Positions 1 to 64,000 of a DNA stretch of 64,000 nucleotides are shown piece by piece (the first letter of the stretch is position 1; every line of letters begins with the position of its first letter). The notes under the pieces are model-generated. The model did not search any database and had not been told where the DNA came from. It was given only the letters and a program-made list of their open reading frames with translations. Source of the stretch: Ustilago trichophora (Eukaryota > Basidiomycota > Ustilaginomycetes > Ustilaginales > Ustilaginaceae). Both the position numbers and the translations under genes were made by a program. The DNA is taken from positions 558,001 through 622,000 of the forward strand of contig OOIN01000005.1 in assembly GCA_900323505.1 (NCBI GenBank). The letters are read 5' to 3'.

Positions 1-144
1 GCGGATAACGTGGCAGCGCTGGCATTATATGAAAGGTTGGGTTTTATTAGGGAGAAACGGCTGCATAGATTTTATCTCAATGGTAGGCACCCGCAAACTC
101 CCTCTGTAATAGATGAGCTAATAGACGAGCTAAGAGAGAGATAG
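1..144 (+). CDS. NAA30: N-alpha-acetyltransferase 30, NatC catalytic subunit (3' end only)
   Basis: The frame is open from base 1 and ends at TAG 142-144, giving the last 47 residues. The start lies outside the window. The fragment begins ADNVAALALYERLGF and continues with a basic KRLHRFYLNG stretch. This matches the end of the GNAT fold in the Mak3/NAA30 family, where N-x-x-A-x-x-LYE-x-LGF closes the acetyl-CoA site and a K-R-x-x-R-Y-Y-L-N-G strand follows. NatC acetylates the N-terminus of proteins starting Met-Leu/Ile/Phe/Trp at the ribosome. A short acidic tail of about 15 residues follows the fold. The next gene is convergent. Another GNAT N-acetyltransferase such as NAA50 is possible, but the YLNG segment favours NAA30. 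Confidence 0.75.
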   Translation, partial: ADNVAALALYERLGFIREKRLHRFYLNGRHPQTPSVIDELIDELRER

Positions 145-516
145 AAAGTACTGATCATGCGTTTATTCTGGTTTCTGCGATCTGAAAACAGGAAAGGACT
201 CGTTCCGATTAGTGCTTCCCATACCAAAAAGCATGCAGAGACCCATACCGGCAGAGTTGGATGTACCGCCTCCAACGGGGCTCGTGCAACCGCCCTATCC
301 TCCACCAACACACTCCCTGTCATCTCAAGATCCCCTTTCTAACACAAACTAACTTCCACTCCCACATTCTCTCATAGATACCCTTTGGCATGTCTCAACG
401 TTTCATCCCTTCACCGGGATAGCATCTCTGTTTTTATCCTTTTTCTATACAAATATATCCACGATTTACAAAATCTCTTTCTTTCCTTCTTTAGGCTTGC
501 TGGTGAAGTCGATCGA
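145..516. other. Intergenic, convergent 3' ends
   Basis: About 370 bp between two convergent stop codons. It is pyrimidine-rich with an AT-rich stretch near 440-480. I see no gene or structured element. Confidence 0.6.
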
Positions 517-2577
517 TCAATCATCCATCTCAAAAAAGCTACCTTTTCTAACCGTCATTCCAGCAGCTCTGGTTTTTAACGACGAAGCGGTACTGGGTCT
601 AGTTTGATGATGATTAGAAGCAGGTAATCTCAGACTTGTACCTGCGAGGGCGGAGGAGAGTTGTCGTTGCTGAGAAGAAGAAGAAGAAGAAGAAGAAATT
701 TTGCCGAGTTGTAAGCTGGTACAATTTGCACATCGACAACGAGATTCTCTTGCGGTGGAGGGTCGACCGTTGTTGGTGGTGCAACATTTTGTTTTGAGGG
801 AAGGGTGTGATTTGTGCATCGAGGTTGGATGGGTGAAGGTGGTATTGCTGCGTTGTGGTGAGGGGAAGGCTGGTAGGCAGGGAAGGGGTTTATTTGTTGT
901 AGAAGTTGTGTTTTTGGTGGTGAAACGGTGGGAAGGAGGAGGGTCGAAAGAGGTTTGTAAAGGTGGGATTGCTGTAGAAGCGACCCATCGAGCAGTAGGG
1001 TGGGGTATGTGCGATCCAACTTCCTCACCAAGTAACTTTTTCAATTTGTTCATCTTTCGTACTCCTTCGACAATTTGAGTGCTCGTCGGGGATGCGTTGC
1101 TCGTCGAGACTGTTGCTTTTGTTGGAGCTAAAGAAGGAGGAGAAGGCGTGAGGTCTTTTTTGAGACCAGGATGGCCAATGAACCCTTTGATTGCGGTAAC
1201 GACGCTCTCGGGGCTATGGACGATGGTGGGCTTGCTTTTCATTGCCGCATGTTGTTGATCATGATGAGGCTGGTATCGAGGGAGGTTGCCGGCAGAGGCG
1301 GAGCGAGATAGACCACGTCTTGGTGGGATGGTGGGAGGTGGGATCAGTGGAACTGTTCGTGCTCGTAGAGGTGGTGGTGTCAGCGTGGGGACATGTAGCG
1401 ATGCTGCTGAACTAGGCGAGGGATCGGTGGGTTGAAATTGCCGGTGATTCCTCCGGTCAGATCTATCGCAACCATTTTCGGCGGATAAGAAGTTGGAAGA
1501 TCTCGAAGCGGCTTCCACAACAGCAGCAGCAGCAGCAGTTGTTTGAGGTGCAGAGTCCATGTTAGGCCGTGATCGTGCATCGTCCATGCGACTATTAGCG
1601 CCTTCGCAAGAAGATATGGAAGTGAAAGCGCTCAAAGGCGAGGATTGAGATGATGCAGCATCGCCCGTGGAAGAACAGATATCGCTGTCTTCGGCTGCTG
1701 CTTCAAGTCGAATGCTGGGAACATCCTTGCCTTCCTCTCCCTTTCCCTCCTCCTCCTTTGGTCTTATGGACTTTGGCGACCATCCACCATCACCTACCTT
1801 TACCTCTACCTCCTTCTTCATCTCTGTCTCCTTCTTCTCCACAATATCATCCAACAGACTTGGCCTTCTGCTACCGAAATCACCCATCCTGCCCATGATA
1901 CTACTTGCAAAGTAACCCGACTCTAAACTGACGCTCTCCCTGCAAGGGCTGTAAGGGAAAGGAGCAGCATCATCCGCTGGAGCAACACCACCCTCTGGTC
2001 TTTGAAACGCGCGGTAGAAGAGTGGCGACGTGAAGCCATCATCCCAGTCCGATGGAGAAGAAGGCATTGATGCGCGACGAGCCACTGCGCTTGGCAATAA
2101 CGGTGCGGGAAGCCTAATATGCGACATTCTCAACGCATCCGGCGAAGAAGGTAACGCGCGTTCCACGGAAGATAGCACCTCTGGATTGATTTCAATCTTG
2201 AGTGGCTGTCGGTGGAGACTGTTCGCCGACTGAGCCGTGGATGGAGCAACATCCAGGTCGGCAAGGTATTCGTCGATTTGAGAGATTAGCCATTCTGGAT
2301 CGGAAACTGTCGACCCTGTAGTTGGATTTCTCGGAGTTCGAGAAAAACAGTGGTCATGGATCGATGATGCGATAGTATGGCCCGTAGAGGGAGTGTGATT
2401 CGAGACACTGGCGAAGGAGGAGGACCAAAGGCTGGTGGTATTGGAGCTAGATGTGCCAGGAGAGCGCAAGAGATCGGGTGAGGATCCGTGGGGATTGTTG
2501 ACGTCGAGGAGGCGGGGGCAGTGTTGGCGACTCGTATCGATGACGAGTGCCAGAGTGCTATTGGGTTTGTCAGACAT
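517..2577 (-). CDS. Large Ser/Pro-rich protein of unknown function
   Basis: A 686-residue protein if translation starts at MSDKPNSTLALV (ATG at 2577). The frame stays open upstream to an ATG at 3066, adding 163 residues, but that part has no Ser/Pro bias and reads like leader, so I chose the inner start. The protein is dominated by Ser, Pro and Thr with homopolymer runs encoded by trinucleotide repeats: poly-Ser from (AAG)n near 675-698 and poly-Ala from (CAG)n near 1519-1540. Short ordered-looking patches include DPEWLISQIDEYLADLD, an acidic segment with EEEGKGEEGKD, and VRKMNKLKKLLGEE late in the chain. No enzyme motif, membrane span or signal peptide is visible. It is probably a disordered regulatory or scaffold protein of fungal type. 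I do not recognise the family. Confidence 0.65.
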   Translation of the reverse strand: MSDKPNSTLALVIDTSRQHCPRLLDVNNPHGSSPDLLRSPGTSSSNTTSLWSSSFASVSNHTPSTGHTIASSIHDHCFSRTPRNPTTGSTVSDPEWLISQIDEYLADLDVAPSTAQSANSLHRQPLKIEINPEVLSSVERALPSSPDALRMSHIRLPAPLLPSAVARRASMPSSPSDWDDGFTSPLFYRAFQRPEGGVAPADDAAPFPYSPCRESVSLESGYFASSIMGRMGDFGSRRPSLLDDIVEKKETEMKKEVEVKVGDGGWSPKSIRPKEEEGKGEEGKDVPSIRLEAAAEDSDICSSTGDAASSQSSPLSAFTSISSCEGANSRMDDARSRPNMDSAPQTTAAAAAVVEAASRSSNFLSAENGCDRSDRRNHRQFQPTDPSPSSAASLHVPTLTPPPLRARTVPLIPPPTIPPRRGLSRSASAGNLPRYQPHHDQQHAAMKSKPTIVHSPESVVTAIKGFIGHPGLKKDLTPSPPSLAPTKATVSTSNASPTSTQIVEGVRKMNKLKKLLGEEVGSHIPHPTARWVASTAIPPLQTSFDPPPSHRFTTKNTTSTTNKPLPCLPAFPSPQRSNTTFTHPTSMHKSHPSLKTKCCTTNNGRPSTARESRCRCANCTSLQLGKISSSSSSSSQQRQLSSALAGTSLRLPASNHHQTRPSTASSLKTRAAGMTVRKGSFFEMDD

Positions 2578-3574
2578 TGGATGCTTTATTTGTGTCGGTG
2601 ATGTCCGTGAAGGCGCTGATGGCAGATGACGATGGTTGGAAGGAAAGGAAACAAAGGAAAGGAGAGAGGGGGGTTTCAAGAGCGACTCGAGGAGTTGTGA
2701 ACCTTTGTAATGCCAAAAAAAGGTCGGGACCGGAGTCTTTGCCTTTGGTGGGCTCATCCATCTGGAACCACAAGAGATCCTGTTGTACGTTGGACCGAAC
2801 TCTTGCAACCTTTTCCGAACCACTGCCACGAGCCCGACTTCATCGCATGTATATCCCTGCGAAGACCGAACGTCCGGCCCGCTTTGCTTAACCTCACCAT
2901 TGCACTCTGTTGTATGAAACTTTGGACGAAAGCTTTCCTCCCATACTCCCCCTATTTTGACTAGAAGCTCACACTTTTTGCTTGCCAACCTTGCGTCCAC
3001 GCTCATCATTTCTTCCTGCACGTTGGGTTCAGCACGACAACAGACAGTTTTACAACAGACACCCATTTATTCTTTTCCGAGTTGTAGCACAGAGGGACAC
3101 CAAAAAGTGATGAGATGAGGACACGGACACAGCTGCCCGAAATCAGTCCCGCACGAACCCTTTTGCTGGCGGCACTGGGTCAAATGAGGCTCGCAGCTGC
3201 CCCACCTGCAACACAGCTCTTCCCCCTTTTTTTGTTGTTGTGTAGCTGCTGTGGATTGCAGTCGGATCGGAAGAGTCAACCATGCAACTTCCGCCCTGCC
3301 CTGTCCTGGCCTGTCCCTCCATTTTTCTACTGAAGGAAAGAGACCGTAGCAGGTGCAGATGAAAAGAGGTGCTCTAGAGCTCGCTCTCCGCCGGTGAATT
3401 TCATCTTCACAATCAGTCGTGTCAGTGCGATCCTTTTTTTTCCTTTTGAGGGCACAGTACAAATTTGCCGATGTGGGTTCTACATTGACGCACAGCCGGC
3501 GTTACATGATACTCTGTGTTGGAAGGTGTAAGATATCACAATCGACGCTCGGATCTCTCCCTCTGGTGGTAGAG
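2578..3574. other. Intergenic / upstream region of the Ser/Pro-rich gene
   Basis: About 1 kb between the inner start of the Ser/Pro-rich gene and the stop of the aminotransferase gene, both on the minus strand. The 2578-3066 part is an in-frame open extension of the former and may be coding. The rest holds only small overlapping frames with no recognisable content. Confidence 0.5.
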
Positions 3575-5454
3575 CTACTGAGTTGCAGCAACGCCCCAAC
3601 CGGCTCCCTTTTTATCCCACAGCTCGCTGAGGATTGCCAGTCTTTCTGGAAGCTTGGCAAGTTTCTCAGTGGAGACGTTGGCAACCGAGACACGCAGTCT
3701 AGAGCCGGAAGCTTCCCCCGTACAATCGGCGCCCGTCGGCATGAAAAAGGCCCCGGGCAGCACTACAACGCCCACCAGCTCAGCAAGAGCCTGTGCGACC
3801 TTATCCGATGGAACGGAAGCAAACGGATGGCGCAAAAACACGTAGTACGCGCCGGCTGATTCAACGTGCCACCCCCACTCCTTGGGTGATTTGGCCAAGG
3901 TTGAATCTGTCGATGAGGGTCCAGCGAGAGCGCTAGCGTCTTGGTTGAGGAAGGGAGGTACAGGTCGCGAGAGACCTTCGACGAATGCACGGCGTCGAAT
4001 GCGAAGTTCGCTTGCGACTTGTCCACGCCATTCAAGCTGCTGTGGGTCTTCGATTGCCCACGCTACGGCACGTTGGGTGTCGGTACGCGGTGGGGAGACT
4101 TGGAAGTTGTCCAGTGCTTTAGCTGTGGGTCCAAAGATGAGTTTTTCAGACCCGGAAGCGTCCTTGATCTTCTGCTGGAGGAAAGCAGAGTGTGCGACAA
4201 ATCCACCCAAACGATGACCGGGGATGGCATAGCTCTTGGAAAAACTGAAGAGGTGGATGATAGTGCTACGCCAATCCCAATCGGGATCCCAGCTCGCTTC
4301 TGCTAAGCCAGCGGGGGCATCTTCGAACAGATCGTGGGGGCGCGCTAAATTATGAGGCAGCGAAGGGGGGAAGGCCGATGCAGTGGGCTGAGATGCTTCG
4401 TCGAGGTCGCTGCCAGTCAGCAAAAAGTCTCGGTAGCTGTAAGGAGGATCATCAGAGTATAGAGAACAAGGTGAGATTTTATATAAAGATTTGCGAGGAT
4501 GGTCAGCGAGGTTCGGTTTGAAAAAAGTAAATAAAGATCAGGCTTCGGGAGCTGTTTAGGCTGTTGTGTTTTCCCGTGGAAGGATACACTGAGCACAACT
4601 TCCACTCACGTTTCGTCAAGGATGAGTGCAACTCGATACTCTCTGCAGAGCACAGCAACGTCGCGGATGAGATCGGGTGGGTAGATAGCTCCGGTTGGGT
4701 TATTAGGCGTCACGAGTACTACACCCTTGATGGTCTTCCTGGCCGCTCGGCTGTCGCTTGTTAGCAAGGCGCGAATCATTTGGATGTCTGGGAAGTATTC
4801 TGGTGGCTTTGTGTGAACCGAAGCAATCTGAATTCCGAACGCTGTCATGGTCATTTGATGGTTGAAATACCAAGGATCGCAGATAATTAACGCATCTCCA
4901 GGAGCGGCGATCGCGGTGGCCACAGTTGTAAAGGCCAAGTTGCAACCAGCAGTGATTCCGACATTCTCCTCGGTGACTTGATTCTTGTCTCCCTTGCCAG
5001 GGGTTCTGTAGACCCTGTTGATATCTCTAGCGACAGATTGGCGCAGCTTGGAGTCGCCAAAGACGGGTCCGTAGCCATGGGTATGACCTGCTGGAGAAGA
5101 GGCATTTTCGGGCTGAGCTTCGAACTGAATACGATCGAGCAGTGCCGATGTCGGCGGATGACCGGGCACGCCCTGAGCTAGATTGAGCAATGGGAAATGT
5201 GGCAGCACATCAGCTCCTGCCAGCGGAGAAGAGCTTGATGGATAAGACTGCGCCCATCTTGCGCCGATCTGCACCGGCGGGTCAATGGTATGTAAGTGGA
5301 GGTTGGGATTGAAGTCGTAGCCTGGCGCCGATGACGACGACGACGACGAAGACGAAGACATGATGGATCTCGATGCTCGAAAGGTGTTGAAGCTAGAACG
5401 GAGTGATCTTTCGGCTGTTGTCGAGATGAGAGGATGCGCAAGCGAGGTCCGCAT
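3575..5454 (-). CDS. Class I/II PLP-dependent aminotransferase (one intron)
   Basis: Two exons, 5454-4610 and 4436-3575, joined over a 173-bp intron (donor GTGAGT at 4609-4604, acceptor TTACAG ending at 4437), give 568 residues. The splice rebuilds the motif ILDETYRDF, a classic aspartate-aminotransferase-fold signature, which strongly supports it. Other family motifs are LNLAQGVPGHPP, the cofactor-loop Y-G-P-V-x-G-D, TAGCNLAF, CDPWYFNHQM, TPNNPTGA and FSFSKSYAIPGHRLGG, in which the Lys near residue 349 should bind pyridoxal phosphate. The substrate is not clear; kynurenine/aromatic or ACC-synthase-like relatives share this layout. The first in-frame ATG (5454) gives an Arg/Ser-rich, nearly acid-free N-terminus that could be a mitochondrial presequence. 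A second ATG at 5361, before a poly-Ser run coded by a GAC repeat, would give a 537-residue cytosolic form. Confidence 0.85.
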
Positions 5455-5760
5455 AAGCACAGAGATCGAAAAGAATGTTGACGCAAGCAAAGACGGGGAG
5501 TGCACTATCCAGTATGATGGTTGCGGGGAAGACAGACGCCGGCGCTGATGTCGAATAAGTCCGTGCGAGTTGTGAATACCACCGGCCTCTTGAGCGGCTT
5601 AATATTTTCGTAATAGTCCCGCGCGCCACGCGTCAACTCAGCATAACTCGCATTGCGCACCTTTGCAACTTTCTTCAGATTCAAGTCACACACCTATACA
5701 GTACAGACGCAACACTCAATGACATAGCTTGGTTGTGACCCATATGCTTGCATCGACTTT
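5455..5760. other. Upstream region of the aminotransferase gene
   Basis: About 300 bp between the first aminotransferase ATG and the transposon. It contains a TACAGTAC palindrome-like motif near 5695-5706. No gene seen. Confidence 0.5.
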
Positions 5761-5762
5761 TA

Positions 5763-5842
5763 TTCCTTTCGGCGCATCAAATTGTGACGGTCCGTGATCA
5801 CATCATGATCTCTGCTGGTGTTATCGTGATCGAGGATGAAGA
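5763..5842 (+). repeat. Left terminal inverted repeat of the Tc1-like element
   Basis: 80-bp arm, 79/80 identical to the reverse complement of 7382-7461. It begins TTCCTTTCGGCGCATCAAAT directly after the TA duplication. Confidence 0.93.
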
Positions 5843-5976
5843 CACCACAACTCGATTCGTGATGCTTGCAAATGTTATCGAATGCTCTCAATTGATGTCA
5901 TCGTGACCACACTTCGTGACTCTGCCTGTGATGCTGATACAAAAGATGACATTGCAAGTGCGAGCAGGTACAAGAA

Positions 5977-7071
5977 CTAGATGATGGCCGGGTCAAGAAC
6001 ATTGGTATTGGGCATGAGATTGTGACGAGAGAGAGCAGCAGCGGCATCATGATCAGTGTCAAGGCGGTGGCCTGCCTCAGCCACAATCATCCACCGATTG
6101 GTCTCATGAATCCAGCCCCGGGCAGCTTCTGGTGTGATGGTACTGAGCGACTGATCAATGAGTGAACAGATGTCATCAGCATCTCGAAGTTCCTGACGGC
6201 CAACAAAGGGCTTTACCTTTGCAAAGACCTTCTCTGCAATGTTGAACCATGGAGTATAGGGCGGAAGGTACTGAACTTGGTGTCCAGCTCCTTGGATTGC
6301 CTGTGCGACATTGTTGGAGTGATGAAAGCCGGCGTTGTCGAGCACAAAGACCGTTGGCTGGCCTTCAAAGACCGGGAACACCTCTTCCTGGAAGAACTCA
6401 ACGAGGCTGGCACTGTTCCAGGCCCCGGTCTTCACCCTTCTTGCCTGTATACCATTGCGGTCAATGGCAACCAGCAAGGACATGTTTGGGCCACGGTTGT
6501 AAGGCCTGTTGCGCTGAGTGGCACGCTCACCGACACGAGCACGGCCAACCTTCCTTGTTTGCTGGAGATGGAAGCCAGCCTCATCAAGGAAGACGGCATC
6601 GTCGAGGGTGTGTCCTGAGGTACGGAAGGCCCGTACCCATGCTTGTCGAGCAGTGATTACCTCCGGGCTGTTGTGTCGATCGTGTTCAACATTGACACGC
6701 TTCAGTGTGATGTGTAGACGGTCGTGAAGAGCATGACGGACTGTCTTGTCCGAAAGCTCAAGGCCAGTTGACTCTTGGAGGTGGTGCCGGATCTCCTCAA
6801 TGGTTGCACTAGGGTGCTGTCCGACAAACTCCAGCATTGTGTTGAGATGGTCTTCGCCGATCTTGCTTCCACGGAAAGCACCACCTTTCTTCCTCTGCGC
6901 CGATGTCTCACCAGTCTGCTCATACTTCCGGACAATGCTGTCCACGGTGCTGTATGCGTAGTCGTAGCGCTTGGATACCTCTGCCTTTGTCTGGCCCTTG
7001 TGGAGCACAAAGTCCACAATCTTTGCTCGGATCGGGTCTGGGACAACGTTCTTCTTCTTCTTCGGTGGCAT
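5977..7071 (-). CDS. Tc1/IS630-type DDE transposase
   Basis: A 364-residue protein from the ATG at 7071 (MPPKKKKNVV). It catalyses cut-and-paste excision and integration at TA. A paired helix-turn-helix region covers roughly residues 12-120 (for example TKAEVSKRYDYAYSTVDSIV and TIEEIRHHL), with a Lys-rich possible nuclear signal at the start. The DDE core is complete: D163 in VFLDEAGFH, D245 in VFVLDNAGFH and E280 in YTPWFNIAEKVF. That gives 34 residues between the second and third acid, the DD34E spacing of Tc1 relatives. Length is normal for the family. The frame is also open upstream to 7296 through a TG-rich repeat that would encode a long poly-Thr tract; I take that as untranslated or dispensable. 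Confidence 0.92.
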   Translation of the reverse strand: MPPKKKKNVVPDPIRAKIVDFVLHKGQTKAEVSKRYDYAYSTVDSIVRKYEQTGETSAQRKKGGAFRGSKIGEDHLNTMLEFVGQHPSATIEEIRHHLQESTGLELSDKTVRHALHDRLHITLKRVNVEHDRHNSPEVITARQAWVRAFRTSGHTLDDAVFLDEAGFHLQQTRKVGRARVGERATQRNRPYNRGPNMSLLVAIDRNGIQARRVKTGAWNSASLVEFFQEEVFPVFEGQPTVFVLDNAGFHHSNNVAQAIQGAGHQVQYLPPYTPWFNIAEKVFAKVKPFVGRQELRDADDICSLIDQSLSTITPEAARGWIHETNRWMIVAEAGHRLDTDHDAAAALSRHNLMPNTNVLDPAII

Positions 7072-7200
7072 GGTGTTGGTGTTGGTGGTGGTGTTGGTGG
7101 CGGTGTTGGTGGCGGTGTTGGTGGCGGTGTTGGTGTTGGTGGTGGTTGTGGTGGTGGTTGTGGTTGTGGTTGTGGTTGTGGTTGTGGTTGTGGTAGTGAA
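7072..7200. repeat. GGTGTT / TTGTGG hexamer-type microsatellite
   Basis: Tandem G/T-rich hexamers (GGTGTT, GGTGGC, then TTGTGG) directly upstream of the transposase ATG. On the transposase strand they read as an in-frame poly-Thr/Asn tract. Confidence 0.85.
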
Positions 7201-7381
7201 GAAAGGAGCAAATGACGAGCAGCTGATGGCTGACGGCTGATGAGGAGGATGAGGAGGAGGAGGAGGAGGACCGTGCATTGGCTGAGTCACGATCACTGCT
7301 TACAAAAACTAGGAGTGTCACGATGACATCTCCTATGGCCTTACGATAACATTTGTCAGAGTTACGAATCAAAGTGCAGCA

Positions 7382-7461
7382 TCTTCATCCTCGATCACGA
7401 TAACACCAGCAGAGATCATGATGTGATCACGGACCGTCACGATTTGATGCGCCGAAAGGAA
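7382..7461 (-). repeat. Right terminal inverted repeat of the Tc1-like element
   Basis: 80-bp arm matching 5763-5842 in inverted orientation. It is followed by TA at 7462-7463, only 13 bp before the stop codon of the RPAP3-like gene. Confidence 0.93.
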
Positions 7462-7476
7462 TAATTCAAGTGACAA

Positions 7477-8736
7477 TCACACCTCCCAGGTCGACTTCAA
7501 GTCGTGCCTGCCAACAGCATCAATGCAAAACGCAGCGTCTCCCTTTTCCGTAGCATCGAGCATCGATACAGTCATTCCGAAGCGCTTGCATCTTGGCAGA
7601 GCCTCCAGAACACTTATTGTCATCTCCTTGAGATCTACATCCTCTGATGAGATGCGCTGGCCTTCCGCCAATGTTTTCAAGATTTCTGCCACGAGCTCCG
7701 GCTCCAGCATGGTATCGATCATGCTCGGTATTGAATCAGGATCAATGGAAGCTAGCAGCTTCAGTCGGCCTGACTTGGTCTTCCATCGTCGGTGGAATTC
7801 TGTTGCTGACATCTTTCCTGGTGCTGTTCGCGTTTGCGGTCTTGCTCGAGGTGTGGGTGCCGGCGTCGAGATTGCCGTGGATGAGGCGCCGAAGTTGAGT
7901 GCCGAGGCGGTCTTTTTGGCCGCGGTACTCGTGGTAGGCATGACCGTCGATTGTGCCGATCCTGATGTTGCTGCTGCTGGAGATGTCTGATCTGCACAAC
8001 TTCGGGCTGAGGGAACAGATGCGAGCGAAATCGACTGCGACGTAGGCTTGACTGTTGTCTTGCGTGTGGTCACTTCGCGAAGGAATCCACCGGTCTCGCC
8101 GGGAAACTTGGCTGGCAATGCGCTGGTGGAGGGTTTCGAAGTGACTACCGTCTTGTCTTGTTCGTCAGTATCAGACATGCCGACTTGTTGGAGAAACTTT
8201 CTTGCCGCCTCAACTGAGCTGCTCGAGCCGTTAGCCGCCGTATCTTGTTTCGATTTCGGTATGCCAACTTGAGCGGTGGATCCTTCCGTAGTGCTCGACG
8301 CCTTACTGAACTTCCCCAAATCAATCGGCTCGGTCCTCTTTGGCTTCTGCGACACAAGAGCCTGTCTAGCCTTCGTCAGTCCCGCCCTGGCTTCCACGTT
8401 TCCAGCATCTAGACGCAATACCGCTTCGTAGTCCTCAATCGCCGACGTCAGTTGATCCGCACCAGCCTTGGCCGTCGCCCTTCGATACAGAGCCTTGACA
8501 TTGTTCGGTGATAGAGACAGAGCAGTGGTACAATCGCGCTCAGCATCGACAAACTTGCCCAATTTGATGTATGCCATGGCACGATTCAGCGGATAGGTTG
8601 GCTCTGTAGGGTCAGCAACGTGTGCAGCAGAGTAGAAGCCGATGGCCTCCGGGTATTGTTTCTTGCCGAATGCTTCATTGCCTTGTTGCTTTGCTTCTTG
8701 CGCTTTGGCCTTGTCTAGTGTGTGTTTGGTGTCCAT
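7477..8736 (-). CDS. RPAP3-like TPR co-chaperone
   Basis: A 419-residue protein from the ATG at 8736. Residues about 10-125 form three tetratricopeptide repeats (AKQQGNEAFGKKQYPEAIGF, YPLNRAMAYIKLGKFVDAE, ALYRRATAKAGADQLTSAIE), a set that usually clamps the C-terminal EEVD of Hsp90/Hsp70. A long Ser/Thr/Ala-rich linker follows. Residues about 310-405, beginning MSATEFHRRWKTKSGRLKLL, look like the C-terminal domain of RNA polymerase II-associated protein 3, which links Hsp90 to R2TP in assembling polymerase and other complexes. The reading rests on that architecture. A generic TPR co-chaperone is the alternative. A transposon lies immediately beyond the stop codon and is read on the same strand, so this transcript must either end within the element or run into it. 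Confidence 0.78.
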   Translation of the reverse strand: MDTKHTLDKAKAQEAKQQGNEAFGKKQYPEAIGFYSAAHVADPTEPTYPLNRAMAYIKLGKFVDAERDCTTALSLSPNNVKALYRRATAKAGADQLTSAIEDYEAVLRLDAGNVEARAGLTKARQALVSQKPKRTEPIDLGKFSKASSTTEGSTAQVGIPKSKQDTAANGSSSSVEAARKFLQQVGMSDTDEQDKTVVTSKPSTSALPAKFPGETGGFLREVTTRKTTVKPTSQSISLASVPSARSCADQTSPAAATSGSAQSTVMPTTSTAAKKTASALNFGASSTAISTPAPTPRARPQTRTAPGKMSATEFHRRWKTKSGRLKLLASIDPDSIPSMIDTMLEPELVAEILKTLAEGQRISSEDVDLKEMTISVLEALPRCKRFGMTVSMLDATEKGDAAFCIDAVGRHDLKSTWEV

Positions 8737-9748
8737 CGTAGCGACAAAGGGGGAAGAAGACGGCGGTGGAAGTGTGTAGGATGTGGGAGAGGAAAAAGTG
8801 TTGGTTGGGTGTTGTTCTTCTCGAAATGTCTGTTTGAGCTCTAAAAAGATCGCGTCCTCAAAGCCTCCACTTGCCGCGGTTTCGGCAGCCAGTCTTGCGC
8901 TCTAACAATGAAAAGGCATTTGCGCAAAACAGTATATGCACTCGGTGAAGAGCCTCTCGCATGGTCAAATCGAGGCTTCTATTGGTGAAACAGGTACAGC
9001 GAGCGAGGATGGCATGACCTTGATGTTGACCTGCCAAACTTGGACGTGAATTTTCTTGAGAAAGGGGCTTCGGCTAAGCACAGACACGAACGACACTTTT
9101 CGGACCCTGAAAAAGTGACACCCTGTCAGTCCAACTCTGCACTGACCTTTTCTTTCGGTCTCATTCACCATGATCGAGCTCAAGGTAGAGATGCCAAAAG
9201 CGAAGCACATATGCGAGCTATAGGAGTGGTATGCTCAAAGATTGACTCGTGGAGCTCAGTCTGAACTATAGAAGAGACCTACATCTTCAGGCGTTGCCGA
9301 AGACTGTGAGATACTGCAGAGAATCGCGTCCCGAAGCCCCTGAGCAAGCTGCATGGCACGGAAGGCTCGACGGCGAATAGGGGGCGATCCAAGCTCTTGG
9401 CTGCTGTTGTGACCCTGAGACGCTCTGAGTCCAACACCTGAAACGTGCTAAGCTCAAAGGTGTTGGGTGCGCCCCACTCAATGGCTGAAATAAGAGATGC
9501 TGAAAATAGATGCCGTCTGCAGAGAATGTCGTCAAAAGATGTTGCCAGCACATATATGAAGTAGCTCGACCCCCACCTCTTTTCGTCGTCATACCAAGTC
9601 ACTTTGTGATCTCTTCTTACCTATCCTGATCTAACCAAGGATATCTCGTCACGAACTTTCACGACCTTTAACGCCCTCAGCAACATCTCGCATTCTTCTT
9701 CTCGTATCTACTCGTACTCTTCCAACAGCTCCTCAACCAACCGCAATT
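8737..9748. other. Divergent promoter region
   Basis: About 1 kb between the starts of two divergent genes. The 150 bp before 9749 are pyrimidine-rich, as in other leaders in this window. No gene seen. Confidence 0.5.
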
Positions 9749-10264
9749 ATGGGCTCCGTCTTCTCCTGTCTAGCATCGACTTTCATCTACCTCGGCGAGT
9801 TTCTCGAGAACGTCTTCCTTGCCATTGGCGAGATCGGTGCTGTCCTCGTTAGGGCAGTGATCGGCATCGTAGTCAGCCTCTGCGATCTGCTGGCGGCCAT
9901 CAGCTGTTGCTATCGAGTGCCATGGTCCGAGCGACCCGACCGATCGTTTTACACATATGGAGCTGCGAATACGAATCTGGCCTCTACAAACACTACGCTT
10001 GCTACGGTGGGCGGAAAGCAAGTCCTCTCGAGTGTATTCACTAAAGAAGGAAGGGAGCAGCGCAAGGAGATCAAGGCGGCAAGGAAGAAGGCGGCCGTGC
10101 TGAAAGCTGAAGAGGATGCTGCGGTGAGGTTCGTAAAGAAGGAGGAAGAGGCCAAGAAGAAGGCTGAAGCTACTGCCCAGAAGCAGAAGGCCAAGGAGGA
10201 CAAGGAAAAGGCTGCGCTCAAGGCTACAGAGGAGAAAAAAGCTGCTGCTGCTGCAGAGGCCTGA
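9749..10264 (+). CDS. Small hydrophobic/charged protein, possible lipid anchor
   Basis: A 171-residue protein. It starts MGSVFSCLAS, where Gly2 followed by a Ser-containing stretch and Cys7 fits a dual N-myristoylation and palmitoylation signal (inference). Residues about 8-55 are strongly hydrophobic (YLGEFLENVFLAIGEIGAVL, then VRAVIGIVVSLCDLLAAISC) and could insert in or lie along a membrane. Residues about 95-171 are a Lys/Glu/Ala-rich helix likely to form a coiled coil. No catalytic motif is seen. I recall similar short Gly-start proteins in other basidiomycetes but cannot name a function. Codon use and the clean start support a real gene. Confidence 0.7.
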   Translation: MGSVFSCLASTFIYLGEFLENVFLAIGEIGAVLVRAVIGIVVSLCDLLAAISCCYRVPWSERPDRSFYTYGAANTNLASTNTTLATVGGKQVLSSVFTKEGREQRKEIKAARKKAAVLKAEEDAAVRFVKKEEEAKKKAEATAQKQKAKEDKEKAALKATEEKKAAAAAEA

Positions 10265-10517
10265 ATCAGACCCTGAGATCACGTCGATCCTCTGGAACCA
10301 TCCCGAAGACTGTATTTCACAGCCAGGTGGCACCCTTGACGGTTCTCTTTTCTGTACCTGTATGTATACACACACATTATCGGACATGATCCTCACCCCT
10401 TTATCCGATAGTCATGTTGGAGGGTCGAGGTAGCGAGGCCATGGGCCGCCGGTGACTGAACAGTCTTGAGATCTCGTACGTATGTTGAAAAAGCTACAAA
10501 GAGTCGACTTGCCAATC

Positions 10518-10519
<2 letters not shown>

Positions 10520-10560
<41 letters not shown>
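10520..10560 (+). repeat. 41-base poly(A) run
   Basis: Uninterrupted A41, 256 bp after the stop codon of the small hydrophobic protein gene. It may be a microsatellite or the tail of an old retroposed copy. The true length is uncertain because such runs are error-prone in sequencing. Confidence 0.9.
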
Positions 10561-10561
<1 letters not shown>

Positions 10562-11913
10562 CGTCAAAGGCTGGGTGAACAAGTTTTGCGCTTGTGCCAG
10601 CTGCACGCCCAACGTCATTTCAATCCTGCCAAGGCCGGGTGGATCTTCCGAAATATTTTGCTTTGCCAGATGGATGGAAACGGCAAGTGAATGATATCCG
10701 GCCTCACTGCCAACTCAACTGCTGAGCCGGCATGCGTTGAAGACTTCTGTGCGCGCTGCGTTGGATATGCACCTCAGCCACAATCAACTGCGAATCGTTT
10801 CGCCGAGCATGGATGAAAAACGACGGTAGTCTACAGTACAGTTCAATAATTGGGCCAGAAAGGATAGGCAGAGCCAAGCGAGGCGCATGGGATTCGGAGA
10901 ATTTTTTTTTTTTTTTTTTTCTTTTCGTTTCGCTGTTTTCGCCCCTTTTCTTTTTTGTTTGGTTTGGTCTTACCGAAGAAGACGGATCGAGGTATGAAAA
11001 GTTCTCCATGGCAAGGAGAGTGTGAGAAACAGCGATGACCAGGCCGCACCAAAAGGCCAATTGTCATACATGATGAGGTGTCATCTGATCGCCTGAGCTT
11101 GGCGTTGACGACTTTGCTCCAGTATTAACAGTGGTACTATACGGTCAATTTCGTCACATGGTCACCTTTTCTCGCTTCTCACCAAGATCGGCATTCGACG
11201 GATCTCTTGTGTCGTGTTGGTTGCAACGCAAGAGGCAGAGAGAGAGAGAAAAGAAGGAAGAAGTGTGTGGCTTTCGGCACGGAAAAGAGCCGGATCAACA
11301 AGCGAGAAAAGCGAGGCCCTCGAAATTCATCCGTTTGACGAAGCGCCCTTGTTTGCGCACATGCGAATGCGAATGTGTAGGTGTGTGTGTATGTATGTGC
11401 AGCTGCTTATCCAACCATGTAAGCGCGTCTACTGTATCCAATGTACGTACGGCTAGCGATACCGGAGGATTGCCAAGTGACAGACAGCTGAGCTCCGGCG
11501 CCCTTGTCTATTGATTTATTGCAGCTCTCAAAAGACTTTTGCTCTCGTGATCCAATTCCAGCATCAAAAGCACAGACAAGCTTGCACAAGAAGTCAAGGC
11601 AAGATGTAAGGTACAGTACGGCACAAACCTGATCGCAAGACGATCCGATATACAGTGTGAGTACAGTACAGTACAGCACAGTACGATGAAAGGCGAAAAC
11701 GTGCTCGACTTGTGACTCGCACTCCCTCGCTTTCTTCTTGGCGTGTGCGACCGTGCGAGGCGGATAGTCGGTTCATACAGTATCAAAAGTTTGGTGTCGA
11801 AAATGGAAAAATTGCATGTTTTAAGGATGAAATTAAATTCAAGGCTTAAGTTTGATATGTGTGGCCGGCTCATTTTCAGTCGGATCAACCGTGACCACAC
11901 GGTGCAGTCACGG

Positions 11914-11940
11914 TGAGACGAGACGAGACGAGACGAGACG
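11914..11940 (+). repeat. (GAGAC)n pentamer microsatellite
   Basis: About five tandem copies of GAGAC in the region upstream of GUT2. Confidence 0.85.
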
Positions 11941-12681
11941 GTGCCGTCATACGGTCAATTCTCCCAAAATCGGACCGTGCCTGGTCCGCCATCCCTCCAT
12001 TTTTCTTTCCTCAGCTGCATATCCCACGGGCACCTCTGCTCTCACCGCACCGCACCGCACCACATTACTTCGCTTTCAAGAGAGCCGGTTGCCAATTTTT
12101 CTCTGACACAAAGGGTACAGTAGCTCGTGCCAAGCGCTTCCCTTCTCTCACGTTTGTTGCCCTCTCAAGTCACTGTCATGCTTTTGCTATGCTCTGCTTT
12201 GCTCTCAAACGCGATGCTTGCTTGGCTTGGGTCCGATCCGAACAATGGATGCACTTCGGCTACAGTGTAACTTGTGACTTTGCTCATTCTCTCTGTGTGT
12301 GTCTGCTGCGTTTGTGTGGCTTGCAACGTTTCGAGCTCACGGCGTTGCGTCACCCAACTAACTCGATTCAACCCTGTTCTCGGCCCGTTGCGATTCATTT
12401 CATCTTGTGTCACCCTCGGCTGTTCCTAACTATCTTCTCAACCTCATCCTTCGCCCCGTCACCATCGACAACATCATCCCTTTCAGAGGCCTGTTGTCAA
12501 ACGACCACTACTATCATCATCATCATCACCAACACCACCACCACATCCACCAACCCGGTGCTTGTTGTAGGTTGCCCCTCCTCCCTTTCCGTGTGCTAGC
12601 ATTCACTTGCTCGCAAGACACATCCCTCGGACTCGTACTCTCTCGACTCGAGCTAGCGTAGTTCTTGCTGCCTCACACATC

Positions 12682-15264
12682 ATGTTCCGTAGACCTCTTA
12701 CCGTCGCACCCCGTGCGGGCGTGCGATTCGCCTCGACCTCGTCCACCTCCTCTTCCTCGGCCGGTCAACGGCGCATGCTCGCCAACCGATCCATGCTCGT
12801 AGCGGTCGCTCTCGCTGGTGGTGCTGCGGCCACCTACACTCTCGCCAAGCCCAGCGTGTTTGCTGACGCTCCCGACACAGTCCCCGGCGACACCCGCCCA
12901 CACCCTCTCTGGTCGCCTCCTACCCGTGCTCAGATGCTCGAGGCTCTCAAGCAGTCTTCGGCAAAGAGTCTGCGACCCAACGCTTCGCGAGGCAAGGCCG
13001 ACAACTCGAGCCTTCTCCCTCTCGCCAAGGATTCTCGCTCCAGCAGCCCTAGCCCCGCTGCCTCTGAGCAGTCGGGTGGTGCTGCCGCTTCCCGAAGTGG
13101 CGATGAGGATGGCGAGGGATTCGACATTCTCGTCGTCGGAGGTGGTGCTACTGGTGCAGGTGTGGCTGTCGATGCTGCTACCCGTGGTCTCAGCGTAGCC
13201 ATGGTCGAGCGCGACGACTTTGGCGCCGGTACTTCCTCCAAGTCGACCAAACTCGTTCACGGTGGTGTACGATACCTCCAGAAGGCCGTTTTCGAACTCG
13301 ACTACGAACAGTACAAGATGGTACGCGAGGCCCTTCACGAGCGAAAGACTTTCCTTCACATCGCTCCTTACCTCTCGGATCACCTCCCCATCATGCTGCC
13401 CGTCTACAAGTGGTGGCAGATCCCTTACTACTGGGCTGGTACGAAAATGTACGATATCCTTGCCGGTTCTGAAAACATGGAGAGCTCCTACGTGCTCGGC
13501 AAGGGTAAGGCGCTCGAGGCTTTCCCCATGCTCAAGTCGGCTGGTCTCGCCGGTGCCGTTGTTTACTACGACGGACAGCACAACGATACCCGCATGAACG
13601 TCGCTCTCGCCATGACCGCTGTCCACCACGGTGCCGTTGTTGCCAACCACACCGAGGTGGTCGCCATTCACAAGAAGCCGGTTGCCGGCAAGCCGGATCA
13701 GATCTGCGGTGCTCGTGTTCGTGACGTCCTCACCGGAGACGAGTGGGATGTCAAGTGCAAGTGCCTCATCAACGCCACTGGTCCCTTCTCCGACACTCTG
13801 CGAAAGCTCGACGCTCCCACTGCTCAGGAGATTGTCGCCGCCTCGTCGGGTGTCCACATTACGCTGCCTGGCTACTTCTCGCCTCGTGACATGGGCTTGA
13901 TCGACCCCCAGACCTCGGACGGCCGTGTCATCTTCTTCCTGCCGTGGCAGGGCAACACCATTGCCGGTACCACTGACACTGCTGCTCCCGTCGAGGCGCA
14001 TCCTCGTCCCAAGGAGGAGGAGATCCAGTGGATTCTGGACGAAGTGCGCAACTACCTCAGCCCGGACATCAAGGTGCGACGTGGTGATGTGCTCAGTGCC
14101 TGGTCGGGTCTCCGACCTTTGGTCAAGGACCCTGCTGCCACCGACACACAGTCTCTGGTGCGAAACCACATGATCAACGTCTCCGAGTCTGGTCTGCTTA
14201 CCATCGCTGGTGGCAAGTGGACCACGTACCGTGAGATGGCCGAGCAGACGGTGGACCGTGCCATTCAGGAGTTTGGGCTCAAGCCTCAGCGTGGATGCGT
14301 CACCAAGAGCACACGACTACTCGGCAGCCACGGCTGGACCAAGACCATGTACGTCAAGCTTCTGCAGCGCTTCGGTCTCGAGACCGATGTGGCCCGTCAC
14401 CTCTCCAACACCTACGGTGACCGAGCATGGAGCGTCTGCTCGATTGCCGAGCCTACCGGTCAGAGGTGGCCAGTGCACGGCAAGCGTATCGACCAGCTGT
14501 ACCCTTACATTGAGGCCGAGATTCGCTACGCATGCCGAAGTGAGTACGCGGCTACGGCACAGGACTTTATCGCACGTCGCACCCGACTTTCTTTCCTCAA
14601 CGCCGAAGCTACCATTGATGCACTGCCACGAGTGATCGATGTGATGGGTGAGGAGCTCGGGTGGGATGAGAAGCGCAAGAAGCAGGAGTGGGCGGACGGT
14701 GTTGAATTCATGGGCAGCATGGGACTGCAGCCTGCGCGCGTCGAGCAGCTCAAGGAGACCTCGCTGGACCAGATGCGCAAGATTCGCGAGAACCAGCAAA
14801 AGGCGCTCAAGGTATCTAGTCTGGGCAACGCCTCTTTGGATGAGAAGGATGCGCTCGCTATCTCTGCGCGCGCCTCGTTCAGCTCCGAGGAGATGGAGGA
14901 GTTGCGTGCCAAGTTCAAGCTTCTCGATGTCAACAAGGATGGCAAGCTCGACTCGAAGGATCTCAAAGAAGTGTTGCAGCGTATCGGCTACTCGGAGGTT
15001 GACGACTCGACTCTGCGCGGTATCGTGAGCGAGGTGGATTTCACCAAGACGGGCGCACTCCACTTTGAAGATTTCTTGGATGTGTTTGCGGCTCTCAAGG
15101 ATGCGAGATTGGAAAACGCATTTACGCACATTCTGAGCGAGATGGACTCGCAAGGACTTCAGCCTCCCTCGCATGATCCTGTGGGACCTGCCGCCAAGGA
15201 AAAGTCGGAGAGGAGAGATGCCAGCCGTACCATTCCTGTTGAGAAGAGCGGTGGTGGATGGTGA
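12682..15264 (+). CDS. GUT2: Mitochondrial FAD-dependent glycerol-3-phosphate dehydrogenase with EF-hands
   Basis: An 860-residue protein from ATG 12682 (MFRRPLTVAPRAGVRFASTS), an Arg/Ser-rich mitochondrial presequence followed by a hydrophobic span (MLVAVALAGGAAATYTLA). It oxidises glycerol-3-phosphate to dihydroxyacetone phosphate and passes electrons to ubiquinone at the inner membrane, serving glycerol use and the NADH shuttle. The FAD Rossmann motif DILVVGGGATGAG starts near residue 148, followed by GTSSKSTKLVHGGVRYLQ, typical of GlpD/Gut2. The C-terminus carries an EF-hand with a canonical loop DVNKDGKLDSKD (residues 749-760) and a weaker second loop, EVDFTKTGALHFED. Calcium-binding EF-hands occur in animal GPD2 and are absent from baker's yeast Gut2, so calcium control is possible here. 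No intron. Confidence 0.95.
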   Translation: MFRRPLTVAPRAGVRFASTSSTSSSSAGQRRMLANRSMLVAVALAGGAAATYTLAKPSVFADAPDTVPGDTRPHPLWSPPTRAQMLEALKQSSAKSLRPNASRGKADNSSLLPLAKDSRSSSPSPAASEQSGGAAASRSGDEDGEGFDILVVGGGATGAGVAVDAATRGLSVAMVERDDFGAGTSSKSTKLVHGGVRYLQKAVFELDYEQYKMVREALHERKTFLHIAPYLSDHLPIMLPVYKWWQIPYYWAGTKMYDILAGSENMESSYVLGKGKALEAFPMLKSAGLAGAVVYYDGQHNDTRMNVALAMTAVHHGAVVANHTEVVAIHKKPVAGKPDQICGARVRDVLTGDEWDVKCKCLINATGPFSDTLRKLDAPTAQEIVAASSGVHITLPGYFSPRDMGLIDPQTSDGRVIFFLPWQGNTIAGTTDTAAPVEAHPRPKEEEIQWILDEVRNYLSPDIKVRRGDVLSAWSGLRPLVKDPAATDTQSLVRNHMINVSESGLLTIAGGKWTTYREMAEQTVDRAIQEFGLKPQRGCVTKSTRLLGSHGWTKTMYVKLLQRFGLETDVARHLSNTYGDRAWSVCSIAEPTGQRWPVHGKRIDQLYPYIEAEIRYACRSEYAATAQDFIARRTRLSFLNAEATIDALPRVIDVMGEELGWDEKRKKQEWADGVEFMGSMGLQPARVEQLKETSLDQMRKIRENQQKALKVSSLGNASLDEKDALAISARASFSSEEMEELRAKFKLLDVNKDGKLDSKDLKEVLQRIGYSEVDDSTLRGIVSEVDFTKTGALHFEDFLDVFAALKDARLENAFTHILSEMDSQGLQPPSHDPVGPAAKEKSERRDASRTIPVEKSGGGW

Positions 15265-15975
15265 AAAGATCCGTTTCTTCTTTCTTATTTTTTTTCTCTT
15301 TCAAAAAAGAGAAACAACCAACGAACTCGGAAACCCTGCTTCTTATCTATATCTGTATAACCTTTGTTTATTGTTGTAGGGATTCGGGAAATGTATCCAT
15401 CAGAGTCTAGCGGATGTTGTGTGTGTACGACAAGCTGTGCGAAGCATGATTAAGCTAAAAGTCAGAGCTGGAAAGAGTGTGTTGCGATTGTGCACTGTAC
15501 GATTGTATCGGCCGTGTGTGGGGATGAAAGTGGCATGTGTGGATTGCCCCTGTCCATCGCAGCAGCACAGAGAGAGAGAGAAGGGCGAAATTCAGGAAAC
15601 GTGCATGGGCCAAATTGCAGACGAGCTTGGCAGAGCAAAGCGAGCGAACGCGAGAGGGTGAGAGATAGAGAGAGAGAGCGCTTGGATCACTCAAACAACG
15701 CTGCTGCTGCTGCGTGCGTGCCAGTCAGTCAGTCAATCAATCAATCAATCTCTCTCTCTCAGCTGGTTGCAATCTCCACTTTCTTGTTCTACATCGCTTC
15801 GTTCTTCCTCATCTTTCTCCCTCCCTCTCTTTCCTTCTATATAGCACGACACTCACCTCTCCTCCTATTTAACCTGAAATCAGCGATTCGACGGAGAGAG
15901 TAAGAAGAAACACTCTCATCCCCCATACATACAACCTAGCTCCCTCCGACTTGTGCGAAAAGACTCCGCGCAACC
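15265..15975. other. Intergenic: GUT2 3' end and VMA2 promoter/leader
   Basis: About 710 bp. It contains GA- and CT-rich microsatellite stretches (about 15655-15680 and 15755-15765) and a TATA-like CTATATAG at 15837-15844, about 135 bp before the VMA2 start. No gene seen. Confidence 0.55.
15837..15844 (+). promoter_or_regulatory. TATA-like box upstream of VMA2
   Basis: CTATATAG lies about 135 bp before the VMA2 ATG, inside a CT-rich stretch. The position fits a core promoter; not tested. Confidence 0.4.
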
Positions 15976-17559
15976 ATGTCGGATCCTCGCATGAGCGACA
16001 AGGAGCTCTTTGAGATCAACGCTCAAGCCGCCGTTAAAAACTACAGCGTTGATCCTCGACTCGACTATCGTACCGTATCCGCCATCAACGGTCCTCTCGT
16101 CGTTTTGGAGAATGTCAAGTTCCCATCTTACAACGAGATTGTCTCGCTCACTTTGCCCGATGGTTCTCGTCGTGGTGGACAGGTGCTCGAAGTTTCGGGA
16201 AACAAGGCCATCGTTCAGGTCTTTGAAGGAACTTCTGGTATTGATGTGAGGGATACTCATATCGAGTTTACCGGTTCGTCGATGAAGTTGCCCGTATCCG
16301 AGGATATGCAGGGTCGTATTTTCAACGGTTCCGGTGCACCCATTGACAAAGGTCCTCGTGTGTTTGCCGAAGATTACCTCGATATCAACGGTTCTCCCAT
16401 CAACCCTTTCTCTCGTGTCTATCCAGAGGAGATGATCCAGACCGGTATCTCGACCATTGACACGATGAACTCGATCGCCCGTGGTCAGAAAATCCCCATC
16501 TTCTCCGCCGCCGGTCTTCCGCACAACGAGATCGCCGCCCAGATCTGTCGACAGGCCGGTCTCGTCAAACGTCCTGGCGCCGGAAAGGGCGTACACGACG
16601 ATCACGAGGACAACTTCTCCATCGTCTTCGGTGCCATGGGTGTCAACATGGAGACGGCGCGATTCTTCAAGCAGGATTTCGAGGAGAATGGCTCCTTGGA
16701 CCGTGTAACTCTCTTCCTCAACCTTGCCAACGATCCCACCATCGAGCGTATTATTACTCCTCGTCTGGCTCTCACTACGGCCGAGTACTATGCCTACCAG
16801 CTCGAAAAGCACGTCCTCGTCGTGTTGACCGATATGACGTCGTACGCCGATGCGTTGCGTGAGGTGTCGGCTGCACGTGAAGAGGTCCCCGGTCGACGAG
16901 GTTACCCCGGTTACATGTACACCGATTTGTCCACCATCTACGAACGTGCCGGACGGGTTGCTGGTCGAAACGGATCCATCACCCAAATCCCTATCTTGAC
17001 TATGCCCAACGAAGACATGACCCATCCTATCCCTGATTTGACCGGATACATCACCGAAGGTCAGATCTACGTCGATCGTCAACTGCACAATCGTCAAATC
17101 TATCCACCCATCAACGTCCTCCCCTCGTTGTCTCGACTTATGAAATCGGCCATTGGCGCCAAGCACACTCGTGCGGATCATTCCGACGTTTCGAACCAGA
17201 TGTATGCCGCCTACGCCACAGGTCGCGATGCAGCAGCCATGAAGGCCGTCGTCGGTGAAGAGGCTCTCAGCCCCGAAGACAAGTTGGCCATTGAATTTAT
17301 GGAAAACTTTGAAGGTAAATTCATCAAACAGGGTGCTTACGAGAATCGACACATCTTTGACAGTCTCGACATTGGTTGGGATTTGTTGAGGATTTTCCCC
17401 AAGGAACAGCTGAACCGAATCTCGCCAAAGATCATCAAAGAGTACTACAGTAGGCGCGCCAAGAAGCAGGATCATGAGGAAGGCGCAAAGCAGGGTAACA
17501 AGGATACTAGGGATAACAGTGACAACAAGAACGACGGTAAACTCGTCGATGACGAGTAG
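15976..17559 (+). CDS. VMA2: V-type H+-ATPase subunit B (V1 sector)
   Basis: A 527-residue protein. Subunit B forms the V1 hexamer with subunit A and carries the non-catalytic nucleotide sites of the proton pump that acidifies vacuoles and endosomes. The family is clear along the whole length: N-terminal barrel ([20 protein letters not shown]), the degenerate P-loop region [20 protein letters not shown] at about 170-189, the segment [20 protein letters not shown], and the ATPase alpha/beta signature [10 protein letters not shown] at 377-386. Length is slightly above the usual ~500 because of a Lys/Asp/Asn-rich tail after residue 495. The ATG follows a CT-rich leader. A 553-codon frame on the opposite strand is a codon-bias shadow. 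Confidence 0.97.
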
Positions 17560-18088
17560 ATGTGCAAGGGCCAACACAGCTGTAGGCTTTGATCTGACTA
17601 ACTGAAATATCTGTTAGAGGTCAGATCGATGTTACAGGCAGATCTATAAAGGATTTCGAACCTTGCTTTTGTTGATACGCTCTTCAACATACCGTTTCCC
17701 TCTTTCGAGTCGCTTCCAGTTTGATCATATTTGCATCCCCAGCTTTCATTGTTTCGCTTCACTCGCCTTTTTCTTCTCTTTTGTGTCTATCTTTGTTTTT
17801 TTTTTTTTCTCTTTGATCTTTCTTCAAATTACATGACGTTTGATTTCTCTCTCTCTCTCTCTCTCTAACTCTTTGTCTCTGTTTGGTGTTGTTTGAAGTT
17901 ATGGCTGATTTTGATGGTTATGCGAGTGATTGAGATGGGGAGAGCACATGATTCGAGGATGTTGAGAGTTGATAGATGTGTTCGGGGACGATATATTGGT
18001 TTGGGATTGGGATTGAAAAGGAGAGGGAGGGAATGAAAGTACAACGATTTGGAGGATAGGTGGTGGTGGTGGTTTTTTTTTTTTTTTT
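17560..18088. other. Convergent intergenic region
   Basis: About 530 bp between the stops of VMA2 and IMP4. It holds a T run near 17798-17808, a (TC)n microsatellite at about 17846-17866 and a T run at 18073-18090 that merges with the IMP4 stop codon. No gene seen. Confidence 0.6.
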
Positions 18089-18958
18089 TTAGAGCTGATT
18101 TCGCTTTTTTGCCGAATTCATATAAGGTCTTAAAATCCATTCCACATCTGCCTCGGATTGATCCAAAGTGCCCTGATTAATCTGGTAAACTCTTGCATCA
18201 AATCTCGGACCTACTTCAGCCAACTGAACTTCCCTATGACTAGTCTTTAAAAAAACATGATGACGAAAAGATACAAAGTCATTTTGGTTGATAAAAGACA
18301 TTGTTCTTTTGCTATCATCTTTTGGAACTGGGAATAAGAATTTGAGAGCTGATTTGACACGATGACCTAGTTTGGTGTTAAAATTTTCAAAGATGAGATG
18401 AGGGTATTGTTGCGATACGGTTGAATTGGAGTGAGCGTTGACTTCGTGACGTAGTACGACGTTGTGTAGTGTGAATAGGAGGGTAGGACCGTGAGGGAAA
18501 TGGGAGATGACCATGGCATCGGGTACTCCTCGGTGTTCGTGAAGGACGACCATGTCAGTTATGCCGTTGCTGCGAGCTGCAGCTGCAAGGTCAGATACGG
18601 TATATCCACCCCTGTTAAGCCGGGTAGAGTTGGGAAACAACAACCGCACCTCCTTGGCAAACTGCGTCAATCGAGAACTAGGATCTCGAGATGTAGTCAC
18701 CAATACCCTAGGATCATACGTTCCAGCTCGAGAATATTCATCATCAATACTGCTCCCTGGTGCCTCCTGTGCTGCATCCAGGTTTAAATCCTTGCCGAGC
18801 TCCGCAGCTTCTTTACCAGCCAAAGATGGTGGCAGGGGTTTTCCAGAGGCGAGTGCTTCCCGAATTTGCTGTTTGCGTTCGTAGATTTGTTTCTCTTTTG
18901 ATTCGAGTGCTTTCTTGTAGATGTATTCGCGACGTTCTCTCGTCTGTCGGCGAAGCAT
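18089..18958 (-). CDS. IMP4: U3 snoRNP protein IMP4 (Brix domain)
   Basis: A 289-residue protein from ATG 18958 (MLRRQTRERREYIYKKALES), matching the usual length of about 290. Imp4 belongs to the Mpp10-Imp3-Imp4 complex that guides U3 snoRNA pairing to pre-18S rRNA in the nucleolus. After a basic helical N-terminus (about 1-70) comes the Brix/IMP4 domain: DPRVLVTTSRDPSSRLTQFA, LLFPNSTRLNRGGYTV, LVVLHEHRG-like and HFPHGPTLLFTLHNVVLRH, ending with FVSFRHHVFLK and DARVYQINQGTLDQ. The stop TAA is followed at once by a run of 17 A on the sense strand. No intron. Confidence 0.95.
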   Translation of the reverse strand: MLRRQTRERREYIYKKALESKEKQIYERKQQIREALASGKPLPPSLAGKEAAELGKDLNLDAAQEAPGSSIDDEYSRAGTYDPRVLVTTSRDPSSRLTQFAKEVRLLFPNSTRLNRGGYTVSDLAAAARSNGITDMVVLHEHRGVPDAMVISHFPHGPTLLFTLHNVVLRHEVNAHSNSTVSQQYPHLIFENFNTKLGHRVKSALKFLFPVPKDDSKRTMSFINQNDFVSFRHHVFLKTSHREVQLAEVGPRFDARVYQINQGTLDQSEADVEWILRPYMNSAKKRNQL

Positions 18959-19628
18959 GATGAACGTAAGGAACTCGGTGGAGAGTTGCAACCAAGGGGC
19001 GGTGATAGGCAGTTAGGGTTGATACGGATTTGTCTCGTGGGGAGAGATGCACGTGCGTGTATATGTGAATGAGGACGGTGGAATGATTTTCGGGCCTTGA
19101 TCGAGTGGTTGTGATGTACAAAAGTGCAGATGATGATATATAGAGAGGATAGACGGAGGAGGATAAAGGATGATTGGTGGAGTGTGTGGAAGGAAGTAAG
19201 TAAGGCTCTGTAGAGATGCGCAAAGGGGAAATTTCGGTAGGAAGTTGCAGTTTCCTACTTTATAAAAGAAAAGAAAAAATCCAAACCCGAGACCCGGAAT
19301 CTTGTGGATGCAAAAAGGGCTGAAGAATCCTGACAAATCATGTTGGAGAGAGTCGGAAGCAAAAAAGTCCAGGAAAGAGGGTCAAGCTTTCAATGCTTCT
19401 CATTGACACCATCACCATCCTCTAAACCATTACACCTTCTTCCTTGGCCACACACTACGCAATCACCTTACTACTCCATTGATCTGAAGCAGAGAACGGC
19501 AATTCTTGCTCGAATCCATTTTGGATAAAACCAATCGCAAGGGCTGCGATTTTTTCTCCGTCTAATCGGTACATCCCAACACCTCTCACCACCTTCAGCT
19601 TTTTTTTTTTTTTTTTTTTTGTCTCAAA
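18959..19628. other. Divergent promoter, IMP4 / mitoribosomal bL28m
   Basis: About 670 bp between two ribosome-related genes read away from each other, which could allow shared control (inference). A run of about 20 T (19600-19620) sits only 8 bp before the bL28m ATG. Confidence 0.5.
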
Positions 19629-20111
19629 ATGTTCTCAACGGCCATCCGTCTGGGATCACGAACAACTTATCGAGGTTCTCGTGGATCTGGAGCTGGTGCT
19701 TCCACCCGAACCACCTCCTATTCCTCCCCTAAATCTCGCAACGCCGCAGCTACAGCCATTGAAACCGGTACCATCTTCAAGCGCTCTCAACGCGGTCTTT
19801 ATGATGGAAAAATGATTCAATCCGGACACAACGTTCCCAAATCTAGACAAAAAACAGCACGTACCTGGTCTCCCAACATCCAACATAAACGTCTATGGTC
19901 CGAAACCTTGGACACTTTCGTAAAAGCTAGAGTTAGCACTAGCGCCCTAAGGACCATGGATAAGTTGGGTGGATTGGATAGATATTTGGCAAAAATCAGA
20001 GGTGAAAAATTGGGTCAATGGGGAAGAGACCTCAGAGATGTACTCGCTTTCAAGTTGAGACAGGACAGATTGGCTGCCCAAGCGCAAGCGTCCCCGGAGA
20101 AGAGTCCTTAA
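19629..20111 (+). CDS. MRPL24: Mitochondrial large-subunit ribosomal protein bL28m
   Basis: A 160-residue protein. The N-terminus (MFSTAIRLGSRTTYRGSRGS) is Arg/Ser/Gly-rich and acid-free, as expected of a mitochondrial presequence. The core from about residue 50, RGLYDGKMIQSGHNVPKS then KTARTWSPNIQHKRLWSETL, and the helix ALRTMDKLGGLDRYL are typical of bL28 proteins of mitochondria (Mrpl24 in baker's yeast nomenclature). Eubacterial L28 is shorter (about 78 residues); the extra C-terminal helix is a mitochondrial feature. No intron. Confidence 0.9.
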   Translation: MFSTAIRLGSRTTYRGSRGSGAGASTRTTSYSSPKSRNAAATAIETGTIFKRSQRGLYDGKMIQSGHNVPKSRQKTARTWSPNIQHKRLWSETLDTFVKARVSTSALRTMDKLGGLDRYLAKIRGEKLGQWGRDLRDVLAFKLRQDRLAAQAQASPEKSP

Positions 20112-20476
20112 GGGAAGAACAAAAAAAAAGAAGAAGGAGGAGGGCTTGATAACCCGCCAAGCAGAGCAAACTTGGTCAGCTTTACTTTCATCAAAGACCT
20201 CCAAAAAATACAACATGTGTACTGTACATTATGACTCTCTCAGCGTTCCAAATCGAGCCCGTTTTTCGTTTTATGATGAAGAAAAGCAGTGTGTGCTTTG
20301 CAAGCCCCCGCATTCGTGATTCACAGAATCACTCCTTATCGTTCACACCAAGCACGCGCACATACACACATACACACATATACATACCAACATCCGAGTG
20401 TAACAAGGCTGAACTGTGTCACTTCTGCATGCTTGTCACAAGAGAAGCCATACAAATGCTATGTGAATGAAACCCC
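20112..20476. other. Convergent intergenic region
   Basis: About 365 bp between the bL28m and PIN-protein stops, with a CA-rich microsatellite-like stretch near 20355-20385. No gene seen. Confidence 0.6.
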
Positions 20477-22213
20477 TCAACCATGCCTGCTAGCCGGAGT
20501 AGGCGTTGCAGTAGCCCTCCTGTCCGCTCCTCCTCCTCCTGTTGCTGTGGTACTACTGGCAGCACTTGCATCAAGTCTCCTGAGATACTCTTCCATCTTT
20601 TCTGCGCCTGATTTGGTCTTGTGCATTGTGCGGCTGGTTAATCTAGGTACGCAGGACGAAGATGATGGTGCGGTTGCGACCGTGCTTGCTCCACCCTCGC
20701 AAGGTATTGTCGACATCGGACCTTGGTAGTCCATTGCGGATGTCGTTGCTGTCGTTGGTGGGGCAGGAGAAGGTGCATGTCGTTTGATTCGCGTTCCGCA
20801 GTGGGATGAGAAAGAGGCCGAAGTTTGAGATGACCACTCGTCCTGGGTCGAGGTCGTTAGGGAGGAGACAAACGAGGTCTGTGACGAAGCGGCGGAAGAG
20901 GGGCGGGCGATGATTGGACCTTCATCCTCTGAACCATCATCCCTAGACTCGTTGTCATCTGTGGTTGCAGAGGTGGCAGTGCAAGTCGACATGCATCGAA
21001 GAGACCGGAGTGAGGCAGCAGAGTTGGTGAAGCGAGCATCGTGACGATGTCGGGGACTCTTGTGGCTACCGAGCATAGACGACAATCCGCTCAATTCTGA
21101 TCTGAACGAACCAGTCGATGAAGAAATGGATGGTGTAGGAGATCCTTTTCTCCTCTGCTGCGACCCAAAGTCTTGCTTGGCGCCAACCAGATCATCCGAA
21201 GAACCGACGTTGTGACCAGCTGCGATCTCACCCCTAAAGCGGGAAGACGGCTTCTCGCCCGTCCACGTCTTGGACGTAGGCACGACTTCAAAGGCGATGC
21301 GATAGGCGTCGAGCCAAGCTTCGGTCGCGCGTCCGTCGGTGCGATTGAGATAGCTGGGTTTGTCGTTGGCGGCGAGTTGAGCCTCGATCATCTTTTCTTG
21401 CAGATGAGCAGGCGGGTAGGCGATGGCCACGGCATAGTTGGACGCGGTGGAGGCAGCTTGCTGGCAGTATAGACAGACGCTGAGAAGCTCGCGTAGATAG
21501 CGAGGCGCTTCGAGTGCAGAAAACATGTCTTTGGCCGATGATGTGGAGGCAGCAGCAGAGTTCACCTCAACCTCTGTCTCGTGTTCGATGCTCGATTGAT
21601 GTGCCAATGCTGCAGCTCTTGCCTTTTCGATCTGTGCAGTAGCAGCGCGGAAGTGCTCTCTCTGGGCAAAGATGCCAGGCGCGGGCTGGGTGAGCATGAG
21701 ATCGCCATCTTGGGTAGAGACGGCAATCTTATCCTCAAGCCAGCGGGTTGCCTTTCTAGCGGCGAGGTTGATGGGCTCATCGCCCTTCTTGAGAAGGTCG
21801 AGGGTGTTGATGGCTTCAAGAGGAATAATGACGCAGGTGGACTGGTCGCGGCTCCAGTTGTGTACGCTGCGCAACGAAAAAATGAGCACGCTGGCGTCGA
21901 CAAGCCGGATCGAGCCAGCTGTGCTAGCAGTAGAATCAGTGTTGCGATCTGCTGGCGCGTCGGCAGTAGGGGCGACACCAGGACCAGTCAGAGCTCGTGG
22001 CATTGGACGTCCCTGTGAGACATCACGACGAGGATTTGAGGAAGCGAGATCAGCAGCAGGTCCACTCTTGGACTTGTGCATGCCACGCGGGTATGTGATC
22101 TTGGTAACGTCGCGTTCGAGCTTATCGACCTTGTCCTGGAGAAACATGACGCCCATTGCGTGAGAGAGACGCGCCTGGCGCTCTACTTTTTGCTGAACGG
22201 ATTCGTCGGCCAT
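20477..22213 (-). CDS. PIN-domain protein with disordered C-terminal half
   Basis: A 578-residue protein from ATG 22213 (MADESVQQKVERQARLSHAM). A short N-terminal helix (1-40) is followed at about 102-165 by the start of a PIN-type nuclease fold: IRLVDASVLIFSLRSVHNW with acidic D106, VIIPLEAINTLDLLKKG with E133, then NLAARKATRWLED. A second conserved-looking block, YLRELLSVCLYCQQAAS and VAIAYPP, lies near 235-265. PIN folds cut RNA when three or four acids are present; I can place only two with confidence, so activity is unproven. The domain resembles the PIN regions of NMD-linked proteins (Smg6/Nmd4 type), but that is a guess. The last 250 residues are Ser/Thr-rich and look disordered. Confidence 0.7.
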   Translation of the reverse strand: MADESVQQKVERQARLSHAMGVMFLQDKVDKLERDVTKITYPRGMHKSKSGPAADLASSNPRRDVSQGRPMPRALTGPGVAPTADAPADRNTDSTASTAGSIRLVDASVLIFSLRSVHNWSRDQSTCVIIPLEAINTLDLLKKGDEPINLAARKATRWLEDKIAVSTQDGDLMLTQPAPGIFAQREHFRAATAQIEKARAAALAHQSSIEHETEVEVNSAAASTSSAKDMFSALEAPRYLRELLSVCLYCQQAASTASNYAVAIAYPPAHLQEKMIEAQLAANDKPSYLNRTDGRATEAWLDAYRIAFEVVPTSKTWTGEKPSSRFRGEIAAGHNVGSSDDLVGAKQDFGSQQRRKGSPTPSISSSTGSFRSELSGLSSMLGSHKSPRHRHDARFTNSAASLRSLRCMSTCTATSATTDDNESRDDGSEDEGPIIARPSSAASSQTSFVSSLTTSTQDEWSSQTSASFSSHCGTRIKRHAPSPAPPTTATTSAMDYQGPMSTIPCEGGASTVATAPSSSSCVPRLTSRTMHKTKSGAEKMEEYLRRLDASAASSTTATGGGGADRRATATPTPASRHG

Positions 22214-26199
<3,986 letters not shown>

Positions 26200-26604
26200 A
26201 GCGGTCATTCGAACTGGGGTGGTGAAAGTCTGAAGTTTTCATCGCTTCCATTTTGCAACTCGACTCGAACGTCTTTTGCTCTGCGTCGCTCATATTCCCC
26301 TACTATTTCGTTGATTCCGAGTAGACGGCGATGCAAGCTGTGCAATCTCGGCCTTGTTTTGTTTTGTTTTTCTTTGAATCTTATCAAGTGTTTGTGCTGA
26401 TTTGTATGGTTCTCAAGGGGTATGTTGTGAAAGAGAAGCAGGTTGCATCACAAGTTGGATCAAGAAAGACGAGGTTGGAGTGTGGTGATTGAGTCTATGA
26501 AGAATGCGTTTCTCGAGAGTTTACAAGTTGTCAAAGGATGGTGTGAAAGAAGTACATGTAATAGTCGGCAGGTTGAATTGAACGGTGAAATTGTGATTTT
26601 GAAT
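26200..26604. other. Convergent intergenic region
   Basis: About 400 bp between the SEC23 and PAM18 stops. AT-richer than the genes; no gene seen. Confidence 0.6.
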
Positions 26605-27274
26605 TTAACGGGTGACGACCTTGTCGAGGAGGTCTTTTGCTTCGTTGATCTCTGCGATTTTGCCAAAGCAAAGAAAAGGTAGATAAAGGAAGAAAAAAGT
26701 TGTGAGTATGATGCTGGACCGATCTTTGATTTGAAGAGTATGATGATGAGGGGGGAGGAGGGGGATTGTGAGACTTACTGGAAGCGAGGTAAGGAGCGCC
26801 ACCTCTGTCTGGGTGATTTGCGATCATCATTCTTCTATGAGCGTCTTTTACTTTTGCCTTTGTCAAAGCAGTTTCTCTGAGGCCTAAGATTTGAGCTGCT
26901 TCTTTCTTGTCCATTTTAGCGTTGAAGCCTCCTTTGATCCATTTTCCACCGGAAGGACCGGCGCCATTTTTGGAACCGAGCAAGAGGTTTGCGATGAGAC
27001 CTGCGGTTACGAGACCTGCGCCGATCATGATAGGTGTAGCGATGGGTTTAGGCGCGGTATGTTGGAACAAGAGGGATGATGTTGGACGGAAAGGTGTAGA
27101 TAAAGACCTAGATGCAGAAGCTGATGAAGAAGATGCGAATGTAGAGCGAGTTGAAGAAGAGCAAGAGGAGGCATATCGTATCGCGGAAACTCGCATGGTG
27201 GTGGTGGTGGAAGAAGAGGTGGACGTTGCCATTCGGGCAATGGTGCGTGTTGCAGCAGTTGTCGTTGCAATCAT
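26605..27274 (-). CDS. PAM18: Mitochondrial import motor J-protein Pam18/Tim14 (one intron)
   Basis: Exons 27274-26779 and 26651-26605 over a 127-bp intron (donor GTAAGT, acceptor GCAG) give 180 residues. Splicing rebuilds APYLASKINEAKDLLDKVV, the conserved end of Tim14-type J domains. Pam18 stimulates the ATPase of mitochondrial Hsp70 at the TIM23 translocase. Layout: a Ser/Thr/Arg-rich presequence (1-70), a membrane span around 80-99 (TPIMIGAGLVTAGLIANLLL), the link GGKWIKGGFNAKMDKKEAAQ, and a J domain with HPD at 154-156 in RMMIANHPDRGG. The start ATG at 27274 is the first in frame. TIM21 later in this window acts at the same translocase, but the genes are far apart and probably unlinked in control. 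Confidence 0.93.
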
Positions 27275-27330
27275 CTTGATATGTGATGTTGCTCCTCTGT
27301 ATTGGAGGATACTCAAGGTGAGGGACGTAG

Positions 27331-27367
<37 letters not shown>

Positions 27368-28696
27368 TTGATGATGGTGAAGAGGATGTGCTCAGCGAGT
27401 GAGGAAAGGGTGAATTCGGTTAGAGCGAGACCTTTCTTCCTTTTCCGAAAATTGTTGGTGCATCTCATACGCACGAAATCGGGCAATTCTTCAATTTGAA
27501 TGTCAAACTATATGAATCTGACAACGTGAAAAGCTCGAATAATTGCTCCTCATAGTGATGTCGTCGAGAACGCAGTCACTGGTCAGGCACAACACACAAG
27601 CCTCGGCAAGCAGTTGTTGTACAGCAGCACATGTTTGTGACCGTGTTGCTGCTTCTACTGCTTTTGCTGCTTATTCACTGCTGCACGGAAAAGTAAACTG
27701 TACCGTACGATCCCACGAGATCGGCAGTTACTGACTTTGCACGAAAAGGGGGTTAAAGCGAAGAAGCAGCTGCCCACTACGTAAACCTGCGTTGCGCAAA
27801 AAAATCAAAATTAAAATACAATACAAAAAATAAGCGTCACACAGTCGCCGTGCCTTCTCTTGGCGCTTACAGTAGGTATAATAATTCTTTATTTATTTAT
27901 TGACCTTATTTGTTTTGCAGACCACACACATCATCCGAGACAGAGAGAAAGAGAGAAGGCAGCTCTGATTTGACGGATGACACAAGACCGAATGTCGACT
28001 GACGGTTGTGAGAATTTCATTGCGAATGAGGCCCCTTTTGGCCAACAACGGTGCTTTCTCAGGAACGACGTGGGTAAGGTGGATCAAGTTAGCTCGGAAC
28101 GGCGTGTACGACCGAGTGTGTGGAGGAGCAAAGTGGAAGGAAGAAGAGTACAGTACTGTACTGTACTGTACATGTGCTCAGATCATCCTTTGTGCACTCT
28201 GCTCTCTGTCCTGAGTCATGATTGTGACATGTCATGCTCCGCTGCGCTGGGTTACAAAACACCACGCGTGAATAAGACTCGCTTCTCCAAGTTTTCCTAG
28301 ACGAGCGAGATGAAGAGCAGATCACTACTCAGCACAAAGCAGAGACAAGACAAGAGAGAGTAAATGCAAATGTGCGTGTGATGACGACTAACAATGTGGA
28401 CCCTGTCCCTCTCTAAGCTGTCTCTAAGCTGTCTCTTCTGAGTCTGTCTTGTCGCTTGCTTGTTTGAGCTGCTTCCTACTTCTTATCCACCATCAACCTA
28501 CTTTCGGCTTCGGAACTTGACGCCTTCTTTTTGCCTTTGAGCCATCTCGTTCGGCTATCAATACCCCGGCTCAGTGGGTCCGAACATCGGTATCCCACCT
28601 TTTCAACAGGAAGCTGGCTCTTTCCCCCCTCGACACGCATTCAATGACATAGCAACCTTTTCAAGCACCACGGCACATTGTTCATTTCCGCACACC
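27275..28696. other. Divergent promoter region, PAM18 / OGT
   Basis: About 1.4 kb. It contains a (GA)n microsatellite at about 27335-27362, a palindromic TACAGTACTGTACTGTACTG tract near 28149-28171, and AT-rich segments near 27800-27900. No gene seen. Confidence 0.5.
28644..28652 (+). promoter_or_regulatory. Minimal upstream open reading frame before OGT
   Basis: ATGACATAG lies 45 bp before the OGT start codon, in another frame. If it is in the mRNA leader it is a two-codon uORF that could lower translation of the main frame. Transcription start is unknown. Confidence 0.4.
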
Positions 28697-31600
28697 ATGC
28701 CGAATCTTCCACCCAGCTCGTTCGGCTCGGACGCTTCCAGCTCAGCATCTTACCGAAGAGGCTCAGAGCAGCTCGCCACTCCGCACTTGGCAGCAGCTCA
28801 GAATGCTATCTCGCCGCGCAGAGCATCCCTGGGCAACGTCATGCCTACCGGTAGCGCAAATGACATGCTCAGAGCCGCTTCCGCCATGGCTGCACAGGCC
28901 AGCTCAGGAGCCCAAGGTCTTCAAGCTGTCAGCTCCGCTCTTCTCAACCAAGCCAAAGCGCAGGCTTCAGCCGCTGCACTCGGTTTCCAGGATGCGCCGA
29001 CTGCCAATGCTGTGGACCCACAATCCACCCCCATGGCTCGAAACTGGTCCGACTCGGCTGGATACTCTGCCGCCATGAGTGCACATATCGCCTCCACCAT
29101 CCAGAATCAGATGGTCAAGCCAGCTCACCCTGCTGCAGCACAGCTGCCTCCATCGTCGACCGCTCCAATCAGCGCCGCCATCGACCCACAAGCTTCTTTA
29201 CCACACTCCGAGGACCCCGAAGTCCAGATGGGTCGCATTGCTGCTCAAGCTGCTGCACGTGAAGCACAGACACAGTGGCGTACTCAACTTGCATTACGCT
29301 CTTCAGCACGCACCGATGTTGCTACAGCTCAAGCCCCTGCTGCTTTCACCTCGTCCGCACACCCAACCTCTTCCAGCATCAACTCGGCCTCCACCTCAGG
29401 TCCCGACACAGGCCCTTTGCCCACACAGAATGGACCAAACACTCAAAATACCGCTGCAACTGGTACAACAGACATGTCTGTCACCGAGTACCTTCGCTAT
29501 CTAGGTCTCAGCCACATCGAGATGCCATCGCAAGGCATCGAGCAATCCTATGGAAGAGCCTCCACCTCGTCTTCCCGCTATTGGGACGCAACAAATCCAC
29601 ACATGGGCTTCAGCCTGTCCGGAGTTCCTAGCATGCCATTGATGCCCAATCCACCCCTCCAAATGTTACCGCCGCCCGCATCTCCTTCCTTCCGCAGAAA
29701 GCAATCTCGAGGTCGATCTTGGATTCGTCATCCTTCCAGTGCCTCGGTCAGCTCCACTGATTCTGGCGACACCAGCAACGACTTTGAGCCCAACGTCATG
29801 TCGCCCTTCCCATATCCATTCCAGGTCGTGCAGACACCAGGTGGTACCGCAAGAGCTGGATGGTGGGTACCTGTTTCTGAGGTGCCGCCCGAGAAGAGAG
29901 CCAAGGCAGTCAAGATCGGAGACGAGCCATCGACCACTTCCGCATTCGCCTTTCCCAACGTGTCCAAGCTCGAGTCCGTACCCGAAGGCAGCGCTGCTGC
30001 TGAAGATGCAGATGACGATGAAGAAGGCCAGCTCCTCTTCCAGCCCACTTATCGTGACTTTACCAAAGACGAGTACTCCACTTTGGCCACAGCTGCTGCT
30101 TATGCTACTGCAGCACTCACCAGCATCGCCTCAACTCCAGGCGGCACATCACAATCGAGCTCTTGGAGACCTCTCACAGCCTCTGAACAGGAAGCCATTG
30201 CCAACCAGCTCAGAGCTTGGGCCGGCCTTGAGGGCCCGCATGCCCAAGCGGAAGCTCGTAAGGCCCTTGAGCAACGTCAAATACACCTCATCAATCAAGC
30301 AATCCATCGTGATTTGCCCACACCTCGAGACAGTGACAAAAACAAAATTGCTGACGATGACTTTGGTCAACTCCGTCGACCCGAAGAGGCTGCTCGCTTC
30401 TTTCCACCCGACTTTGCCAGTCACTACCGCACCCAGCTCCAGGCTCTTGCCGAAGGCTACTATACTCGCCTGCACAACGAGAACCTAGCCCAAGCGCACT
30501 ATGCACAGCCTGCCGCAAAGGAGCGTCGTATCGATACTGAGCCAAGCGATCGACAAGACGCCCAGCACCTCGGCGCCACAGGTCCTGCAGCGTATAAGGA
30601 TGCAAACAAGACTCCTACATCCAAGCCGGCGCAGGGCACCGTGCCCAGTGTCGAAGGATTTGGCGGCATGGAGCCTCCAGTCCATACTCCCACTTTGCGT
30701 CCAGGAGCGCGTGACCCAGTCGAGCTCTTGAGTGCCGCCTCCAACGCAGCTGGCCACGACGTCTCGTCCCCCGAAGTGCGCGACCAGTTGCTTCAGTACG
30801 CTCATGGTCTCTACACACAGGGACCTCCACAGGCCGATGCCTCCGCCAAAGGCCTCGACAAGCTGCATCCAACGCTTCTGCCTTTACTGCACACTCTTCA
30901 CAAGCTTCATCCTAACCACCTGCCGACTCTGCTACTGCTGTCGTGCGCATACTACGCTGCCGACAACTATGCAGGCTCGCTCTGGTACAACAACCTCATC
31001 TTACGCATCGACCCCAACTATGTCGAAAGCATGAGTAACATCGGCACGACGCTGCGGGCGTTGGGCCGCTATCAGGAAGCCGAGAGTTGGTGGTGGAGAG
31101 CTGTCCGTCTGCGACCTGGCTACTGGGATGCCTATGAGAATCTTCTGGGCGTCATGTGCGCCACCAATCCTCCACCAACGGCAGGCAAAGCCAATGGAGC
31201 ACAAGAAGCACCGCCGTCGCAGCCAAGATTCAAGGAGGCGCTTCAACTGTGTGAGCATGTGGAATCGCATGTCGTTGGTCAGCAGAATGCGCTAGGGACG
31301 GCGCTGCCTCTTTATCTCCCACCCAACATGCCATTGACACAGACACCTCGATTGCAGAATCTGTTCTATGCCAAAGGTAACCTCAAATTTGTTCTACCAG
31401 AGCTCGGTGCAGTGCCAGCGGCCGCAGAATATCAGAAGGCGGTCGAAGTGGTGCTGTCGCCAGACGAAGCGAGGCGGTACAGCCTTCGAGATCTGGTCGT
31501 TGCCACGTGCGCAGTAGGACTTCTCTCGATGGGCGCTATGCTTCCCGGCACTGCGGCAGCAGCTGCTGCCCTCGAGGTGGCAGTGGCGATGGGGATCAAC

Positions 31601-34600
31601 CCTACCAATCCGGAGCATGCTGCATATCTGGCAAGTGGAGCATTCCATCACTTTTGCCCCGGTGGCATTCTCGCGCTCGTCAAGCTATCTGGTGATGTGA
31701 TTGTCAGCACTTTGCTCCGGCTCGGCAATGGACAGCTTCCCATGCTGTTGCTGCTGCCAGAAGCGGCTACTCAGCTGTGCAAGGTCATCTTTGCCGAAAC
31801 AGCAGGCGGACTACCTGCGCTGGCTCGATCGCCAGCCAGCTCGAAATCGCAAAACTTGGCTACGCTGCAACAGGCGCAGAAGCAGGCCGCGCAGACCACT
31901 TCGACCATCTTGCTGACGCTTGCCAAGCTCTTCCAGGATGCCACCGCCAGTCCGATTGCTGGTCCGCACGGCCCGTTGACGCTCGGTGGGATCCCACCCT
32001 CGATCTCGTTACTGCTGCCGCTGTACTATCTGTCGATTTCGATGCATGCATCCGCCTCGACTTGCAACAACTTGGGCATCTTGCTGTCCTCTATCCCTGT
32101 CGTGACCACCGTTATCAACGCAGCAGGCCAGCCGCAGCAGCTGAACGGGCAAGCATTGGCGATGCAGTACTACACACAGGGTCTGCAGCTCGATCCCAAG
32201 CACCCGCACATCTACACCAACCTGGGATCGTTGCTCAAAGATTTGGGTCATCTCAATGAAGCGATCAAGATGTATCAGAAGGCGGTCGAGTGCAACCCCA
32301 ACTTTGACGTTGCTCTTGCTAATCTGGGTAACGCGATCAAAGATCAAGGAAGGACGCAGGACTCAGTGATTTACTACCGTCGGGCGGTACAGGTGAACCC
32401 GCATTTTCCTGAAGCGTTGTGCGGGCTTGTCAATGCGTTGCTCGCAGTGTGCGACTGGACAGAGGTGTATACGGATAAACGTGCGAAGGATCAAGGCAGT
32501 CAGAGCACCGGGGGCAAGGAAAGCAGCGATTCTACGTCTTCGCCAGGTGGCTGGATGGTCAACGTCTCCGAACTAGTATCCAAGCAGCTGCGGGATGGCT
32601 GCCAGTACGGTGCCGGTGCATTCCAGACAGCGGGACGGTTGGAAGAATGGGTCCAAGCCATTATCACTTCCATGGGCGACACTCGTCCGGCAGCGGTGCA
32701 GATCTGGACGCAGCGTCTGCAGCCATTCTATCAGCCTGGTTTCGACAGGGTGGCAAACCAGGTCTGTGAAGGAGGCTATCTCATCCAGCTGATCGAGCGG
32801 ATGATGCGTCGATCACAGCGCAGATGGTACGTCGATGCATACGGTGCAAGCGTATTGCACACAGACACCGAGCTTCCAAGGGTGACCGCGGCGCAGACCA
32901 GCGCTGCGAGCTATGCACGTCCCAAGCTGCCTTCCTGCCTCGTCACTCCTGCGGTCCCCACAGTGCTGCCGTTCCACACATTCACCTATCCTCTGTCTCC
33001 ACGACAGATTCGGCTCATCTGCCACCGTAACGCGCTCAGAATTTCACAGAGCACCTTGACGCAGATGTGGGTGCCCGATGTGGTGTACCCTCCGCCTTCG
33101 CCACCCGCACCCAAGATCAACGTTGGCTACGTCTCTTCCGACTTTAATAACCATCCCCTTGCTCACCTGATGCAGTCGGTATTCGGTTTCCACGACCTGT
33201 CGCGCTTCAACGTCTTCCTCTACGCCACAACACCCTCCGATGGCAGTCCTTACCGCCAAAAGATCGAGCGGGAAGCACAGCACTTCCTCGACGTTTCAGC
33301 ATGGTCGAATCAGCAGGTGGTAGAGCGTATTGTTATGGACAACATTCATGTGCTCATGAACTTGAACGGCTACACTAAGGGAGCACGAAACGAGATCTTT
33401 GCCGCTCGCCCCTGTCCCGTTCAGATGGAGTTTATGGGTTTCGCAGGAAGCATGGCCTCGCGGTGGACAGATTGGGTTGTAGCAGACCCCATCGTATGTC
33501 CTCCCGAAATGACGTGTGTCGACCGATGGCGATACCAAAAGCAAGCAGCAGCTGCATCTGGTACAGTACTCCAACAGCGACCTACCGACATGCTTGCAGA
33601 CATTGACCCCGAAGAAGACTCTGAAGAATGGGTCTACCCCGATCGATTCATCTACATGCCCCACTCGTACTTTGTCAACGACCACAAGCAAGGATTTCGC
33701 GAACCCAATCCATCTGCAGAGACGCTCCAACTCGCCGCCACCACCACCGTCCAACCGGCTGGCACAACATCACCGCAGCTGACAGAAGACCAACTCTGGG
33801 CCAGTGAAGAGATGAAGCGTTACGCCATGCGACGGGAACTCTTCCCGACCTTACCCGACGACTATGTCATACTGGCCGATTTCAACCAGTTGTACAAATG
33901 CGATCCAATGCTGTTCAAATTGTGGCTTCGGATCCTGCAACGGGTGCCCAAATCGATCCTGTGGCTTTTGCGGTTCCCAGCAGCGGGAGAGCACCACCTT
34001 TTGCGCGAGGCACGGAGATATGCGGGTGACAAAGTCGCATCGCGTGTCATTTTCACCGATGTTGCGCCGAAACACATTCACATCCACCGCGGCCGCATTG
34101 CGGATCTGTTTTTGGACACGACAGAGTGCAACGCCCATACGACCGCCGCAGACATTCTGTGGTCAGCAACACCTGTGCTGACCTGGCCGAGACATGCACA
34201 CAAGATGTGTTCTAGAGTGGCTGCGTCGATTGTCCATGCGACCGGGTTTGGGGAGGAGATGACGGTGCATGGAGAACAAGAGTACGAGGATCGCGCGGTT
34301 CAATTGGCAGAGTCGTGCAGCTATGTATATTATGACGAGGAGGGAGAGGTTGTGGATGCAATGCTTGAGGAGGAGGGGAAGGGCAAGGTGAGATATGCGA
34401 GTGATTTAGAGGCGGATCCGGCGAGTGTTGCTGCTCAACCTCATGGGTCGGCTGCAGGGAGTGGTGGGCTGTTGAAGAATTCTTCGGCCACGGGTCAGGA
34501 AGGTATCTCTCGATCGACGTCATCCCCTACCAAAACCTCACAAGAATCATTCGCCGCTCACCCCTCATCAACGTCGACCAAACGCACCCGTTCGCAAAGC

Positions 34601-35044
34601 ATCATCCCACCTCCACCTCCCCCCCCTGCACCAGCCCCAACCGGCGTCTCCCTCGCCGAAGCAGCCAAACATCGTGACACCACCACCGCCACCGACCCCT
34701 CGCTTTTATCCTCCATCCCCGCACGGCATCTCATCCCCCTTGCCGCCTCCCCTTCATACCCTGGTGCGGTGACTCGCCGTTCTACCGCCAACTCAGAGTT
34801 GGGAAATTTGAGAAAAAAACTCTTCCTCACGCGCGAAATTCAAAGCACGCTCTTCAACACCAAACAGTGGACAAGAGATTTAGAAAAAGGTTATACAGAA
34901 GCTTGGCAAAGGTGGGTGCTAGGAGTGGATGTGGAGGATTCAGCCGAGACAGAAGCGTTGGAGGAGGAGGGGGAGCAAGTTGGGCTAAAAGCGTTGCGCA
35001 AGAGGGTGCGCGAGAGCGGACATATCTGGGTCAAAGATCTATAA
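28697..35044 (+). CDS. OGT: O-GlcNAc transferase homologue (TPR + GT41), very large
   Basis: A 2115-residue protein from ATG 28697 (MPNLPPSSFGSDASS); the frame is open slightly upstream but has no earlier ATG. OGT moves GlcNAc from UDP-GlcNAc to Ser/Thr of nuclear and cytosolic proteins. The N-terminal third is Ser/Ala/Pro-rich and probably disordered. Tetratricopeptide repeats appear at about 735-825 and again at about 1155-1245 (YTNLGSLLKDLGHLNEAIKM, VALANLGNAIKDQGRTQDS). The catalytic GT41 region starts near 1470 with KINVGYVSSDFNNHPLAHLM, then NLNGYTKGARNEIFAARPCP, LADFNQLYKCDPMLFKLWLR (Lys equivalent to the catalytic Lys of human OGT), ILWLLRFPAAGE and LFLDTTECNAHTTAADILWS. The C-terminus adds a poly-Pro, Ser-rich tail. 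It is about twice the length of human OGT and has no intron. Confidence 0.92.
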   Translation: MPNLPPSSFGSDASSSASYRRGSEQLATPHLAAAQNAISPRRASLGNVMPTGSANDMLRAASAMAAQASSGAQGLQAVSSALLNQAKAQASAAALGFQDAPTANAVDPQSTPMARNWSDSAGYSAAMSAHIASTIQNQMVKPAHPAAAQLPPSSTAPISAAIDPQASLPHSEDPEVQMGRIAAQAAAREAQTQWRTQLALRSSARTDVATAQAPAAFTSSAHPTSSSINSASTSGPDTGPLPTQNGPNTQNTAATGTTDMSVTEYLRYLGLSHIEMPSQGIEQSYGRASTSSSRYWDATNPHMGFSLSGVPSMPLMPNPPLQMLPPPASPSFRRKQSRGRSWIRHPSSASVSSTDSGDTSNDFEPNVMSPFPYPFQVVQTPGGTARAGWWVPVSEVPPEKRAKAVKIGDEPSTTSAFAFPNVSKLESVPEGSAAAEDADDDEEGQLLFQPTYRDFTKDEYSTLATAAAYATAALTSIASTPGGTSQSSSWRPLTASEQEAIANQLRAWAGLEGPHAQAEARKALEQRQIHLINQAIHRDLPTPRDSDKNKIADDDFGQLRRPEEAARFFPPDFASHYRTQLQALAEGYYTRLHNENLAQAHYAQPAAKERRIDTEPSDRQDAQHLGATGPAAYKDANKTPTSKPAQGTVPSVEGFGGMEPPVHTPTLRPGARDPVELLSAASNAAGHDVSSPEVRDQLLQYAHGLYTQGPPQADASAKGLDKLHPTLLPLLHTLHKLHPNHLPTLLLLSCAYYAADNYAGSLWYNNLILRIDPNYVESMSNIGTTLRALGRYQEAESWWWRAVRLRPGYWDAYENLLGVMCATNPPPTAGKANGAQEAPPSQPRFKEALQLCEHVESHVVGQQNALGTALPLYLPPNMPLTQTPRLQNLFYAKGNLKFVLPELGAVPAAAEYQKAVEVVLSPDEARRYSLRDLVVATCAVGLLSMGAMLPGTAAAAAALEVAVAMGINPTNPEHAAYLASGAFHHFCPGGILALVKLSGDVIVSTLLRLGNGQLPMLLLLPEAATQLCKVIFAETAGGLPALARSPASSKSQNLATLQQAQKQAAQTTSTILLTLAKLFQDATASPIAGPHGPLTLGGIPPSISLLLPLYYLSISMHASASTCNNLGILLSSIPVVTTVINAAGQPQQLNGQALAMQYYTQGLQLDPKHPHIYTNLGSLLKDLGHLNEAIKMYQKAVECNPNFDVALANLGNAIKDQGRTQDSVIYYRRAVQVNPHFPEALCGLVNALLAVCDWTEVYTDKRAKDQGSQSTGGKESSDSTSSPGGWMVNVSELVSKQLRDGCQYGAGAFQTAGRLEEWVQAIITSMGDTRPAAVQIWTQRLQPFYQPGFDRVANQVCEGGYLIQLIERMMRRSQRRWYVDAYGASVLHTDTELPRVTAAQTSAASYARPKLPSCLVTPAVPTVLPFHTFTYPLSPRQIRLICHRNALRISQSTLTQMWVPDVVYPPPSPPAPKINVGYVSSDFNNHPLAHLMQSVFGFHDLSRFNVFLYATTPSDGSPYRQKIEREAQHFLDVSAWSNQQVVERIVMDNIHVLMNLNGYTKGARNEIFAARPCPVQMEFMGFAGSMASRWTDWVVADPIVCPPEMTCVDRWRYQKQAAAASGTVLQQRPTDMLADIDPEEDSEEWVYPDRFIYMPHSYFVNDHKQGFREPNPSAETLQLAATTTVQPAGTTSPQLTEDQLWASEEMKRYAMRRELFPTLPDDYVILADFNQLYKCDPMLFKLWLRILQRVPKSILWLLRFPAAGEHHLLREARRYAGDKVASRVIFTDVAPKHIHIHRGRIADLFLDTTECNAHTTAADILWSATPVLTWPRHAHKMCSRVAASIVHATGFGEEMTVHGEQEYEDRAVQLAESCSYVYYDEEGEVVDAMLEEEGKGKVRYASDLEADPASVAAQPHGSAAGSGGLLKNSSATGQEGISRSTSSPTKTSQESFAAHPSSTSTKRTRSQSIIPPPPPPPAPAPTGVSLAEAAKHRDTTTATDPSLLSSIPARHLIPLAASPSYPGAVTRRSTANSELGNLRKKLFLTREIQSTLFNTKQWTRDLEKGYTEAWQRWVLGVDVEDSAETEALEEEGEQVGLKALRKRVRESGHIWVKDL

Positions 35045-35870
35045 CAGATACCGTGTCTTGTTCGATGTAAAGATCGGCACGATTTTCAAGTCAAGATATG
35101 TATGTCAGCCATCTTGATCAATCTTGGCTCTCGTAACATCTTGTATAGAAGCAGATGCTGTTGGTGATTTGATCAGAAGGCGATTAAGATACAAGCTAGG
35201 AGAAAGTGTTAGTTGTGATTCATGTTTTCAAACTTGATTAAATGTGCTGATTGAGAGAGGAAGAGGTTTCTTGGCTGATTGCTGTTCCAACAAGTAGGTG
35301 TCATTGGGGCATAGACAATCAACACAATCATAAGGCTGCGCAGAATGGAATGGGGACAGATAAGGTTGAATTCATCGTACCTTTGGGAGAAATTGAGACT
35401 CTGTTCTAGGTAGGGTTGCTTTTTTCTTTGGACTGCGGATGCGCAGGTTATGCTGGTCCGGTATGAAACTGCCTAGCCTCATACCTTATTGAGATGTTTA
35501 GGTGCAGAGTCAGGTTCATCTTTTTGTTAAGTGGCTTCTTCCGGGATGAGACTGCGCAACGAGCGCGGATAGAAGGAGGTTTCGTGAAGGAGGGGCAGGC
35601 GAGAGTTGGGGTACGACTCAAGGGCTGGGCGAAAGGGTGGTTTCGTCCGGCTTGTGTCCCTGTCTTTGCTTTTTTCCAAGTGAATTGGGTCAAGTCTTGC
35701 GTGCTGAGAGATTGGTCTATAGCTAACCCAAAGCACAGTCGAACGAAAAGCAATCTTCTTGGTCGTTATAAACGTGTATAAATTCAGAGCCTTTTGTCGC
35801 CATCGATCCCAATCCCCGTCTTACGTACCTACATCCAGACTATCCCACTCCACTCCTTTGCTCAACCATC
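35045..35870. other. Intergenic, OGT 3' end and promoter of the Cys4 protein
   Basis: About 830 bp with no recognisable gene. Two TATAAA boxes sit close to the next gene. Confidence 0.5.
35767..35782 (+). promoter_or_regulatory. Double TATA-like box
   Basis: Two TATAAA copies (35767-35772 and 35777-35782) lie 90-104 bp before the ATG of the small Cys4 protein at 35871. Confidence 0.5.
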
Positions 35871-36194
35871 ATGGCCCCGGTATCAAGATACACTAGTGAT
35901 CCGTACACGCGCGTACCGGATCCAGCTCGACACAAAACTTGCATATCTTGCACCCGCTATTATGATGGTGACGAATTTCTGCACACCTACGACTACGTTT
36001 GCATCGAATGCTACAACAAACGTCGTATCAAGCTTGAGGACGATATCCAAAAGTGGATCTTATCTCGACCAGAGCCCTCGTCGGAGGAGCAGCAGAGTGA
36101 AACCTCGATGAACGGAATCAGTGATGCTGTGGCCGTACTCAAGTTTCTGTTTGATCAGATTCAGAGGCCGTTCCCGCTCCCGTCCAGGGAGTAA
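35871..36194 (+). CDS. Small Cys4 zinc-motif protein, copy A
   Basis: A 107-residue protein from ATG 35871 (MAPVSRYTSDPYTRVPDPAR). C24, C27, C44 and C47 form C-x2-C-x16-C-x2-C with Phe36 between, a likely zinc ribbon or treble-clef-like site. A basic/acidic helical part follows (YNKRRIKLEDDIQKWI), then a second helix (ISDAVAVLKFLFDQIQ). No signal peptide or membrane span. The same spacing, including the Phe, occurs in the product of 48622-48951 on the other side of the big transposon, so the two probably form one family. The C-x2-C...F...C-x2-C arrangement is reminiscent of Stc1-type domains, but I cannot claim homology. Function unknown. Confidence 0.7.
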   Translation: MAPVSRYTSDPYTRVPDPARHKTCISCTRYYDGDEFLHTYDYVCIECYNKRRIKLEDDIQKWILSRPEPSSEEQQSETSMNGISDAVAVLKFLFDQIQRPFPLPSRE

Positions 36195-36502
36195 GCTGAT
36201 GCTTAGATTCAAGGAGAACAGGAGGTAAGCATTGATTTCATTTGCTCCTTCTTTGATCTTTGCCACTGACAGTCTTCCAACCTTGCATCTTCTCCTCAGC
36301 TCCTCTGAACAGTGTATTTGGCGAAAACTTTCTCTCCCATTCGACGTTCAACTCCTTTACCTAGAAGTAGCTGGATCCGTCCTGTGTCAAAGGAAAAATT
36401 CTGGTTTGCGCGGTTGTAGCTACACATCTTTAATCTCGCACAAAAGTCGTTCCCTGACTGTTCGCTCTTTCATCAGTCACTCAATCAATCACATTCTCAT
36501 TC
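36195..36502. other. Intergenic, left flank of the large transposon
   Basis: About 310 bp between the stop of Cys4 copy A and the transposon. No gene seen. Confidence 0.55.
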
Positions 36503-36506
36503 ATAT

Positions 36507-36551
36507 CGTAAGAAAAGGAAGGAGCCGGCCTCGGAGCCACCTACCGAGCCA
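36507..36551 (+). repeat. Left terminal inverted repeat (45 bp) of the large transposon
   Basis: Identical over 45 bp to the reverse complement of 48277-48321. It contains several GAGCC/GGAGCC cores that recur in the subterminal arrays. Confidence 0.95.
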
Positions 36552-36597
36552 CCATGGCTGGCTCCGGGATGTCTCCAATGAGGAGACAACCACTGAA

Positions 36598-36793
36598 GGT
36601 GGCTGCTGAAGTGGCTCTGCGGCCGACTCTTGAGGTTGGTGGCTCCTTTGGATGGCTCCTCGCCGCAGACATCCAGCGAAGGTGGCTTCTGTGGTGGCTC
36701 TGCGGCCGGCTCCTGAGCAAGGTGGCTCTATCGGTTGGCTCCTTGTTGCAGACATCCGGCGAGGGTGGCTCCTATGGTGGCTCCGTGACCTGA
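36598..36793 (+). repeat. Left subterminal array, 83-bp tandem repeats
   Basis: Units 36598-36680 and 36681-36763 plus a partial third from 36764. Each unit begins GGTGGCT, contains a second GTGGCTCTGCGGCCG block and a CGCAGACATCC-like (or TGCAGACATCC) block. The units differ at about one base in six. The GTGGCT core occurs at least eight times in 200 bp. Confidence 0.85.
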
Positions 36794-37030
36794 GACATGT
36801 AAGATACTTCGATTGCGCAGACACACAAACCATCATCTGTTGAACAAGTACGATTCAATTACGAAGCACGGAGAGAGGCGGGCGTTGAGTATGAGAAACT
36901 GTCCAATGCCGAGTGTAGGAACGTCCGATGTGCCATGTAGTCGTGATTGTGTCAGCAAGCAGTCCAATCTTGAGAGAGCCGCAGAACAAGGATTGAGACA
37001 GTACTCACATGCAGCAGTCTTGTCTGGTCC

Positions 37031-37345
37031 CTAGTCCACGTGGTGTCGTTGCTGAACTACGAGCGAGACGTTGTAGCCTCCAAACACGGGATGGCTGACA
37101 AGCGCACCAATGTATGGGGTTGGTAGGATCGCATCCGACGGGTGTATGGACACCGCAATGCCAAACCAGCTTGGAACGTGTACGAAACCGACCGTAGGAG
37201 GGTAGAGATTGTGCGTGAACTTGAGCTCCTTCCAAAACTTGTCGACCTGAGTGCAGAGGGCCTGCCAAAAGGCCTTGGCGACGTGCTTGGCAACGGTGGC
37301 CGGGTAGTTGGGCTGCGCAACAACGTGCGTTGGCAGGATAGCCTG
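37031..37345 (-). CDS. Candidate short coding segment inside the transposon
   Basis: A frame ending at 37031 reads as a plausible protein from about 37345: HVVAQPNYPATVAKHVAKAF, WQALCTQVDKFWKELKFTH, then VGFVHVPSWFGIAVSIHPS and ALVSHPVFGGYNVSLVVQQR. It has a natural amino-acid mix, unlike the repeat-derived frame upstream of it. It has no clear own start, and a GTGAGT donor-like site lies just beyond. It may be a 3' exon of the transposase gene, a third transposon gene, or chance. Not recognised. Confidence 0.35.
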   Translation of the reverse strand, partial: QAILPTHVVAQPNYPATVAKHVAKAFWQALCTQVDKFWKELKFTHNLYPPTVGFVHVPSWFGIAVSIHPSDAILPTPYIGALVSHPVFGGYNVSLVVQQRHHVD

Positions 37346-37412
37346 GCGCCGGCGCCTGAGTCCGTAGAGAGGGATTGCTGGCATCATGTAATGGTGAGGG
37401 CGAGGGCGAGGG

Positions 37413-37766
37413 CGAGCGCAGTTGAGTCGAGGAGAAGAGCGCTCGAGTCGAGAGAAGGAAGGTCGACCTGGTGAAGAGCGCTTGACGAGGAGAAGAGCGC
37501 TCAAGTTGAAGTGGTGATGAGCGCTTGTCGAGGAGAAGAGCGCTTGAGGCCAGAGAAGAAGAGCGCACAAGTCGAAGTGGTGATGAGCGCTTGATGAGAT
37601 GATGAGCGCACGAGTCAAAGTGATGATGAGCGTGCGAATCAAAGTAGTGATGAGCGCTTGATGAGGAGAAGAGCGCTTGTGTGTGAGAGGAGATGAGCGC
37701 GCATATCGAAGTGGTGATGAGCGCTTGAAAAAAAGAAGAGCGCTTGTGTGTGAGAGGATACGAGCG
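37413..37766 (+). repeat. GAGCGC short-repeat array next to the transposase 3' end
   Basis: About fifteen GAGCGC cores, most as GATGAGCGCTTG or AGAAGAGCGCTTG, spaced 18-25 bp apart (with one wider gap where a GAGCGT variant sits at 37628). Many extend to the self-complementary AGCGCT. It resembles a cluster of protein-binding sites more than a strict tandem repeat. Confidence 0.8.
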
Positions 37767-37955
37767 CGTGACGAGGAGAAGAAGCTCTGATGGTCCAGAA
37801 CAAGGCCTAAGATGTGTCGGAGAGGACGAAGAAAGCCGCAGAAGATGCGGAAACGACACAGTGCAGAGAAATCCAATAGGGTTGAGCTCGTCGAGGGCTT
37901 CATCTCGGCAATTGAACGCGTGATGGTTTCAAATTGGCTTCAAGCCAAGCAGTTG

Positions 37956-40900
37956 TCATCCAGAGGCAGAGAAGGGCACCACTGCGAGCTGCAAGTCGAA
38001 GCTCTCCAAGTCAATGACCAGTTCCTCACCGTCATCGTACCCACTGTCAACCGCCAAACGAATGCCCATGTCTCGTATCAGATCCAGGCAGGGATGTCGA
38101 CGTCCTAGCACGTCCAGAGAGACCTCACGCAGCAGGCGGATGTGCAGGAAGCACTGCTTGGTGGTGTCAAGTGCCGTAGGAGAGTCTCGGACCATCTTGG
38201 AGAAGATCCAGAGGATCTTTGCTGGCCGAAGCACACCATCAAGTGACACCAGGCACCAGCAGTTAGTCTTGTTTTCGCGACCGCCTTGTCCGACACCGCC
38301 AACCTTGACAGCACCATGACCTCTATCCAGTGTCGCAGTTCGGATGAACTCGGCACTTTTGTCGAGGCGTACGACATTGATGGGGGCCGTAGAGTCCCAG
38401 AAAGGTGTGAAGCGCAATGCCACAGGGTTGGTACTGGCAGCTGAGGTTGGGAGGGCAGCGCTTGCCAGGGGGGCCTCGGCTGAGGCAGGAGTGCGACGAT
38501 TGAGGTGGCTGAGGAGGAGCTCGAAGGTCTCGTTCTCCATGAACCTCTTCTTCAACCGGGTGTTCAACGTTGAGGGATCGGAGACATGCAGACCCTCAAC
38601 TGATGCCAGCAGCCTTATCTTGAAGAAAGGCTCGTTGCTGGCTGCAAGCAGACGGCGAAGCCCCAATCTCTGTGTGCAATTGCGCATAATCGTCGACTCT
38701 AGCATACCTCCCTTGTGCCCACTGGTGGGGATGGTGCCCATGATCCCGTTGTAGCGCTCGAAAGGCAGCGAAGAGAAGTGTCGAGGAGATCCAAAGCGTC
38801 GGACAAATAACGGGAGGTGGGTGACATTGTGATTGTTGAACGTTAGCCATCCTGGTCCTAGGAGCTGGCTTTGGCTACGATTGTACCTGTTGATGTACTT
38901 GTCAAGCCTGTCCAACTCGTCACCATCGAGATCGCCATTGACAAGATCTACAATGCTGCAGAGCAGCATAGCCGACCGGAAGACCTTTCTCACTCGCTTG
39001 TTGCCAGGCAGAAGCGGTCGCAAGCCCGCGTTATCAGCAGCTCGAGGTCCAGTAGTGCCTTCATCAGCGTCGATGTCTAGAGTGACATCGGCATCTCCAC
39101 CTGGTTGAGCGTAATCTGTGCCTCCACGCGTGAAGAGCGAGAAGGTGAGCTTCTCGTTGTTGTTGCCAGAGAGAGAGGTGGTCCAGAGCTGCATCAACAC
39201 GAAAGGCAGCAGTACTCTGAACAGCACATCCCACTGCTCTGCTGTGGGGTTGCCGCCACTCTTGCTGCCAATCTGCTTGTTCGGACCTTGGACACTGGTT
39301 GGGAGCAAGGCGTTTGCGATAACAGACTGTGCTTCCGGCAATCGCTTCCCAATATCGTTGCAATGTTCAATCAGGAAGCGATGCCAGAAGCGTTTGCATA
39401 AGCCGAGGTGAACGGCGTGCATAATGTCTGGTGGGCAGCTATCGACAGCATTGAAGTAGGGTAATCTGTCGATAGCTACCGGTCGGAAGCCTGCCGCCGT
39501 CCGTGTCTCCATGGTCCTGCGATGCATCCTGCCAATCATGCTACCGCCTTCGTCCTCCACATCCGTCAAGCCAAGCTTCTCACCTTGCTTCGGGCAGTAA
39601 GCGCAGATGGTGCCCTTCTTGTACTTGAGGGCAAATCCAGCAACTTTTGCCCGAGCAGGTGTGTTGGCAACAACCATATTGAGTCGTGCCTTGATGAGCT
39701 CGCCTTCAGGATGGCCATGGGTCTTGAGGACCTTGCCACGAAGATCGAATTCCAGAAGCTCGTCGACGATGAGCGTGAGGAAGCTCTGCAATCTTGCAGC
39801 CGACGACTCCCTTGGGCCAGGCAGCAGACCAACAAGATGTGTGCCGAGGCAGCGCCGGTCGTGAGTCGTTAGTTGGGCTGGCAAGTTGTCGATTCTGAGC
39901 AGTATTGCTCCCGTGGAATGCCATTCGTGGAACTTGCCCTTTTGCGGGCCGAACCAGTCCACCAATAGCGTGACCTTGAGATTAAGGCCGGCGGCGACGA
40001 AAGGGGTGTGATCGTGGTGGCATTGACCTCGACAGTCTTCTGCACCGTGGTCGCAGTCCTCCAGCCAAGCTGACCCAGTTACGACCTCGTTGTAGCGCCG
40101 TCGATGAGTAACGGTCCTTGGGCGAGCAACACCATGTCGGTTTATAGGGTCAGCTGGAGGATGATTGGGGGCGGTGGCGTTGGAGGCATCCATTGGGGCA
40201 GACGCTTCTTCGAGCACAAGCATCCAATCCTTCAATGATCCGTAGTATTTGGGATCCATCAGCACATCGCAAAAGATCGATTCGAGCTTGCGATGGCAGT
40301 AGAGTTGGATCGGACGCTGGCTGTGGTCGTGAAGGAGCTTAGCCTCGCAAGAACAATGAACCTGTCGAGGCCTATGAGGTTCAACATCAGCCCACAGCGT
40401 CAGCTCGCCACAATCGGGACAAACCAGGTATTGATCGAAGTCACTCTGCAAGCCAAGTCTCTGTCGTACCGATGCAGGGGTAACTAGCATCGACAGAGGA
40501 GGAGGCGGCAACGGTGCAGGCTGAGACGACGACAACACCGCCCCTGTTCCATGTGTAGGATCGGTAGCAGAGCATGAGGAGCCAGAAAGCGGCTGCGACA
40601 ATGACGCAAGCTCACTTTGAGGTGGTGGCGACGGTGGCGGCAGTTGTGATGTTGACAGCGTCGAAGAAGAAGATGAAGCTCCAGGAGCACCGACTGTGGA
40701 AGCAGTTGTTTCCGGGTTGACGGCAAAAGGGCTGAATCGACTCAACACATGCAATGCAAAAAAGAGATAGAGCGTTGCTATCGTGTTGGAGAGCCCATGG
40801 AAGGTCATGAGGTACATCACGAAGATGTAGTTGACCATCACAAAACGACTGCGCTGCATCAGCAGAGGGTCATTGATGGCTTCTTCCATGGTCTGTTGGT

Positions 40901-41495
40901 CGATGTCAGCCACCATGCTTGTAGAAGGGTCGAGGAGGGATGCTCGTGCAAGCGCGAGACGACTAGCCTGTGAAGGAGAGGCTGCATCGGTCTCAATTGC
41001 GCCATCACTCGCATTGTCGTTGCTGTCAATGCTCGAGACCTCAGTAGGCAAGTCAGGAAAGGGAGGCAGAGTGTCGCTGGTGTCGCTTTCGCTGTCATCT
41101 GCGTCCCGATCTGGATCCGAAGTGTCAACAGCATGTGCGCGCAAAGTAGGTAGAGCAACGTGGTCTTCACTGTCGCCAGAGGCAGAAAGATTGCCCTCGA
41201 GGCGCCGTCTCTTTCTTCTCTCTCCTTCAGAGCAGTTGTCTCGACGCGAGCGCCCAACTTGAGAGAGGAAATATTCGACGGGCGAGGCAAACAATGTTGC
41301 TGTTGCTGTTGCTGAGGTCGCACCTTGAGAGCCCGGCCTGTACGGAGACAGCTGCCCTGGGACACGACTGTGTTGTCTCTGGCTCTCATGCCACCGCCAC
41401 TGCTTGTATGTGAAAAGCCGGCCAGTCTCGCCACATTCTTCGCACTTGCAAAGCCTGGGCTTGTGGCCCGACCGAGTAGGCGTCAGACTGCTCAT
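37956..41495 (-). CDS. Tnp2/CMC-like transposase of the large transposon
   Basis: An uninterrupted 1179-residue frame from ATG 41495 (MSSLTPTRSGHKPRLCKCEE). Near the start, C18, C21, H36 and H42 make a C2H2-like zinc motif, followed by a nuclear signal ERRKRRRLE at 92-100. A mid-protein Cys cluster reads LVCPDCGELTLWADVEPHR and VHCSCEAKLL. The presumed catalytic core holds LKVTLLVDWFGPQKGKFHEW, FALKYKKGTICAYCPKQGEK, VDSCPPDIMHAVHLGLCKRF and SLPFERYNGIMGTIPTSGHK. The D-x-M-H-x(4)-G and F-E-R-x-N-G patterns are those of fungal Tnp2-type transposases. The acids in VDWF, PPDIMH and FERYNG are candidates for the DDE triad, by analogy only. The intact frame and matching termini suggest an autonomous copy. 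Exact superfamily needs a profile search. Confidence 0.78.
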   Translation of the reverse strand: MSSLTPTRSGHKPRLCKCEECGETGRLFTYKQWRWHESQRQHSRVPGQLSPYRPGSQGATSATATATLFASPVEYFLSQVGRSRRDNCSEGERRKRRRLEGNLSASGDSEDHVALPTLRAHAVDTSDPDRDADDSESDTSDTLPPFPDLPTEVSSIDSNDNASDGAIETDAASPSQASRLALARASLLDPSTSMVADIDQQTMEEAINDPLLMQRSRFVMVNYIFVMYLMTFHGLSNTIATLYLFFALHVLSRFSPFAVNPETTASTVGAPGASSSSSTLSTSQLPPPSPPPQSELASLSQPLSGSSCSATDPTHGTGAVLSSSQPAPLPPPPLSMLVTPASVRQRLGLQSDFDQYLVCPDCGELTLWADVEPHRPRQVHCSCEAKLLHDHSQRPIQLYCHRKLESIFCDVLMDPKYYGSLKDWMLVLEEASAPMDASNATAPNHPPADPINRHGVARPRTVTHRRRYNEVVTGSAWLEDCDHGAEDCRGQCHHDHTPFVAAGLNLKVTLLVDWFGPQKGKFHEWHSTGAILLRIDNLPAQLTTHDRRCLGTHLVGLLPGPRESSAARLQSFLTLIVDELLEFDLRGKVLKTHGHPEGELIKARLNMVVANTPARAKVAGFALKYKKGTICAYCPKQGEKLGLTDVEDEGGSMIGRMHRRTMETRTAAGFRPVAIDRLPYFNAVDSCPPDIMHAVHLGLCKRFWHRFLIEHCNDIGKRLPEAQSVIANALLPTSVQGPNKQIGSKSGGNPTAEQWDVLFRVLLPFVLMQLWTTSLSGNNNEKLTFSLFTRGGTDYAQPGGDADVTLDIDADEGTTGPRAADNAGLRPLLPGNKRVRKVFRSAMLLCSIVDLVNGDLDGDELDRLDKYINRYNRSQSQLLGPGWLTFNNHNVTHLPLFVRRFGSPRHFSSLPFERYNGIMGTIPTSGHKGGMLESTIMRNCTQRLGLRRLLAASNEPFFKIRLLASVEGLHVSDPSTLNTRLKKRFMENETFELLLSHLNRRTPASAEAPLASAALPTSAASTNPVALRFTPFWDSTAPINVVRLDKSAEFIRTATLDRGHGAVKVGGVGQGGRENKTNCWCLVSLDGVLRPAKILWIFSKMVRDSPTALDTTKQCFLHIRLLREVSLDVLGRRHPCLDLIRDMGIRLAVDSGYDDGEELVIDLESFDLQLAVVPFSASG

Positions 41496-43387
41496 GGCAG
41501 ACCAATTAAGTTGGGAGAGACGAGGGTGAGAGTGAGCTTGAGTGGCGGCAGCGACAGCAACAGAAAGAAGAGCAGAGAGATGACGAGACAGCAGTCGGAG
41601 GGTTGGCAGCAATTGCTAGACCGGGTCACTGGGCACACGACAACACCTGGCAAGCCAATGAACAAAACCAACGGACTTGCAGCCAAAGGAGAGCAAGGTG
41701 CAGAGAAAGTCCGTCGAGAAGAGATATTGTCCGTGGCTGCCAGCCCAAGGAATCTCAGCCAGCTCTAGGAAGGAAGACTAGCGCCAAACTTTGAGACTTG
41801 GGCCGTGGTGAGAGCGTCGTGACCGGAAGGCGGAGTAGCGAGTCGTCCAAAGGCCTGATAGAAAGCAAACGAAGGAAGATGGCAACGACGTGACTGGACT
41901 TGAGCAAGAGACACCAATGCAAGGCATCACAAAAGTGACTTTTGCAGAGGTGCTGCCTCAGACGGTCAATCAACGCCAGTTGGTCTCCGACGTCGCTGAC
42001 ACGGGTGCCCACACCTTCTGGGTCCGTGTAGTTGTGCTGCCCGCAGAAACAAGAAACAAGAACCAAGCCAGAGAGCGACCAACTCTCCTGGCAGCGGGGC
42101 CCCGGCGGATTGGGGTTGTCGGTCTACGACCAGGACATGCACCTGCCAATCGTAGATGTCTTTAACGTCTGGGATCAAATCAGACGGTGGCTGTTGAGGG
42201 GCCTCAAGGGAGCCACGGCCACACGAGTGTAGCAACCAAGGTCTTTAATGTCCGGTCAGTGAAGACGGTGGATCCTTGGAGTGCCCTCGAGAGGCTGGTT
42301 AGCCAAGAAGATCCGTTGCGAAGTTGATACCAAAGGCGCCGCCCAGAGTACCCGCCAAGGTACACTCACCTTATTTGGCTGCCACACGGGTAGGGTGTTC
42401 TTCTGTCTACAAGAGACGAGCGGCAAGGAACCCCGGGGCCGGCCTCACCGACCCAGGAAGGCTCACCCTTACGAACATGTACACCGCCGCCAGGTTTGTG
42501 TTCTTGACGGGCCACGGGGGTGGGCTAACCTCCAGCCTCGAACAGCGCAAAGATTGGGCCAGATAAAGCGGGAGGATACGCTGCTGCGCGTTGTTGAGCT
42601 GTGACACCGATGTTGAAAGGCCTGGGCAGGCAAAGCGAAGGATGTAGAAGGCCAGAAGATGAAGACAGGCGAGACGAGTAGAAGAGCTCAAAGGGCGAAA
42701 TCGATGGAGAGGAGCGGAAGTCGAGAGCAAAAGTCGAGGATGAAGTTGAACCACAAGTCGTCGATGAAGCTGGCCGATTTAGAAGAGACAAGGGGAGGGA
42801 TCTTGATGGTAGAGCCACAAGCGGCGGCAAGGAAGCATGCGCAGCGGTAAGAAGCATGTCACTGCGTTGGAAAGTGCGAGAAGGTGCCAAATCGCGGGGA
42901 ATGATGGTGAGGGGTCGTAAAGGTCTTGACGAGACGCTGAAGAGTGGATTGACGAGGTCAGCGTGGAGAAGATGCTTGAGCTAGGTCAAAAGAGAGAGTA
43001 ATGGTGGTGGTTAGTATGATAGCGAGTTTGGCCGAGTCGTTGATGCTGCGCAAATTTGGCCGAGTCGTTGATGCTGCGCAAATTTGGCTGAGTCGTTGAT
43101 TAGCGATTTGACTGATTAAATTTAATTACCTTATCAGTGTTAGATCGCAGAGTCCTGCTGCGCATTACTTTCACCGTTGTTTGTGAGAGCGTGCTACCTT
43201 CACGACCACATCAATCCTTCAATCCTCAAGATCGACTCGAGCAACTTTTGACACTCATTAGCCAGGAAACGAGGACAAACAAGGTATTCGGATCATATTC
43301 CAACAAGAACGACTCAAACTACAGCAGAGATACTCGGACTACAGCAGATACTCGGCTACGAGGCCACCGACATTGTGGCCAATTCAA
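41496..43387. other. Transposon interior between the two genes
   Basis: About 1.9 kb with only small overlapping frames. It should hold the transposase promoter and leader. The one clear structure is the 28-bp repeat at 43024-43100. Confidence 0.5.
43024..43100 (+). repeat. 28-bp tandem repeat, about 2.7 copies
   Basis: Unit AAATTTGGCCGAGTCGTTGA plus TGCTGCGC, seen from about 43024, at 43052 and partly at 43080. The last copy has one change (GGCTGAG) and then diverges. It lies in the region beyond the stop of the accessory gene. Confidence 0.85.
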
Positions 43388-45154
43388 TCAACGACGACGA
43401 TGGGCTGGTGCAAGATGATTGCTGGGTCCAGCCTCGGAGAAGACCTCTTCTCCTTGACCAGAGCGACTGGATGACTGGAAGGTGTTTTCATCGCTACCCT
43501 CGTCGTTGCTCGAAGGGAAGAACATGGGTCGATCGTTGTCCCGTTGCAGTTGACTGGCTTGGTAGACTCGGTATGGGGGGTGTTGACCCCATTGGTTTGC
43601 ATCGCGAATGGGAGAGTCAGGGTGGTCTCCGATTCTGGTATTGCGAGATACATTGCGAACCACATCAGGGAACAGCCGGGAGAACTCTTCGCTGACCATC
43701 CACCTCTGGATAGAGGTTGGTAGAGGGTCGATGCTGGCACCGACGGATGGGTATTCGACTCGCAAAGGGTCGAGTCTTGTTCGCGTCCGCACAGGAGGCA
43801 AAGGCTGACTTGCTATCTCTGCTTGTCTTTTGTCGTCGAGTCTCTGCAGAGCGTCATGGAGCTCTAGCGATTGCCAGCTGGGAACCAGCTTGCGTAGTGG
43901 GAGCTGCTGGTTCCGACGGCCTCGACTTGTTCCACCTTCTCGGTCATTTCCACTATTGCCAACATCGCCAGCACCACTGGCACTGGCGAGACGTTCCGCA
44001 CGACCTGTTTCTGTCTGGCTCCGTTGTGGCTCCAATCCCGATTCTTTGCTCTGCTCGGCGTCTGTGACCTCGACACTGGCTGCTGCCAGCAAGGCAAAGT
44101 CAGTGTTGTGGTACTTACGCTTGAGTTCAGTGTCGCGAGCAAGGAGAGCAGCCCGAGCGTCGCTTTTCTTCTTCGCTCGGCTCTTCCTTCGACGGCGACT
44201 GTCTCTTCTCTCTCTCCGAGCTGGATCAGCAGCATCACCTTGCTGCTCTCTCCAACTCTTGAACAAGCGAGAGAGGGATTGCATACAAAGTCTCTGGCCT
44301 TGATCCCTGCCCCCAATTGCTTGGACGTGGTCGTGCACTGATGGATTTCGGCTGATCAGCTCACCCAAGATGTCCTTAACCAGGTCCTTGTAGTGGGATG
44401 TCGGCTTTGACCAGTCAAAGCGCAGGACTGGAGTGCCATGGAGGGTTGGAGCAGGGTCTTCGAAGGGAGGCAATGGATCTGAAGAACAGAGACCCATTCG
44501 ATGGCGAAGCTCGTCTTTGAAGGGGATCTGCAAGGGCAGATGATGCTTAGGACCACCGCCTCCCTTGTGGGGTGTGTCGAGGAAGGGCAGTGGAGGCCTT
44601 GTAGTCGTCGCGCCGGCAAGTACTGCAGGAGGATGGAGACGTTGTAGGGTCTCATCAAGCCAGTGAAGCGAGCAAACGATCCCTTCGCGATCGTCGCGAA
44701 GGTCTTCGAAGTTCTGCTGGAGCTGGTGATATTGTTGGCGGAGTTGGCGGCACTCTTCTTCAAGCGCCGCTACGTCTTGACCCTGAGGTTGAGCCCGGAC
44801 AGCCGCATCGCGCTCATCTTGGGGAAGATCATTGGGAGTTTTGTGCTGATGCACAGAGGAGATGTTGTCGGGTACGTTTTGGCTTTGACTGCGTTGGCTG
44901 CCATGGCAGGACACAGAGCTCAAGAGGGTCAATGGCGAACGAGAGCGGTCAATGGGATGACTTGTTGGAATTTGGTCGCTGTATGCTGAGCTCAATGGCG
45001 AGCTTGCAAAGTAAGAGATTGGATCGACGCTACCTTGCTCCAACCCAGTCTCATTGGCCACTTCGAGAGTTGGTGTTGCCGGTCGTCGACGTTTGCCGGC
45101 ACCACCCATCGTCTGGCTGGCTCGTTTTCCTTTGCGTTTTGTCCTGCCTGCCAT
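43388..45154 (-). CDS. Second transposon gene: basic coiled-coil protein (TnpA-like by position)
   Basis: A 588-residue frame without breaks from ATG 45154 (MAGRTKRKGKRASQTMGGAG). The N-terminus is highly basic (RTKRKGKR, KRRRPATP), fitting nuclear entry or DNA binding. A Ser/Pro-rich stretch follows, then a coiled coil at about 128-160 (AALEEECRQLRQQYHQLQQN), a central more ordered part (HYKDLVKDILGELISRNPSV), a strongly basic segment RRERRDSRRRRKSRAKKKSD near 315, and an acidic/Ser-rich tail. No transposase motif. In plant En/Spm a second gene (tnpA) makes the protein that binds the subterminal repeats; the location here inside the same terminal repeats suggests the same job, but there is no sequence evidence of homology. 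It reads on the same strand as the transposase, about 1.9 kb upstream. Confidence 0.65.
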   Translation of the reverse strand: MAGRTKRKGKRASQTMGGAGKRRRPATPTLEVANETGLEQGSVDPISYFASSPLSSAYSDQIPTSHPIDRSRSPLTLLSSVSCHGSQRSQSQNVPDNISSVHQHKTPNDLPQDERDAAVRAQPQGQDVAALEEECRQLRQQYHQLQQNFEDLRDDREGIVCSLHWLDETLQRLHPPAVLAGATTTRPPLPFLDTPHKGGGGPKHHLPLQIPFKDELRHRMGLCSSDPLPPFEDPAPTLHGTPVLRFDWSKPTSHYKDLVKDILGELISRNPSVHDHVQAIGGRDQGQRLCMQSLSRLFKSWREQQGDAADPARRERRDSRRRRKSRAKKKSDARAALLARDTELKRKYHNTDFALLAAASVEVTDAEQSKESGLEPQRSQTETGRAERLASASGAGDVGNSGNDREGGTSRGRRNQQLPLRKLVPSWQSLELHDALQRLDDKRQAEIASQPLPPVRTRTRLDPLRVEYPSVGASIDPLPTSIQRWMVSEEFSRLFPDVVRNVSRNTRIGDHPDSPIRDANQWGQHPPYRVYQASQLQRDNDRPMFFPSSNDEGSDENTFQSSSRSGQGEEVFSEAGPSNHLAPAHRRR

Positions 45155-45867
45155 CTTGACATGGGTTCATCTCAATGGATTGCGGCAACAGTGGTAGCTA
45201 CAAAGAAGGAAGGCCGTTTGGCAGGTCTCAGAGACTTTGTCGAGTCAGAGACCTGATCGAGTCTCACCACACTCGTAGACACTGGTCTGATACCGAGATG
45301 ACCATGGATGGCACTTGGCAGATGGCTCTCTGCGCTCCTCTGATGACAAGGCACGACATCGAGACATCTCAAGTGCTCAAGTCGTTGACAATTGACTGAT
45401 GGAGCGCACTCGGGTGACATCTCTGCACAGTTCCGATCAGAAGTGGTACGTACTCCGTTATCTACATTGCCTGCAAACCCATCCAAAGCGTTGCAATGGC
45501 GCAACAACGGCTCGACAACAACGTCAAGTAACCCAGCCTTGGTGAGTCAGCATCATGTTGAGCTCAGGCACTTTGCCGTGTCTCCTCGAGCATTGAGGCG
45601 GGCTGATCTGCGTGGAAGGAGGCCCAAGCGCAGGAAGCGGATGGGATAAAAATTTGCAGACGCGCAGAACCAGCCTTTGTCTCTTTCTTCATTACTTCAA
45701 CCATCCCACCAGCCATTTTCGCCACCGCCATCAATCTCGACCTGTCACTGTCTCCCTGATCGCCCTCGCTTTGCTTGGCTTGCTTGCGATTGGCCTGACA
45801 GCAGCATGGTCTTGTTGGCATTGGTTCAATTGGACTTGCATCGACATTCGCCGTGCTGCGCCGCGTG

Positions 45868-45942
45868 GCAATGACGACGACGACGACGACAACGACAACG
45901 ACGACGACAACGACGACGACGACGACAACGACGACGACAACG
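45868..45942 (+). repeat. (GAC)n trinucleotide microsatellite
   Basis: Repeated ACGACG with AAC interruptions, giving poly-Asp/Asn on one strand and poly-Val/Ser on the other. Any frame through it is an artefact. Confidence 0.9.
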
Positions 45943-46324
45943 CCGGGCATCAAGAGGCGTTCGTATTGCTGATTCTCTCCTCGGAATTGCGCTTGGCCAT
46001 CAAGAAAGCGCGCTTCATTTGTCTTTGTTCACGCCTCTCATTGAATGCCTCTCGTTGATCCAATCACGGCGCTGCACCTTGGCCTTGCAGGCTTGGATCG
46101 CTCTTGCTTGGTTTTGTCACAGCTCCTTTCCCATTCCATCTCATGCTGCTGCCATACGGTCACTTGGAGTCTTGTCTGCCTGGCTTTCTTGCTCGTCGCC
46201 GACTTACAAGGTCGTGCGATTGAGTATAGGCTAGGCGATGTGGCAATGGCGACTTGACTGGCACCTTCCAACCCTCCTCCTCCCCTCGGCCACGGAGTCC
46301 TTGAGAGCTCCTTTTGCTGACGGA

Positions 46325-46413
46325 GAGCTGCTCGAGCCTAGCTCGAGACTTGACCTAGCTTGTTATCGTCCTGACGAAGCCTAGGTTAAGCTCGAGCTAG
46401 GCTTGAGCAGCTC
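46325..46413. repeat. Long inverted repeat (hairpin) inside the transposon
   Basis: Arms 46325-46358 and 46381-46413 pair over about 33 bp with two mismatches and one bulge; the loop is 22 bp. The left arm starts GAGCTGCTCGAGCCTAGCTC. Weaker pairing (CGGAGTC near 46294-46300 and GACTCCG near 46415-46421) continues outside with an internal interruption. Confidence 0.9.
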
Positions 46414-47997
46414 TGACTCCGTCGTGATCAGCCTCTTGACAACATGTGCTGCTTTCACCATCCCTGCTGTTCCTTTCCATTCCAGCGCGGCAGTTGCTCT
46501 CCCAACTTGACAAGCTTGTCAAGTCGGGAGCCAATATGCTCGCCTCTGCATTTGCAACTGGAGGAGAGAGATGCGAGATCGTTGTTTCCGCACTCGTCGT
46601 TTCCGCATTCTCCCTTGGGATATATATTCCCCTCCAACATCGACCTCGCCTCCTTCTTGACCAACATCATCTCCAGCACCTCCACCTTTGTCTCTCGATC
46701 AAGACACACGCAACACATCCCTCAATCACACAACGTCGCCGTCCTCTTCCATCAACATGCCAAACCAGCTGATCTTTGGCGCTATCTTCTTTGTGCCTAC
46801 GCCTATGCCTGCGACCGTGGCAGCCGTACTCTCGATGCATTTGTTCAGGACCTGGTCAATTAATGTGCTGGTAGCACACCGGTATGGCATTGTGCAGGTT
46901 GGGTTTGGACCCCGATACCTGCGACTGGATGTCGAGACTCCTCTCTTGGGCCACTGGTTCCTGACTTGGGCTAGCTAGCAACTTTGCTGGCGTTTGGTGT
47001 TGTGGCTTGGCTTTGCCTGGCGTCGAGTCTGTCGTTGCTGTCTCTCGATGCTCACTTGTCGAGTCCATCGATGATGGGCAACACAACATTCCGGGCTCTG
47101 CCAATGTCTGGTAAAAGCTCTGATCTGGCTATCATTGCTCGCACAACACACACTCTGAGGCTTGGCCTCGACCTGTGAGCATCGGTTGGCACTTTGACCC
47201 TTGCTCGGACTGATACAACATCCCCTCTGCCCCCTGCAACCTCTCCTCTTCGACTTCTTTGGCTTGGTCTTTTTACGTTACATTTGTCGCAGTTGGCCTC
47301 TTTGCATCAAGCTCCCAGTTCATGGCGCCCATAAGCATGATGACCCTTGGCTTGGCTCTAGTCCGACTCGCTCAACATCGGCTTCAATATCTCCACTTTT
47401 GAGCGCTTCTACAGACGTTGTTGACGCGGGTTTCAGCTGTTGCATTCATTGCTGTTGTCTCGCTTGAGAGCGGTACTGACGATCAGGCTCTTCTTCAACT
47501 TCAATGGTGTTAACGTAGTCTTGGCATTCACGCGTACGACGACGGTTCACATACGATGATCATCTATACTGCGGCCCTTGCCAACAACAAACCAACTGAA
47601 TGTGGACTTGCTCAACGCGCGCCTCCCAGCCTCTGTCAATGCAATTCGCTCGACTCGGTACGATACTGGAACTAGACCTTTGGATTGGTTTCTCTTCACA
47701 AGTAAGTGACATGCTGGTTCGACTCTTGGCTCAATGCTTGTCTCCGCGCAACGTTGTCTAACACCTGTGCCTTGACCTTCTCTTCCTTCCTTTGCGCTCT
47801 CACTCTCACCAACATCTCACACCGACATCTCACCCTCCGCCATCTCCAACATCACCAACTTTGCCGTTTGCACCGCTGGCATCGACTGGATGCCCTCAAT
47901 ATCACGCAGACACACGAATGCAACAATTTAGACCATATTTGATTGAACGTGGGATGCTGAGCGTGTGTGGGCAGCTGGCCGGCTGAAAGATCAAGGT

Positions 47998-48209
47998 GGC
48001 TCCTCGCCAGAGCCACCTGAAGGAGACACCCTAGCTGGCTCTGGCGAGGAGCCACCTGAAGGAGACACCCTAGCTGGCTCCTCGCCAGAGCCACCTGAAG
48101 GAGACACCCTAGCTGGCTCTGGCGAGGAGCCACCTGAAGGAGACACCCTAGCTGGCTCCTCGCCAGAGCCACCTGAAGGAGACACCCTAGCTGGCTCTGG
48201 CGAGGAGCC
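47998..48209 (+). repeat. Right subterminal array: 39-bp units with alternating inverted 17-bp block
   Basis: Five 39-bp units and a sixth block. Each unit is a 17-bp block plus a constant 22-bp spacer (ACCTGAAGGAGACACCCTAG then CT). The block is GGCTCCTCGCCAGAGCC in units 1, 3 and 5 and its exact reverse complement, GGCTCTGGCGAGGAGCC, in 2, 4 and 6. The blocks start at 47998, 48037, 48076, 48115, 48154 and 48193. Because 39 is a multiple of three, open frames run through both strands, but they are not coding. Confidence 0.97.
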
Positions 48210-48276
48210 ACCCTTTGAAGAGCCATCCGATCGGGGGTGGCTCTATGGGTGGCTCCTAGGTTGGAGCCAACCTGGC

Positions 48277-48321
48277 TGGCTCGGTAGGTGGCTCCGAGGC
48301 CGGCTCCTTCCTTTTCTTACG
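48277..48321 (-). repeat. Right terminal inverted repeat (45 bp) of the large transposon
   Basis: Reverse complement identical to 36507-36551. It is followed by ATAT (48322-48325). Confidence 0.95.
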
Positions 48322-48325
48322 ATAT

Positions 48326-48621
48326 GATTGGCAATCATCCGCAAGTGAATAGTATGTCTGCTCAATCACAAAATGACACGGCATGCCTTCTGTAAGAAGA
48401 AAAGATGTGCTAGAGATTCTGCTTTTCAAATTAGTTTATCGAGAGCAATAAAGGATGGAACGTGGTTGTGTATGCGACCAGGGTCTGTTTGTGAGAGTGT
48501 TTGTGATGGAGGGCGAGATTTTGCCGATGAAAAGGGAAATTTTTCAATGACGCATACTTTTGACGAAGCAAAGCGATGACTGGAGAAGAGCTGATATTGA
48601 TCTTCTCTGCGTCTTGAATCT
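48326..48621. other. Right flank of the large transposon
   Basis: About 300 bp between the transposon and the stop codon of Cys4 copy B. No gene seen. Confidence 0.55.
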
Positions 48622-48951
48622 CTAATCACTGTCTTGACTGTCTTCAAATGAAGAAGCTGGGCGTTTTGCTCCAGCTCCAGCTCCAGCTCCTCCACTTGCA
48701 GTGGCAGGTACAGATGCAGATGTAGGTGCATGATTGATCGCGGTGCGAAGCTGATAAATAAAAGCCTGCACGTCTACCATTGCCTGCCTAAGCTCCTTTA
48801 CCTCCTTGTTGAGTTCTTGCAGGGATACACTTTTGGCCGGGTCGTTACTCAGACGTTCGGTAAAACACCACCAACAGAGCCCACTTCCCTGACGTGGGAA
48901 ATCTTTCTCCCAACACATCTTGTTGCAGCCATGGCAAAGTCGTTCTATCAT
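48622..48951 (-). CDS. Small Cys4 zinc-motif protein, copy B
   Basis: A 109-residue protein from ATG 48951 (MIERLCHGCNKMCWEKDFPR). C6, C9, C26 and C29 give C-x2-C-x16-C-x2-C with Phe18, the exact spacing of the protein at 35871-36194, where Phe is also the ninth residue after the second Cys. An extra Cys (C13) lies in the loop. The middle forms a heptad-like helix (VSLQELNKEVKELRQAMVDV), a likely dimerisation coil. The tail is Ala/Gly-rich and ends in an acidic SFEDSQDSD. No signal peptide. It points toward copy A across the transposon. A TATA-like box lies about 115 bp upstream. Function unknown. Confidence 0.68.
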   Translation of the reverse strand: MIERLCHGCNKMCWEKDFPRQGSGLCWWCFTERLSNDPAKSVSLQELNKEVKELRQAMVDVQAFIYQLRTAINHAPTSASVPATASGGAGAGAGAKRPASSFEDSQDSD

Positions 48952-49063
48952 CGTCCGTGCAAGGTTTGTTTCTTTGATTGGACAGGATAAGAGAGAGTGC
49001 TGTTGAGGATGTAGAGATGGGAAACGGCTTTTGCGGTCCTGTCAATGGGAGGTGCGCCTGTGG

Positions 49064-49069
49064 TATATA
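49064..49069 (-). promoter_or_regulatory. TATA-like box of Cys4 copy B
   Basis: TATATA lies 113-118 bp before the ATG at 48951 on the minus strand, comparable to the TATA position of copy A. Confidence 0.45.
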
Positions 49070-49109
49070 AGCTAGCTTGAGATACGCCGATGAAAATGGG
49101 CTTTGCTTT

Positions 49110-49113
<4 letters not shown>

Positions 49114-49186
<73 letters not shown>
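49114..49186 (+). repeat. (GA)n microsatellite, about 36 copies
   Basis: Unbroken AG/GA dinucleotides over 73 bp, upstream of Cys4 copy B. Confidence 0.97.
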
Positions 49187-49188
<2 letters not shown>

Positions 49189-49852
49189 CTTGTATGATCT
49201 CTTGGCGCCGATGTTTCATCATTTTCATCTTGGCCAAAGGTCGACCGATCCTCATCCAGACTAGATACATCAAGCCACAGCGAACGAGATGAAAGACCAA
49301 CGGCGCAAGCTTGAGCTTAAGCTGGAACAACATGTTGATTTGAGGCTGCCGGCCAAGCCTGGTGAAGATTCTCTCTACCTCAACGACAATTGAAAATCAC
49401 GCTTTTCAGCAACTTGTTGGTGCAATGTCACAAGGTTGCGAGGCGTCTCAATGCTGACAATGTGGATGGTTTTGAGCGTTTATTGGAGATTTACAAGGAT
49501 CTGGTTGCTAAGTGCGAAATTTGATAGTGAGATTGACATGAAGCAAATATATAGTATCGCAATACGTCTGGGCTTTTCCAGCACTGCATTTGCTTCAAGG
49601 TAGACACAAATAGCTCAACATGACACTGTTCGATCTCGAAACTGTTTTAGAAAAAAAAAAAAAATCCCTGTAGGATGGACTCAATGCTAGGTGAGGACGT
49701 TCGTCAAATGTTTCATCTCGGGATCTGTACTCCTGCCAAATCACTATGCACAGTATCCTTCAAGGCCGTCCATATCACGCTTCAAACGTCAAAATCGTCG
49801 CTGCTGAGATGAAATGGATTCAGATAATTGATTGTGAGTGCAACAATTGTAA

Positions 49853-51553
49853 CTAGTCATCGTCACTCATAAGCTCAGCCAACTCCGCCTCCTCCTCAGC
49901 AGTCATCTGTAAGCCCACAACCGCATCCTCCCCTCTCTTGTTTATCGTCACTGGAGGCAAAGAATTTTGATCCCAATCACCACCCAATTCCCTCGCTTTC
50001 TCCTCTAGTACCGGCTTGAGGTCTGGTTTTGGCAATCTTGCAATACTGTTCAAATTCCATCGTCTGATCGAACCGTCTAAACCGGCTGAAACGACCCACA
50101 GCTCTTCGTTCTTCGCCTTCGGGAGAACAGTCAAAGAGGAATTCGAGGCTGAGACTGAAGGGGAACGAAACCAGAGTGCTAGAGATGTTATTTCGTGCCA
50201 ATGTCCCTCGATTTCAACGACGTTTTCGTCTTCAGAGAAGGGAGAGTGAAGACGAAGATGTTCGTCACTTCCACCGGTAAGGACTGCTTGAGAAAACGTG
50301 TCGTAGTAGTACGAACAAGAGGAGGAGGAGGAGGAGGAGGAGGAGGAGAGATGAAGTGCAAGGGGTAAAACGGATTTCACAAAGTCTTGATGGGCGATTT
50401 TTGCGTATGGTAATGAGAGGGGTTCTTGGTTGCCTAGAAGGGGTGTATTGGTCGTCGACGATGAAGCGATGCGAGATGAGATTTTGTTGGAAGAAGATTG
50501 GAGGGAGGGGGAGAGTCGGTATCCAGCAACGGTTTTGTCTCCAGAAGCGGCCCATACCTCGGCAACGAGTTGATATCTTCCACCTTCTTCGTCTTCCTTG
50601 ACCTCGCTAACGAACGCATCACCACCTCCTGACGAAGAAGGAGAAGAGGATGCTTCACCTTCAACCTCGACGCGCCTCCACCCCGCTTTGAGGTCGTATA
50701 CGGCGGTGGAGAATCCTCGAATCTCTCGCTGCACCTCGAGTCGCAAAGTGGTCGGATTGAGCGTTGATTCGAGTACCCGACCCATCGAGTCGGCAGAGTA
50801 AAGACGGGTGATACCGTCCAATCCAACAAGAGAAGCGAGAACGTTAACTGGTCGCGTGTGCGATTTGTTCTGGTATATGCACTTGAGCTTTGCCTCTACT
50901 GTCACTGCTAAAGTGGGGAGGGTAAGGAGAGGGGTCACATCGAAAAGCATTATGCTCTTATCACTTCCCGCGGCTGCAATGTAGGTCGTATTGGAGGACT
51001 CAAAGATGTGGACAGACTTGATGAAATCCGCCATTGCATCGGGAAGTTCCAACAGCGGTGTTGCGGCAGACTTGTCATTGGGGCTGTTGGAGACTCGGTA
51101 GATGCGGAGAGCTTTGTCCCATGATCCTGTTACGAGTAGCTTCTCCCCCGCTTTCGTTTTCAAAAAGTCAAACGTAGGAACGGGAGCTTTTGCGCCACGA
51201 TACGTATTCACCGTCTTGCCACTCTCGCCATCCAGCTGACGAACAATCCCTCCAGACTCCGAAGTCCAGATATATCCTCTTTCGTTATCCACCTGAAGCG
51301 ATAGGACGCGATATCGTCCACCATCAGCACCGGAGCCTTCGACAGCGAGGTCTTGGGCGTTTTTGACGACTGCCTCCTCGAAACGAGGGTGGAGGTGGAT
51401 TGGATATCCGTATCGTGCTTTTACTTCATCCAGACATGATGTGGAGGAAATGGAGACAAGGCCGGACGTGTGAATGGCTTTGCGTGATCGATAGGCTCCC
51501 AAAGCTTCCGAATAGGAGGTCTGGAAGAGGGTTGCGTTGCTCGTTGTCTGCAT
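49853..51553 (-). CDS. WD40-repeat protein of unknown function
   Basis: A 566-residue protein from ATG 51553 (MQTTSNATLFQTSYSEALGA); the frame continues upstream but has no earlier ATG. Several beta-propeller blades are visible: YIWTSESGGIVRQLDGESGK, LLVTGSWDKALRIYRVSN, TYIAAAGSDKSIMLFDVTPL, RLYSADSMGRVLESTLN, AVLTGGSDEHLRLHSPFS and LWVVSAGLDGSIRRWNLNSI. Seven blades are likely. Low-complexity inserts (Ser/Gly near 320, a poly-Ser run coded by a GAG/GGA repeat near 430) interrupt loops. The C-terminus ends in an acidic helix, TAEEEAELAELMSDDD. WD40 propellers are binding platforms; the partner is unknown and I do not place it in a named complex. Confidence 0.8.
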   Translation of the reverse strand: MQTTSNATLFQTSYSEALGAYRSRKAIHTSGLVSISSTSCLDEVKARYGYPIHLHPRFEEAVVKNAQDLAVEGSGADGGRYRVLSLQVDNERGYIWTSESGGIVRQLDGESGKTVNTYRGAKAPVPTFDFLKTKAGEKLLVTGSWDKALRIYRVSNSPNDKSAATPLLELPDAMADFIKSVHIFESSNTTYIAAAGSDKSIMLFDVTPLLTLPTLAVTVEAKLKCIYQNKSHTRPVNVLASLVGLDGITRLYSADSMGRVLESTLNPTTLRLEVQREIRGFSTAVYDLKAGWRRVEVEGEASSSPSSSGGGDAFVSEVKEDEEGGRYQLVAEVWAASGDKTVAGYRLSPSLQSSSNKISSRIASSSTTNTPLLGNQEPLSLPYAKIAHQDFVKSVLPLALHLSSSSSSSSSSCSYYYDTFSQAVLTGGSDEHLRLHSPFSEDENVVEIEGHWHEITSLALWFRSPSVSASNSSLTVLPKAKNEELWVVSAGLDGSIRRWNLNSIARLPKPDLKPVLEEKARELGGDWDQNSLPPVTINKRGEDAVVGLQMTAEEEAELAELMSDDD

Positions 51554-52224
51554 GCTGGCTGCGAGGCGAGGGATTAGATTCGGTTGTCTTGAGAATTGAG
51601 GTAGGCGCGGTGCTGGTGATGGGAAGCGACTAAAGGTTCCAGAAATGCCGTTGGATGGTATTTGATCCCTCCTTTCACGCTGGTTATCGTGAGTCAAGAT
51701 GGTTAATGGAATGAGAAGAGAAGAGAAGTCGACAGGCCATTAGCAGCAAAGTACTTGTCCAAGCACAGCACCTGCTTTCCGAGATAGGAAGAGTTGAACC
51801 CTTGTTTCCAACTCCCAAAAACCGCTCTGTGCAGTGTTGGACTCGACGCGTCTCTTTGCGCTTCCATTCGTTTTTCTTCTTAACGCGCGAGAGAATAGAA
51901 TAGACGCTTCTGCTCAGATCTGCCTCTTACGGACTCGCATCTTCATCATAACAAGTTCCAATGTGGACAACAGCTTCCTTCAGCAGAAAGTTTCACACTC
52001 ACAAACAAGACTCCCAACGTATTCAGCGAGAGAGAAAGAGGTGGATTAGATCTTTTCGAAATTGATATAAAAGTAAACAAGCAAACGACACTGAAAAGGG
52101 GGGGGCATTTTCTACAGGAGGTCAAGCTCTAAGCTCTCCCGTCACATCTGCGGGGAGAGAGGCGTGAAGAGAGCTTTGAAGCCAATTCCGACGAGGTATG
52201 GTCCGCTTTAAAGGAGCAGCCAAT
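51554..52224. other. Intergenic, CIT1 3' end and WD40 promoter
   Basis: About 670 bp between the citrate synthase stop and the WD40 start codon, both on the minus strand. No gene seen. Confidence 0.55.
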
Positions 52225-53993
52225 TTACTTCTTGAGGAAAGCCTCGAGCGAGTCCATCGACATGGACTTGGGGCGCTCGATGGGCATGCCGAGGTATCGG
52301 TCGGCGACGAGCTGGGGAAGGGCACCGATGGCACGCGAGATACCGAAGATGACGGTGTAGTAGGTGAACTCGGTAAGACCGTACTGGTAGAGAACGCAAC
52401 CGGAAGCGGCGTCGACGTTGGGGAAGGGGTTCTTGGTCTTTCCGTGCTCCTTGAGGACACCAGGGGCGACCTGGCTGACCTTCTGGACGAGCTGGACGAT
52501 CGAGCTGTCACGGAGCTCGGGGCGGGTGTCGCAGAACTTGCTGAGCGCGGTGAATCGCGGGTCAGGCTGACGGAGAACGGCGTGACCGTAACCGGGGACG
52601 ACACGGCCCGACTTGAGGGTGGACCAGAGGTACTCCTTGATCTGCTCCTCCGAGGCGTTCTCACCAACGGCCTCCTGCATGGCAAGAGCCCAGCCGAGAA
52701 CCTCCTGGTTGGCGAGACCGTGGAGGGGACCGGCGAGACCGAGAAGGGCGGCCGAGTAAGAGAGGTAAGGGTCCGAGAGAGCCGAACCGACCAAGTGGGC
52801 AGTGTGGGCGGAAACATTACCACCCTCGTGGTCACCGTGGATGGCAATGTAGAGACGAAGGTAGTCGGTCATACCCTGGTTGTCACCGTAGCCAATCATG
52901 TTGGAGTAGTTGCCGATCAAGTCGAGGTTCGAGTCGATGGCCTGCTTGCCGTCACCACGGCCGAAGACGTTGTAGTAGATACGAGCGGCAACGGCGGGGA
53001 GCTTGGCAATGAGGTCGATCGAGTCGTCGAGGACGGGGGCCCAGTACTCGGTCTTCTTGATACCCTTGGCGTAGGCAGCGGCGAACTTGCTGTCGTGGTT
53101 AAGGGCAGCGACGGCAGCGGCGAACTGAGTCATGGGGTGGAGGGTCTTGGGGAAAGAGTCGATGATCTTCTCGACGTGGGCGGGGAGAGCACCCTTGGCA
53201 GCGAGCTCAGCGGAGAGACCCTTGACCTCAGCCTTGGAGGGGACATTGCCGGTCAAAAGGAGCCAAAGCATGGACTCGGGAACTGTTTTTTTATTGGAAG
53301 CATCGAGGATGAATGGAGCGTCAGTTGTGCTGTGGTTTGGTCTCTCTTTACTGCCACTACTCGGAAGGATTCGCAGCGGTTTCTGATGTGTGTTTGAAAA
53401 GCTGCCATCGCAAGAGAAGCTCTGGTTTTTCCTTTTTCTGTTCAAAAGTGTCTTCTTTTGCTATGGAGCTGCACAAAAGACGTGGAAATGCGGCGTTGAC
53501 TGCAAATCGAACGAAATGCTCCGTGCAATGCAATCTTTGCATCGCTGCTGGTTTGCTTGCAAATGCTGAGCAGAGCAAAATTGAACCCTCCTTGTGTTTA
53601 TCCATGGAATGTGGAGATGTACTTACGGATCTCGTTACCGTTGAGACCAAGGTCAGCGGCGGTGGGGAGAACCTTCTGGGAGTCGGGAATGGACTTGCCG
53701 TGGAAGGTGATACCGGTCTCGGAGTCGAGAACGGAACCCTCCCAGAGCATGACCTTGAGGCCACGCATACCACCGAGGAGGTGCTGGAGCTGAATCTCGC
53801 CGAGCTTGGACTCGCCGTGCTCAGCCTTGAGCTTCTTGAGCTGCTCCTGCTTGGCAGGAATGATCTCTGCGACAGCATCCTTGAGGGTCTTGGTGGAGGC
53901 GAATCGGACGGCACCAGCGCCGGCAGCGGCGGCGAACTGGCGGGTAGGAGCAGCAGCGCGAAGAGCAAGGCGGGGGACAGTGAGCGACAACAT
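52225..53993 (-). CDS. CIT1: Mitochondrial citrate synthase (one intron)
   Basis: Exons 53993-53627 and 53282-52225 over a 344-bp intron (donor GTAAGT, acceptor AACAG) give 474 residues. Splicing joins LGLNGNEI to [17 protein letters not shown], as in other fungal citrate synthases. The enzyme condenses acetyl-CoA and oxaloacetate at the entry to the TCA cycle. The start [20 protein letters not shown] is a typical Arg/Ala-rich mitochondrial presequence, and the C-terminus (AFLKK) has no peroxisomal SKL signal. Active-site motifs are present: [47 protein letters not shown] and [15 protein letters not shown] with the catalytic Asp. Strong GC-ending codon bias suggests high expression, and it explains the long plus-strand shadow frame. 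Confidence 0.96.
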
Positions 53994-56081
53994 CTTTTTT
54001 GTTTTCAAGAAAGGGGAGAAAAGGGATGTGATGGTGGTGGAGGGAGGAGAGGAAAGCCAAAATCGAATGTATGTGGGAGAATATCGAGCAGGCGACAAAG
54101 AGAGGCTCAAGTGGGCCAAGCAGCGATCAGTGAACGGGCGAAAAAAAAGAGGCAGAGAGGGAGAAAGCGACCCGGAAGGTCAAAGCGAGCGAGAGACCGA
54201 GCGGCACAAAAAGCAGCAGCGGCAGCAGCAGCGGCAGCAGCAGCGATGAACAGCAGATAGCACCAAGCAAAGCACAGGCAGCAAGCACACGCGATTGACC
54301 ATGACGACGGGTGAAAATGCTGTACAGGCGGAATAGGGCGGGAGCCGATTTCAAGAAGAAATCCAAAGCACTCACACTGTCACGCCCAAATCTGATTTCC
54401 CAATTCCCAGCCAGATCGAAAAATAAAATTAAAATACTGTAAAAAAAAGCCAGGGAGATCCCCAACACGCTTTTTGTTGTTCTTATTGAAGGAATCGGCC
54501 ATGATCCGAAATTGAATCATATTCAGCTCTGTTCAAACTTGGCGCGCTGCTCAAGGTTTTGTTGCTGCTCTAATGTCAATCAATCCACCAAAAAAAAGTG
54601 TCCGATCGTAATGGGATCTGCGTACAGAGTAGAAATTCATCCGCTGCTGAATCGATTATCGGATTTCACGCCCGAGTTCTGCCTCGAATTCGGTCATGAC
54701 CAACACTTTGTTTGTACTGTAGAAGCAATAGAGTGTTGCTCTCTCTCTCTCTCACATACACTATCGACCGAGATGGCTTTCACCAGAAGATGGTTGTAGA
54801 TCCACCACCAGCCAGCCATTCCAAGCTGCGCACGCAACATCAATTACAACTTGAGAGGCTCATGTGAAATGCAATGCTTCTTGGTGATCCTCATACCAAC
54901 GCTATCATCCGCGGTTCTGACTCTCCATCAGCTCTGGTGGAACTTTCAGAACGCAGTTCTATAGTCAAACGTGTGCTGCTGCTGGAAAAAAAAAAAATGG
55001 AGACTCTCCGCCCCAAAAATCTCTCTCTGCAATACAACAGCACACAGCACTGCGCGATATTTTTTACTTATTTTGTTTTTCATGCGTGTTTTCTGGCTGT
55101 TTCGGAACAACCGGCTCTTGCAAAACGATGGAAGACCGGCTCAAGTTCGGTTTGCATGCTCCTCTTTTCTTTCCCTTTTGTTTCTCGTAGATCCCTTCTA
55201 TCCTTCTCTCAAGCTCTGAACAATCACTTACTCTTGCCAGACCGACAGAGTCAACGTCAGGCAACAGCCAAGTATGACAAGCCTTGATGAATAGTGTGGT
55301 GTCTGGATCAACGGGTGATCTTTGACTAACTTAATTGGCATAGTATGGCCCGCTATCATGATGCAACATGTTTGAAGCTTGGCAAGTCTGGCATTGCTCG
55401 GGTCTACTTCTCCGCCCTGGGTCCATGTCACAGTTAGAAGAAGAAAGGAGGGGTTATAGAAATGCGGGGCCCGAACAGATCCGCGAAGCCGCGGTGTGGT
55501 TCCAGTTCCATACAGAGACCAACAAACACAAGCATGGCGGTGGAGCCGGCAAGCAATCACTGCCGGATACCGACCATTGCGGGCCATCGACCTCGCTACG
55601 TCACCTTATTCGAGATGCCTGAGCTCCCCTTGAACAACCGAAGGGAGACAGAAAGACAGTTTGGCTTGTGAAGAGGCCGCTAAGAGGAAAGTGAGAAGAA
55701 GATCAAGGGTTTGCTCCGTGTTCGTCCGAAAATATTGAGCAAATTTGTTAAAGCGTCGTTTGTAACCAGAATCGGAGGGGAAATCTGTGTCACGCTTTGT
55801 CATTCCCCCACGGATCAGACATGCATGCAACCTTGAAGCTTCTGAGGACACGTCGACTGTCTCGTCCTCCGATTGCCGAAGTGTTGGTGTCCAACTCAAA
55901 CAGCTTCTTCCTCTTCCTCGCCACTACACTCTTGTTTGCGTGGGTAGCGAGACCTAGTACAGCAACAAGACGCTGTCGAAGCTGCCACCCAAACACGCAT
56001 AGCTATCGTGTAGCCGGTACATTAACTCGAGTACGACTTCAAACTCCATCCTCGTGCGTGCAGCACCTATCGCACAACACC
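53994..56081. other. Long divergent intergenic region, CIT1 / BET1
   Basis: About 2.1 kb. It holds CAG-rich repeats near 54210-54245, an AT-rich segment at about 54420-54450 with TACTGTA, and TTTGTACTGTAG near 54710. The nearby frames are short and without recognisable content. Confidence 0.5.
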
Positions 56082-56939
56082 ATGAATCGTCGTGCAGGAG
56101 CCACCGATCGGCACGCCCTTTTAGCAGGAGGAGCATATCCCACCTCCTCTTCCCTATCCGCCTATCGCTCATCATCACCCTACGACTCGAATCCGTACCC
56201 TTCAACATCCAACGGCTCTTCTTCCATCCCCTATCAGAGTTCCGACTTTGTCGGTGCACCCAAGAAGGAACCTTCCACCTCGAACAACAGCTCCTCATCC
56301 TACGGAGATGGCATATTTGGCCGTGCTGCATCCGCCTACTCCGCGACACGAACAGCAGAAGATCTCGAAGAGCAGAACGATCAACGTCTCGAAGGTCTCA
56401 CCGCCCGAGTATCCATGTTGAAGGAGATCACACTCAACATTGGAACAGAGGTCAGGGAGTCGACAAAAGACTTGGGCGTCTTGGGAGAGGCATTTGAGAA
56501 CACTTCTGCTTTTCTGGGCGGCACGTTTAAGAGGATGAACAAAATGGCCAAACGTCAGGGAGGTTGGTTCTGCAATATGATGCTCTTCTTGCTTTTCGTA
56601 ACCTGGATCTTTGTAAGTGTCATGGTGAATGCTTTCATTCGGTATCAGATGGCACCCATAGTGGAAGGTAGATTTGCTGACATGGATTTTCGATTATTGC
56701 TTTGCGCTGGTAGGTCTTCTTATGGTGGTGGAGAAGATGATCCATGCTTCCCAAGTCTCCTCTTTTCGCCCTGCATTCAGTCTACTCTTCATCCGTCAAC
56801 AGTCTTTTTCAGTCATCAGTGTATTTGTATCTTGCAATTCAGCATCCACTCTTTTCCGCTCGCTCTCTTTATTCTCTCTCTCTCTCTCTCGCTCTTTCCA
56901 TTCCTGCGATCGACCAACGAGACGTCGACAGCAAGATGA
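56082..56939 (+). CDS. BET1: ER-Golgi Qc-SNARE Bet1 (3' end uncertain)
   Basis: From ATG 56082 (MNRRAGATDRHALLAGGAYP). After a Ser/Tyr-rich N-terminus of about 90 residues comes a SNARE helix, EEQNDQRLEGLTARVSMLKE then ITLNIGTEVRESTKDLGVLG, and the Bet1-type stretch FLGGTFKRMNKMAKRQGGWF leading to a C-terminal membrane anchor, CNMMLFLLFVTWIFVSVMVN. Bet1 acts with Sed5, Bos1 and Sec22/Ykt6 in fusion of ER-derived vesicles with the Golgi. Family members end just after the anchor, but here the frame runs on for about 90 residues of unlikely sequence to 56939. A 46-bp candidate intron (56668-56713, GTAGAT...GCTGAC...TAG) does not shorten it. The SNARE part is sure; the last exon is not resolved. 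Confidence 0.82.
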   Translation: MNRRAGATDRHALLAGGAYPTSSSLSAYRSSSPYDSNPYPSTSNGSSSIPYQSSDFVGAPKKEPSTSNNSSSSYGDGIFGRAASAYSATRTAEDLEEQNDQRLEGLTARVSMLKEITLNIGTEVRESTKDLGVLGEAFENTSAFLGGTFKRMNKMAKRQGGWFCNMMLFLLFVTWIFVSVMVNAFIRYQMAPIVEGRFADMDFRLLLCAGRSSYGGGEDDPCFPSLLFSPCIQSTLHPSTVFFSHQCICILQFSIHSFPLALFILSLSLSLFPFLRSTNETSTAR

Positions 56940-57286
56940 TGTTTCGGGTCGAACCTCTCACGACTGCGTGTTCACGCTGCACTCTTCGCAAAGCAATCCG
57001 AGAAGAATGGGTAGGAAAAACCAAAACGATATTGTAAAAAGGAGGGCCGTCTCTCGGAGGCCAAGGAAGTACAAATGAACAAGAGTAACAGCACAGCGAT
57101 AGCTCCACAGAAGCTTGAAGGGAGGTATCCAGTCATCCCTCTGCTTGCGCACTCTATCGACGAAACGAAGCGAACAAGACCCAAAGCAATCCAGAAATGA
57201 GAACAAAGGAGAAAACAATAATGGCGTGCACAACATCGTCATCACGATCTCTATCGAACAACACCATCTTTTGCCATGCTCATCCT
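56940..57286. other. Convergent intergenic region
   Basis: About 350 bp between BET1 and the expansin-like gene. Open small frames, none recognisable; part may be BET1 3' sequence. Confidence 0.5.
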
Positions 57287-57994
57287 TCAAACAGAGAGCA
57301 ACTTGGGACCGAACAGCGCCAGATCCCAAGGGTTTGGTGTCTTTGTCTTGTACATCTTCAACCCTTTAATCCTTCCCTCCTGCAAAGTGCCACTGGGACT
57401 CAGCTTCTTAAATGCCGATTTGGTCAAGTCGACGTGATCTTTTGCGCAACCGGCGCACTTGTCAATGACTCTAACCACGACGCAGTGGTTATCCGCTTGC
57501 TTGTTGCAGAGTTTGACAAACTCTCCGCATTGAGGGCCGTTATCCCAGTGTTTGACGACGGCTCCAATGTGACAGCTGTTGACGGGTTGCCAACTGCCTC
57601 CACCGTTGCCGCATTGGGGGTTGAGCAGATCGTGAGAGGCATACCAGGTGATTTGGACATCGGGAGACCAGAGTTCATCTCGTTCAGAGGGGCCCAGGGT
57701 GAAGTGTTGGACCGCGGCCGAGGATTTCGACGACTTGTGGTGTTTCGAGTGTTTGTGATGATGTTTGGTACGACGCATGAGGGAACGCTGTTCGAGTTGC
57801 TCGGGCGTGTAGTCATCGTCATCTTCGTCTCCGACGACCGAGTTGATGAATTGGAGCGGTTGACCGTCGTCATCCAACTCTTGGGGCAGAGCGGGAATGG
57901 AGGAGGTGGAGGGGATAGTGCCCTCAGCCATAGCGCCAATGGCGAGCAGAGCGAATGTCGCCAGGACCGCGTTGAAGAGCGTGATGCGCACCAT
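57287..57994 (-). CDS. Secreted expansin-like (double-psi beta-barrel) protein
   Basis: A 235-residue protein from ATG 57994. MVRITLFNAVLATFALLAIG then AMAEG is a good signal peptide of about 23 residues. An acidic, then His/Lys/Ser-rich linker (TKHHHKHSKHHKSSKSS) runs to about residue 95. The remainder is a DPBB/RlpA-type domain: VQITWYASHDLLNPQCGNGG, SCHIGAVVKHWDNGPQCGEF, VKLCNKQADNHCVVVRVIDK, CAGCAKDHVDLTKSAFKKLS. Six or more Cys suggest disulfides. The DKCAGC...DLT motif is typical of fungal expansin-like/barwin-related proteins, which lack clear hydrolase activity and may loosen or bind plant or fungal walls. In a plant-associated fungus it is a candidate wall-acting or effector-like protein; this is inference. 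Confidence 0.85.
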   Translation of the reverse strand: MVRITLFNAVLATFALLAIGAMAEGTIPSTSSIPALPQELDDDGQPLQFINSVVGDEDDDDYTPEQLEQRSLMRRTKHHHKHSKHHKSSKSSAAVQHFTLGPSERDELWSPDVQITWYASHDLLNPQCGNGGGSWQPVNSCHIGAVVKHWDNGPQCGEFVKLCNKQADNHCVVVRVIDKCAGCAKDHVDLTKSAFKKLSPSGTLQEGRIKGLKMYKTKTPNPWDLALFGPKLLSV

Positions 57995-60354
57995 GGTGTC
58001 GACAGAAAGCGATTTCGAGTGTAATCAAAACGTCGGACTGGGTGTATATGTGGAGTGAATCTAGCCGGAACAAGGAGCGTAATCGATCTCAAATATTGTA
58101 AAAGTGAAGGTGAAGAAGGGGAATTGACAAAGGAGAAAGGGGTTCTAGAGTTGGGGAGAGGAGAGGGAGGGGAATAGATGGTGCTGGTGGTGGTGGTGGA
58201 GAGGAACGGTCGAGGCAGCCTGAAAGAGATGAGGGGGGATAAGTATACCTACTGTACACGTCTAAGTGAGGTGCTATCCCTGCGGCAAGCGTGGCAAATG
58301 TGCAACGTGAGGCGGAGATATGCCACCAACAGGCGGGACAGGCGGGGGGGCGCACACGGCGGCTCAACACAAAGCGCCTCTGCCCTTGGCGGCTGACACG
58401 GGAAAAGCACGGCATAGCACAGCACAGCATAGCATAGCGTCGCAACGTCGATCCTCCGTGTGCTTGGTGCCTGATCGACAGGACGTATCTCACGCCACCC
58501 TCTTTCTCCCTCTCTCAATCTTTACCACCGCATGAGACTTAGCGGAAGCGGGATGGGGGTCAATGATTCGGCATTGGAACATGTCGGCGGCTTGAGTGTT
58601 AGGCGAGAGTCAGAGTGTACAGTGGCGAAGATCGCGTTTGCGGCCGCTAAGGCAGAGTACATCTCGGGAAAAGAATGGTACAATTCTGGGTATAGTTGCT
58701 GTATAGTACATCACACTATGGAAGAGGCTGGTGCGCTTCGCTTGGACGCGACAATGAAGAAGTGGTACAGGCTAGAGAGGGTGGTATGAGTCTAGCGGGG
58801 ATGTGTGTGGGTGTAGATCACGCTGGACGAGCTACCTAGTGGCCGATATTCAAAGCGCGAGTCGATGTCTAGTGTTGAAGCAAAGGCATGTAGCTTGCAA
58901 GCTAGTCTCGTATGAGAGGAGGGAGGGTTAAAGCACGGCGTCCACCAAGTACAACATGAAGATTCAATGATGAAGCCGACTGGCATCTCTCCAGCCTTGA
59001 ATACACGCTTGTCGCCCCAATGTCGCCGACATGTCTGGCATCCACCAACACCAACATCACCACAGACATCATTGCCCCAAAAAAGGGGGCGTGCCATAAG
59101 ACTCAAAAATGACGATGACAAGGGGGGAGAGGAAATGGGTTGCATTCCAACCAATTGCGTGGGTCGCGTATTTGACGTGCATGCAATCCAACTTGCCAAC
59201 TTGGGCACTTTGTCTGAGTTTTTGATGCCGGCGTTTCTCAACGTACTGTATAGTACGCGCTGTTGAGTGCGTGACATGTCAACCTCGGCTAAGTTTCCTC
59301 GCACTGTACAGTATATGCCAGCTGAAACCAACACGCAACCCCTCACTCGAGACGTTGTTTTGGAAAACGGTTCTGCTGAGGAGCACGCTGGCAGGAACAG
59401 GGCGCGAATATGTGGCTTTTGAAAGGCGGGACAACGGGAAGAAGGGCGCAGTCGCGGAAGCTAGATTCGGGCGCTGGGGCGCGCTATTTGGCATGCACCT
59501 GCCTCATATAGAGGGAGGGTACTTTCAAGGTTGGATGTTCGAGGTCACATTGTCGGGAGATCTGGGCGGTCCCCCTCAGACCGACGATTTTGTGTGCGCT
59601 ATGATGATGATCCTTCTAAGAAGAGCTCTAGTGTACGGATACAAGCATCAAAGCGTATCACTCCCTCTTTGTGCTTGTTTTTCTGGCTTCCATCCGAGCT
59701 TTCTGGAGCTTCGCCTGGCCTACAGTACTGTACATGCTACATGAAACGGAAGATTCTTGTCTACAGTATTACTGAAAATAGCATAAGTCATGTCAGAGAG
59801 TGATGCATCAGCCACATCTCGCATAAGCACCCAAACATCTAGACGATACTGTAGTTTGTCAATCTACTGTATCATCTACATTACGGTATCGTGATGCTTT
59901 TTCGGCGATCTATGTATTGGTTCTCGCTTGAACCTTCCACACTTGTGCAGATCCGAGCCTTCGGTACACCTTCTTCCATCCTCTTTGATCGTCATGACAA
60001 GTTCGACAGACGTTATACAGGGGGCTTCGCAAAGCTCGATGGATGAACGAGCTCAAAGGGTTTCTGTGTAGCCTTTCTTCCCTTTTTTTTTTCGGTGATT
60101 TCTGGCAGGATTTTTCGCAAGATTTTTTTCTTTTTTCTTTCTAATTCCAAGAGCAATCTGTGCCAAGTCGCCGGCCTTGAACCCGCAAATCTCTTGTGAA
60201 CAAGACAACGTCATATCTCCAAGCCTTCAACCGCTCTCAAGCACTCATCGTTTTGACACAGCCTTTCGTCCGCTCGAGCCAACACACTCCGGATCCAATG
60301 CATCGTATGTTGAACGTCTTCCATTCCAAATTGGCGGTAGAGTCAATTATCTCT
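57995..60354. other. Long intergenic region
   Basis: About 2.4 kb without a recognisable gene. It is rich in TACTGTA/TACAGTA motifs (59241-59256, 59302-59313, 59721-59735, and near 59855 and 59870). It includes the expansin-like gene promoter and the 3' flank of TIM21. Confidence 0.5.
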
Positions 60355-61704
60355 TCATCGCTGCACCTCACCGGGCTTCCTAATGATCCACACCCGCTGT
60401 CGCATAAACGCCTGCGAGTTGGGAACGTCGACAAACAGCGTGCGGTACTGTAAGGTACCATCTTGATCCTTGACCAGCTCGGCGTGGACTTCACCCGTCG
60501 ACCAGGTTCCCGGTTCAGAGCCACGGCGCGATTTGGGTGCCGACGGAGAGGTAAGGCTCGAGGTGATGGCTTCTGTCGAGCTTCGGACTGCGTTTGTCAA
60601 GCCGCCGAGAGCTGAGTTCCAAGTTCGGCTCAGGATGTTGTCTGATGTCGCCGAAGCAGTTGCAAGGTCAGAAGAAGAGCTGTCTGGAGGGCCAGTGGTG
60701 GTGGTGGATGACGCTGCAGCATTGTGGTCCAAAGCGTCGCTGGAGGAAAGGTCGACACCAAGTTGCTCACCCAGCCACTCGCCGCCTTCGGTGACCTTGC
60801 GGCCAACCCATTTGCCCGCTTCTACGATCTCGTAGCGTGCCGTATCCCAGATGGACCAATCTTCTCCCTTCTCCCTTGCTCCGATCCAAAATCGGAGTAG
60901 CATCTTTTCCTCTCCAGTTCGCTCGTCGGTGAACGATACGGAAGGAACAGACCTCGACCGTCTCCTATCTTTGACCGAAGGTGGGTTGAGAGGAGAGAAA
61001 TCGCTCGTGCCAGCCTCCGCTGTCGGGGATGTACGAAAGCGGTAGGGCGTCAAGAGATGGTTTGCGATCTCGGCGCTGTTCTGGACGCGCTTGCATGCGT
61101 CGGCATAGATGACGGTCGGGCTGTTTTTGGCGAACAGCTCGCTGCTGAGTGCATATACGAGCACGAATGTTAACGCACCGCCACCGAGGATGAGCATCGT
61201 TCGAGAAGACTGCACGGTAGCACGGGCGACCTTTTGTCCTGTCTTTAGCTGCGACCATGGTTTGCCTTGGCCTGTGGCTTTGTCGATGATGGTGGGTCCC
61301 GAACTGATTCCACCCGCTGAAAGACCTGCCATACCGAGTCCACCTCTTGAATTCGAGGCAGCGTCTAGTGCAGCTTCGGCAGTTGCGTTGAAGCGCGGTC
61401 GAGGTTGCGCTTCTGACAGGGCCGACGAAGAAGAAGAGGAAGAGGAGGAGGAAGAAGATGATGCTCGGAGCTCGTCCAAAATCTGTCGTTGAGTGAAGGC
61501 CGCTTTGGATCTTTTGAGATTACTCGATCCTGATTTGCTTTTGTCGTTCGTCCTTGCTGTCGAAGCATGGAAGCTGCGACGATTCGTTGGGAAGGCATTT
61601 CGCGCGTGGACAACTCGAGTCGAACCTACGACCGGGACAGAGACCGCACCACCAAGCAGTCGGAGTGACGGCGTCAGAGTCATCAACGGCGTTGTGACAT
61701 TCAT
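60355..61704 (-). CDS. TIM21: Mitochondrial TIM23-complex subunit Tim21
   Basis: A 449-residue protein from ATG 61704 (MNVTTPLMTLTPSLRLLGGA). An Arg/Ser-rich mitochondrial presequence leads through a poly-Ser run (coded by a GAA/GAG repeat) and a Gly-rich linker to KTGQKVARATVQSSRTMLIL, a membrane span at about 169-188, and the intermembrane-space domain SPTVIYADACKRVQNSAEIA, HLLTPYRFRT, LLRFWIGAREKGEDW and GTLQYRTLFVDVP...RVWIIRKPG. Tim21 links TIM23 to the TOM complex and the respiratory chain during presequence import. The C-terminal domain contains an unusual Ser/Thr-rich insert of about 100 residues (from about 310 to 405) before its last strands, making the protein much longer than yeast Tim21 (about 240). 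Confidence 0.9.
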   Translation of the reverse strand: MNVTTPLMTLTPSLRLLGGAVSVPVVGSTRVVHARNAFPTNRRSFHASTARTNDKSKSGSSNLKRSKAAFTQRQILDELRASSSSSSSSSSSSSALSEAQPRPRFNATAEAALDAASNSRGGLGMAGLSAGGISSGPTIIDKATGQGKPWSQLKTGQKVARATVQSSRTMLILGGGALTFVLVYALSSELFAKNSPTVIYADACKRVQNSAEIANHLLTPYRFRTSPTAEAGTSDFSPLNPPSVKDRRRSRSVPSVSFTDERTGEEKMLLRFWIGAREKGEDWSIWDTARYEIVEAGKWVGRKVTEGGEWLGEQLGVDLSSSDALDHNAAASSTTTTGPPDSSSSDLATASATSDNILSRTWNSALGGLTNAVRSSTEAITSSLTSPSAPKSRRGSEPGTWSTGEVHAELVKDQDGTLQYRTLFVDVPNSQAFMRQRVWIIRKPGEVQR

Positions 61705-62745
61705 CTTGTCTTGACTCTCCGATGAGGTTGTTGGTGAGCTCGATAGATGGTGGTATCCAATGGAGATTACAATAATGTGTGTTTGCCGAGTATGAGAAGA
61801 AGTCGCTGGTTGGTGCACTCTCTGGTTGAAGAGAGCTTTCTTTTCTATCCGAAAGCCGAGAGCGTTGATTTTCGGCCGGCTTGGGAAAAAAAGAGAGCAT
61901 TTTCTCCACTTGTCTTTGAAAAGTGTCGGCTTCAGAATTGTCATGTGGTCTGAGCGCCTAAATCGTGGCTGAGCTGCTGCGTTGCTGCGTTGCTGCGTTT
62001 TCCGTTTGACTGGCCTCCCCGCTTGACCTGCAGGAGGACCCTGAATCAATGCTGCTGCCTGCCCTATCTTGCCATTGTTGCAGGACATGTTGGTATGCTA
62101 CGGGATCGCGATCCATTATTTGGCCATGACTGTAGCCAAGATTTGAATCGTGTGGCAGTATCGCAGTTGAGTGGGAGAGCTCAAGTCAACGAGGCAACGG
62201 AGATACACAGCTCCAACGGCACTTGACTGGAATTTGCGCCTAATAGCTCAGCAGCGTGGGCGGCGCTCTGATACTCAGCTGCTCCGAGGTCATCCGCTCC
62301 TCTCGGCAACCACCATCCTTGAGCACCTAGCGCCTCCAGTCAACCAGACATCATCGGTTGCTCGAAGAGATCACATTCATCGACAGCTTCAAACCCATCA
62401 CGCAGCCACGATCGCAAGATCGCTTCCTTCCTTCCTTCCTTCCTTCCTTCCTTCCTTCCTTCCTTCCTTCCTTCCTTCCTTCCTTCCTTCCTTCCTTCCT
62501 TCCTTCCTTCCTTCCTTCCTTCCTTCCTTCCTTCCTTCCTTCTCCTCGACTCACACATTCTACCCTCCTCGGCGTAGCTCCTTGACTCGTTGTGGCCTCA
62601 TCAGATTCCGCAAGCTCGACGACAGTTGCATGAGCTCAGTGTGAAGTCAACTTCAGAGCTGCCGAATTTGAGCTAGCACGCCTCGGCATCGATCCAGACT
62701 CTCAAGCAGACTTTGATAGAGTGAGCTTGCTGAAGGAAAGCCAAG
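61705..62745. other. Divergent promoter region, TIM21 / MOH1
   Basis: About 1 kb containing a long (TTCC)n microsatellite (listed separately). Frames encoding repeated PSFL or KEGR here are artefacts. Confidence 0.55.
62424..62542 (+). repeat. (TTCC)n tetranucleotide microsatellite, about 29 copies
   Basis: Unbroken CTTC/TTCC repeats over about 118 bp, 200 bp before the MOH1 start. Copy number is likely to vary between strains. Confidence 0.97.
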
Positions 62746-63078
62746 ATGGGTATGACACACAAGCAGTACCTTTGCGGCCAGCGTATCTTTGGCTGCAAAG
62801 AGTGCAAGACTCACCTCACTACCATCGAAAGCCTGGTCAGCCGAGCTTTCAATGGTCAGCATGGTCGAGCATATCTCTTCGATTCAGTCACCAATATCAC
62901 GCTGGGCGAACCCGAGGATCGACACATGACCACTGGCCTGCACACAGTACGGGACATCACCTGCTTAAAGTGCAAGACTACGCTTGGCTGGAAGTACGAT
63001 CGTGCATATGTGGCGGCGGAGAAATATAAGGAGGGCAAGTTCATCCTAGAGAAGGAGCTTACTGTCGACGTCCACTGA
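62746..63078 (+). CDS. MOH1: Yippee-family zinc protein (Moh1-like)
   Basis: A 110-residue protein from ATG 62746 (MGMTHKQYLCGQRIFGCKEC). Length and the Yippee pattern match: zinc ligands C17, C20, C73 and C76 in FGCKECKTHL and ITCLKCKTTLGWKYDRAY, with the hallmark GQHGRAYLFDSVTNITLGEP and HMTTGLHTVRDI between. Yeast Moh1 associates with the GID/CTLH ubiquitin-ligase system, and animal YPEL5 likewise; a similar role is likely here. The C-terminus KFILEKELTVDVH is standard. No intron in the frame. Confidence 0.93.
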   Translation: MGMTHKQYLCGQRIFGCKECKTHLTTIESLVSRAFNGQHGRAYLFDSVTNITLGEPEDRHMTTGLHTVRDITCLKCKTTLGWKYDRAYVAAEKYKEGKFILEKELTVDVH

Positions 63079-64000
63079 TCTCTCAGGGAAGATCTGTTCC
63101 CTCGTCTCCGCGATGGCAATACCCCGGCGGACGTAAGACCAACCCAAAGAGAAAGCATCGGAGACGCTCGTGGCTCATCTTCAGCTCGAACGCGGTGAAG
63201 GAACTTGTAGAATGGGGTTCGGGGTTCAAAGAAGGGGAAGGCAACCCACTTCACTTCGACAGCCATCGAGGCTCACGAGCGCTCAACTCCTGCCTCGATC
63301 GCGACGATGTTCCTAGTCGATCCTCACAATAACCATTCACAACAAGCTACGCCGGTGTCCGAGCATAAGTTGGGCCGTGATAGTATCTAACTAGCCTTCA
63401 TACCGTCAATACTCAAAATACCGGCACAGAAGCTTGGACTTTCGAGCTCCAAGTGACATGTGCTCCATCCGGAGGATCCAAGACAGCAAGCACGTTCGCT
63501 CGAGTCGCTGGAGCAAGCAATTCTTCCTGTGTTGCCTTCAACTCTAAGAGTAAAGCAAAGCACACACCACCGACCATCAACGCTACCTGAAGCTCGAAAC
63601 ATGACCCTTACTGCTCACGCTTGACTACTTTCACATAGATTGGATTTGCACGATTAGCCATCTTGACCTTTCGCCAACGCCCATCAGCTGGATTTATTGT
63701 ACTCGAGTCAGCATCAATACAAGTTCGCCTTGCTTTTACAGAGCGTCGACAGACGCGATCAGTGTGTTGGAGTATGAATCATGTGTTGGTATACTGTAGA
63801 GTACAAGTACAGTACATAGGGCGGATGTCGTCATAATGGTGGTTGCCAACAGTATCGGCCGAAAGTGCTGCTAGCCAAACTGCTAGCAAAGGAGTCGGGC
63901 GTGGGGTACAGAAGGCTTTGTAGCAAGCCGAAGCCTGCATGCAACGAGCAAGTTTGTTGTGCATTTCCACTGCAGATTCAATACAAATGAAAGGGGGAGC
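63079..64000. other. Intergenic, right edge of the window
   Basis: About 920 bp with no recognisable gene. TACTGTA/TACAGTA motifs occur at about 63791-63817. A gene could begin beyond the window. Confidence 0.5.

What the first reader, a model, noticed from the sequence alone, without database searches (positions are those of the whole stretch)
36507..48321. Complete 11.8-kb CMC-like transposon with two genes and subterminal arrays
The termini are 45-bp perfect inverted repeats flanked on both sides by ATAT. Inside are an uninterrupted 1179-residue Tnp2-like transposase, a second 588-residue basic coiled-coil protein, and repeat arrays at both ends built on GGTGGCTCC/GGAGCCACC, a core also present in the terminal repeats. 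This is the full plan of an autonomous En/Spm-type element, but the termini start CGTAAG rather than CACTA, so it may be a separate lineage. The perfect arms and open frames suggest recent movement.
Basis: partly seen in the sequence, partly recalled or inferred. Interest (0 to 1): 0.8.

Follow-up and report, generated by a model that had tools for sequence, protein, structure and literature searches.

The report
Smut-fungus cut-and-paste transposon, probably disabled
This is a real 11.8-kb jumping gene in a smut fungus, one of a multi-copy family related to plant CACTA elements, but its true ends lie 5 bases outside those first proposed and its transposase has lost a catalytic residue, so this copy probably cannot move itself.

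Summary
The element is real, but three claims need correcting. The genome is Ustilago trichophora, by named proteins on contigs of equal length. Of 30 copies tabulated, 24 keep both ends and 22 of those have identical 3-bp flanks, 20 of them ANT. The homologous locus on contig C8, between the same two neighbour ORFs, is empty with a single triplet. CA..TG ends, 3-bp duplications, a Tnp2-related transposase, C(2)C and H(3)H motifs and subterminal GGTGGCTCC arrays place it in or beside the CMC/EnSpm group; 'CACTA-less, so separate lineage' does not follow. The family has 16 better-preserved large copies, degraded ones and many short derivatives. A third conserved ORF was missed. The transposase frame is open, but the second catalytic Asp is Asn here and Asp in 15 of 15 other copies examined. 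The 99%-identical copy is broken differently; their differences are mostly CpG transitions, TCG-rich, a RIP-like signature. A hairpin-forming intergenic block is unexpectedly conserved. Autonomy of this copy is not supported.

The parts
36502..48326 (.). whole element, 11,825 bp
   Evidence: CATAT..ATATG ends shared by family copies; alignment with the C28 copy covers the element and not the flanks; empty homologous site
36499..36501 (+). target-site duplication ATT, left
48327..48329 (+). target-site duplication ATT, right
36502..36551 (+). left terminal inverted repeat, 50 bp perfect
48277..48326 (-). right terminal inverted repeat, 50 bp perfect
36520..36790 (.). left subterminal array on GGTGGCTCC, with imperfect 83-bp units
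47994..48300 (.). right subterminal array, 39-bp units on GGTGGCTCC
37956..41495 (-). transposase gene, 1179 aa; Asp513, Asn611 (Asp in 15 of 15 other copies examined), CxxC 631-634, HxxxH 889-893, Glu913
43388..45154 (-). second gene, 588 aa, pI 9.3; also found beside the transposase in 14 of the 15 other better-preserved large copies; proposed array-binding partner
37031..37387 (-). third conserved ORF, 118 aa, pI 9.8, function unknown
   Evidence: tblastn hits at the same place in several sister copies, dN/dS about 0.23-0.32; no hit in the C1 and C31 loci; no Pfam match
42054..42201 (.). intergenic block 95-97% identical to a sister subfamily; contains two possible hairpins at about 42122-42186

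Best explanation
A cut-and-paste DNA transposon of the CMC/EnSpm (CMCT) group. Inferred mechanism: the basic second protein binds the GGTGGCTCC arrays and pairs the two ends. The DDE transposase then cuts at CATAT..ATATG and inserts mostly at ANT triplets with a 3-bp stagger, giving the 3-bp duplication. Short internally deleted copies that keep both ends move in trans. Shown here: ends, duplication, empty site, family, co-occurrence of the genes, and purifying selection on three ORFs between subfamilies. Inferred: binding, pairing, catalysis and movement in trans. This copy is probably not autonomous, because the second catalytic Asp is Asn. Closely related copies differ mainly by CpG (TCG-rich) transitions.
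For: Ends and duplication: 22 of 24 copies with both ends intact have identical 3-bp flanks, 0 of 24 match over 4 bp; re-pairing flanks gave a mean of 6.1 and a maximum of 14 in 10,000 shuffles. Empty site: the joined flanks align without a gap across the junction to C8:567686-567931, where one triplet stands, between homologues of both neighbour ORFs in the same order and strand (83% and 92% identity). Family: 141 end-pattern hits against 2 for the reversed control; 16 better-preserved transposase copies; second gene upstream on the same strand in 15 of these 16. Transposase_21 over the curated cut-off in 3 of 5 named relatives and at 10 genomic places. D513, C(2)C, H(3)H and E913 kept in the copies that cover them. 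Selection: dN/dS 0.20-0.23 transposase, 0.17-0.32 second gene, 0.23-0.32 third ORF between subfamilies. Defect: Asn611 seen only here. Decay: 46 of 54 substitutions against the C28 copy are CpG transitions, although CpG makes up 1426 of 11,547 positions; 28 of the 46 are TCG against a 35% share of TCG among the element's CpG sites; in the host flanks 40 of 337.
Against: The window transposase scores 22.7 against a Transposase_21 cut-off of 28.6. Both AlphaFold models were poor (mean pLDDT 37 and 40), so the DDE fold is not confirmed by structure. No solved-structure match. dS exceeds 1 in the transposase and second-gene comparisons, so those ratios are rough; against the C28 copy the ratios are 0.64-2.5 on very few changes. 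Six of 30 copies lacked an intact end and were set aside; two of 24 have unequal flanks, one of them a full-length copy (C23). Of pairs read but not tabulated, one on C2 is equal (ATT/ATT), one on C2 is unequal (ATT/ACT), and the two C18 ends, if one element, are unequal (AAC/ATT). The C28 copy has an altered left end and no matching duplication. Residue 611 was not examined in at least three degraded copies.
Confidence: 0.87

Rival explanations
1. One reading: ends CGTAAG..CTTACG with a 4-bp ATAT duplication, an autonomous and separate lineage.
For: ATAT does stand on both sides; the frames are open.
Against: CATAT and ATATG are kept at both ends in 24 of 30 copies, and outside them stands a 3-bp duplication that varies between copies; the empty site has no ATAT. 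Asn611.
Confidence: 0.03
2. The element is a Plavaka-type transposon rather than EnSpm-type.
For: Plavaka is a fungal CMCT branch; PlavakaB starts CATCA and makes 2-3-bp duplications (PMC12730594, passage). P0002 has a sub-threshold Plavaka match, E 0.069.
Against: No Plavaka match for the window protein at E up to 1 and none in the genome (whose positive controls were silent, so it shows little). Termini read CATATC, not CATCA or TGT.
Confidence: 0.2
3. This copy is still active: Asn611 is a base-calling error or is tolerated.
For: The frame is otherwise open, and a sequencing error cannot be excluded without reads.
Against: An Asp-to-Asn change at the catalytic position is expected to abolish DDE chemistry (established knowledge of DDE enzymes, recalled). 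The difference from the C28 copy at this codon is a CpG transition, like the family-wide pattern. The transposase also ends about ten residues before the C-terminus of its relatives.
Confidence: 0.1
4. The CpG differences come from ordinary methyl-CpG deamination, not from a repeat-directed RIP-like process.
For: Four DNA-methylase-domain loci in this genome.
Against: TCG excess (28 of 46 against a 35% baseline, p 0.0002) resembles RIP-like patterns that I recall from other basidiomycetes. No methylation data; single-copy methylated DNA was not compared.
Confidence: 0.45

Closest known systems
CACTA/EnSpm elements of plants (maize En/Spm, soybean Tgmt*)
   Same: Tnp2-related transposase, 3-bp duplication, dense subterminal repeats, a second protein, non-autonomous deletion derivatives (plant features from passages of PMC2613891)
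   Different: Ends CATATC rather than CACTA; 50-bp perfect repeats against 13 bp in Tgmt*; the second protein has its own gene rather than a splice form; no significant Pfam match for it; third ORF
Fungal EnSpm and Plavaka elements of rusts and mushrooms (PMC12730594, passages)
   Different: No CAC or CATCA start; no significant Plavaka profile match; no TET/JBP domain among Pfam matches of the three ORFs scanned
Smut relatives: Sporisorium graminicola EX895_001529, S. scitamineum SPSC_03833, S. reilianum and Tilletia controversa proteins
   Same: Transposase homologues, 29-61% identity to the window protein in the alignment
   Different: Their flanks and ends could not be examined here
CpG depletion in Ustilago hordei and U. 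bromivora repeats (PMC5106213, passage)
   Same: CpG loss in repeats, suggested there as RIP
   Different: Here seen copy against copy, with TCG excess and a host-flank control

Membership tests
CMC/EnSpm (CMCT) | Tnp2-type (Transposase_21) transposase | tested here: met
   Over cut-off in 3 of 5 named relatives and 10 genomic places; window copy itself below cut-off, 22.7 against 28.6
CMC/EnSpm (CMCT) | C(2)C and H(3-4)H between second D and E | tested here: met
   CAYC 631-634, HNVTH 889-893, E913; kept in the copies that cover those stretches; residue numbers
CMC/EnSpm (CMCT) | complete catalytic D-D-E | tested here: not met
   Asn611 in this copy; Asp in 15 of 15 other copies examined and in 3 of 4 proteins of other species; the fourth (P0010) has an insertion there. 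The family meets it, this copy does not
CMC/EnSpm (CMCT) | CA..TG ends with 2-5-bp duplication | tested here: met
   CATAT..ATATG, 3 bp, 22 of 24 copies with both ends intact
CMC/EnSpm (CMCT) | position in a transposase tree with reference families | not tested
   No reference EnSpm or Plavaka sequences were at hand from a call
CACTA sensu stricto | ends start CACTA or CACTG | tested here: not met
   CATATCGTAAG
CACTA sensu stricto | subterminal repeat arrays at both ends | tested here: met
   10 of the 11 core motifs counted in the window lie in the two arrays
CACTA sensu stricto | second protein that binds the arrays | not testable with these tools
   Basic gene co-occurs in 15 of 16 better-preserved copies; binding not shown
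Plavaka | Plavaka profile PF18759 | tested here: not met
   No hit for the window protein at E up to 1; weak 0.069 in P0002
Plavaka | ends TGT (A) or CATCA (B) | tested here: not met
   CATATC; definitions from PMC12730594
KDZ (Zisupton) | 8-bp duplication | tested here: not met
   Duplication is 3 bp; 8 bp for Zisupton from PMC12730594
Autonomous element | intact transposase in this copy | tested here: not met
   Open frame but Asn611; activity itself not testable here

The most novel reading that the evidence does not exclude
The family is a distinct smut branch of the CMCT clade with three proteins and a conserved structured RNA (or hairpin DNA signal) between its two main genes. That block keeps 95-97% nucleotide identity to a sister subfamily and shows compensatory hairpin changes, where coding DNA has drifted to about 75%, and it also occurs at further sites with no transposase match. 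It would be a new regulatory part of a eukaryotic cut-and-paste transposon.
Probability: 0.25. Interest if true: 0.62.

Novelty: new variant of a known kind. Interest (0 to 1): 0.45.

Why it matters
It gives a fully bounded smut CMC-like family (ends, target, duplication, empty site), in which plant-style features (subterminal arrays plus a separate basic partner gene) occur in a fungus, so the array-binding model can be tested outside plants. It also catches CpG/TCG mutation of repeats copy by copy in a smut, including a change at a catalytic residue. A caution for annotation follows: a long open frame and perfect arms do not show that an element is active.

Tried and rejected
Structure prediction of the transposase, whole and core, gave mean pLDDT 37 and 40, so no fold search was run. 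Profile search of solved structures gave nothing. Rfam gave nothing over a gathering score in 41400-43500 and ARAGORN no tRNA in the window, so the intergenic block matches no family searched. A coding reading of that block (an open 92-aa minus frame) was rejected because the C41 and C23 copies carry a frame-changing indel in it. Folding energy of the 156-nt stretch is unremarkable on either strand (z -1.7 and -1.1). Only covariation and conservation speak for structure, and the covariation rests on 7 distinct arm pairs aligned by hand (43 of 49 cells paired; 0.5% of 20,000 re-dealings reach it); of seven sequences folded singly, L045a folds otherwise, and the reverse strand folds nearly as well in several, so strand is open. 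MAFFT's own alignment misplaced that stem. Gene conversion between subfamilies could also explain the block. One search was a script of mine with a wrong pattern that found nothing; one search is its corrected run. Papers: no description of this family appeared in the listings of searches or in the passages read; subscription papers are not held, so this does not show it is unpublished.
Full report
Host. Protein searches name close relatives on contigs of 744,150, 496,113, 635,986, 857,529 and 1,928,903 bases as Ustilago trichophora. The window's own genome has contigs of exactly these lengths, so the window is from U. trichophora.

Ends. A search with the first 60 bp of the reported left end gave 30 places in the genome. 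I fetched 23 stretches around them (two of them make up the C28 copy) and later 20 short stretches at the ends of other copies. tabulates 30 elements: the window, C28, 19 of the 21 other loci of the first set (L029 and L030 showed only one end), 5 full-length sister copies and 4 mini-elements. Six lacked CATAT or ATATG at one end and were set aside: C28, L021, L023, L026, L028 and L031. Of the 24 others, 22 have identical 3-bp flanks, 20 of these ANT; none matches over 4 bp. Re-pairing the flanks 10,000 times gave a mean of 6.1 and a maximum of 14. The exceptions are L025 (ATT/ATC) and the full-length C23 copy (AGT/ACT). Read but not tabulated: two neighbouring elements on C2 (ATT/ATT and ATT/ACT), two ends on C18 15.7 kb apart (AAC/ATT), and single ends on C1 and C4. 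ATAT is palindromic, which is why it looked like a duplication. The window element is therefore 36502-48326, with 50-bp perfect inverted repeats and an ATT duplication.

Empty site. The two flanks joined with one ATT match C8:567686-567931 continuously at 73% identity. The 60 columns around the junction have no gap: TCTC-ATT-GGCAATC here, TCTC-GTT-AGCAGTC there. The left neighbour ORF (28541-35044; its last 1347 aa were searched) has its homologue at C8:562712-566740 (92% identity) and the right neighbour ORF (49853-51739) at C8:569742-571454 (83%). So this is the same locus on a diverged homologous chromosome, without the element. The predicted TCATATGA is not there.

Family. Pattern CATATCGTAANAAAAGG with at most one mismatch: 141 hits, reversed control 2. 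The transposase matches 49 stretches, a lower bound. I count 16 better-preserved copies (C1, C4 twice, C5, C6, C8, C15, C18, C23, C27, C28, C31, C32, C34, C36:453k, C41) and at least three more in pieces (C36:61405-64959, C43:88150-92758, C4:1046833-1049260). The second protein lies upstream on the same strand in 15 of the 16 (all but C34), with weaker matches at C3 and C4:1045012-1046021. The 19 short copies tabulated span about 0.4-1 kb; in the three whose alignments I printed they keep the left ~240-290 bp and right ~115-160 bp of the element, and two of them also match a piece of the region upstream of the second gene. A copy at C28 is 99.1% identical over 11,595 aligned columns, with 93.5% over a further 216 in the right array, and unrelated flanks, so it arose by movement rather than by segmental duplication. 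Its transposase is split by stops and frame changes.

Proteins. The transposase has Asp513, CxxC at 631-634, HxxxH at 889-893 and Glu913. These fit the CMCT description of PMC12730594 (passages; its alignment figure was not seen). Read by eye, the second D is the only D between Asp513 and the CxxC shared by P0002-P0006, P0009 and the Tilletia protein. It is Asn611 in the window copy and Asp in 15 of 15 other copies examined (the degraded copies were not fetched). In proteins of other species it is Asp in three of four; the S. reilianum protein has an insertion there. The low-confidence AlphaFold model places Asp513 in a strand, residue 611 just after a strand and Glu913 in a helix, as in RNase H folds; at pLDDT 37 this is a hint only. 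The second protein is basic (pI 9.3) with a sub-threshold leucine-zipper match. A third ORF of 118 aa (pI 9.8) downstream of the transposase recurs at 68-84% identity in the C8, C27, C6, C15 and C18 copies, with a changed tail in C28 and at 38% over a part in C23 and C41; the fetched C1 and C31 loci, which reach 1.5 kb past the transposase, gave no hit. dN/dS between subfamilies is 0.17-0.32 for the three ORFs. Against the 99% copy the ratios are 0.64-2.5 on a handful of changes, which says nothing firm.

Decay. Between the window and C28 copies there are 52 transitions and 2 transversions; 46 transitions lie at CpG (one search counted 47 and 3 transversions on a slightly different alignment). 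28 of the 46 are TCG, against a 35% share of TCG among the element's CpG sites (binomial p 0.0002). Sister pairs, 17 compared, show the same in close pairs: L033 against L037 23 of 23, L035 against L036 50 of 51; more diverged pairs are less pure, such as L034 against L035 with 31 of 82. In the host flanks against the empty site 40 of 337 substitutions are CpG transitions. CpG observed/expected is 0.82 in the element, 0.90 and 0.92 in host DNA, 0.41 and 0.46 in two short copies. The genome has four DNA-methylase-domain loci. CpG depletion of repeats has been reported for U. hordei and U. bromivora (PMC5106213, passage). The change at codon 611, compared with the C28 copy, is of the same kind.

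Intergenic block. 42054-42201 is 95-97% identical to six copies of the C8 subfamily and 84% (over a longer, gapped stretch) to C41 and C23, although the transposase coding DNA against the C8 copy has a median of 75% per 148 columns and a maximum of 93%. Ten copies including this one carry it at the same place, with a shorter core at two further sites; the core was also found in the C18, C31, C32 and C4:98k copies, there twice in tandem. A 15-bp core has 29 genome hits against 4 in the reversed control. Aligned by hand, a 7-bp stem keeps 43 of 49 cells paired over 7 distinct arm pairs, with both sides changed at four of the seven pairs. A second hairpin follows it. This may be an RNA, a DNA signal or a gene-conversion tract.

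Verdict. A well-bounded CMC-like smut transposon family; this copy is probably not autonomous. Mechanistic steps beyond ends, duplication, empty site and conservation are inferred.

Noticed in passing
window 42054-42201; hairpins at about 42122-42186: Intergenic block with two possible hairpins, far more conserved between subfamilies than the coding DNA, present twice in tandem in some copies and also at sites without a transposase match.
   Followed up: partly
whole genome G000; C5 against C8, C32 against C38, C24 against C19: Some genes occur in pairs (83% and 92% identical for the two neighbour ORFs), and the assembly is 38.8 Mb while two other U. trichophora assemblies are about 20.7 Mb (passages of PMC5897528 and PMC8951962). 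It may hold two diverged subgenomes (hybrid, diploid or mixed culture).
   Followed up: partly
G000:C24:65006-65530 and C19:552348-552869; C32:29661-31105 and C38:435416-436854: DNA-methylase domains at four loci in two pairs, one pair in open frames of 2527 and 2545 aa, although U. maydis is reported to lack DNA methyltransferases (passages of PMC13297926 and PMC7862722).
   Followed up: no
G000:C26:57147-57221: A 75-bp palindromic mini-element made of the family ends, flanked by AAA on both sides rather than ANT.
   Followed up: no
P0010, Sporisorium reilianum: A diverged homologue labelled Ustilaginaceae-specific has an insertion where the second Asp should be; it could be a domesticated or decayed transposase.
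   Followed up: no
G000:C32:361556-376314: In this copy the second gene lies about 9.5 kb from the transposase, farther than in the other copies; perhaps a nested insertion.
   Followed up: no
window 48845-49396: Minus-strand frame with a long Ser-Leu dipeptide run (simple repeat) beside the right end.
   Followed up: no
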